Shown piece by piece: positions 1 through 35,645 of a DNA stretch of 35,645 nucleotides. The notes beneath the pieces were generated by a model that did not search any database, had not been told where the DNA came from, and saw only the letters and a list, made by a program, of their open reading frames with translations. Both the position numbers and the translations under genes were made by a program. Positions within the stretch are counted from its first letter, which is position 1. Each line of letters starts with the position of its first letter. This DNA is from Pseudomonadota bacterium (GTDB lineage: Bacteria > Desulfobacterota > Desulfobacteria > Desulfobacterales > RPRI01): positions 1-35,645 of the forward strand of contig JAHITX010000013.1 in assembly GCA_018817425.1 (NCBI GenBank), written 5' to 3'.

Positions 1-1
1 G

Positions 2-1393
2 GAAACTAATAAAGATGTCGTTGTAATAGGTGGAGGTCCCGGAGGATATGTAGCAGCTATCAGAGCGGCACAACTTGGCGCATCAACGGCACTAATAGAA
101 AAAGAAGAGCTGGGCGGCACCTGTTTAAATGTCGGCTGTATTCCCACCAAGGCTTTTGCTAAAATCGCTGAGCTTTACGGCAAGATGAAGAAAAGTACTG
201 AAATGGGCATTAATGTTGAAGGTATTTCTTTGGACTTTCAAGCCGTTCAGGCACACAAACAAAAGGTTGTAAAAACCCTTAAGGGTGGCATCGCTTACCT
301 TCTTGAGGAAAGCAATGTAGAAGTTATTCAGGGCAGAGCCGACTTAACCGGCCCCCAAAAAGTTACAGTTACGTCAAAAGACGGTGAAACTCAGATAATC
401 AACGCCTCACATATAATTATAGCAACCGGTGCAAAACCAATGGAATTACCCGGGCTGGAATTTGATGGCGATAAAATATTAAACAGTACCGATATGTTGC
501 AGCTTGAAGAAATTCCCGAATCACTTATAGTTGTGGGTGGTGGAATTATCGGAATTGAACTGGCATGCATTTACGCGCAGTTCGGCACCAAAGTAACTAT
601 GGTTGAGATTATGCCTGAACTCCTGCCTTTTTGTGATGCTAAAGTCACATCATTGTTAAAATCCGAACTTACTTCAAAAGGTGTGAGTATCAGTATAAAG
701 ACAAAAGTCATAAAACACGAAAGAGATGAAAAAATAATTACTGCCACGCTGCAAAAGGGTGAAAAAACCTGGGAAGTAAAAGCTGATAAGATGCTTGTTG
801 CAGCTGGACGTAAACCTTTTATAGGTGTCGGCGGAATTGAATTGCTGGGCATTGAAACTAATAACGGAGCCATTGTCGTTAATGAATACCTCGAAACAAA
901 TGTTTCCGGTATTTATGCCATAGGAGATGTAATCGGAGGATACCAGCTGGCTCATGTTGCAAGCCATGAAGGTACAACTGCAGCGGAAAACTGCATGGGA
1001 CATAAGAAAAAGATGGATTACCGGGTGGTACCTAATTGCATATATACGGTTCCTGAAGTTGGAATGGTTGGCATAAACGAAAAGCAGGCCAAGGAACAAT
1101 ACACAGAAGTTCTGGTTGGTTCATTTCCTTTTTCAGCCTGCGGAAAAGCTGTTGCAAGCGGAGATACAAAAGGCTTTGTAAAAGTAATTGCAGATAAAGC
1201 ATCCGGCAAAATAGTAGGGACCTTTATAATTGGAGGAACGGCTACGGATATGATTCATGAGGCGGCCTTAGCCATGCAAAAGGGAGCTACTATTGAAGAG
1301 ATAATAGAGACTATCCACGCACATCCGACATTAAGTGAGTCTTTCCATGAGGCGGCTATGATTGCAGCCAAAAGGCCACTGCATTTTATGTAG
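2..1393 (+). CDS. lpdA: Dihydrolipoyl dehydrogenase (E3), 5' truncated
   Basis: This FAD-dependent disulfide oxidoreductase reoxidises protein-bound dihydrolipoamide with NAD+ in 2-oxoacid dehydrogenase or glycine cleavage complexes. The reading frame is open from the first bases, so the start codon lies outside the window. The beginning encodes the FAD-binding Rossmann motif GGGPGGY, followed by the redox-active disulfide motif GGTCLNVGCIPTK. A second dinucleotide-binding motif (VVGGGIIGIE) follows mid-protein, then the second FAD motif (AIGDV), and the C-terminus carries the catalytic pair HAHPTLSE. All signature residues are present, so the enzyme is probably active. It ends 13 bp before the corrinoid activator gene, suggesting cotranscription and a role in one-carbon or glycine/methyl metabolism rather than pyruvate oxidation. 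No E2 or GcvH gene is visible, so the partner complex is unknown. Confidence 0.93.
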   Translation, partial: ETNKDVVVIGGGPGGYVAAIRAAQLGASTALIEKEELGGTCLNVGCIPTKAFAKIAELYGKMKKSTEMGINVEGISLDFQAVQAHKQKVVKTLKGGIAYLLEESNVEVIQGRADLTGPQKVTVTSKDGETQIINASHIIIATGAKPMELPGLEFDGDKILNSTDMLQLEEIPESLIVVGGGIIGIELACIYAQFGTKVTMVEIMPELLPFCDAKVTSLLKSELTSKGVSISIKTKVIKHERDEKIITATLQKGEKTWEVKADKMLVAAGRKPFIGVGGIELLGIETNNGAIVVNEYLETNVSGIYAIGDVIGGYQLAHVASHEGTTAAENCMGHKKKMDYRVVPNCIYTVPEVGMVGINEKQAKEQYTEVLVGSFPFSACGKAVASGDTKGFVKVIADKASGKIVGTFIIGGTATDMIHEAALAMQKGATIEEIIETIHAHPTLSESFHEAAMIAAKRPLHFM

Positions 1394-1406
1394 TTTGAGG
1401 CATTAA

Positions 1407-3206
1407 ATGAGTAGTATAGTATTTGAACCGATAAACAAACGTGTTCACTGTTCGGAAGGAATAACTATAGCAGAAGTTGCCCGCAATGCCGGAGTAAGTC
1501 TGGTATCCTCATGCGGAAGCCAGGGCACCTGCGGCAAATGCCGGGTCTTTATTATTTCCGGTCATGTATCTCCTATAACAAATGAGGAAAAAGAGAAGAT
1601 AAGCGCAAAAGATATTGAGCGGGGCTGCCGCCTGGCATGCCTGACAAGGGTTTATGATGAAGTTAAAGTTAAAATTCCACCCAAAAGTCTGATTAGTTCG
1701 CAACGGTTGCAGGTTGCCGGTAACGGCAAGACAGCGGCCTTGGATCCCCTTGTGAAAAGATATGACATAACTCTCTCGCCTCCCAGCATGCTTGACCAAA
1801 AATCCGATCAAACGGCGCTTTTTGCGTATCTGGACAGTCAGTACGGATTAAAAGATTTAAAGATTGATCTGTCGGCACAACGTCAACTTCCTCTAGTTCT
1901 GCGTGCAAATGAATGGAAGGCTCAAATAGTATTGCGTGGCCGGGAAATAATTATGGCCGGAGAGTCAGGAAAAAGATTGCTTGGCTTGGCAGTGGATCTG
2001 GGAACAACAAAGATAGCAGCTTATCTTGCTGATCTTGAAACAGGTGAGATTCTGGCGGCAAAAGCTGTAGTAAACCGGCAGATGGCATACGGGCAGGATC
2101 TGATGGCCCGTCTGAATCATGCCATGGGCAAAGAAGCCGAAACACTCAGGCAGGCTGCTGCCGATGATATCAACCAGTTGATAAGAGAACTATGTAAAGG
2201 AACAGACCTTTCAGGTGACCAAATTTTAGAAGCTGTTGTAGTGGGCAATACTGCCATGCATCATCTTTTTCTGGGTTTGCCTGTCAGGCAGTTGGCCCTG
2301 GCGCCCTATATACCGGCTGTAAGCGACTCTATGGATATTAAAGCAAGAGATTTAGGCCTTGCAATTGCCCCCGGTGCATATGTCCATCTTTTGCCCAATA
2401 TTGCCGGGTTTGTGGGAGCCGATCATGTGGCTGTGCTTCTTGCAACCGGAATCTATAATACTGAAAAAACTACAATCGGAATAGATATCGGCACTAATAC
2501 TGAAATAAGTCTTGCAGTAAAAGATCGCCTGCTTTCAACGTCCTGTGCATCCGGTCCTGCTTTTGAAGGGGCTCATATAAAATATGGTATGCGGGCAGAA
2601 GGCGGGGCTATAGAAAAAGTTAAAATAACCGGTTCATCGGTAGAAATCAGAACCATTAATAACGAGCCTCCTGTCGGTATATGCGGTTCCGGTATCTTAG
2701 ATGCGATTGCTCAACTACGAAAAGCAGGTATTATTGATCGTATGGGCAAAATGCTTGCTCATCCGCTTGTTCGGGATGGTGAAAAAGGGCAGGAGTTTGT
2801 TCTGGTATATGCTCAAAACAGCGGTAGCGGTACTGATATCACTATAACCGAAACGGACATAAGTGAAATACTTATGGCTAAAGCGGCCATAGCCGCGGCA
2901 CTGAATATTCTTTTGGAAGAAACAAAACTGACATGGGATGAGGTTGACGAAATTTTGATCGCAGGCGCTTTCGGCAGCTATATAGATGTAGCAAGTGCCA
3001 TAGAGATCGGGATGTTTGCAGCTGTTCCCATGAATCGGTTTTCCCAGATAGGAAACGCCGCAGGTACGGGAGCCAAATTAGCACTTTTATCAAAAGAACA
3101 GCGGGAATTATCAATGGCTATCACCCGCAAGGCAACTTATGTGGAGCTGACTAATCATCCTCAGTATTTGCGCAAATTCTCCCGCGCAATCCGGCTCCCG
3201 GCATAA
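1407..3206 (+). CDS. RACo-type reductive activator of corrinoid proteins (2Fe-2S plus ASKHA ATPase domain)
   Basis: The 599-residue protein has an N-terminal plant-type [2Fe-2S] ferredoxin domain (Cys36, Cys42, Cys45, and Cys78 or Cys74) and a large C-terminal actin-like ATPase (ASKHA, DUF4445) domain with phosphate-binding motifs GLAVDLGTTK near residue 193 and GIDIGTNTE near 355. This is the RACo/RamA-like architecture: such proteins use ATP to re-reduce inactive Co(II) corrinoid to Co(I) in methyltransferase systems or the acetyl-CoA pathway. No corrinoid protein or methyltransferase gene is in the window, so the client is unknown and may lie upstream of the truncated lpdA. The start ATG lies 13 bp after lpdA. 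The family assignment is firm; the physiological partner is inference. Confidence 0.9.
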   Translation: MSSIVFEPINKRVHCSEGITIAEVARNAGVSLVSSCGSQGTCGKCRVFIISGHVSPITNEEKEKISAKDIERGCRLACLTRVYDEVKVKIPPKSLISSQRLQVAGNGKTAALDPLVKRYDITLSPPSMLDQKSDQTALFAYLDSQYGLKDLKIDLSAQRQLPLVLRANEWKAQIVLRGREIIMAGESGKRLLGLAVDLGTTKIAAYLADLETGEILAAKAVVNRQMAYGQDLMARLNHAMGKEAETLRQAAADDINQLIRELCKGTDLSGDQILEAVVVGNTAMHHLFLGLPVRQLALAPYIPAVSDSMDIKARDLGLAIAPGAYVHLLPNIAGFVGADHVAVLLATGIYNTEKTTIGIDIGTNTEISLAVKDRLLSTSCASGPAFEGAHIKYGMRAEGGAIEKVKITGSSVEIRTINNEPPVGICGSGILDAIAQLRKAGIIDRMGKMLAHPLVRDGEKGQEFVLVYAQNSGSGTDITITETDISEILMAKAAIAAALNILLEETKLTWDEVDEILIAGAFGSYIDVASAIEIGMFAAVPMNRFSQIGNAAGTGAKLALLSKEQRELSMAITRKATYVELTNHPQYLRKFSRAIRLPA

Positions 3207-3265
3207 AAAAAAGCTCTAAAGTTCATGAGCTGATAACTTGAAAAGAAAAAAGGTGCTTAATCAAT

Positions 3266-3877
3266 ATGGATCAGAAAACAGAAGAGAATTTGAGCACCTT
3301 ATGTGAAGAGGCCAAAAAATTAGGTGCAACTGATGCAAAAGCCATCAAAGCATCCGATATTATAGTTGATCCCAGAGTTAATTTGAAATGCCGGGTACCC
3401 ATATGCGGTTTTTATGGTAATAGTTTTATGTGTCCTCCTTATGTAATGAGTGCTTCTGAATTTCAGGAAATAGTATCCAAATATTCTTATGCAGTTATTA
3501 TTGAAGACGTAAAGTCATTTAAAGATGATGTAACTCAAAAAAAAGATGATTTTGCCGAAGTATTTAAGGATAAGAGTTACCAGAAGTCTTTGCTTTTAGC
3601 AGCAAAAGAATTTGGTGAAATAATAAATAAAATAGAAAGCAAGTGCTTTGGCCTGGGATATCGTTTTTCGGCAGGTTTTGGCGCAGGTACTTGTGGGCTA
3701 TGTGAAGAGTGTGCGGTAAAAACCCCAGGAGAAACTTGCAGACATCCGTTTAAAGCCAGACCATCTATGGAAGCAGTAGGTATAGATGTGTTTAGTACGG
3801 CTGAAAGGGCCGGATTCAAAGCCGATACGCCCACAATGGATAAAGTAACAATTTATGGAATTGTTTTAGTGAATTAA
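3266..3877 (+). CDS. DUF2284 predicted metal-binding protein
   Basis: The 203-residue cytoplasmic protein matches the DUF2284 family by its cysteine pattern: CRVPICGFYGNSFMCPP near residues 42-58, and a C-terminal cluster with GTCGLCEECAV and a TCRHP motif around residues 140-160. These cysteines probably bind Fe-S clusters. No reaction is established for the family, but members often sit beside corrinoid and methyltransferase genes, as here next to the RACo-type activator. The start ATG follows an AAAGGTGC-like sequence. No signal peptide or membrane segment is seen. It is separated by 49 bp from the downstream AAA+ gene, so it could be the last gene of the corrinoid set or the first of the next one. 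Confidence 0.85.
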   Translation: MDQKTEENLSTLCEEAKKLGATDAKAIKASDIIVDPRVNLKCRVPICGFYGNSFMCPPYVMSASEFQEIVSKYSYAVIIEDVKSFKDDVTQKKDDFAEVFKDKSYQKSLLLAAKEFGEIINKIESKCFGLGYRFSAGFGAGTCGLCEECAVKTPGETCRHPFKARPSMEAVGIDVFSTAERAGFKADTPTMDKVTIYGIVLVN

Positions 3878-3926
3878 TTTTTGATATCATGATTGATATT
3901 TATAAGCTTATGGAAAGTTAAACTAA

Positions 3927-4868
3927 ATGCATGATACTATAGCTCAAATACAGCAATTACACAATATTATCGGCAGAGAAGAGGAATTGGAATTATCCTT
4001 GATAGCAGCCGGGGCCGGAAAGCATATACTTCTATCCGGTACTGTAGGTGTCGGTAAAACAACAATTGCTATGGCTGTTGCATCTCACCTGGGAAGAAAT
4101 TGCCTTAGAATAGACGGGGATGAGCGTTATACTGAACAAAAACTGGCAGGATGGTTTGATCCGCCGCTTGTCATGGCAAAGGGGTATACGAAGGAAGCAT
4201 TTATACAGGGGCCTCTCACATTGACTATGGAAGAAGGCTCCATTCTGTTGCTGAATGAATTAAACCGGATGCCGGAAGGAACCCAGAATGTTCTTCTTTC
4301 CGCTATGGATGAGAAGAAGATCTATATCCCGAAATACGGCAAAGTGGAAGGCAAAGAAGGATTTCTGATTATTGCAACACAGAATCCCGATGAATATATA
4401 GGCACATCACAGTTAAGCGAGGCGTTAAAAGATCGTTTTATATGTATCACACTCTTTAATCAGAATGAAGATGAAGAAATTGAGATTGTAAAGCTTCGTT
4501 CCATGTGCCCCGACGAACAAATCATTACTCTTTCAGTAATTTTTACACGGCTGACAAGAGATGAACAGGCCATAAGGCGTGGTTCGTCGATCCGCGGCGC
4601 CATTGATCTTGCTGATATATTTTACAGTGCCAATAAATCATTTAACGATAACCCCGAAGCCTGGGTTAAATGCGCAAAGCTTGCTTTTTCCACAAAGATA
4701 GAGCTCCATGATTTTTCTCATGATAATTTTCTTGAGCTTCTTAAAAAACTTGCTCTGAAGTCCCTGGAAAAATATAAGCAGCGCCTAACTTCGCCAAAGC
4801 GTGATGTATCAGCTAATACAACTGCTACCCCCTCTGATTTTGATGGGGGCCAAAAAAAAAATTACTAA
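3927..4868 (+). CDS. MoxR-type AAA+ ATPase
   Basis: The 313-residue MoxR/AAA_5-type ATPase has a Walker A motif (GTVGVGKT, residues 38-45), a Walker B motif (ILLLNELNR, around 106-114) and a sensor-1 region with ATQNPDEY. MoxR ATPases work with VWA proteins as chaperones that insert cofactors or activate metalloenzymes; examples are NorQ/NorD, CbbQ/CbbO and the BssE protein of toluene-degrading operons. The VWA partner lies directly downstream. The last codons cross a run of ten adenines (4852-4861) just before the TAA, and a -1 slip there would continue into the VWA frame. No good Shine-Dalgarno sequence precedes the ATG. A role in activating one of the nearby metal or radical enzymes is inference. 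Confidence 0.9.
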   Translation: MHDTIAQIQQLHNIIGREEELELSLIAAGAGKHILLSGTVGVGKTTIAMAVASHLGRNCLRIDGDERYTEQKLAGWFDPPLVMAKGYTKEAFIQGPLTLTMEEGSILLLNELNRMPEGTQNVLLSAMDEKKIYIPKYGKVEGKEGFLIIATQNPDEYIGTSQLSEALKDRFICITLFNQNEDEEIEIVKLRSMCPDEQIITLSVIFTRLTRDEQAIRRGSSIRGAIDLADIFYSANKSFNDNPEAWVKCAKLAFSTKIELHDFSHDNFLELLKKLALKSLEKYKQRLTSPKRDVSANTTATPSDFDGGQKKNY

Positions 4869-4891
4869 TTGATGCTGATGATCAAAAACTT

Positions 4892-5812
4892 TTGCAGGAA
4901 TTGCGCAAAGCCATTGACTTTTTACAGTATGAAGAAATTATTCCTCTGCTTTATCGTTTGCCCCGATCTTTAAATAACATTTTTAATAGCGATTATTTCA
5001 ATCCTTTATTGGAAATGGCATCAAGTATGGAAACCGGATTTTCCCAGGTAAAGCTCCTTTATCTTATGCAAAAACGTGCAAAGTGGGAGCAAAGGATGGA
5101 AGTCCATAAAATACTTTTAGGTAAAATTATCTATCTGTCGTCAAAAATAGCATCTCAAGCGGCAAGGAATACAATAACAGTAACCAGGCCATATATGCCC
5201 GGACTTGTAGACATTGATATAGATTATAGCTTGGAGGAACAACCCGGAGATCCATCTCTGATACATGAAAATCTTTACTGCTATGAAAAAATATTAAAAC
5301 AAAACTCCTATGTGCTTATGCTGGATGCATCAAATTCCATGCGTCCGGAAAAAGCCGCAGTTGCAGCTATAGCTACAGGAGTATTTGCCGGAAAGCTCCG
5401 AAATGATTTTTATGGTGTGCTGTCTTTTGCCAGGGATACAAATATTATTAAGCGTCTTTATGAACCGCATGTCCTGGAACCTCTGGTTGATAAAATGCTT
5501 GATATTGAAACAGGCGGTGCCACGAACATAAGACAAGCTCTTATAGACGGTCTTTCTCTTCTGAACGAATCAAAAACAATGCACAAAACCGGTATTTTAG
5601 TAACCGATGGATGGGCAACGAAAGGAGGCGATCCTGTTGAAATTGCCGCAAAGTTTGATAGATTGCATGTGCTTGGAATATCTTTTGGAACCGGCGGTTC
5701 TGACCGGGCTACAAATGAGCTTATGGCTCAAAAGGGACATGGCCGTTACAGATTCATTCGAAGATTTGATGATCTGCCGATAGCAATAGCAAAGATAATC
5801 GCAAATAAATAA
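4892..5812 (+). CDS. VWA-domain (CoxE/NorD-like) protein, partner of the MoxR ATPase
   Basis: This protein of about 306 residues has a C-terminal von Willebrand factor A domain. The metal-ion-dependent adhesion site is complete: DASNS (about residues 145-149 from the TTG), a later threonine in GGATNIRQAL, and an aspartate in LVTDGW. VWA proteins of this type pair with MoxR ATPases to remodel client enzymes. The start is uncertain. The only standard in-frame start near the gene junction is the TTG at 4892, which lacks a ribosome binding site. The frame is open back to 4844 across the A10 run, allowing either an ATT start at 4868 or translation as a -1 frameshift extension of the upstream ATPase. 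The two ATGs at 4872 and 4878 are out of frame. Confidence 0.85.
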   Translation: MQELRKAIDFLQYEEIIPLLYRLPRSLNNIFNSDYFNPLLEMASSMETGFSQVKLLYLMQKRAKWEQRMEVHKILLGKIIYLSSKIASQAARNTITVTRPYMPGLVDIDIDYSLEEQPGDPSLIHENLYCYEKILKQNSYVLMLDASNSMRPEKAAVAAIATGVFAGKLRNDFYGVLSFARDTNIIKRLYEPHVLEPLVDKMLDIETGGATNIRQALIDGLSLLNESKTMHKTGILVTDGWATKGGDPVEIAAKFDRLHVLGISFGTGGSDRATNELMAQKGHGRYRFIRRFDDLPIAIAKIIANK

Positions 5813-5966
5813 ATATTTATCCTATAAGAATTTGAAATAAAATATGGGGACAGCACTCATATTGTACTCATAGTTTTCTCGTGTTGTTTTTAGTCAAAGG
5901 TGTGAGAAAATGCACTTAATAACGGAGAAACTTTGATAATAACGCTAAAAAGAAAGGATAAAAAAA

Positions 5967-7919
5967 ATGAGTGATCAGTTTCAGTATTTATTTACCCCTT
6001 TTAAGATTGGCCCAGTAACCATAAAAAACCGGATATTTTTCCCTGCACACGGTACAAAATATACTGATGAACATCATATGATGACTGAAAGGTATGTTGA
6101 GTATCAAAGGGCAAGGGCTAAGGGAGGCGTAGGACTTATTGTTGCCGGAAGCATGAACATTATGTTTAACAGCAGAAACATTTACGGCATCATGGAAATG
6201 TATGACGAACGCATTGTTGAGAGATTAAAAATGCTTGTCGAGGCGGTACATGCGGAAGGCACAAAGCTTTTTGTTCAATTAATGCATGCCGGAAGAACTG
6301 CGGATTCCGAGTTGACACAACTGCCGCTTTGGAGTGCTTCACCTACTCCGGCGGGAGGACGTACTGTACCTAAGGAAATGGAGATTGAAGATATTAAAGA
6401 AGTAATAGCTGCATATGTAAAGACTGCTCAGTTTGCAAAAGACGCAGGCCTGGACGGTCTTGAAATTCACAGCGCAACAGGTTATTTGCCGGAACAATTC
6501 ATGTCTCCCTATACAAATAAGAGAACGGATGAGTATGGAGGAAGCCTTGAAAATCGTGTGAGATTTCCTTTGGAGATTATGGCGGCCATCCGTGAGCAAG
6601 TAGGATATGACATGGCTTTGGGCATAAGAATGCCCGGAGACGAATTTGTACCCGGCGGATTAAGCATTGACGATACCACAGAGATCGGCAAGATCTTTGA
6701 GGAAAGCGGTTATATTGATTATATTTCCATCTCAGGAGGATTTTATGAGGGAATTTTTACTATCGGAACAGGCATGCACACTCCGTTAGGATTGTTAAAT
6801 CCCTATGCCGCCCAATTTAAAGAATCGGTAGATCTGGCTATAGGAGTAGCTCTCAGAATTAATGATCCGGTTCAGGCTGAAAAAATGCTGGCAGACGGAC
6901 AGACGGATTTGGTTGGAATATGCAGGGGTCTGATTGCTGATCCTGAACTGCCCAATAAGGCTATGGAGGGCAGATTAGATGAAATTCGTTCATGTATAGC
7001 CTGTAATCAGGGATGTATAGGAAGAGCCATGAAAGGCAGACCGGTTACATGCTTTCAAAATCCGGTTACAGGAAAGGAAAAAGAAATAGGAACAATTGTA
7101 CCTTCAAGTACAAAGAAGAAGGTTATGGTCATCGGTGGCGGTCCGGCAGGCATGGAAGCTGCAAGGGCAGCCAAACTAAGAGGCCATGATGTAACGCTAT
7201 TTGAAAAAGCAAATGAACTGGGCGGCCAGATCCTTATCGCAGCCAAAGCGCCACACAGAGCAGAAATCGCCGGCATCATAAGATACAGGGTAAAGCAACT
7301 CGAATTACTGAATGTCAAGGTAAATCTTGGAGTGGAAGTAACTCCGGATATGGTAGAAAAAGAAGCCTCTGATGCTGTTGTTGTTGCTACCGGTTCATTG
7401 CCTGCCAAATCACCGGTACCCGGTGGTGATCAGGATAATGTAGTAAATGTTTGGGATGTGCTTTTAGATAAGGTGGAACTTGGCGAAAAGGTCATAGTAG
7501 TTGATGGCGGAGAAGGACACTGGCAACTGATGAGTGTTGCAGAGTATATATCTCAAAAGGGAAAGCAGGTTGAGATGGTAAGTCCTCTGAACTTTATCGG
7601 GTTTGATCTTATTGCGACAACTGATTTACCGGCTTCTTATATAAGGCTGCGTTCCAAAGGTGTGGTTTTCAGTCCTAATATGATCGTTAAAAGTATTTCG
7701 GGAAACACGGTAGAACTTCTCGATATATATGCAGGCACTATAAAAAAAGTTGAAGGGGTAGATAATGTAGTTATGGTCACTTATAATAAAGCCAATAACG
7801 AATTATATAAAGCCCTGAAAGGAAAGGTTAAGGAGCTGTATTGTATTGGTGATTCCGTTGCTCCGAGGAAGGGAATAGATGCCGTTTATGATGGGTATAC
7901 AACAGGAATAAAAATATAA
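5967..7919 (+). CDS. Old yellow enzyme family ene-reductase (2,4-dienoyl-CoA reductase type, FMN/4Fe-4S/FAD)
   Basis: The 650-residue cytoplasmic flavoenzyme has an N-terminal FMN-binding TIM barrel (about 1-340), an Fe-S binding stretch with Cys343, Cys346, Cys350 and Cys362, and a C-terminal FAD/NAD(P) domain starting with VIGGGPAGME (about 388-397). This is the layout of 2,4-dienoyl-CoA reductase, BaiCD-type steroid reductases and the 2-naphthoyl-CoA reductases of anaerobic degraders, all of which reduce activated C=C bonds. The substrate-pocket motif reads HSATGYLPEQF (His168 to Phe178): the histidine is kept, but the usual Asn or His three residues later is Thr171. A Shine-Dalgarno sequence (AAAGGA) precedes the ATG. 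It starts a plus-strand run of redox genes. The substrate is unknown. Confidence 0.9.
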   Translation: MSDQFQYLFTPFKIGPVTIKNRIFFPAHGTKYTDEHHMMTERYVEYQRARAKGGVGLIVAGSMNIMFNSRNIYGIMEMYDERIVERLKMLVEAVHAEGTKLFVQLMHAGRTADSELTQLPLWSASPTPAGGRTVPKEMEIEDIKEVIAAYVKTAQFAKDAGLDGLEIHSATGYLPEQFMSPYTNKRTDEYGGSLENRVRFPLEIMAAIREQVGYDMALGIRMPGDEFVPGGLSIDDTTEIGKIFEESGYIDYISISGGFYEGIFTIGTGMHTPLGLLNPYAAQFKESVDLAIGVALRINDPVQAEKMLADGQTDLVGICRGLIADPELPNKAMEGRLDEIRSCIACNQGCIGRAMKGRPVTCFQNPVTGKEKEIGTIVPSSTKKKVMVIGGGPAGMEAARAAKLRGHDVTLFEKANELGGQILIAAKAPHRAEIAGIIRYRVKQLELLNVKVNLGVEVTPDMVEKEASDAVVVATGSLPAKSPVPGGDQDNVVNVWDVLLDKVELGEKVIVVDGGEGHWQLMSVAEYISQKGKQVEMVSPLNFIGFDLIATTDLPASYIRLRSKGVVFSPNMIVKSISGNTVELLDIYAGTIKKVEGVDNVVMVTYNKANNELYKALKGKVKELYCIGDSVAPRKGIDAVYDGYTTGIKI

Positions 7920-7944
7920 TAAAGGAGAAAGGAGAACTTAAGTT

Positions 7945-9531
7945 ATTTCAGAAAAATTTGATGTAATAGTTGTAGGTGCGGGGCATAACGGTCTTATAGT
8001 TGCTGCTTATTTGAGCAAGGCCGGACTGAATGTTTGTGTAGTAGAAGAGCAACCGGAGGTTGGCGGCGGAACAAAGACAAAGGAATTGACTGTTCCGGGA
8101 TTCAAGCATGATTGCTGCTCCAGTCTTCATTATATTTTAATTGCTAACCCGATGATGAAAAATGATGAACTCGGGCTGCTGTCAGAATATGGCCTTGAGT
8201 ATACCAGAACAGAAAAGCTGACCGGAGAAATTTTTGAAGACGGCTCAACGATTAAGTTCTATTTGGATATCGACAAGACATGCGAGTCTATTGCAAAGAT
8301 TTCTCAACATGATGCTGATGCCTATCGGAAATTTGACGCTAAGGCAGGCAAATCTTTGGAGATGTTCACAATGGGAATGTATGAACCTCCTGGAAGCGAT
8401 AGGACAGCCCATGCTATGATGGATCAGAGTCCGGAAAGTCAGGAGCTGTTGAGGGCTATGTCTTTAAGCGCCTGGGATATAGCCGAAGAATGGTTTGAGA
8501 GCGACAAATTAAAAATAGCACTTTCCCGCTTTGCGGCAAAGGCCATGAACAATCCTTTTGATAAAGGTACAGGATTTGGCTTTTTCATTATTCTACCGTT
8601 TATGAATAGATTTGGCGGATGGATGCCGGTGGGTGGTTCAGGTGCCCTGGCAGAGGCACTGATAAAATGTATGGAAGCTCATGGAGGTACTGTTAAAGTA
8701 AACAGTTCGGTAAAGCATTTTAAAATGTCAGGTGGAGAGGTTTCAGGTGTTATTCTGGCAAGCGGAGAGGAAATTCTTGCCAGTAAAGCAGTGGTGGCCA
8801 ACATCAATGTTAAGCAGGTTTTTCCCGGAATGTTACCCGGAGTTGAACTGCCTGCAAATCTTGAGCGTAATGTTAATGGGTTGCAGCAAAGCCGGTATTC
8901 CGGGTTTATTCAGCATATTGCCCTTAATGCAAAACCAAAGTTTAAGGTTGGCAATGATTTGGGGGATTTTCTGTTTGTTGAATTCGGTCATATGAATGTC
9001 AAACATTATCGTGATGCCCTGCACCGTATGGATTTAGGATATCTGGACAATGAATTTTCCAATTTATGCATGCCAACCTTGATTGATCCGTCAAGGGCTC
9101 CTGCAGGCAAAGCTATAGTTTACAACTATGCACTTGTGCCTCCGGTACTAAAAGATGCTCCTGTTGAAAAGTGGGATGAGGTGGGCCAGCAGACGGCAGA
9201 TAATATGCTGGAAATAGCACGGCGCTATTGCAGCAATTTGACCGATGACAATATCATAGGAAGATCTTATGTGACTCCGTTTGATGTTCAAAGGAGAAAC
9301 TCTGCAATGCCCGCCGGTGATAAATTCCATTTTGGAATGTATAACCGGCAGATCGGCGGAAACAGGCCTTTGCCCGGAATGCATACATATCGTATGCCGA
9401 TAAAAAAACTTTATATGTCAGGGGCAAGCACACATCCCGGTGGTGGTGTGACCGGTGGTGGGCGTGCTGCTGCAAAGGTTGTTATGGAAGATCTTGGCAT
9501 TGATTTTGAGAAAGTAATTAAAAGGAATTAA
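7945..9531 (+). CDS. CrtI/PYROXD2-like FAD-dependent oxidoreductase, probable ATT start
   Basis: The protein of about 528 residues belongs to the phytoene desaturase-like amine-oxidase-fold family. Its N-terminal FAD motif (VVVGAGHNGL) is typical of the PYROXD2 branch, and the C-terminus has the usual second FAD contact (LYMSGASTHPGGGVTGGGR). Family members desaturate, isomerise or oxidise isoprenoid or lipid-like substrates. No ATG, GTG or TTG precedes the Rossmann motif in this frame: it is closed by TAA at 7939-7941, and the first standard start (TTG at 8011) would remove the FAD loop. The best start is therefore ATT at 7945, placed after an AAAGGAGAAAGGAG sequence. The gene ends 2 bp before the next, so the two are translationally linked. 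The substrate is unknown. Confidence 0.85.
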   Translation: MSEKFDVIVVGAGHNGLIVAAYLSKAGLNVCVVEEQPEVGGGTKTKELTVPGFKHDCCSSLHYILIANPMMKNDELGLLSEYGLEYTRTEKLTGEIFEDGSTIKFYLDIDKTCESIAKISQHDADAYRKFDAKAGKSLEMFTMGMYEPPGSDRTAHAMMDQSPESQELLRAMSLSAWDIAEEWFESDKLKIALSRFAAKAMNNPFDKGTGFGFFIILPFMNRFGGWMPVGGSGALAEALIKCMEAHGGTVKVNSSVKHFKMSGGEVSGVILASGEEILASKAVVANINVKQVFPGMLPGVELPANLERNVNGLQQSRYSGFIQHIALNAKPKFKVGNDLGDFLFVEFGHMNVKHYRDALHRMDLGYLDNEFSNLCMPTLIDPSRAPAGKAIVYNYALVPPVLKDAPVEKWDEVGQQTADNMLEIARRYCSNLTDDNIIGRSYVTPFDVQRRNSAMPAGDKFHFGMYNRQIGGNRPLPGMHTYRMPIKKLYMSGASTHPGGGVTGGGRAAAKVVMEDLGIDFEKVIKRN

Positions 9532-9533
9532 TT

Positions 9534-10022
9534 ATGGATGAGAAAAAGTTACAATTGCTTTTAGATCGCACGGAAATTGTTGACATTGTTATACGTTATG
9601 CAACCAGTATTGGCCTGCACGATTGGGCCGGATTGCGTTCCTGCTATACTGACCAGGTGGAAATCGATTATACTTCCATGATCGGGGGAAACCCTATAGT
9701 TTTTAAAGCTGATGATTGGGTAACCTGGGCACGGGAGAATGCAAGTGGTTTTGAATCTGTGATGCATTATACTTCCAATGATGTTGTTACAATAAACGGT
9801 GATGAAGCAACGTGTATGTCCTACGTTCACTCCGAGTTTTACCTTCCAAATGATAAAGTAGACAGCATTTGGTCAGGTGGCGGTTACTATACCAATGGGA
9901 TGGTACGCACTCCCGATGGTTGGAAGATTAACAAGACAAAGTTAACGGTAAAGTGGTCAAAAGGAAGCCAGGAGCTTTTTGCGATTGCAAAAGAGCGTTA
10001 TGCCTCATCCGGTAAAGCTTAA
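9534..10022 (+). CDS. SnoaL-like (SnoaL_4) cone-fold protein, possible dehydratase or isomerase
   Basis: The 162-residue protein fits the NTF2-like/SnoaL_4 alpha+beta cone family. The start (RTEIVDIVIRYATSIGLHDW) and the residues Tyr22, Asp30, His78 and His99 sit where family members such as scytalone dehydratase and the bile-acid 7-alpha-dehydratase BaiE place catalytic Tyr, Asp and His residues. A dehydration or double-bond shift on a polycyclic or isoprenoid substrate is therefore plausible but unproven. It has no signal peptide. The ATG lies 2 bp after the stop of the CrtI-like gene, so the two proteins are probably made together and may act on the same compound. A hairpin at 10070-10089 follows the gene. 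Confidence 0.8.
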   Translation: MDEKKLQLLLDRTEIVDIVIRYATSIGLHDWAGLRSCYTDQVEIDYTSMIGGNPIVFKADDWVTWARENASGFESVMHYTSNDVVTINGDEATCMSYVHSEFYLPNDKVDSIWSGGGYYTNGMVRTPDGWKINKTKLTVKWSKGSQELFAIAKERYASSGKA

Positions 10023-10069
10023 ACTGATAGTGATAGGTTGCAAAAGTATCCGATACTGAAATCACTGGA

Positions 10070-10089
10070 ACCCCGGCAAATGTCGGGGT
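10070..10089 (+). terminator. Hairpin downstream of the SnoaL-like gene
   Basis: An 8-bp stem (ACCCCGGC pairing with GTCGGGGT, with one G-T pair) closes an AAAT tetraloop, 48 bp after the SnoaL stop. No U tract follows, so it may be an attenuator or RNA-stabilising hairpin rather than a simple intrinsic terminator. The following bases up to the ferredoxin gene at 10212 are AT-rich and could hold a promoter. Confidence 0.45.
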
Positions 10090-10211
10090 CCGGTATCTAT
10101 TGAAAACATAAAGTTTGCATTGTTTTTGAAGTTCAAATTAATTTTTATGGCTGTAATATAATTCAAATTATTTGATCAAATTAATGTATTAAAAAGTAAA
10201 GGAGGATGTTA

Positions 10212-10703
10212 ATGGCGAATAACAAAACTGGCGTTGCAGCAGATAAAACCGTGCCCTATCCAAAAGCAATAGGCTACATATCCATGGTTGACCCCAAGGA
10301 GTCGGTTTGCCAGGATTGCAGAAGTTGTGAGTTGTATTGTGCAGCAGTGCATGAGGCAGCTTGCGGACTTGAATTAAACAGAATCTGGGAGTCCAGAGAT
10401 CCTTTCCGCGGCGAGTACTTTGCTTATAGCTGCAAGCAGTGCATAGCACCCTCATGTATTGCAGCCTGTCCTGAAGACGCAATGTATATTGATAAAAAAA
10501 CCGGAGCCAGATGCATAGATGAAGAAAAGTGTAATGGATGTGCAGCATGTATAAAAGCCTGTCCTGTTGAACCGCCGAGGATCAACTATAACAGTGTAAA
10601 GAAAAAAGCTGTTAAATGTGATCTTTGTAAAGACAGAGCAGATGGTCCGGTATGTGTTCAGATGTGTCCTACCATGTGTCTTACTTTAAAGAAATATAAA
10701 TAA
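10212..10703 (+). CDS. Four-cluster [4Fe-4S] ferredoxin-like electron transfer subunit
   Basis: The 163-residue protein has four cysteine quartets in the pattern of DMSO-reductase-type iron-sulfur subunits: Cys33/36/39/43, Cys74/77/82/86, Cys107/110/113/117 and Cys136/139/148/152. It should carry up to four [4Fe-4S] clusters. There is no signal peptide, so it is cytoplasmic. The AOR-family gene starts 17 bp downstream, and such pairs are known, for example BamC with BamB or the electron-transfer subunits of aldehyde oxidoreductases. It probably passes electrons between the tungsten enzyme and another carrier. I chose the ATG at 10212 over that at 10206 because AAAGGAGG ends at 10205, giving proper spacing. 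Confidence 0.88.
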   Translation: MANNKTGVAADKTVPYPKAIGYISMVDPKESVCQDCRSCELYCAAVHEAACGLELNRIWESRDPFRGEYFAYSCKQCIAPSCIAACPEDAMYIDKKTGARCIDEEKCNGCAACIKACPVEPPRINYNSVKKKAVKCDLCKDRADGPVCVQMCPTMCLTLKKYK

Positions 10704-10720
10704 ATTGAGGAGGTGATAAA

Positions 10721-12712
10721 ATGAGTGAGCAATATGGATGGGCAGGTCAGATATTAAGGGTTAATCTCACCACAGGTGAGTTCTCTACAGTTGATACAAT
10801 GAAATATGTTCCAAAATATATAGGTGGTTATGGGATAGCGCTCAGATTGTGCTGGGAGGAAATGAAACCCGGAATCAAGGCTTTCGATCCTGAGAATAAA
10901 GTATTTATTATGAATGGCGTTGCATCGGGAACCATGTCCCCATCTTCCGGAAGAGTTAATTTTCTGGGCATATCACCCCACAGCTATCCGGAGCAGTTAA
11001 CCAACACTTCAATCGGTGGTCATTTCCCTGCAAGGCTCAAGTGGAACGGTTATGACGGAATTATTCTTGAAGGAAAATCTGAAAAGCCCTGTTATCTTGT
11101 AATTAAAAACGGCAAACCAAGCTTGGAATCGGCAAAAGATCTTTGGGGTTTGGGACTGATCGATTCGCAGCAAATTCTGCAAGACCGTCATGGTAAAAAC
11201 CGTTGCGATATATATGGAATAGGTCCTGCCGGCGAGAATCTTATCCGTTATGCCATAGTTGGTTGCGGAGCACACAATGCAACAGGGCAGGGTGGAATGG
11301 GTGCAGTATTAGGTTCCAAGATGCTTAAAGCCATTGTCCTGGTCGGAGGAAAACATCAGGTTAAGGTTAAAGATCCTGAAGCAGCTATTAAGGCCACGTT
11401 GGAATTTTATCCGAAAAAGCGAAAACGTCCTTTAGTTTATGCTGATTTAGGAGATAAACCTAATAATCCGTGGTGGGAAGAATGGACAGGTGGAAAAGAC
11501 ATTTTTGATAATCATGCCAAGGATTGGATGGGCAGCATCCACAATATGCCTTATCCGATTTTTGCAAAATCATGTGCTACCGGTTGTCTTGGCGGCTGTG
11601 GTTTCTTCGAATTTAAAAATGTACCGGCAGTTTCCCATCCAGGTCTTATGCTAGGAATGTCGGGCTGTGTACATACCAGGTATGAGCAGTTCTTTGACAG
11701 GCTTGAAGGGGAAAGAAATTTTGAAAAAGGTTTTGAAGTCCATGTATTGGCCCAACAATTGGGCTTTAACCATCATGAGATTAACTACGGCATAGTACCC
11801 TGGCTGCATTATACGAAAGAATTGGGAATTGACACCGAATCTTTGATGGGTATGCCAACAGACGTCCGGGACCATGAATGGTGGATCAAGCTGTTAAACA
11901 TGATTGCATATAGAAAGGGTTTTGGAGATACGCTTGCCGAAGGACTAAGAAGGACTGTGGAAAAACTCGGCCCGGAAAAATACTGGTATCCGGAATATGA
12001 AGGACCTGAAGCAGCTCGTGAAGGAGCTGCCAACCCGGTAAAGTATCCGGTAGCCGGAATCGGCGGATGGGGATATGCTTCAAGAGGTATTCTTGCTGAT
12101 CATGCTATGGGTCCAGCTGCCGCACTCCCGGGAGCCTTGTGCTGGATGATTGACACACGCGATCCTCATCACAATAAGTGGCCCGATTGGATACACAATG
12201 AGTTTATCGGCTTTATAATGAAAGAACCTGATAAGTACGGCAGCCCTTTTGTCGTGAAATGGGCCAAGGATGCTACAATGCGCGGGATTTTAATCGATTG
12301 TTTGCCTGCGTGTTTTCAGTTCCCATTAAGAAAGTATATGGGCTGGCTGTGGGATCATGAAGGGATTGGTGAAGGTTCTAAATCGACAGGCCTGGAGGCC
12401 AGGCTTTTCTCTGCAGTTACCGGAGTAGAAGTTACTGAAGCCGAGTATTATAAGGCAGGAGAAAGGATCAATACATTAACCCGTGCTATATTGTGCAGAG
12501 ATAATGAAAGAACTGCCAAAATGGAATGGGATGAAATGGAAAAGGTTATGTATCAAAGAATAGATATGGAAAAATTCAAGATCACTGTAGGAAATTGGTA
12601 TGAAGCGTTGGGCTGGAACAGAGAAACCGGCTATCCTACCATGGAACATCTGAAAGATATGGGAATTGAAGATCTGGCGCCTGAACTGGAAAAGATAGGC
12701 AAGTTGGGCTAA
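10721..12712 (+). CDS. Aldehyde:ferredoxin oxidoreductase (AOR) family tungsten enzyme
   Basis: The 663-residue protein has the AOR family layout: an N-terminal pterin-binding domain starting GWAGQILRVNLTTGE, the conserved GIGPAGENLIRYA segment (residues 166-178), and cysteines for one [4Fe-4S] cluster (Cys285, Cys289 and Cys293, plus Cys527 or Cys531). The spacing of the first three is C-x3-C-x3-C, not the C-x2-C-x3-C of classical archaeal AOR. The family includes aldehyde oxidoreductases and BamB, the active-site subunit of class II benzoyl-CoA reductase. The upstream four-cluster ferredoxin is the likely electron partner. A strong AGGAGG sequence precedes the ATG. Whether it oxidises an aldehyde or reduces a ring or acid cannot be decided here. 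Confidence 0.9.
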   Translation: MSEQYGWAGQILRVNLTTGEFSTVDTMKYVPKYIGGYGIALRLCWEEMKPGIKAFDPENKVFIMNGVASGTMSPSSGRVNFLGISPHSYPEQLTNTSIGGHFPARLKWNGYDGIILEGKSEKPCYLVIKNGKPSLESAKDLWGLGLIDSQQILQDRHGKNRCDIYGIGPAGENLIRYAIVGCGAHNATGQGGMGAVLGSKMLKAIVLVGGKHQVKVKDPEAAIKATLEFYPKKRKRPLVYADLGDKPNNPWWEEWTGGKDIFDNHAKDWMGSIHNMPYPIFAKSCATGCLGGCGFFEFKNVPAVSHPGLMLGMSGCVHTRYEQFFDRLEGERNFEKGFEVHVLAQQLGFNHHEINYGIVPWLHYTKELGIDTESLMGMPTDVRDHEWWIKLLNMIAYRKGFGDTLAEGLRRTVEKLGPEKYWYPEYEGPEAAREGAANPVKYPVAGIGGWGYASRGILADHAMGPAAALPGALCWMIDTRDPHHNKWPDWIHNEFIGFIMKEPDKYGSPFVVKWAKDATMRGILIDCLPACFQFPLRKYMGWLWDHEGIGEGSKSTGLEARLFSAVTGVEVTEAEYYKAGERINTLTRAILCRDNERTAKMEWDEMEKVMYQRIDMEKFKITVGNWYEALGWNRETGYPTMEHLKDMGIEDLAPELEKIGKLG

Positions 12713-12734
12713 AATTAAAAAAGGAGATATAAAT

Positions 12735-13811
12735 ATGACAATGGAAAATGAAGCCAGGACGAATGCCACGTTGGATGACCAACTCAGCTATAAGGAGACT
12801 CTGCCCAAGGGAGTTTCGTACATGGAAAATAACGGCTTTTTGGTCATGGCCGAGACCGAGGAGGGAGACGAGATTTCCTTTGTAAGTTGCATTTTTCGTG
12901 TGGGCGGCGGCAAGAAGGGACCCTGGCAGGTCGAGGACAAGTTTGTTGGACAAACCACTTTCCAGATCAAGCCCAAGGGATTTACGGGTACGATCAACGA
13001 CCTCGATTTCATCAGCAACCGCACTTGGGCGACTGACGACTGGAAAAGCGGCGAAGTCATCAAGACCGATGATGCGGTGATCTGGAAGCTGGATAACTGG
13101 CAATACATCTGCCGTCCCCCCTACTGGGAACTCAAGGGCGAGCACATGGGCATTGAATTCGATCTGCTCTTAAGCGGCATCGGTGACGCCTCATTTCACA
13201 AAGGAACCTATGCCGATTTAGCCAAGAACAACGTCGCCGGCTATGAGGCTCCGATGTGCTGTGAGGGCACCTTTAAACTTGAAGGCAAGACTTACAAATT
13301 GAGGAAAGACAAGTCATTCGGCTGCCAGGAAAAATTTACCCAACCGGCGTGGGACCTGGCCAAGGTGCTCAGAGGAGAGACCTACTACTGGGTCTGGTGG
13401 GCGAACGAATCTGTGCGGATCTTCATTTATTACTATCCCTCTGTGGGGAAAGCATATAGCCACGTGATGGTCGATGACCAGGAAGTGGACTTTTCCGAAA
13501 ACGGCCAGAGTAATATCAAGATGGAAGAACTGGAGTATTGGATCGATCCCAAGACGAGAATGCGGATTCCCGTCAAGTGGCACTTTACGCTGAAGTCGCC
13601 AAAAGGTGAGATCAATCTCGATGCTTCGGCCGAGTCACGGACCTTTTACGGCTACCTGAGCGAATCCGGAGCCACAATGCATTACGGACTGCATAGCCAT
13701 AGTCTGGGCGAAATGACTTTGGCCGATGGCCGCAAGATTACGCTCAAGGACATGCGTACCTATATCGAGCATGGATGGTGCGCAATACCGCTGCCGGCCT
13801 TTGCGTGTTAA
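12735..13811 (+). CDS. CrtC/AttH-like lipocalin-fold protein (putative hydratase)
   Basis: The 358-residue protein resembles the AttH/hydroxyneurosporene-synthase-like group (two lipocalin-like beta domains), which includes the carotenoid 1,2-hydratase CrtC and kievitone hydratase. It is rich in Trp and Tyr (for example YYWVWWANESVRIFIYYYP) and ends with IEHGWCAIPLPAFAC. No signal peptide is evident. Hydration of an isoprenoid or other alkene is possible, but the assignment rests on overall resemblance. AAGGAGAT precedes the ATG, and it lies 22 bp after the AOR gene. Base composition differs: sample lines inside the gene are about 57% GC, against 37-48% in sample lines of the flanking genes, with more C- and G-ending codons. 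This suggests recent horizontal acquisition. Confidence 0.65.
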   Translation: MTMENEARTNATLDDQLSYKETLPKGVSYMENNGFLVMAETEEGDEISFVSCIFRVGGGKKGPWQVEDKFVGQTTFQIKPKGFTGTINDLDFISNRTWATDDWKSGEVIKTDDAVIWKLDNWQYICRPPYWELKGEHMGIEFDLLLSGIGDASFHKGTYADLAKNNVAGYEAPMCCEGTFKLEGKTYKLRKDKSFGCQEKFTQPAWDLAKVLRGETYYWVWWANESVRIFIYYYPSVGKAYSHVMVDDQEVDFSENGQSNIKMEELEYWIDPKTRMRIPVKWHFTLKSPKGEINLDASAESRTFYGYLSESGATMHYGLHSHSLGEMTLADGRKITLKDMRTYIEHGWCAIPLPAFAC

Positions 13812-13831
13812 GGTTTTGAGACATAAGGGTG

Positions 13832-13852
13832 GGCCCTGGCTCCGCCGGGGCC
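13832..13852 (+). terminator. Strong GC hairpin after the CrtC/AttH-like gene
   Basis: A 9-bp stem (GGCCCTGGC pairing with GCCGGGGCC, one G-T pair) with a TCC loop lies 20 bp after the stop codon. It is much more GC-rich than the surroundings and lacks a following U tract. It could have arrived with the GC-rich gene, and could terminate or attenuate transcription before the flavoprotein gene at 13932. Confidence 0.5.
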
Positions 13853-13931
13853 TGACTCGTTGAGGGGAAAATTAGGAAAATAGATAATACAATGGCCAAA
13901 AGATATTGTAACTTACAAATGAATAAATAAG

Positions 13932-15650
13932 ATGAAAGAAAATAAGTCAAGACTGTCTCGCAGAGACTTTTTAAAGAATGCCAAAGTGGTAGTTGGCGGA
14001 GCTGTTTTAGGGTCTGCGGCACTAATCAATCCAGGTACTACCGGTAAAGCGATAGCAAGCACAGTTAAATCTTTACCGATAGAAACCGGAGATTGTCAAC
14101 CAGTGGAGTCGGATGACGTCAAGCCTATCCCTCCGGTAGATCCTCCGGCAGTATGGGATGAGCAGGCGGATATCGTAGTAGTTGGATTAGGGGGCGGTGT
14201 CGTTGGTGCTGCTAAGGCAGCTGAGATGGGAAGTTCTGTGATTGCTTTGGAGAAGATGTCGTTGGCAGGCGGCACTACATCGCATGCAGGCGCTTTACTG
14301 GCTCATGGAGCAAAAAAAGTGCCTAAGGTATCAGGCGCTCCGGCTTTTCACCTGGACAAGACAGTACAGAAAGCTATAGAAGAATCGCGTTATACGATAA
14401 ACAAAGAACTGGCTCGTGCAACAATAATTAAATGCGGTGAAATGGTTGATTGGCTCACTGATATAGGCGTTGAGTGGGAAACCAATCCTTTTGGAGTAGT
14501 CTATTCTCCCGCGGTCAAAGGCGACCCGGATCATCGTGGCCATGCTGCAATGAGAGTCGCTATAAATGCTGCATACGAATATCTGAAGAAAAAAGGTGGG
14601 AAGATCATATTAAACACCAAGGTAGTTGCACTGGTGAGAGATAAAGACAGAATAGTTGGTGTTAAAGCCACCAAGTTGCTTGAAGGAACTACCATATTTA
14701 TAAAAGCTAAAAAGGCTGTGATTCTTTCAGCCGGAGGTTTTTCCCACAATAAAAATATGCTTAAAAAATATGTGCCCACGGCCTGTAAGGGTGTAGGCAG
14801 CGTATCTATGGCTCTGCCTTCCAATACAGGAGAGTGTATCAGAATGGGACAGGGCGCAGGTGCTGATTTGTCAGGTTATGATACATTCACAGGGTTTGAT
14901 GGAGGTATAGATTTTTCAGAAGTAAACGGCCCGTGGTTCCGTTATCTTTATTCCGGTGATATCCAACTCGCCAGAGGCGCGTGGCTTCACTTAAACAAGG
15001 CATGCGAAAGATTTATGAACATAAGCAGTTCTCCTGCACAATTTTTTAGCAGGCCGTCGGCAATAATGGCTCAGCCTGGTAATCGGGCTTATGTGATTTT
15101 CGACAGCAATTACGAAAAAAACATATGGAAGTTTAAGCCTGTGGGTTGCAAGGTACCCATAACTCCCGGGGTGGATGAATGGATAATCCCAAGGCTTGCC
15201 AGTTCGGATTGGCGGGTCAAAGTAAAAGAAGCTATTACTATGGGGGCAATAAAAAGCTCAGATACTTTTGAAGGCCTTGCAGTAAAATTAGGCTTGAATT
15301 CTGAAAGATTTAAAAAAGCGGTTAATAAATGGAATGGGCATTGCAAATCAGGGATAGATCCGGAATTCGGAGAAGAGCTACAGTATTTGGTACCTGTTTT
15401 AGATCCGCCGTTTTATGGTATAAAAATAGGATGCAGTATGGGCTCAACCTCATGCGGCCTGCGGGTGAATCATAACATGCAGGTGTTGGATATAAATCAA
15501 AATATTATTCCGGGACTGTATGCCACATATTTTACTGCCGGAGGTGGTGCCGGAGAAGTATTGTTCGGACATCCGGCTGTTTGGAGCGCAGGAGGTTCCA
15601 TGACTACTGCGTACATGGCAGGTGAACATGCCGCTACCGGCAAGGGATAG
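13932..15650 (+). CDS. Tat-exported FAD-dependent reductase/dehydrogenase (flavocytochrome c / ketosteroid dehydrogenase-like)
   Basis: The 572-residue protein begins with a twin-arginine signal peptide (SRRDFLKNAKVV, Arg10-Arg11, then a hydrophobic stretch to about residue 32), so it is folded with FAD in the cytoplasm and exported. The FAD_binding_2 domain starts at about residue 81 (DIVVVGLGGGVVGAA) and continues with GGTTSHAGAL; a second FAD contact near the C-terminus reads GGGAGEVLFGHPAVW. The family includes fumarate and urocanate reductases and 3-ketosteroid dehydrogenases, which reduce or form C=C bonds next to a carbonyl. A pentahaem cytochrome lipoprotein gene follows directly, which favours a periplasmic respiratory reductase or dehydrogenase exchanging electrons with c-haems. 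The substrate is unknown. Confidence 0.87.
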   Translation: MKENKSRLSRRDFLKNAKVVVGGAVLGSAALINPGTTGKAIASTVKSLPIETGDCQPVESDDVKPIPPVDPPAVWDEQADIVVVGLGGGVVGAAKAAEMGSSVIALEKMSLAGGTTSHAGALLAHGAKKVPKVSGAPAFHLDKTVQKAIEESRYTINKELARATIIKCGEMVDWLTDIGVEWETNPFGVVYSPAVKGDPDHRGHAAMRVAINAAYEYLKKKGGKIILNTKVVALVRDKDRIVGVKATKLLEGTTIFIKAKKAVILSAGGFSHNKNMLKKYVPTACKGVGSVSMALPSNTGECIRMGQGAGADLSGYDTFTGFDGGIDFSEVNGPWFRYLYSGDIQLARGAWLHLNKACERFMNISSSPAQFFSRPSAIMAQPGNRAYVIFDSNYEKNIWKFKPVGCKVPITPGVDEWIIPRLASSDWRVKVKEAITMGAIKSSDTFEGLAVKLGLNSERFKKAVNKWNGHCKSGIDPEFGEELQYLVPVLDPPFYGIKIGCSMGSTSCGLRVNHNMQVLDINQNIIPGLYATYFTAGGGAGEVLFGHPAVWSAGGSMTTAYMAGEHAATGKG

Positions 15651-15723
15651 AATAGATATAAAAATTCAGGAAGATAGCGACAATAGATATCTTAATCTTA
15701 ATCCAAGAAAAAGGGATTTCAAG

Positions 15724-16209
15724 TTGCAAAAGATCATATTGTTTATTGCAGTAGTATTGTTTTCAATATTGCTGGTTACGGCTTGTGATAGCAAAACGGC
15801 TTTAATTAAAAAGCCGCTTTGCTGCTCTGCCTCACCCTTTGTCTGGAGTCCTGATGCGCGTTGTCTTGACTGTCACCCTACAGAAGTAAACTCAATGGCA
15901 AATCCTGCCCTATTGGCATCTAAGCATTCTGTGGCCGAAAAATCATGCTTGGATTGCCACGATATAGCAGACCTGCAAAAAGCACATAAGAATATTGATG
16001 CAAAAAACACACCTTCTCCATTACAGAAGTATTCATCGGCAATTTGTTTTAATTGCCACGGGAGTTATACAGATATTATCGAGCTCACAAAAGGCAAGAC
16101 GCGCTTAAACCCTCATGATTCACACTACGGTGAGATTGATTGTTTTATTTGCCATAAGATACATACTGCTAAATCTCCGGATGAATTTTGTGTTTCCTGT
16201 CATATATAG
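15724..16209 (+). CDS. Pentahaem c-type cytochrome lipoprotein
   Basis: The protein has five CxxCH haem-binding motifs (CLDCH twice, CFNCH, CFICH, CVSCH). It resembles the tetrahaem domain of flavocytochrome c3 and other small periplasmic multihaem cytochromes. I prefer the TTG at 15724: it gives a 20-residue lipoprotein signal with lipobox LVTAC (Cys21) and has AGGGA upstream. In-frame alternatives GTG 15622 and ATG 15628 overlap the previous gene and would leave more than 50 residues before the lipobox cysteine, although AGGTG does precede the ATG. The adjacent Tat flavoprotein is the likely redox partner, giving a split version of a flavocytochrome c. It ends 31 bp from the convergent activase gene, with no clear terminator between. 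Confidence 0.85.
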   Translation: MQKIILFIAVVLFSILLVTACDSKTALIKKPLCCSASPFVWSPDARCLDCHPTEVNSMANPALLASKHSVAEKSCLDCHDIADLQKAHKNIDAKNTPSPLQKYSSAICFNCHGSYTDIIELTKGKTRLNPHDSHYGEIDCFICHKIHTAKSPDEFCVSCHI

Positions 16210-16240
16210 TTAAAATCCAGGCAAAAAAACAGTGTTCGTC

Positions 16241-17149
16241 TTACTGAACTTTCACAGTTAGGCCAAAAAGGCTTATCTGATCTTTTATGTGCTCTATTTT
16301 TTCATCTGGATACGTTTCTAAATCTCCAAGATTGTATTGCATACCTAAAGATTCATACTTCTTGATACCAAGCTTATGATATAGCATCAGATTTATTTCC
16401 GGGCAGTCCAATTCAAGGGCAAACTCCGCCAGTGCCTTTATATCCTCATCGGAGTCATTGCAACCCGGTATAAGAACCGCTCTTAAAATGATGGGAATGT
16501 TTTTGGAAACGATACGTTTGGCGTTTTCAGAAATAAGTTTATTGCTTACACCTGTAAGTTGCTGATGCTTTTTGGCATTGATTTGCTTGACATCAAAAAG
16601 TACCAGATCTACATATTCTAAAATAGGTTCAAGTACCTCCCATTTCACAAATCCGCAGGTATCAAGAGTTGTATGAAATCCAAGCTTTTTGCATTCTTTC
16701 AAAAGGGCAAGAAGAAAATCAGGCTGTGCTGTTGCTTCGCCTCCGGAAAAAGTTACGCCACCATCGGAATTTTTATAAAATAAGGCATCCCTTTTTACTA
16801 CATCAATTACTTCTTCTACACTCATGAGTTTGCCCGAAATCTTTCTTGCTTCGGCAGGGCATATATCCACACAAAAGCCACAACCCACACAAAGATCCCT
16901 GTCAATATGCAGAGCTCCTTCCGGTAAAATCTTAATTGCTTTGTTAGGGCAAATATTGACACATTTATGGCACCGTGAACAAAGTTGCTCCATGTAGAGT
17001 AGCTGTGGTACCTGTTTTTGTGATTCAGGATTTGAACACCAGGCACAGGTTAACGGGCAGCCTTTTAAAAATACAGTACTTCTGATTCCGGGCCCGTCAT
17101 GAATTGAGTACCTCTGGATATCAAAAACATAGCCATTTATTTGTTCCAT
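16241..17149 (-). CDS. Glycyl radical enzyme activating enzyme (radical SAM)
   Basis: The 302-residue radical SAM protein abstracts hydrogen from the conserved glycine of its partner enzyme. The SAM-binding cluster motif is CPLTCAWC (Cys31, Cys35, Cys38), and the GGE-type motif TFSGGEA is present. Between them lies a two-[4Fe-4S] ferredoxin insert (CSRCHKCVNICP and CVGCGFCVDICP), which marks the longer activases of decarboxylase, eliminase and hydrocarbon-type glycyl radical enzymes rather than the short PflA. Its gene lies 107 bp downstream of the glycyl radical enzyme on the same strand, and the two form an evident functional pair. AGAAGG precedes the ATG. A hairpin in the intercistronic space may set its lower expression. 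Confidence 0.94.
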   Translation of the reverse strand: MEQINGYVFDIQRYSIHDGPGIRSTVFLKGCPLTCAWCSNPESQKQVPQLLYMEQLCSRCHKCVNICPNKAIKILPEGALHIDRDLCVGCGFCVDICPAEARKISGKLMSVEEVIDVVKRDALFYKNSDGGVTFSGGEATAQPDFLLALLKECKKLGFHTTLDTCGFVKWEVLEPILEYVDLVLFDVKQINAKKHQQLTGVSNKLISENAKRIVSKNIPIILRAVLIPGCNDSDEDIKALAEFALELDCPEINLMLYHKLGIKKYESLGMQYNLGDLETYPDEKIEHIKDQISLFGLTVKVQ

Positions 17150-17176
17150 ATTATACCTTCTCAGATCCTTTATATG

Positions 17177-17214
17177 ATACCGGCCCCTTGATTGAAAATC
17201 CCCGGGGCCGGTAT
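17177..17214 (-). promoter_or_regulatory. Intercistronic hairpin between glycyl radical enzyme and activase
   Basis: A perfect 11-bp stem (ATACCGGCCCC with GGGGCCGGTAT) encloses a 16-nt loop. It lies between the glycyl radical enzyme stop and the activase start, in the direction of transcription. No U tract follows, so partial termination or protection of the upstream message from 3' decay is likely; either would produce much more enzyme than activase. Confidence 0.55.
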
Positions 17215-17256
17215 GCTATAGAACAGTTGACTTTAAGTTTTACGAGTCTGTTTATA

Positions 17257-19665
17257 TTACATGCTCAGCTCGGTTCTGGCGATAATTTCATTTTGAAGTT
17301 TGTTGTCAAGCTGAACGAAAAAGGCGCTGAAACCTGCTACTCTGACCACTAAGTTTTTGTATTCTTTAGGAGTAGTTTGAGCTACTTTCAGCAGTTTGGA
17401 GCTCACAATATTAAATTGTATATGGTATCCGCCCATATCCATAAACGTTTTTATTAAAGATAATAGCTTTTTCTGTTCATCTGCATTTGCCACTGCCGTT
17501 GGATGGAATTTCATATTGAAGATGTTTCCGCTGTACTTTTCGTTATCCATTGCTTTACAAGCGGAATGTATAAGAGCTGTAGGCCCTTTTGTATCGGTTC
17601 CGGGAGTTGCTGAAATGGAACCATCGGTTAAAGCATTTCCGGCTCCACGCCCGTTCGGCTGAGCTCCTACGTGCATACCGAACCAACTATGCCCGGCTAC
17701 CACCACGCCCCAGGGTCTTCCGTCATCCTTGCCCAAAAAGCTTTTATGCTGCATTTGTTCATCATAAAATTCATCATAACCGGCCCTTACTATCTTATCT
17801 ACATAATCATCTTCATTGCCGTACTTGGGTGCTGCTAAAAGAAGGCGCTGTGTTTCTTCATGGCCTTCAAAGTTATCATTTAATGCCTGATGAAGTTGGG
17901 CCATAGTAATTTTTTTATCATCAAAAACTACTTTTTTAACTGCGGCTAAAGAATTGGCAACATCCACTGCACCGGCGAGACAATCCGAATCACCACCGAA
18001 CCTTGCACCGCCGTCAAGAACATGCTTGCCTACTTTCAGACAATCATCTACCAGAGAAGATGAATAAGGTGTCGGAAAATACTGCCCATGCACATTTTCA
18101 GATATACGGCTTGCGGTTCGAAGCATTTTTGTGAAATAGCGAAACTGCTTGCTTAAAGCCGATTCCAGATCTTCATATGTCTTAAATTTATCAATAGTGC
18201 CGGTTTGCAGACCCAGTTGTTTTCCCGACTTCGGGTCTTTGCCGTCATTTAAAGTAAGCTGCAGGATCTTGGCATAATTTAACAAGCCACCCCAAACATT
18301 ATCCATGCTATGGGCAACTGCGCTCTGGCTGCAACCTATTACCGTAAATGCATTAGCTTCCGCCGGGGTACAGTCCCAACGATCAAGGTTACGTTTTACA
18401 GCAATATGAGAGTTGATGAATGCAGGCTTGCCAAGCCCCATTTTAACTGTGTCGGCACATTTTAAAAGAAATTCCTCCGACATCTTGTTGTGCCATGCAC
18501 AAACGGTGCTGGGCTGGACCATCCGGACTCTTGATTCTGCTTCAAGCCACAAGAAATCAAGTTCATTAGTGGCATCTTCTCCATTTTCATCAAGCCCGCC
18601 GATCAGAAAAGTTTGAGCTGTATGTTGCTGGGCGCCTGTGGCATAAACCTCTGTTGAATACTGAATTCCGATTTCTGATAATTTAATGCAAAGCAATTCA
18701 AAAAGCTCGATTACTTCTTCATCTGTAATTCTGCCGGCTTCAATATCATCTTTATAAAACTTATATGTGTATTTTGTAAAACGGCCCGGGGCAATTGCTC
18801 CCTGTGCCTGTTCTATCCATGCGGCAGTATGAATAAGCCAGAAAGATTGAATCGCTTCATAATAGGTCCTGGCCGGATTTTCAGGAACTCTGCGGCAGGT
18901 TTCGGCAATTTTTTCAAGAGTTGCTTTCTTTTTTGCATCCTTTTCATTTTTTGCCATTTCTTCCGCTAAGTCAGCGTAACGGTTTGCCCAGGCAATAACA
19001 GCTTTTAAAGTTATAATAACAGCATCATAAAAAGCTTTTTTCTTAAAATCCTCATAATATGTTAGATCCAGTCGGGCCAATCCTTCTTGTGCCTCTTTTA
19101 TAACTCCGGATAAACCTATATTCATAACCTTTCCGTAATCCAGGTTGATAAGTCCCAAAGGAACGCCAACGATATCGATAAATACACCATGATCCAAAAA
19201 ATCCTGGCGGGTAAGGCCGGTTAAATTATTAAAGATGTTGTTTACTATATCTACATGTTTCTTGCCCCTGAAATAATCGTCTACCTCTATTAAGTATTGC
19301 TTTTCTTTCTGATCTACAGCCATATCTCCAAAGCTGCTGAAAAGTTTGTTTGCGGCTTCGTTATAATCAGGATAAGGGTTAACACCCCTTCGATCTTTGG
19401 CTAAACTCCCGACAATCGGATTTTCATCAATATAAAGTGTCATATTTCGAAGATATCTGTCCAGCACCTTTGCCCTGGTAACAACAATTGGTTCCCCGCC
19501 TGCTTCCTTATACACCTCATGTAAAGCTCTTGTTCTTTCTGTAGAGCTTTTGATCTCCGTGTCAACAAAGCTATCCTTTAGCCCTTTAACACGCTCGGTT
19601 AAAACAGCTTCTCCAGCTAATTGATAGCTTTGTATATCATCCTTTTTTAAAGCGCTTGTTTGCAT
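17257..19665 (-). CDS. Glycyl radical enzyme of unknown substrate (PFL2-like family)
   Basis: The 802-residue enzyme has the glycyl radical motif RVAGFSAFF near the C-terminus (radical Gly778) and an active-site thiyl cysteine in VIGCSQSAV (Cys445). It also has the family segments DGSISATPGTDTKGP (681-695) and GGYHIQFN (745-752). The diol dehydratase, choline lyase and arylacetate decarboxylase branches carry a catalytic Glu two residues after the cysteine; here that position is Gln447, so those reactions are unlikely as known. Loss of that acid is compatible with carbon-radical addition or other chemistry, but no small subunits like BssB or BssC are present. GGAGGC precedes the ATG. The nearby ene-reductase, AOR and CrtI-like genes suggest anaerobic catabolism of a hydrophobic compound. 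It is cytoplasmic and oxygen-sensitive. Confidence 0.92.
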   Translation of the reverse strand: MQTSALKKDDIQSYQLAGEAVLTERVKGLKDSFVDTEIKSSTERTRALHEVYKEAGGEPIVVTRAKVLDRYLRNMTLYIDENPIVGSLAKDRRGVNPYPDYNEAANKLFSSFGDMAVDQKEKQYLIEVDDYFRGKKHVDIVNNIFNNLTGLTRQDFLDHGVFIDIVGVPLGLINLDYGKVMNIGLSGVIKEAQEGLARLDLTYYEDFKKKAFYDAVIITLKAVIAWANRYADLAEEMAKNEKDAKKKATLEKIAETCRRVPENPARTYYEAIQSFWLIHTAAWIEQAQGAIAPGRFTKYTYKFYKDDIEAGRITDEEVIELFELLCIKLSEIGIQYSTEVYATGAQQHTAQTFLIGGLDENGEDATNELDFLWLEAESRVRMVQPSTVCAWHNKMSEEFLLKCADTVKMGLGKPAFINSHIAVKRNLDRWDCTPAEANAFTVIGCSQSAVAHSMDNVWGGLLNYAKILQLTLNDGKDPKSGKQLGLQTGTIDKFKTYEDLESALSKQFRYFTKMLRTASRISENVHGQYFPTPYSSSLVDDCLKVGKHVLDGGARFGGDSDCLAGAVDVANSLAAVKKVVFDDKKITMAQLHQALNDNFEGHEETQRLLLAAPKYGNEDDYVDKIVRAGYDEFYDEQMQHKSFLGKDDGRPWGVVVAGHSWFGMHVGAQPNGRGAGNALTDGSISATPGTDTKGPTALIHSACKAMDNEKYSGNIFNMKFHPTAVANADEQKKLLSLIKTFMDMGGYHIQFNIVSSKLLKVAQTTPKEYKNLVVRVAGFSAFFVQLDNKLQNEIIARTELSM

Positions 19666-19696
19666 ATTGCCTCCATTTTATATTAAAGGTTATAAG

Positions 19697-19709
19697 AGCC
19701 AGTTTCAAA
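19697..19709. repeat. Solitary repeat end upstream of the glycyl radical enzyme
   Basis: The 13-bp sequence AGCCAGTTTCAAA lies 31 bp before the glycyl radical enzyme start. It is the exact reverse complement of the right end of the repeat at 20065-20205. The two could be the ends of one larger element of about 509 bp (19697-20205), or this could be a remnant copy. It falls where the gene's leader or promoter should be. Confidence 0.45.
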
Positions 19710-20064
19710 TTAGTTCTTGTTAACACTTCGTTGTTTTATTATATTGAAAATTATTTTAATTTGTTTTTTGTTTGGTCTTAAAAATAATTTTATCCTGAAT
19801 ATAGTTTAAAGATATATCATTTGGTGTTTTTATCAAGGCCAAGAGATGACCTGTTACGATTTTATAAGTTATAATTTAGTTGCTTTTACCATCAAAGATT
19901 AAAATAAGAAATATGATTTTATCACTACTTTATCTAAAACACCCTATATATTTAGTATTTTGAATTAATATTCAAGGACCTTTTAGCCTCCGGAAAGAGA
20001 GTTGGATTTTGGATGGCCTTCTTCAAGCATATCATGTTCGTAAGCTAATCTCATACTATATTAG
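19710..20064. other. AT-rich intergenic stretch without a recognisable gene
   Basis: This stretch lies between the solitary repeat end and the next repeat. It is strongly AT-rich, with no convincing ORF or RNA gene. The minus-strand promoter for the glycyl radical enzyme probably lies here or in the 31 bp next to its start; I could not identify one confidently. Confidence 0.4.
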
Positions 20065-20205
20065 AGCCACTTTCAAAACGTTTCAGTTTTGTCAAGCTCA
20101 AGGCGGGCGAAAATTTCAACCACAGGAATGCTTCGAGTATTTCGAGGATTGAAATTTAAGCCCAACGCTTAAGATCGGCCAAAATGGGGCGTTTTGAAAC
20201 TGGCT
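20065..20205. repeat. 141-bp inverted-terminal repeat element
   Basis: The left end AGCCACTTTCAAAACG (20065-20080) and right end CGTTTTGAAACTGGCT (20190-20205) are inverted copies with 15 of 16 matches, and the similarity continues outward with TTA on both sides. The interior contains inverted segments of GAAATTTCAACC type and no ORF. The form is that of a REP- or MITE-like dispersed repeat. A further single end is at 19697-19709. Confidence 0.6.
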
Positions 20206-20237
20206 TAATAGAATATGTATTATCACAATCACAGGTG

Positions 20238-20466
20238 GTTTGTTTCACAGGGTAACCGCATTTAGAAATAATGGTTTTGCGCAAACACCCCTAAACCGTC
20301 ATGCCGGACTTGATCCGGCATCCATAACCCAATGTAATTACTGGATACCTGCCTTCGCAGGAATAACGAAAGGAGTTGTTACTGCTTTTTGTTTTCTCAA
20401 CAAACATTATATTAATCAAAACTGAGTGTATAAACAATCTAAATGCGGTTACCCTGGTTTGTTTCA
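20238..20466. mobile_element. MITE (209 bp) with 19-bp TIRs and 10-bp target duplication
   Basis: The element spans 20248-20456. Its ends, CAGGGTAACCGCATTTAGA (20248-20266) and its exact reverse complement (20438-20456), are perfect 19-bp inverted repeats. Directly outside lie identical 10-bp copies of GTTTGTTTCA (20238-20247 and 20457-20466), the expected target-site duplication. No transposase is encoded, so it must be mobilised in trans. Ends starting CAGGG and 8-10 bp duplications are typical, as I recall, of the ISAs1 family, so an ISAs1-type transposase is the likely mobiliser. The interior holds a REP-like palindromic unit (20297-20368). Confidence 0.82.
20297..20368. repeat. REP-like palindromic unit inside the MITE
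   Basis: This is a pair of small hairpins, GCCGGA/TCCGGC and CCTGC/GCAGG, bounded by CGTCAT-type and ATAACG-type ends. It has the form of a common dispersed extragenic palindrome. A related unit is at 33249-33302. In one frame it reads as a spurious peptide, which should not be taken as a gene. Confidence 0.6.
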
Positions 20467-20552
20467 TAAAGAAGAATAGCTAACTTCAGTTGGTTCAACA
20501 AATGGTTTAAATTTGTTGATAAAATACAAAATATCAAGCTGTAATATATACA

Positions 20553-20586
20553 CCTTTTGCCGTTGATACGCCTTTTGCCGTTGATA
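20553..20586. repeat. Short tandem direct repeat
   Basis: CCTTTTGCCGTTGATA occurs twice at an 18-bp period (20553-20568 and 20571-20586), just beyond the terminator-like hairpin of the minus-strand DUF1329 gene. The function is unknown. Confidence 0.5.
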
Positions 20587-20598
20587 TTTATTTATCAT

Positions 20599-20630
20599 CG
20601 CAGGAACGGGATATCAGGCCCGTTCCTGCG
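20599..20630 (-). terminator. Hairpin downstream of the distal DUF1329 gene
   Basis: A perfect 12-bp stem (CGCAGGAACGGG with CCCGTTCCTGCG) with an 8-nt loop lies 17 bp beyond the stop of the minus-strand gene ending at 20648. There is no long U tract after it, but the stem strength and position suit termination or 3'-end protection. Confidence 0.6.
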
Positions 20631-20647
20631 GATTTAGTTAATAAATC

Positions 20648-21970
20648 TTACTTAGATAACACCAAAAAGTTATTTTTTGTGAAATACTTGGGACTCAGTT
20701 TGGCTTCAGGCAGGTATATATATGATTCCGGATGAGTCGAATTATTGCTGCTTGTAGCATGCCGGGCTTTTTCATCAATATACAGCGTGCAATCACGATC
20801 TCCCGTATTATTTTTACCGGTTTTAGTATCCTCGCTGTAGTGTACTATCATAGTAGCCCATGTTCTAAAATCACCGGATCTTTCATATACCTCTTTATAC
20901 CATATGACATAGCTTTCCTGATCAATATAGTTTATATGCCTGCCCCAGTTATAATAAGGATCTTTGGGTATCTGTTCTACAATCCATACCTTTCTTGGAA
21001 CATAGGTAATATTTTGAGGTGCCCATGATACACCCTTCCACTTGGGGTTTTCATAGCCCATAGGGATACTTGTGCCTGTGAAGGGAAATACCCTCTTCAT
21101 ACTTCCATCCGGCAATTCAGTTACCGGAAGAATATCCTGACTTGCAAATGAAGCAAGGATAGTTTTTTCTCCCACATACTTCCATTCCATGGAAGGTGTT
21201 TTTCCTGACCACATGTAATTGGCATCTATCCATGAATCAGAACCCATATACGGATCGGATCTTGATGTTGAGGTGGTTTGACGAGTCCTTCTAATTGCAG
21301 GGATATAGGCGTAACTGCTGTTATCCTTTATACCCATATAGGTATAGGCCATTGTATTGGTTCCTCTTACAGGCATAGGTTCCGATATATTCTGAAACTC
21401 ATAGGCAAGAACCTTATCGGGATTATAATTTATTTCCTGACCAGGTGGTCGTCCGTTCATGTAAAGGCGACTATCAATACCGGCTGCATAACGTTCCATA
21501 TTTTCTTTATCGATCCACTTGATACTGATATGATCTTTTGATCCCATAAAACGATATCTCTGGAAATCAAAATTGAATATGATCTTTTCTGCAACCTTGG
21601 GATCTTTAAGATAAATATCGGGAAAAGGCATACCATAAAGTTGTTCAGGGTATTTGCCGGTGCTTTTTTCGATCAGCTCACCTTTTTTGCTTATGTCGAA
21701 TTTCCCTTTATTTTTTCCACTTGCTTTAAGAAACTTGTCATCATGTGTATATTTGAAATTTATCTTCCCTGGTGTAAGAACAAAATCACCTCTTTCAATC
21801 GCACGATACATAGCTGGAATTATTATATCTTTATATTGATCGCAGTTATTCTTGTCGATAACTTTTGGCAATTCTTCAGCCTGCAGGTAACCGCCAAAAC
21901 CAAGAAGAATTACAAGAATGCAAAGCATCGGTAACTCAATAGGTTTAAAGATCCTTTTTAAAACTTCCAC
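20648..21970 (-). CDS. DUF1329 envelope protein, copy A
   Basis: The 440-residue protein has an N-terminal hydrophobic signal sequence (about residues 12-30, ending GGYLQAEE) and then a DUF1329 domain, which resembles LolB/outer-membrane lipoprotein-sorting folds. It should be exported to the periplasm or outer membrane. DUF1329 genes usually travel with DUF1302 genes, as here, and have been linked to handling of hydrophobic compounds; the exact role is unknown. It is a tandem paralogue of the gene at 23316-24638, roughly 80% identical by eye and of equal length. The start is GTG at 21970 after GAGGAGGA. The leader (about 21985-22040) resembles that of the other copy, so the duplication included upstream DNA. 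Confidence 0.85.
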   Translation of the reverse strand: MEVLKRIFKPIELPMLCILVILLGFGGYLQAEELPKVIDKNNCDQYKDIIIPAMYRAIERGDFVLTPGKINFKYTHDDKFLKASGKNKGKFDISKKGELIEKSTGKYPEQLYGMPFPDIYLKDPKVAEKIIFNFDFQRYRFMGSKDHISIKWIDKENMERYAAGIDSRLYMNGRPPGQEINYNPDKVLAYEFQNISEPMPVRGTNTMAYTYMGIKDNSSYAYIPAIRRTRQTTSTSRSDPYMGSDSWIDANYMWSGKTPSMEWKYVGEKTILASFASQDILPVTELPDGSMKRVFPFTGTSIPMGYENPKWKGVSWAPQNITYVPRKVWIVEQIPKDPYYNWGRHINYIDQESYVIWYKEVYERSGDFRTWATMIVHYSEDTKTGKNNTGDRDCTLYIDEKARHATSSNNSTHPESYIYLPEAKLSPKYFTKNNFLVLSK

Positions 21971-22724
21971 TTTTTCCTCCTCTAATATTAATCATTTTGT
22001 ATAACACTGTTATAAACAACTGTCTTTACGATCCTATGCAAATTTAGCCCTCTTGTGCGCAGAATGGACTGGGTAGTTATGGATACTTATTATGCTAACC
22101 TTATATATTTTAAAACTTCAATTTGGAATTAAATTAAAGATATAGCTCCAACTTAATTTCTGTTTTTCACCCCCTTCTTTTGTTAAAATATCAGCGTTAA
22201 ATCGAGGGGAGTATAAAATAGAATTATAAAAAGACGCTACATAGGTGAGCAACAAATCATAATTGCGGACAATCTCTGTATACTGTAATAACAAAAGAGA
22301 ATTGGCGTATTTGTCAATGACTAAAGTTTTTTTGTCATTGTTATAGCAGTTTTAATAAATATTTTCCGTTTAAAGAAACAATTACTATTTTTCATGGACT
22401 TTAAATAAGCTTCAACATACAAATTATCGTTATTATAGTTAAGGCTGGACACGCAGTGAAGCTTAGGCGTTATCCGGTTTATTCAATATATTTTTGATAG
22501 CCCCGATTTAATATGTTCCGGGGCAGGGTTATCAAGTCCGGTATGACAGTTAAAATAATTGCTGCAAAACCATCATCTTTAAAAAAATATTTTCGATACG
22601 AATACTATTTTGAGAAACGCTATAAATGCTTTCTGTAAGACCTATTTAAAATTCACTTTATCTCAACTCGATTTCCTTTGTTTGAATATAGTTTTAAGAA
22701 CATTTAGGTTCAGCTTTCCAACTT
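21971..22724. other. Intergenic region upstream of DUF1329 copy A
   Basis: The first bases hold the ribosome binding site and a leader resembling the DUF1302-DUF1329 spacer (ACACTGTT, then CAACTG or AACAGT, then GATCCT/AATCCT and CAAA). The rest is AT-rich without a believable gene. A degenerate REP-like half (AGTCCGGTATGACAG) lies at about 22535-22550. The size leaves room for an independent promoter for copy A, but I could not identify one. Confidence 0.4.
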
Positions 22725-22915
22725 TATAAGTATCTTCTTTTCCGGCATGAACCAGCCCTTTTGAAGTTCCGGAGAAAACGCTGTCAGGCAAGACATGGAA
22801 CAGGAAAAGAGCTGGTTCATGCCGGAAAAAATTATTTTAAAGCATAATTATAAAAAGCTATATCTTATAACAATTGGTATAATCGCAGGAGCAGGATTTT
22901 AAAAACTGCTCTCTA
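22725..22915. repeat. Duplicated palindromic element, copy 1
   Basis: The core is an inverted repeat: TTTTCCGGCATGAACCAGC at 22738-22756 and its near-exact complement at 22811-22829, enclosing GTTCCGGAGAAAACGCTGTC and related bases. The core and about 80 bp of right-hand flank recur at 23122-23300, 395 bp away in the same orientation. Here the final hairpin is degenerate: the right arm reads ACTGCTCTC, not CCCCTGCGATT. It encodes no protein. Confidence 0.65.
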
Positions 22916-23121
22916 TTTCCTTTAGTTGGATACAAATATTGTGCCAATTATTATTTGCAGTAATATTAATATTATATAAAATTCATATGTTTATATTTCA
23001 AAATACGGCAATTTCACCACAGTATTTTCCAATAATGTTGCAATATATTATTAATATTTATTGTAAAGTATGAAAGTGAGGAGAAATCATATAAGAAACT
23101 AACAGGGATGATGTATGAAGA

Positions 23122-23300
23122 TAAGTATCTTTTTTTCCGGCATGAAACAGCCCTTTTAAAGTTCCGGAGAAAACGCTGTCAGGCAAGACATGAAACAGGA
23201 AAAGAGCTGGTTCATGCCGGAAAAAATTATTTTAAAAAGCTATATCTTATAACAATTGGTATAATCGCAGGAGCAGGATTTTAAAAACCGCCCCTGCGAT
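23122..23300. repeat. Duplicated palindromic element, copy 2
   Basis: This direct copy of 22725-22915 carries the same long stem-forming inverted repeat (TTTTTCCGGCATGAA to TTCATGCCGGAAAAA) and the same flank with ATATCTTATAACAATTGG. It lies directly downstream of DUF1329 copy B, so it would be in that gene's 3' untranslated region. Confidence 0.65.
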
Positions 23301-23303
23301 TAT
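23261..23303 (-). terminator. Hairpin downstream of DUF1329 copy B
   Basis: An 11-bp stem (ATAATCGCAGG with CCTGCGATTAT) lies 12 bp past the stop of the minus-strand gene. Like the other hairpins in this window it lacks a U tract. It is the intact form of a structure that is degenerate in the upstream repeat copy. Confidence 0.5.
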
Positions 23304-23315
23304 AAGAACTACATT

Positions 23316-24638
23316 TTATTTAGACAACAGCAAAAAGTTATTAACGGTATAAAACTTGGGATTCAGTTTGGATTCAGGCAGATATATATATGCATCCGGA
23401 TCTGCTGAATTATTTGTGCTTGTTGCATGCCGGGCTTTTTCATCAATATAAAGCGAACAATCGCGATCTCCTGTATTGTTTTTCCCGGTTTGCGGATCTT
23501 CGCTGTAATGCACTACCATAGTGGCCCAGGTCCGGAAATCACCGGATCTTTCATATACCTCTTTATACCATATGACATAGCTTTCCTGATCAACATAGTT
23601 TATATGCCGGCCCCAGTTATAATAAGGATCTTTGGGTATCTGTTCTATAACCCATACTTTTCTTGGCACATAGGTAATATTTTGAGGTGCCCATGATATA
23701 CCTTTCCAGTTGGGGTTTTCATATCCCATCTGAACACTTGGACCGGTGTAGGGAAATACCCTCAGCATACTTCCATCCGGCATTTCTTTACTCGGAAGCA
23801 TATCAGGGCTTGCAAATGAAGCAAGAATAGTTTTTTCTCCCAAATAAATCCATTTCATGGTTGGAGTTTTTCCTGCCCACATGTAATTTGCATCCATCCA
23901 TGAATCAGAACCCATATACGGATCAGATCTTGATGTTGAAGTGGTTTGGCGAATCCTTCTAATGGCCGGAACATAGGCATAGCTTGAATTGTCCTTTTCA
24001 TCCATATAGGTATAAGCCATTGTATTGGTACCTCTTACAGGCATGGGTTCCGTTATATTCTGGAACTCATAGGTTAGAACCTTATCAGGATTATTTTTTA
24101 TTTCCTGACCCGGCGGACGACCGTTCATGTAAAGGCGGCTGTCAACACCGGCTGCATAACGTTCCTCTCCACTTTTATCAAACCATCTGACTCGGATTTT
24201 ATCTTTTGAGGCCATAAAACGATATCTCTGAAAATCAAAATTAAATATGATTTTTTCCGCAACCTTGGGATCTTTTAAATCAACATTGGGAAAAGGCATA
24301 CCATAAAGATGTTCAGGGTATTTGCCGGTGCTTTTTTCTATCAGATCACCTTTTCCGGTTATAGTGAATTTACCTTCATTCTTTGCACTTGCAGCAATAA
24401 ATTTATCATCATGCTTGAATTGAAAATTTATTTTTCCAGGTGTAAGAATATAATCACCTCTTTCAATTGCACGGTACATAGCCGGAATGATAATGTCTTT
24501 ATATTGAGCGCAGTTACTCTTGTCGATGGTCTTTGGTAAATCTTCAGCTTGCAGGGAGCTGGAAAAACCGAGAAGAATTGCAAGCAAGCAAAGCGTCGGT
24601 AACTCAATGTATTTAAAGATACTTTTTTTAATTTTCAC
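23316..24638 (-). CDS. DUF1329 envelope protein, copy B
   Basis: The 440-residue protein has a signal sequence (hydrophobic from about residue 12, cleavage expected near SSLQAED) followed by a DUF1329 domain. Conserved blocks shared with copy A include IIIPAMYRAIERGD, PGKINF, TGKYPE, YGMPFP and NGRPPGQE, so both are probably functional. It directly follows the DUF1302 gene (81 bp spacer) and is probably cotranscribed with it. The start is GTG at 24638 with AAGGAGGA upstream. DUF1302/DUF1329 pairs are thought to form an envelope system for lipid-like or hydrocarbon substrates. The two copies may have diverged in ligand, since the most variable parts are the N-terminus and short surface segments. 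Confidence 0.87.
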   Translation of the reverse strand: MKIKKSIFKYIELPTLCLLAILLGFSSSLQAEDLPKTIDKSNCAQYKDIIIPAMYRAIERGDYILTPGKINFQFKHDDKFIAASAKNEGKFTITGKGDLIEKSTGKYPEHLYGMPFPNVDLKDPKVAEKIIFNFDFQRYRFMASKDKIRVRWFDKSGEERYAAGVDSRLYMNGRPPGQEIKNNPDKVLTYEFQNITEPMPVRGTNTMAYTYMDEKDNSSYAYVPAIRRIRQTTSTSRSDPYMGSDSWMDANYMWAGKTPTMKWIYLGEKTILASFASPDMLPSKEMPDGSMLRVFPYTGPSVQMGYENPNWKGISWAPQNITYVPRKVWVIEQIPKDPYYNWGRHINYVDQESYVIWYKEVYERSGDFRTWATMVVHYSEDPQTGKNNTGDRDCSLYIDEKARHATSTNNSADPDAYIYLPESKLNPKFYTVNNFLLLSK

Positions 24639-24669
24639 TTTTTCCTCCTTTAATTAAATTTTGTCTGAC

Positions 24670-24687
24670 ACTGTTTTTAAAAACAGT
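24670..24687. promoter_or_regulatory. 18-bp perfect palindrome in the DUF1302-DUF1329 spacer
   Basis: ACTGTTTTTAAAAACAGT is self-complementary. It lies between the DUF1302 stop and the DUF1329 copy B ribosome binding site. It could be an intercistronic hairpin or an operator. A diverged version is in the leader of copy A. Confidence 0.4.
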
Positions 24688-24719
24688 TATACAATCCTCA
24701 GGCAAATAAATATCATTGG

Positions 24720-26339
24720 TTACCATTGATATCCTATTTTAAATGTTACCTCACTGGCAACTTTTACACCATCAGCAAAACCATAACTGGCTTTTGCGTC
24801 TCCTAAAAATGCCTGCAGCCTAAGATCGGCATAAATATCAGAGGTGATGAGATATTTTACCGCAGGTTTTACCATCCAAGTTGTGCCGTCACCATGTTTG
24901 CCGGGACAAACTGCCAGCAAAATCGACGGAGTAAGTTTGGCACCCATTAAAGCTGTGCTCGTGTTAACCATGAACACATCCGATTCTCTTACGTTTCTGC
25001 GGTCTTTTTTTTCCGAAGTTCCACTCATGTCGCCTGTTACACGACCGGTTTTATCTATATGCGGGTTATCAAGATTGTTTTTGACGATAGCGCCTGTAAA
25101 GGGATTTGTTACGTCACCCCCGTTCCACTCATTGATTGTTTTATGCAACCATTCAAATGATACTTTTGTTACATCTTTTGAAAGCCATCTCCACCGGAAA
25201 TCCTTGTCAACCGCAAGCATGGTTTTTGTTACCGGTTTAAGCACAAATGTATTTCCTACTGAGTAAGTAGCACTGAACATAGGCTCAGCGAGAGATATCG
25301 GTTCAGCCGTATGATGGGAAACCTCTCCTCTGATAATTGCTTCAAAATGACCAACTAATAATTGATAACTGAAAAAACCGCCGTAAACGTGCTGTTTGTT
25401 GTGCGTTACTTCGACTGTGCCAGTACGAAAAGTTGGTGGACTCGGATACATTACCATACCATTAGGATCACTTACTACATCCCTGAAATAAAGCACGGAA
25501 AGGTTTAGCCTTTGTCCGATTTCTGCTGTTATTTTTCCGCCATATTCATTATTATTGGTGGGAACTTTCTCCCTGACTTCAAAACCATACAGGTCGCCAA
25601 AATTTGTGATGTATACATAAGGAGACTGAAATCCGGCACTGGGATCATTAGGGTCGCCATCTCTTGGCCCCCACTGCGAAGGTCTGATATCAGGAATCCA
25701 TAACAAGTCGAAATTGAGGCCAAAATTCTGTATACGGGGCATGCTGTAATTTATTCTTCCCATCCACAGAGGAATTTTTACATCATCAGGATTCTGGAAA
25801 AACAAATTAAAGGAGCTATCCGGCGGATTGATAACATCATTCAGGGTTTCAAGCAGACCCTCGCCCCAGGAAACAATCTGTCTGCCAGGACGGAAAAAAC
25901 CGTCACCAAATTGGCCTGTATAAACAAAATCGATAAAAGCTTCTCTTAAATCCTGCTCAAACCTGATGTCATCCAGATCATAATCGAATCTTGAGCCGCC
26001 TATATCATCTGCAATATCATATCTGTGTGCAGCAAGATCAAAGATCGAATCATAGGCACCCCTGAAGGTTAAATGAACTTTTTCCACTCTGAAGGCACCC
26101 AATTTTACATCAGGATAAACATCAATATCAAATTTTAATGTATTTCTCTGCTGAATCCCGTAAGCTTCATCAAAAAAGCCGTACTGCATACCATTTGTAT
26201 CCCTAACAACAATGTTTGATTCAAATGTACCGTGAAAACTGCTTGTCATTTCCGCAACAGCTTTTGAAGAAAAAAACCCCGATATCGCTGTAACGAAAAG
26301 CAAACATAATACCGTTTTGCCCCATCTTCTCCTACTCAT
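24720..26339 (-). CDS. DUF1302 outer-membrane beta-barrel protein
   Basis: The 539-residue protein has a typical signal peptide (basic MSRRRWGK, hydrophobic core, cleavage after SSKAVA) and then alternating polar and aromatic segments of a barrel. It ends in a C-terminal aromatic residue (FKIGYQW) as outer-membrane proteins do. Motifs GRQIVSWGEG and NDVINPPD are typical of DUF1302. This family regularly pairs with DUF1329 in degraders of steroids, terpenes and hydrocarbons. A transport or surface-binding role for hydrophobic compounds is plausible but not proven. AGGAGGAAAG precedes the ATG. It is the first gene of a minus-strand operon with both DUF1329 copies and is divergent from the regulator at 26813. 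Confidence 0.87.
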   Translation of the reverse strand: MSRRRWGKTVLCLLFVTAISGFFSSKAVAEMTSSFHGTFESNIVVRDTNGMQYGFFDEAYGIQQRNTLKFDIDVYPDVKLGAFRVEKVHLTFRGAYDSIFDLAAHRYDIADDIGGSRFDYDLDDIRFEQDLREAFIDFVYTGQFGDGFFRPGRQIVSWGEGLLETLNDVINPPDSSFNLFFQNPDDVKIPLWMGRINYSMPRIQNFGLNFDLLWIPDIRPSQWGPRDGDPNDPSAGFQSPYVYITNFGDLYGFEVREKVPTNNNEYGGKITAEIGQRLNLSVLYFRDVVSDPNGMVMYPSPPTFRTGTVEVTHNKQHVYGGFFSYQLLVGHFEAIIRGEVSHHTAEPISLAEPMFSATYSVGNTFVLKPVTKTMLAVDKDFRWRWLSKDVTKVSFEWLHKTINEWNGGDVTNPFTGAIVKNNLDNPHIDKTGRVTGDMSGTSEKKDRRNVRESDVFMVNTSTALMGAKLTPSILLAVCPGKHGDGTTWMVKPAVKYLITSDIYADLRLQAFLGDAKASYGFADGVKVASEVTFKIGYQW

Positions 26340-26400
26340 ATCTTTCCTCCTAAAAATTAATGTTTAAAAAAGATACAGCCCTTTCCCAGTTTAATCTGTA

Positions 26401-26415
26401 ATTCTCACCTCCTTT
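26401..26415 (-). promoter_or_regulatory. Orphan perfect Shine-Dalgarno in the DUF1302 leader
   Basis: On the minus strand the sequence AAAGGAGGTGAGAAT lies about 60 nt before the DUF1302 start, in addition to that gene's own ribosome binding site. Only a very short frame follows (GTG or ATT to TAA). It may be a ribosome standby site, a leader mini-ORF, or chance. Confidence 0.3.
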
Positions 26416-26493
26416 ATTATAATATATTTTAAGAGTGATAATTTTAAACTTTTCAAAGCAACAGTTTTAAACTATTATACTTTTTCTTTTAAT

Positions 26494-26522
26494 TTGACGC
26501 CTTATTTAAGATTTGATAATTT
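26494..26522 (+). promoter_or_regulatory. Possible sigma-70-type promoter for the regulator gene
   Basis: TTGACG (26494-26499) is followed after 17 bp by TAATTT (26517-26522), with an alternative GATAAT two bases earlier. It precedes two palindromes and the regulator start at 26813. The support is weak because the region is AT-rich. Confidence 0.25.
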
Positions 26523-26607
26523 TATATATAAAAGGCTGCAATTGCTGAGAACAAAGATAAAAGGGTTAGTACCCTTAATCGAATATTGTAGGTAACAGTA
26601 AATGATT

Positions 26608-26631
26608 TGACACCACAATATGATGGTGTCA
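26608..26631. promoter_or_regulatory. Operator-like inverted repeat 1
   Basis: TGACACCA and TGGTGTCA form a perfect 8-bp inverted repeat with an 8-bp spacer, a typical dimer-binding geometry. It lies in the divergent region between the DUF1302 operon and the multidomain regulator, so it could serve either or both. Confidence 0.5.
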
Positions 26632-26664
26632 TGGGCATAAATTCATTTAAACGTATTATACTGA

Positions 26665-26685
26665 AAATATTGTTCGACAATATTT
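26665..26685. promoter_or_regulatory. Operator-like inverted repeat 2
   Basis: AAATATTGT and ACAATATTT are a perfect 9-bp inverted repeat around TCG, 33 bp from the first palindrome. The half-site differs from the first, so different proteins or sites are possible. It lies about 130 bp before the regulator start. Confidence 0.5.
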
Positions 26686-26812
26686 CATAAGATTGTGTTG
26701 GAAAAAATTACCGTTGTTTTTACATAAAATGTTGAAGTAATAAAAATTCCCGATAAATTAAGACAGGGTTTTGCTTCGTAACTATTATTTCATGCTTTAT
26801 CAAGGTCAAGAT

Positions 26813-28234
26813 ATGTCCTCTGAAAATTTTTTACGCTATAAAACACTTGGTCAGCTTATCAAAGATTATCGTCAATTGCGCAAGCTAAGTCAAGAAGAGT
26901 TTGCTGACCCAATAAAGGTAAGTGTCAGGCAACTGCGAAGATGGGAGGCCGGACTCTCTCATGCTTCTGTAGAGAACCTTCAAGACATTGCCAATTATAC
27001 AGGAATACCCATGGAAGCATGTATTTCACTTAATGCAGATAATCCGATTTGGTATTCGCTGCAAAAAAAGCGGGTTGCGTATACATTGATTGAAGCGGAA
27101 TTCATAAGAATCAATGAGGTGTTGAAAAGATATATGCAATCCGGGCAAGATACATTCCTGGAAAATGAACAGGTTATAACGGAAAAGCATATTGATATGA
27201 TTATTTCATATCATAACGATGCTTATGGTATAAAAAAGCCATTGTCAAAAAATGTCTTCACAAAGGCTATAAACATGTTGCCTGATGTAAATCGTATTAT
27301 AATAGACAATTGGGGTAGCATGGCAGGCTATGTTATTTGTCTTCCCATAAAAATTGATGCTTATCAGGAACTTAAAAAGCAAAAGGTTCTCGAAGACTAT
27401 CTAACATCTGAAAAAATCAATGATATATTAACAATAGGTAAAGGAGTTTTTTTTCATTATTCCATTTTTTCAGCAAGTTTAAGCGTTGCATATCCGATGA
27501 TGGTGAAAAATATAAAATATCTTTCTGAAATAAAACAAAAAAAAGAGTATCTTACGGCTTTTCATACTGCCACTGTAAAAGGAGAAGAGTATTTCGAAGA
27601 TATGGGTATGAAAAGTGCGTGGAAAGCTGCTGATAATGATCATACAGATATAAATAGTATGCCACAAATCTTTGATATTGAATTGGATATTCTTATTAAT
27701 AAGTTTAGCAGCTATATTAATCCCATAACCGTTGATAATCCTATAACCGTTGATGCTTTAAGCCCGTATAATAAATCTAAAAATAATATAGATAAAATTA
27801 AGTGTCCTAATTCCGGATGTGAAACACATGATAATACGACAGATGGCAATATTATTTGCAACGGAACGTATTACACAAAACAGGGAGAGCAAAGGCATAG
27901 ATTTAAATGTAAAAAATGTGGCATATCTTTCAGCAGCAAAGCGGGGACCATTTTTTACGGTCTTAGATCTCCGGAAGAAAAAATTATGAAGGCCCTTAGT
28001 CTTCTGATTAAGGGGATGTCACTTACAAATGTAGCGAACGTCATGAATGTTAAATTCGACACTGTTCGACGTTGGCTGAGAGTTGCTGCTGAACAGAGAG
28101 GCAAAATTGATGCAATGCTTATTGAAAAGCTAAATGTTTCTCAGGCTGAATTGGATACCTTATGGACTTATATCAGCGAGAATTCCCTTCGTAAAAGAGC
28201 GAGCCATTGGGAAAAAAAATATAACAATAATTAA
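26813..28234 (+). CDS. Multidomain regulator: XRE-type HTH, possible GNAT-like middle, transposase-type zinc ribbon
   Basis: From the ATG at 26813 the protein has 473 residues. Residues about 10-70 are a clear XRE/Cro helix-turn-helix (LSQEEFADPIKVSVRQLRRWE). Residues about 165-290 vaguely resemble an acetyltransferase (GNAT) core, a tentative reading. Residues 331-470 contain a zinc ribbon (Cys331, Cys336, Cys366, Cys369) and a second helix-turn-helix (SLTNVANVMNVKFDTVRRW) like the N-terminal part of IS1/IS1595-type transposases. The catalytic transposase core is absent, so this is a regulator and not an IS. AAGG at 26802-26805 supports this start over TTG 26771 and ATG 26792. It lies 22 bp before the nitroreductase gene and probably controls it or the divergent DUF1302 operon. 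Confidence 0.75.
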   Translation: MSSENFLRYKTLGQLIKDYRQLRKLSQEEFADPIKVSVRQLRRWEAGLSHASVENLQDIANYTGIPMEACISLNADNPIWYSLQKKRVAYTLIEAEFIRINEVLKRYMQSGQDTFLENEQVITEKHIDMIISYHNDAYGIKKPLSKNVFTKAINMLPDVNRIIIDNWGSMAGYVICLPIKIDAYQELKKQKVLEDYLTSEKINDILTIGKGVFFHYSIFSASLSVAYPMMVKNIKYLSEIKQKKEYLTAFHTATVKGEEYFEDMGMKSAWKAADNDHTDINSMPQIFDIELDILINKFSSYINPITVDNPITVDALSPYNKSKNNIDKIKCPNSGCETHDNTTDGNIICNGTYYTKQGEQRHRFKCKKCGISFSSKAGTIFYGLRSPEEKIMKALSLLIKGMSLTNVANVMNVKFDTVRRWLRVAAEQRGKIDAMLIEKLNVSQAELDTLWTYISENSLRKRASHWEKKYNNN

Positions 28235-28256
28235 TATAATAAGGAGTATAAAGCTG

Positions 28257-29084
28257 ATGGGGCTTTTAAAAATAGATAAAAGTAAATGTAAACAGGACGG
28301 GCTTTGTGCAAAAGACTGCATGACTGCGATTATAAGAATCCCTGAAGGCGGTGGCTTTCCATATATACCTGATAATATGGAAAGTATGTGCCGAGTTTGT
28401 GGCCATTGTGTGGCTGTATGTCCCCACGGGGCTTTAAGCCATGAACTCGTACCACTCGAAAAATCTCCGGCTATAAAAGATGAACTTAAAATCAATCAGG
28501 ATCAGGCTGTGCAGTTTTTGCGGACTCGACGTTCTATCCGGTTTTATCATGACAAAGGTGTTGAAAAAGAAAAGATCCAAAAACTTATTGAAACTGCCCG
28601 CTATGCCCCTACCGCAAGCAACAGCCAATTGGTGGAATGGATAGTTATAAGCGATAAATCAAAAATACATACTCTTGCCGCCAAAACAACTGAATGGTTA
28701 AGGCAGTTGCTAAAAGACGACCCGGCTATAGCAAAAGCAAGCCCTTATCTGTATCAGGTTATTGCAGCCTGGGATGGCGGTTATGATCCGATCTTAAGAA
28801 AAGCGCCGACAGTACTTGTGGCATCAGCGCCCAAAGAAGCATTGGGAGGTGCAACGGATGTGGTTTTGGCTCTTTCATATCTTGAATTGCTGGCTCCTGT
28901 AATGGAACTTGGAACATGCTGGGCCGGATTATTAAACGGAGCGCTTACTGCCTTGCCTTCTTTAAAGGAATATATTGGTTTACCCAAAAAACATCCGCAT
29001 CACTTTCCTTTGATGATAGGATACCCAAAGGCAAAATATTACAGACTGCCTGAACGAAAGCAGCCCAGGATCACTTATATATAA
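28257..29084 (+). CDS. Nitroreductase family protein with N-terminal ferredoxin domain
   Basis: The 275-residue protein joins a ferredoxin-like domain (cysteines in CKQDGLCAKDC and CRVCGHCVAVCP, residues about 11-60) to an FMN-dependent nitroreductase domain that starts with TRRSIRFYHDKGV (about 92) and includes APTASNSQ. Such fusions in anaerobes reduce flavins, nitro groups or other acceptors using ferredoxin or NAD(P)H; the real substrate is usually unknown. I chose the ATG at 28257 because AAGGAG lies 11 bp upstream; the longer frame upstream only overlaps the regulator gene. The 22-bp gap suggests cotranscription with the regulator. The protein has no signal peptide and is cytoplasmic. 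Confidence 0.88.
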   Translation: MGLLKIDKSKCKQDGLCAKDCMTAIIRIPEGGGFPYIPDNMESMCRVCGHCVAVCPHGALSHELVPLEKSPAIKDELKINQDQAVQFLRTRRSIRFYHDKGVEKEKIQKLIETARYAPTASNSQLVEWIVISDKSKIHTLAAKTTEWLRQLLKDDPAIAKASPYLYQVIAAWDGGYDPILRKAPTVLVASAPKEALGGATDVVLALSYLELLAPVMELGTCWAGLLNGALTALPSLKEYIGLPKKHPHHFPLMIGYPKAKYYRLPERKQPRITYI

Positions 29085-29099
29085 ACAATAGGATACATT

Positions 29100-29957
29100 G
29101 TGAATAAAATTTTAGTTGCAGGTGCAACAGGCAATACCGGAAGTGAAATATTAAAACAGCTTTTGGAAAAGGGCGTGCAATTTAAGGCAATGTCCAGAGA
29201 CAAAAGTAAATTTAAAAACATAGCAGGAATCAACCGGGTAGAAGGTAATTTTGCAGATATCAGCTCACTGGTTTTGGCCTTTAAAGACGTGGAAAATATT
29301 TATGTTGCCATGCCGGCTCATCCTGACAATGAAGTATGGATAAATAATATTATTTCAGCTTCCAAAAAAGCAGGTGTTTTACATATTGTAAAATTATCGG
29401 GAATGGGAGTTAGTCCGGATGCAGGTTCTGAAATAATAAGGGTTCATGCAAAAACCGATGATATGTTAATGCAATCAGGATTAGTATATACATTATTAAG
29501 ATCCAATTCATTTTATCAAAATATTTTTGCATCAATTCCGACAATTAAAAATCAAAGTTCTATTTATTCACCATTGTCAGATTCAAAGCTTAGTTTAATT
29601 GATATAAGAGATGTAGCAGCAGTTGCAGTAAAAGCGCTGACAGAAAATGGGCACAACAATAAAATCTATAATCTGACAGGCCCTGAAACACTGAGTTATT
29701 ATGATATTGCAAAAAAAATCGGATCGGCCATAGGAAAAGATATTACCTACTATCCGATCAGCAAAGAACAGGCAAAATTGTCAATGTTAAAAGCCGGAGT
29801 TTCCGAATGGAGAGCCGATAAACTATCGGAAATTCTGGAGTGGTTTGGCAAAGGAGGTTTTGAGGCAATAAGCCCGGATGTTGAATCCGTGCTTAACAGG
29901 TCAGCTTATAGATTTGATGAGTTTTTTAATGATTATAAAATAAAATTCAATATTTAA
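29100..29957 (+). CDS. NmrA/QorB-like NAD(P)-binding protein (atypical SDR)
   Basis: The 285-residue protein starts with the NAD(P)-binding motif [13 protein letters not shown] and has the layout of atypical short-chain dehydrogenases of the NmrA/QorB type, including VKLSGMG in the middle and [15 protein letters not shown] in the C-terminal half. Members are quinone reductases or redox sensors. The start is GTG at 29100 with AGGA upstream, 15 bp after the nitroreductase, so a common operon with a redox-stress or reductive role is likely. The stop codon lies exactly at the boundary of the kup remnant on the other strand, so the extreme C-terminus may have been altered by that rearrangement. 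Confidence 0.85.
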
Positions 29958-30227
29958 CTGAGGATCTTCCATGAATCCGTATCTGGCTTCAATGCGATAA
30001 AATCCTCCACCCAGTTTTTCGGTCTTGACCTTTTCAAGATTAGGGCCGATTTGAGTTGGGGAGGTATGCTGAATATTTAAACGCGGCAGGTATCCTGTCT
30101 GAATTGCCTGACGGGTGAGAGAAAAGGCGCCGCTGATAACAGCCTGGGAAGCAATTATTGTGGCAAGTGTTGACAGCAAAACCGTTGGAATCATAGCCCA
30201 TGATGGAACCATGGCATAAAACGGGTG
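29958..30227 (-). pseudogene. kup: kup (potassium uptake) remnant with internal deletion
   Basis: The minus strand encodes a piece typical of Kup transporters ([29 protein letters not shown], then HTSPTQIG), followed directly by a piece of the Kup C-terminal cytoplasmic domain ([18 protein letters not shown]). In an intact transporter these pieces are separated by the last transmembrane helices and the start of the cytoplasmic domain. Here that part is missing, as are both ends of the protein. It is a gene remnant produced by deletion. An open frame of 120 codons remains (29901-30263) but cannot make a transporter. Confidence 0.85.
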
Positions 30228-30248
30228 ATTACAATCATTGAGCTGATT

Positions 30249-30329
30249 GTGAAAAGATACCATATAATATATCGGGTATCTTTAAAAAGAATTGAAATAC
30301 TAACGGTATTTGAAGGGCATCGTCTTTAA
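30249..30329 (+). pseudogene. ParE/RelE toxin C-terminal fragment
   Basis: The frame from 30249 reads [19 protein letters not shown] and then FEGHRL before a TAA. It matches the C-terminal third of the intact toxin at 32839-33138 (KRYRIIYRLSGKRVEILTVF) closely in protein and DNA. The TAA replaces a TTA leucine codon, and homologous-looking residues continue for a few codons. No start, N-terminal part or antitoxin is present. It is a relic of another toxin-antitoxin pair, joined to the kup remnant. Confidence 0.75.
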
Positions 30330-30391
30330 AGGCTCGAAGGGCTTGAGGACAATTCAAGTAATAACCATTTATAACGGCTTAATTTCTTTTG

Positions 30392-31276
30392 ATGAAAAAT
30401 AATAGTAAATCTCTTAAATTACGTGGATGCCTTATTATAATCGGAATCGGTTTGATGGGAATAGGGGGCTCCATTGTTTTTAACAGGTCTTCCTGTACGG
30501 AAAATTTTTTAAACACCGGGTTTGATCTTAAAAATATTGCTATAATAAGCAGTATTTGCGGTTATATTTTAACTACCATATTTTCTACCCGGCTTCGGAT
30601 TCTGCCGGTTTGCGGCCTGGCGGCGGCTTGTCTGGCTTTGTTTATCGGATCATTTGGCGGTGGTTCTATGGGAAGCTGGGGCTGGGTTGTCAATCTGGTT
30701 GCAATTATGGTTATAGCACCACTTGCGGCGATCTTATGCATTATTTCCGGCGTTGCTTCTCTTGCAACAATAACAAAAGAATATAAAAACACAAAGAAAC
30801 CGATTATTTTAACAGGGATAGTTGCAGTTGCCGTTTATATTATTTTATGGATTTTAATCAACACGGTACCGGGTTTAAATGCTGCTGTGGCTTCATTACA
30901 TAGCGAAGATAAACATGAACGAATCACTGCCGCTAAATTTCTGGCGGATAATAGAGATAAAAGAGCAATAGATCCTTTGATTGAAATGCTGTCTGACCCT
31001 GATGGCAAGATAAGGGCTTCAGCAGCACAAATACTGGGTTCTTTTATACTTGCCGGTATGAACAGTGATACCCGTTCAATAAAGCCACTTATCAAAGCCC
31101 TTCAGGATGAAGATGTAAATGTGCGTGCTGCCGCAGCCCTTTCTCTTGGGCATATAACGGAGCATCTGAGAAGCGAGGCGGCAGGGTGGCCGGTGGAACA
31201 TCTTAAAACAGCGCTGAAAGATGATGATGCGTCTGTAAGGGAGGCGGCACAGAAGGCACTTGCGATGATGGAATAA
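30392..31276 (+). CDS. Membrane protein with C-terminal HEAT repeats
   Basis: The protein of about 294 residues has four predicted membrane segments in its first 165 residues (around 12-30, 48-64, 70-88 with a glycine-rich loop, and 100-155 as a longer hydrophobic region). About 125 C-terminal residues then form HEAT/PBS-lyase-type repeats (RAIDPLIEMLSDPDGKIRASA, RSIKPLIKALQDEDVNVRAAA and LKTALKDDDASVREAA). HEAT repeats are protein-binding scaffolds, here on the cytoplasmic or periplasmic face. No specific function is recognised. I chose the ATG at 30392 over the TTG directly before it; no clear ribosome binding site is seen. The stop overlaps the next gene's ATG by one base, so the two are coupled. 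Confidence 0.75.
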   Translation: MKNNSKSLKLRGCLIIIGIGLMGIGGSIVFNRSSCTENFLNTGFDLKNIAIISSICGYILTTIFSTRLRILPVCGLAAACLALFIGSFGGGSMGSWGWVVNLVAIMVIAPLAAILCIISGVASLATITKEYKNTKKPIILTGIVAVAVYIILWILINTVPGLNAAVASLHSEDKHERITAAKFLADNRDKRAIDPLIEMLSDPDGKIRASAAQILGSFILAGMNSDTRSIKPLIKALQDEDVNVRAAAALSLGHITEHLRSEAAGWPVEHLKTALKDDDASVREAAQKALAMME

Positions 31277-32547
31277 TGATGCAATCCAAAAATCAAAAGC
31301 CGGTTGCAGGAAGAGATGAAACATCACCAAACTTGGTTGACTGGAAACCTGTGGAAGGTATACCCCCGATGAGTCATGTGGTTACCGGAAACCGTTTAGG
31401 TGGGGCCGTTGCTATGCTTGCAGGCCTTCCGTGGGTTTTTCATGCATCCAGGTATCTGCTGGAAGAGATTGAGCGTACCGGCTTTGACTCCGGGCAAATT
31501 TTCCTTGTTCTTCTGGTATTTGGCGGACTTTTCTTCACTTTGTTTGGTTTCAGCCAATTCGTTTACCGGGAAGAAACGCTTATCGACAACAAAACGGTAA
31601 GGTGGTCCCGGCGTGGCCTGAGTGGTTTTAAAAAGTGGCAAGAATCCCTTTCTTGCTATCGTGGCGTGATAAAAGATTATATGTGTGTAAGCGGCCAAGG
31701 TAGCTCCGGTACGAGTTACACTGAATATACTATCTCCCTATATCACGATGAATTGTTTAAACGTGTGCGGCTGTATGAATCACAAAGTACCAAGTCATAT
31801 CCCCCGGATGAGTGGAACCGCCTCTGGACTCATTATGCTAAATTATTCCGGTTGCCGGTGCTTGATACTGATGGTAAGGATATCACCGCCTCCAGCGTGG
31901 AAGACCTTGCGCGGCCGCTACAAGACAAACTAAACGAAGGCAAGATTCAGATGCCCGATATTGACACTGATCAGGCTGAGTTGCCTGCCGGTTTGACCGT
32001 TAATCGGGATGGTGATCAGTGTATAATAACGCTCAAGCCTGCCGGATATATCCGGCAAATACCTTTGCTGCTTGCTATTGCGATTTCCATACTTGGCCTG
32101 GCCGGAGCTTTATATTTTTTCCTGGGTACAAAGTCCCCTTTTCCGGTTGTCTTAATTTTTTCAATTGCCGTGCTTGTCGGGGTTATTCTTCGTATTGTTT
32201 CCATCATGCGTAAATCGAACTATCCCGATAAGATTACCGTTGATGCCAAAGCGCTAAAGTATCAAACCTGGAGCAGTCGCCACGGCTGGAACACACTCAG
32301 CATTGACATAACAGACATCAGGAATATCGCATTAAGGTCGGACCCGCCATATCCAAGGTCCTGGAAGAAAGTGGTGGTAGAAGCAAAAGATGGCAGTGTT
32401 AAGTTCGGTGAAGGACTGCCGGTTAAGTCATGCCAATACTTGAGAGACCTGTTGTTGTTTTATATCGGATCGAGTGTTATTGAAAAAACAATTTGCATTT
32501 CAATTATAATGGGCTATATTATGGTCAATATACAGATCATAATATAG
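31276..32547 (+). CDS. Four-TM membrane protein of unknown function
   Basis: The 423-residue protein has two hydrophobic helices near the N-terminus (about 40-58 and 75-96), a soluble domain of about 170 residues, two more helices (about 268-290 and 295-316) and a final soluble part. The soluble parts look like beta-rich PH-type modules (for example ETLIDNKTVRWSRRG and DKITVDAKALKYQTW), a tentative reading. No family is recognised with confidence. The last 20 or so residues are hydrophobic and AT-rich in DNA, and may be read-through after a small frameshift. The ATG overlaps the stop of the HEAT-repeat gene, so the two probably function together. Confidence 0.65.
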   Translation: MMQSKNQKPVAGRDETSPNLVDWKPVEGIPPMSHVVTGNRLGGAVAMLAGLPWVFHASRYLLEEIERTGFDSGQIFLVLLVFGGLFFTLFGFSQFVYREETLIDNKTVRWSRRGLSGFKKWQESLSCYRGVIKDYMCVSGQGSSGTSYTEYTISLYHDELFKRVRLYESQSTKSYPPDEWNRLWTHYAKLFRLPVLDTDGKDITASSVEDLARPLQDKLNEGKIQMPDIDTDQAELPAGLTVNRDGDQCIITLKPAGYIRQIPLLLAIAISILGLAGALYFFLGTKSPFPVVLIFSIAVLVGVILRIVSIMRKSNYPDKITVDAKALKYQTWSSRHGWNTLSIDITDIRNIALRSDPPYPRSWKKVVVEAKDGSVKFGEGLPVKSCQYLRDLLLFYIGSSVIEKTICISIIMGYIMVNIQIII

Positions 32548-32556
32548 GAGTCTGAA

Positions 32557-32835
32557 ATGAAACAAATAAATGTTGCAAATGATATTGTGCCTGTTGCTGA
32601 ATTCAAAGTGCAGGTTTCAAAATATCTCAAAAACATCAAAACTACAGGCCGGCCAATGGTTATAACGCAAAATGGCAAACCTGCAGGCGTACTTCTTACC
32701 CCTGACGATTTTGAAGAACTCATTTATCAAAAATCTTTGATGGAATCGATAAGCCGAGGGATTTCCGATTTAGAGAAAGGTAATATATTCACAACCGAAC
32801 AACTCAGGGCTGAACTTGAAAAAAGAAGAATATAA
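32557..32835 (+). CDS. Phd/YefM-family antitoxin
   Basis: The 92-residue protein has the Phd/YefM layout: an N-terminal DNA-binding part with VPVAEFKVQVSKYLKNI, then GRPMVITQNGKPAGVLLTPD, and a charged C-terminal tail that would bind the toxin. It is followed after 3 bp by the RelE/ParE toxin, the usual antitoxin-first order. It should neutralise the toxin and repress its own operon. TAGGAG precedes the ATG, which lies close to the end of the membrane-protein gene. Confidence 0.92.
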   Translation: MKQINVANDIVPVAEFKVQVSKYLKNIKTTGRPMVITQNGKPAGVLLTPDDFEELIYQKSLMESISRGISDLEKGNIFTTEQLRAELEKRRI

Positions 32836-32838
32836 AAA

Positions 32839-33138
32839 ATGCAAATTGTATGGACACAAGAAGCATTAGAAAAATTGGCGGAAATCGAAGAATATATTTC
32901 TAAAGACAGTCCAAAAAGAGCGATCAATTTTATAAACTACCTGATAGAGCAGGCAGAAACATTAATAAATCATCCGGAAATTGGTAGGGTAGTACCGGAA
33001 ATCGGAAATGAAAATATCAGAGAGTTAATTGCGAAAAGATATCGCATCATATATCGGTTGTCCGGGAAAAGAGTTGAGATACTAACAGTATTTGAAGGAC
33101 ATCGTCTTTTACATATTGAAGAACTGGGGATCAATTAA
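32839..33138 (+). CDS. RelE/ParE-family toxin
   Basis: The 99-residue protein is a RelE/ParE superfamily toxin. Typical signatures are WTQEALEKLAEIEEYISKDS at the start, INHPEIGRVVPE in the middle and RYRIIYRLSGKRVEIL near the end. The C-terminal GHRLL sequence resembles ParE-type gyrase toxins more than classical RelE ribonucleases, but the target cannot be stated. It is the last gene of the two-gene module; a REP-like unit follows. A fragment of a close homologue is at 30249-30329. Confidence 0.92.
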   Translation: MQIVWTQEALEKLAEIEEYISKDSPKRAINFINYLIEQAETLINHPEIGRVVPEIGNENIRELIAKRYRIIYRLSGKRVEILTVFEGHRLLHIEELGIN

Positions 33139-33521
33139 AGCAGCAGTATTTTATAATCGTTAATATTTCAAATTTAATTTATTTACGAAAAATTTTATTA
33201 ACGCTGTAAGAAGCCAATTAACTACTTTTACATCATACCTTTTTACCACGTCATACCGGCGAAGGCCGGTATCCTACAAATTCAATATGTCCGGGATGAC
33301 GGTTTGAGTAGTATTCACCAAACCATCGACATAGTCCTCCCTTTTATTTTTTCTTCTTCAAAATTCAGGAGTTGTAATAAAAATTCAATATTGTAAAATA
33401 TCTTTTAATAGATTATTTGCAATTTCAGATTACTCAGGATATTCTATTGAAATAATTAATTTTCTTATGGTCGATGTCGGAAGCCCCGTTAATTGTTCTT
33501 TAAGCTATCAGAGGATAAATC
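33139..33521. other. Intergenic region with a REP-like unit
   Basis: Between the toxin and the next gene lies AT-rich DNA with one REP-like palindromic unit (33249-33302) and no believable ORF. The promoter of the gene at 33522 presumably lies in its right half. I did not find a clear promoter or operator. Confidence 0.5.
33249..33302. repeat. REP-like unit with perfect hairpin
   Basis: ATACCGGC and GCCGGTAT (33253-33260 and 33265-33272) form a perfect 8-bp stem with a GAAG tetraloop, followed by CCGGGATGACGG as the outer complement of CCACGTCAT. It is related to the unit at 20297-20368. Such units are typical dispersed extragenic palindromes; here it could also act as a bidirectional terminator for the toxin gene. 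Confidence 0.65.
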
Positions 33522-34157
33522 ATGAATGATAAAACCAAAACAGGAATTGAAAAGAATGCAGAAGGCATAGAATCGAAAAAAGAGAATAAAGAGATCCATA
33601 CACATTCAACAATTCCCGGGTGGGCAACCACCGTATCTGTTATAAGCGGTTTAGCATTTTTGGTTATTCTGCTTATAATCGCAGTTTTTATTCCTCATCC
33701 CACAGGTTTTCAAATATTTATCTTTCGTATCATTATTGCACTGGCTGCTGCTGCTTTTGGGGCTACAATCCCCGGTTTCTTAAAAGTCGATCTGCCTGTT
33801 GGAAAAAAGGGACTCATAGCAGCAGGTGGAGCAGTCGCTTTTTTTGTACTGATTTATTTCATGAACCCTCCTAAGTTGATTTCAGATACACCACCGCCTC
33901 CTGAAATACTGAAACAGTCCCTTGCAGGCTTTATTTTGGATCAGGATGGCGAACCTTTATCCGGAGTAAATGTTACCCTTTTAGAATATGAAGTAAGTGA
34001 CCTTACAACTGGCCAGGGAAAGTTTTCTTTTGAAATTAAAGGTGAAAATAATTCTTCTGTTCGCCTGATGGCCCAAAAACAAGGCTTTAAAACGCACCGG
34101 CAGGATGCTACACTGGGAAACACCAATTTAAGTTTTAAAATTGAGCCAAAACCATGA
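33522..34157 (+). CDS. Membrane protein with C-terminal carboxypeptidase-regulatory-like domain
   Basis: The 211-residue protein has a charged N-terminus (about 30 residues), three hydrophobic segments (about 36-57, 65-85 and 97-113), a proline-rich linker (TPPPP) and a C-terminal beta-sandwich domain of the CarboxypepD_reg type (LAGFILDQDGEPLSGVNVTL, then TGQGKFSFEI). Such domains usually mediate binding outside the cytoplasm. AGAGGATAAATC precedes the ATG. The stop overlaps the ATG of the next gene (ATGA), and that protein also begins with such a domain after its signal peptide, so the two are probably a functional unit. No known function is recognised. Confidence 0.7.
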   Translation: MNDKTKTGIEKNAEGIESKKENKEIHTHSTIPGWATTVSVISGLAFLVILLIIAVFIPHPTGFQIFIFRIIIALAAAAFGATIPGFLKVDLPVGKKGLIAAGGAVAFFVLIYFMNPPKLISDTPPPPEILKQSLAGFILDQDGEPLSGVNVTLLEYEVSDLTTGQGKFSFEIKGENNSSVRLMAQKQGFKTHRQDATLGNTNLSFKIEPKP

Positions 34158-35645
34158 CAAGACAAGCATGTTCTTACATTTATCTTAAAATCATCCTTTG
34201 TCTTATTGTTTGTTTTGGCACATGCCCGGCTTTATCAGCAATGGCTAAACAGGATTTACGCGGCAAGGTTTATATTCTTGGTGAAAATGATAAGCGATTT
34301 CCTGTTACAAACACAACCGTCCGCATTCAGAGCACTGATGATTCAGATATAACAACAAGCACTGGTATGTTCAGAATTTATTTGCCGGATGTATTCAAGA
34401 CCGGAGAAACTGTAACACTGGAAGTGGAAAAGCCAAAGTATCAGATACTCCACCCATTGGCAGGCGAAGTAAGAATACCTGCCAACTCCTTAAAAGATCC
34501 GGTTGAAGTTATTTTGGATAAAGAAGGTTCTCACCGTTTTATGAGCGGCAAGGCATTTGCCTTACTTATAGAAAATATCGCCAATAAACCCAAATCGCAG
34601 ATTAAGCCCGATGATGAACGAAAAGAAGTGGATTTGAGTCGTTACCTTAAGCAGTGGGCTGTAAAATACGGTTTCGGGATTGAGCAGGTAAAAGCCGAGT
34701 TGGACAAATGGGCTGCGGATGTCCAAGCGAGACAAGAGGATTTTTATGAGCTTGCCCTGGCTGCATTTTACAAGAAGAATTTTAAAGAAGCTGCGGACAG
34801 GTCTTATCAATCGGCAAAGCAGTATGAAAAACAATTGGCTGAACTTAGTGAGCAGGAAAAAAGGATTAGTGAAAAAAAGCAGCAAATAAAAGAAAATATT
34901 ATCCGCGATTATCGTCTTGCCGGTAATGCTCAATATAATGACTACCGTTTCAAAGAAGCTCTTGCTTCTTATCAGAAGGCTTTGGATGTGCTTAGTAAAG
35001 TATCTGCTCCTCAAAAATGGGCGTCTTTAATGAATAACATAAGCAATACATACTGGAATGTGGGTATCAGAGCAGAAGGTAGCGCGTCACGAGAGTATCT
35101 TAAAAAAGCAGTCGATGGTTTCAGTAAAATATTAAAAGTTTATAATCGTGAGAGCTTGCCTCAGGACTGGGCTATGACCCAGAACAATATGGGGATTGCA
35201 TTACAAGAGCAAGGAATTCGCACAGGAGTTAAAGAAGGTGCAAAATTGCTGGGCGATGCAGTAGATGCGTACAAAGCTGCTTTAACGGTTTATACCCGCG
35301 AGAGCTTGCCTCAGGACTGGGCTATGACCCAGAACAATATGGGGATTGCGCTACAAAATCAGGGAATCCGTACAGGAGGTAAAGAAGGTGCAAGATTGCT
35401 GGGCGATGCAGTAGATGCGTACAAAGCTGCTTTAACGGTTAGAACCCGCGAGAGTCTGCCTCAGGACTGGGCTGGGACCCAGAACAATATGGGACTTGCT
35501 TTGCAAAATCAAGGAATTCGCACAGGAGTTAAAGAAGGTGCAAAATTGCTGGGCGATGCAGTAGATGCGTACAAAGCTGCTTTAACGGTTTATACCCGCG
35601 AGAGCTTGCCTCAGGACTGGGCTATGACCCAGAACAATATGGGGA
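34154..35645 (+). CDS. Exported TPR-repeat protein, 3' end outside the window
   Basis: The frame is open from the ATG at 34154 to the window edge (about 497 codons). Features in order are a signal peptide (hydrophobic around residues 11-30, ending PALSAMA), a CarboxypepD_reg-like domain (about 34-120), a coiled-coil-prone helical part (about 160-275), and TPR-type helical repeats. From about residue 330 the repeats are exactly 50 residues (150 bp) long with motif ESLPQDWAMTQNNMGIAL, RTG and GDAVDAYKAALTV. Homologous repeats occur in large TPR proteins, some with CHAT or other effector domains; any such domain here would be beyond the window. It is translationally coupled to the upstream gene. 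Confidence 0.8.
   Translation, partial: MTRQACSYIYLKIILCLIVCFGTCPALSAMAKQDLRGKVYILGENDKRFPVTNTTVRIQSTDDSDITTSTGMFRIYLPDVFKTGETVTLEVEKPKYQILHPLAGEVRIPANSLKDPVEVILDKEGSHRFMSGKAFALLIENIANKPKSQIKPDDERKEVDLSRYLKQWAVKYGFGIEQVKAELDKWAADVQARQEDFYELALAAFYKKNFKEAADRSYQSAKQYEKQLAELSEQEKRISEKKQQIKENIIRDYRLAGNAQYNDYRFKEALASYQKALDVLSKVSAPQKWASLMNNISNTYWNVGIRAEGSASREYLKKAVDGFSKILKVYNRESLPQDWAMTQNNMGIALQEQGIRTGVKEGAKLLGDAVDAYKAALTVYTRESLPQDWAMTQNNMGIALQNQGIRTGGKEGARLLGDAVDAYKAALTVRTRESLPQDWAGTQNNMGLALQNQGIRTGVKEGAKLLGDAVDAYKAALTVYTRESLPQDWAMTQNNMG
35141..35645 (+). repeat. 150-bp in-frame tandem repeat in the TPR gene
   Basis: Four units begin at 35141, 35291, 35441 and 35591 (the last incomplete). Units 1 and 3 differ from 2 and 4 at a few bases. 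The stretch 35210-35345 is identical to 35510-35645, which points to recent amplification in 300-bp blocks. The repeats are in frame and code for TPR helices, so this is not a CRISPR array. Confidence 0.85.

Follow-up and report, generated by a model that had tools for sequence, protein, structure and literature searches.

What chemistry can a glycyl radical enzyme (GRE) carry out when the residue two positions after its thiyl-radical cysteine (C+2) is glutamine and not the glutamate of the Cys-x-Glu (CXE) eliminases? The question is raised by a gene on the (-) strand at 17257..19665 of the window, by which we mean the whole 35,645-nucleotide stretch of Desulfobacterales DNA that was analyzed. 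The frame starts with ATG and encodes 802 amino acids, and its identification as a GRE comes from the open reading frame, from matches to PF02901 and PF01228 (PFL-like, 555.6 bits; Gly_radical, 89.5 bits) and from its place in phylogenetic trees. The thiyl loop, IGCSQSAVAHS, contains Cys445 (codon 18331-18333), Ser446 and, at C+2, Gln447 (18325-18327), while the radical loop, VRVAGFS, contains Gly778 (17332-17334), all of these codons being on the (-) strand; frame and loop together confirm the GCSQSAV motif, with Cys445 and Gln447, that was reported in a preliminary description of this DNA. All the features by which a GRE is recognized are present in the window, namely Gly778 in RVAGFS (pattern RVxG[FWY]), a cysteine in the middle of the protein (Cys445), and a radical SAM activase. 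The activase gene (16241..17149, (-) strand; TIGR02494, Radical_SAM and Fer4) begins 107 bases downstream of the GRE gene on the same strand and encodes a GRE-activating enzyme of 302 amino acids with ferredoxin-type domains, whose TIGR02494 score of 361 bits exceeds the cut-off of 174; an activase adjoins the GRE in three of the six family loci, the window included. With RVAGFS intact and an activase gene of the cognate type downstream, the prediction that the enzyme should be activatable is very likely correct.

Profile and structure comparisons place the protein among GREs but in no modeled family. Twelve NCBIfam models were listed for it, none with a score over cut-off: the top model, TIGR01774, gave 564 bits (cut-off 678), and the models for IAD (NF033718) and HPAD (NF033715) gave 481 bits against 1100 and 420 bits against 1150, scores that exclude membership in either of these two families. 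The best solved structure by sequence was glycerol dehydratase (1r8w, 481 bits), which was also the best Foldseek match in the PDB (TM 0.81), a match that speaks for the GRE barrel fold only, because many GREs score TM near 0.8. The AlphaFold model behind that search was built from 10 sequences and had a mean pLDDT of 71, with much of the barrel good; the active-site loops were poorly modeled (stretches below pLDDT 50 include 334-350, 442-459, 645-663, 665-696 and 754-802), and the model was therefore used for fold comparison alone.

The preliminary description had proposed placement in a phylogeny of the PFL-like family as a check, with a separate cluster as the expected outcome, and such a cluster was found. 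Three trees, of 87, 83 and 70 rows, all agree on it, and in the 70-row tree, the most careful of the three, the window enzyme falls inside a 28-row clade supported at 100/100 (bootstrap/SH-aLRT). One side of this clade consists of four Chloroflexota sequences with Cys-x-Glu (100/98), and the other 24 rows form an acid-less subclade (98/93) in which the C+2 residue is Gln in 15 rows, Ser in 5, and Thr, Ala, Gly and Pro in one each; the 83- and 70-row trees do not settle in which order the remaining Gln groups and the Ser/Thr group branch. Outside the clade lie glycerol dehydratase (GD), propanediol dehydratase (PD), HypD (L040, over its cut-off, with L042 beside it), IseG/HpsG (L036, over its cut-off), the BssB-linked BSS rows, and AAD (PDB 7e7l), the last on a long branch (1.69) that makes its own placement unsure. 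The 70 rows do not include PhdB, true IAD, HPAD, AssA or a CutC over cut-off, CutC being represented solely by a CutC-like row below it (946 of 1050). On sequence placement, the window enzyme is thus a member of an uncharacterized clade set apart from GD, PD, HypD, IseG/HpsG, BSS and AAD, the 70-row tree excluding its membership in any of those clades. A characterized clade sharing the motif had been named as the outcome that would count against a new function; the references included all lie outside, but PhdB, for which a glutamine is implied (see below), is still a live candidate. Searches of open PMC papers listed none with a description of the clade in its title or abstract opening, and other literature may contain one.

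The glutamine at C+2 is more than a chance substitution. A protein search of the organism's own genome (G000) found two GREs, the window enzyme and a distant one (32% identity) with GCVE on another contig. Close relatives occurred in only one of nine other genomes of the same genus (G402), which holds five of them, at 84, 79, 76, 60 and 58% identity; GCSQS is present in all five, and Gln447 is accordingly invariant across the six closest sequences. Across the order (389 genomes, best two matches per genome), the top match outside these two genomes reached 745 bits, compared to 1654-1692 inside. Among 294 genomes from the class of a Chloroflexota relative, one (G899) carries two full-length copies (57-58%) and one partial copy (59%), with GCVQT. 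A listing of 92 distinct GRE sequences includes 20 with Gln at C+2, of which 19 are the window enzyme and its relatives at 39-84% identity; the remaining one (L087, 36%) has Thr at the radical site. The conserved Cys-Ser-Gln that had been anticipated held up with respect to the glutamine but not the serine: Ser446 is replaced by Val, Ile, Asn or Phe in other Gln-bearing rows outside the genus, and the motif is therefore Cys-x-Gln.

Published mutants provide a view of what this glutamine does and does not permit. IslA E470Q formed 11% radical (wild type 21%) and had no activity (PMC8473560), HypD E436Q formed 12% (wild type 51%) and was likewise inactive (PMC7077986), and IAD E502Q showed increased radical and made no skatole (PMC9248008). 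Gln at C+2 thus permits the radical to form, but those particular reactions are lost. Because the CXE glutamate is missing and the corresponding Gln mutants are dead, it is unlikely that the window enzyme is a CXE eliminase, which agrees with the earlier suggestion that its reaction probably differs from that of the eliminase branch. The further assumption that the C+2 glutamate is a hallmark of eliminases and decarboxylases alike holds for the former but breaks down for the latter. AAD has the thiyl loop GGCVLH, with Leu at C+2, and so resembles the window enzyme in lacking the glutamate, although it lies outside the clade. Furthermore, one sentence of PMC9248008 states that Glu502 of IAD was changed to Gln "to mimic PAD", and from that wording phenylacetate decarboxylase (PAD, PhdB) evidently has Gln at C+2. 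PhdB is described as a GRE with a cognate radical SAM activase (PMC9226047) and, with the implied glutamine, would resemble the window enzyme in both respects.

The change at C+2 is accompanied by other changes in the presumptive pocket, whose positions were taken from published HypD and BSS residue numbers and mapped on our own alignments. Gln447 is the counterpart of HypD Glu436 and is Gln in all eight window-clade rows; the counterpart of His160 is Leu172 (Leu, Phe or Tyr across the window clade) and that of Phe340 is Ala350 (Ala, Gly or Ser); Asp278 falls in a gapped column. The window enzyme thus shares the fold, the thiyl and glycyl loops and the type of activase with the CXE eliminases (1r8w, propanediol dehydratase, HypD, CutC, IslA/IseG and HpsG), but differs from them in the missing C+2 glutamate, in the replaced counterparts of His160 and Phe340, and in its separate clade. 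Among the 35 rows of the clade plus its sisters, position 350 is Gly, Ala or Ser in 24 of 24 acid-less rows, while all 11 acid-bearing rows (Glu or Asp at C+2) combine Phe, Tyr or Met at 350 with Arg at 172. Loss of the acid and the change at 350 took place on about one branch and therefore count as one joint event, and the link is looser across all 70 rows (acid-bearing: 27 aromatic, 5 other, 4 small; acid-less: 24 small, 8 other, 2 aromatic). In the 11 rows, the combination of Arg, aromatic residue and acid resembles Arg226, Phe401 and Glu502 of IAD, an equivalence based on spacing only: in L031, which has the highest IAD-model score of the sister rows (647 bits against a cut-off of 1100), the Arg-to-Cys spacing is 273 compared to 274 in IAD, and that of the aromatic residue 95 compared to 99. 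All three residues are needed in IAD, variants at each being inactive according to PMC9248008, and the window enzyme, in contrast to these acid-bearing neighbors, has none of them.

An enzyme of the fumarate-adding type was also considered. Like BSS, the alkylsuccinate synthases (MasD/ASS) and limonenylsuccinate synthase, the window enzyme has a non-acid C+2 residue (BSS-type rows read LCMSPG, with Ser in the CMSP segment) and an apolar-substrate context. The fumarate-binding residue of BSS is Arg508, at C+15, according to PMC11194802; the corresponding column is gapped in 28 of the 28 clade rows shown, and Cys445+15 in the window enzyme is Gly460. In line with the earlier statement that no BssB-type subunit is present, PF18512 (BssB/TutG) had no match in G000 or in eight genomes with clade relatives, in a run made without a positive control; a separate run with the same model gave scores above cut-off for 2 of 147 genomes from the class. 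The window enzyme thus differs from BSS in three respects, the absence of an Arg508 counterpart, the failure to find BssB, and its different clade, with ASS absent from the trees. Limonenylsuccinate synthase was dropped as a match because it is 61% identical to the Bss alpha subunit (PMC12583861) and so belongs to the BSS branch.

The gene neighborhood provides a different kind of evidence. Upstream of the GRE gene and on the same (-) strand lie two DUF1329 genes and a DUF1302 gene. The first DUF1329 gene (20648..21970, (-); PF07044) encodes a LolA-like, AmeB-like protein with homologs near four of the five G402 relatives, the second (23316..24638, (-)) is 80% identical to it, and the DUF1302 gene (24720..26339, (-); PF06980) encodes an outer-membrane-type, AmeA-like protein with a 68% homolog at locus L043 and others at L044 and L047. 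Divergent from the DUF1302 gene is an HTH_3 (XRE-type) regulator gene (26771..28234, (+); PF01381), with homologs at L043, L044, L046 and L047, and beside it are genes for a nitroreductase-family protein with a ferredoxin domain (28134..29084, (+)), which also adjoins the regulator in L043 (85%), and for an NmrA-like NAD(P)-binding protein (29100..29957, (+)), conserved in L043 (79%). Within the six family loci, DUF1329 occurs in five, DUF1302 in four and the regulator in five, the contig of L045 being short. BLAST found no homolog of the DUF1302 and DUF1329 proteins in the compared stretches from outside the genus. Similarity between loci was weak, and no more than that, in the intergenic DNA upstream of the GRE, and the window had no Rfam match at gathering score and no tRNA gene.

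These genes recall AmeABCD, a monoterpene exporter of Castellaniella defragrans whose deletion lowered monoterpene tolerance and whose AmeC component was placed in COG4447 (both from PMC6394551). At L044, the genes that come after the GRE (79%) on its strand encode an MMPL/RND pump (best family HAE3, 146 bits against a cut-off of 352), a Ycf48-like protein (147 bits against 326) and DUF1302 and DUF1329 homologs. COG4447 is presumably the Ycf48 group, linking AmeC to the Ycf48-like protein, and L044 thus resembles AmeABCD in DUF1302, DUF1329, Ycf48-like protein and HAE3-like pump, whereas just DUF1302 and the two DUF1329 genes were recognized beside the GRE in the window. The AmeABCD-like genes suggest that the substrate or product of the GRE is apolar. 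As evidence specific to the GRE, the link with DUF1329 is weakened by 29 matches in G000 and 33 in G402 (fragments included), numbers so large that DUF1329 must be viewed as a general trait of the genus and not as a marker of the GRE reaction. Several of 16 sampled DUF1329 stretches in G000 lie among old-yellow-enzyme-like, amine-oxidase-like, FAD-reductase-like or HGD-D genes, and the 17 HGD-D matches in that genome are located elsewhere than the GRE locus. The host looks like a degrader of apolar compounds, with DUF1329 as a general sign of that lifestyle.

More distant relatives have neighborhoods of their own. Each of the two full-length G899 copies adjoins a type III CoA-transferase, one (L137) with SdhAB-like genes on the same strand and the other (L136) without them; the partial copy ends its own contig, with the downstream side off the contig. 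SdhA-like scores are 177 of 587 and 174 of 567 bits, and the SdhB-like protein passes (166, cut-off 88). Of the two CoA-transferase families compared, succinate/HMG CoA-transferase gives the higher score (181 bits) and benzylsuccinate CoA-transferase the lower (148 bits). The CoA-transferase and SdhAB-like neighbors belong to the Chloroflexota-class relatives and are absent from the window. The HGD-D subunits near L114 are closest to bzdN/bzdO of benzoyl-CoA reductase (350 of 454 and 310 of 449 bits) and are accompanied by an amidohydrolase and two ATPases; near L047, a window-clade member, are a crotonase and another HGD-D pair, and near L048 are acyl-CoA dehydrogenases. The models that acyl-CoA dehydrogenases near relatives match best, without reaching cut-off, are those for acryloyl-CoA reductase and cyclohexane-1-carbonyl-CoA dehydrogenase. 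CoA-transferase, thiolase and OB-fold genes lie near L139, which belongs to the Ser/Thr group.

The motif, the clade, the correlated pocket change, the activase and the gene context are the basis for a proposal about substrate class, C-C bond chemistry, its direction and the co-substrate. The reading that we favor, tentatively and at something less than an even chance, is a functional, activatable GRE that activates a C-H bond of an apolar compound for C-C bond chemistry, with an active site rebuilt away from acid-base elimination. The thiyl radical on Cys445 would abstract hydrogen at an activated C-H, allylic or benzylic, in a compound that is apolar and probably cyclic, and the substrate radical would then make or break a C-C bond without need of a general base. 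Gln447 could act as a spacer or as an uncharged donor of a hydrogen bond, and the altered pocket (Ala350, Leu172) may accommodate a bulky substrate. The bond would be formed to a small unsaturated acid, in what may be an entry step of hydrocarbon or terpenoid degradation. Formation of a bond is somewhat more likely than decarboxylation. In its favor are the CoA-transferase and SdhAB-like genes near the G899 copies and the appearance of an entry module at the window, L043 and L044 loci; the missing BSS fumarate arginine, the failure to find BssB and the weak SdhA score count against it, while the glutamine implied for PhdB and the IAD-like rows beside the clade favor decarboxylation. A bolder version, rather doubtful, is that the acid-less clade is a new hydrocarbon-activating GRE. 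It would need no accessory subunits to join apolar cyclic or terpenoid compounds to a small unsaturated acid, and would descend from CXE enzymes resembling decarboxylases, along a line independent of the benzylsuccinate synthases; the GRE, type III CoA-transferase and SdhAB-like genes of G899 would then close a co-substrate cycle.

A PhdB-like decarboxylase of an arylacetate or other activated acid, abstracting a methylene hydrogen, losing CO2 and returning the hydrogen to yield a hydrocarbon, is possible but less probable than the favored reading. It would account for Gln at C+2, as is evidently found in PAD, and for a sister group in which L031 scores best on the IAD model and 11 rows hold an IAD-like residue set, and exporter genes would suit a hydrocarbon product whose removal they could assist. 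However, the presumed counterparts of all three IAD residues, at which IAD variants are reported to be inactive, were lost in the window clade, the IAD and HPAD scores fall under half of the cut-offs, AAD lies outside on its long branch, and the CoA-transferase neighbors in G899 suggest an acid product and not a hydrocarbon. An eliminase or dehydratase that uses another base, e.g. His348, His452 or His659, would fit with glycerol dehydratase as the closest solved structure by sequence and fold and with the invariance of His348 and His452 in eight window-clade rows, but it is quite unlikely given the replacement of the HypD Glu436 and His160 counterparts (Gln; Leu, Phe or Tyr), the gapped Asp278 column, and the loss of activity that the same Glu-to-Gln change is reported to cause in IslA and HypD. 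We would give a similarly low probability to action on CoA-bound or free alicyclic or aromatic intermediates after ring reduction, such as ring isomerization or opening. HGD-D subunits, crotonases, amidohydrolases and acyl-CoA dehydrogenases do surround the relatives L047, L048 and L114, but no such gene was recognized among the ORFs scanned, a subset, next to the GREs of the window, L043 and L044, and the HGD-D matches of G000 lie elsewhere; nor is any member of this GRE branch known to accept CoA esters. Loss of the catalytic acid and of two other pocket residues might even indicate a degenerate or inactive GRE, yet frames are full length in all six close copies, the Cys and Gly loops are kept, an activase adjoins half of the family loci, and the glutamine is conserved in genomes of two phyla, all of which make this very improbable.

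Glu-to-Gln is reported as an inactivating mutation in IslA, HypD and IAD, yet Gln occurs naturally here, in two phyla and together with a changed pocket. The clade therefore provides a defined set of enzymes for the study of radical chemistry that is independent of the CXE base, in bacteria apparently equipped for the degradation of apolar compounds. An oxygen-sensitive radical enzyme may here start the breakdown of a hydrocarbon-like molecule by undescribed chemistry. If hydrocarbons are activated in this way without extra subunits, the clade would represent an unrecognized anaerobic entry route, with a marker gene that bssA/assA surveys would overlook.

The convergent gene run on the forward strand of the window (5967-16209) encodes an old-yellow-enzyme-like protein, an amine-oxidase-like flavoprotein, a SnoaL-like protein, an FeS protein, an aldehyde ferredoxin oxidoreductase, a protein with a weak lipocalin (Lipocalin_9) match, a FAD reductase that seems to carry a Tat signal (RRDFLK), and a c3-type cytochrome. 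A similar set is found in L170, another stretch of the same genome, where the FAD reductase matches at 79% and the cytochrome at 62%.

The window also carries a tandem pair of genes for DUF1329 (LolA-like) proteins, at 20648-21970 and 23316-24638, with 80% identity between the copies; the ORF listing contained no ORF of at least 100 aa in the 1.3 kb between them. With fragments counted, there are 29 DUF1329 matches in the window genome and 33 in G402, from the same genus, whereas loci for glycyl radical enzymes (GREs) are far fewer. Many of these matches reside in catabolic-looking gene clusters.

The single 19 kb contig L048 (genome G212) has three full GREs and a fourth truncated at the contig end, interspersed with four genes for acyl-CoA dehydrogenases, of which one is a fragment; the arrangement looks as if a GRE module had been amplified locally. 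In L113 (G707), two adjacent GREs with thiyl loops GCVT and GCVA, both from the acid-less clade that includes the window GRE, flank an activase gene, all three on the same strand.

A GRE-like protein encoded at L087:4341-6797 (G192) has the thiyl loop GCFQ, and its radical site reads RVAT instead of RVAG. It looks like a member of the aminoacyl (Thr) radical enzymes described in PMC11528403.

Finally, a GCVY thiyl loop, with Tyr two residues after the catalytic Cys, marks a ten-row GRE clade (L016, L017, L019, L021, L022, L024, L025, L027, L028 and L107). This clade was placed near benzylsuccinate synthase in two trees, of 87 and 83 rows; a 70-row tree retained six of the ten. The GCVY rows are a further acid-less GRE group, besides the clade of the window enzyme.
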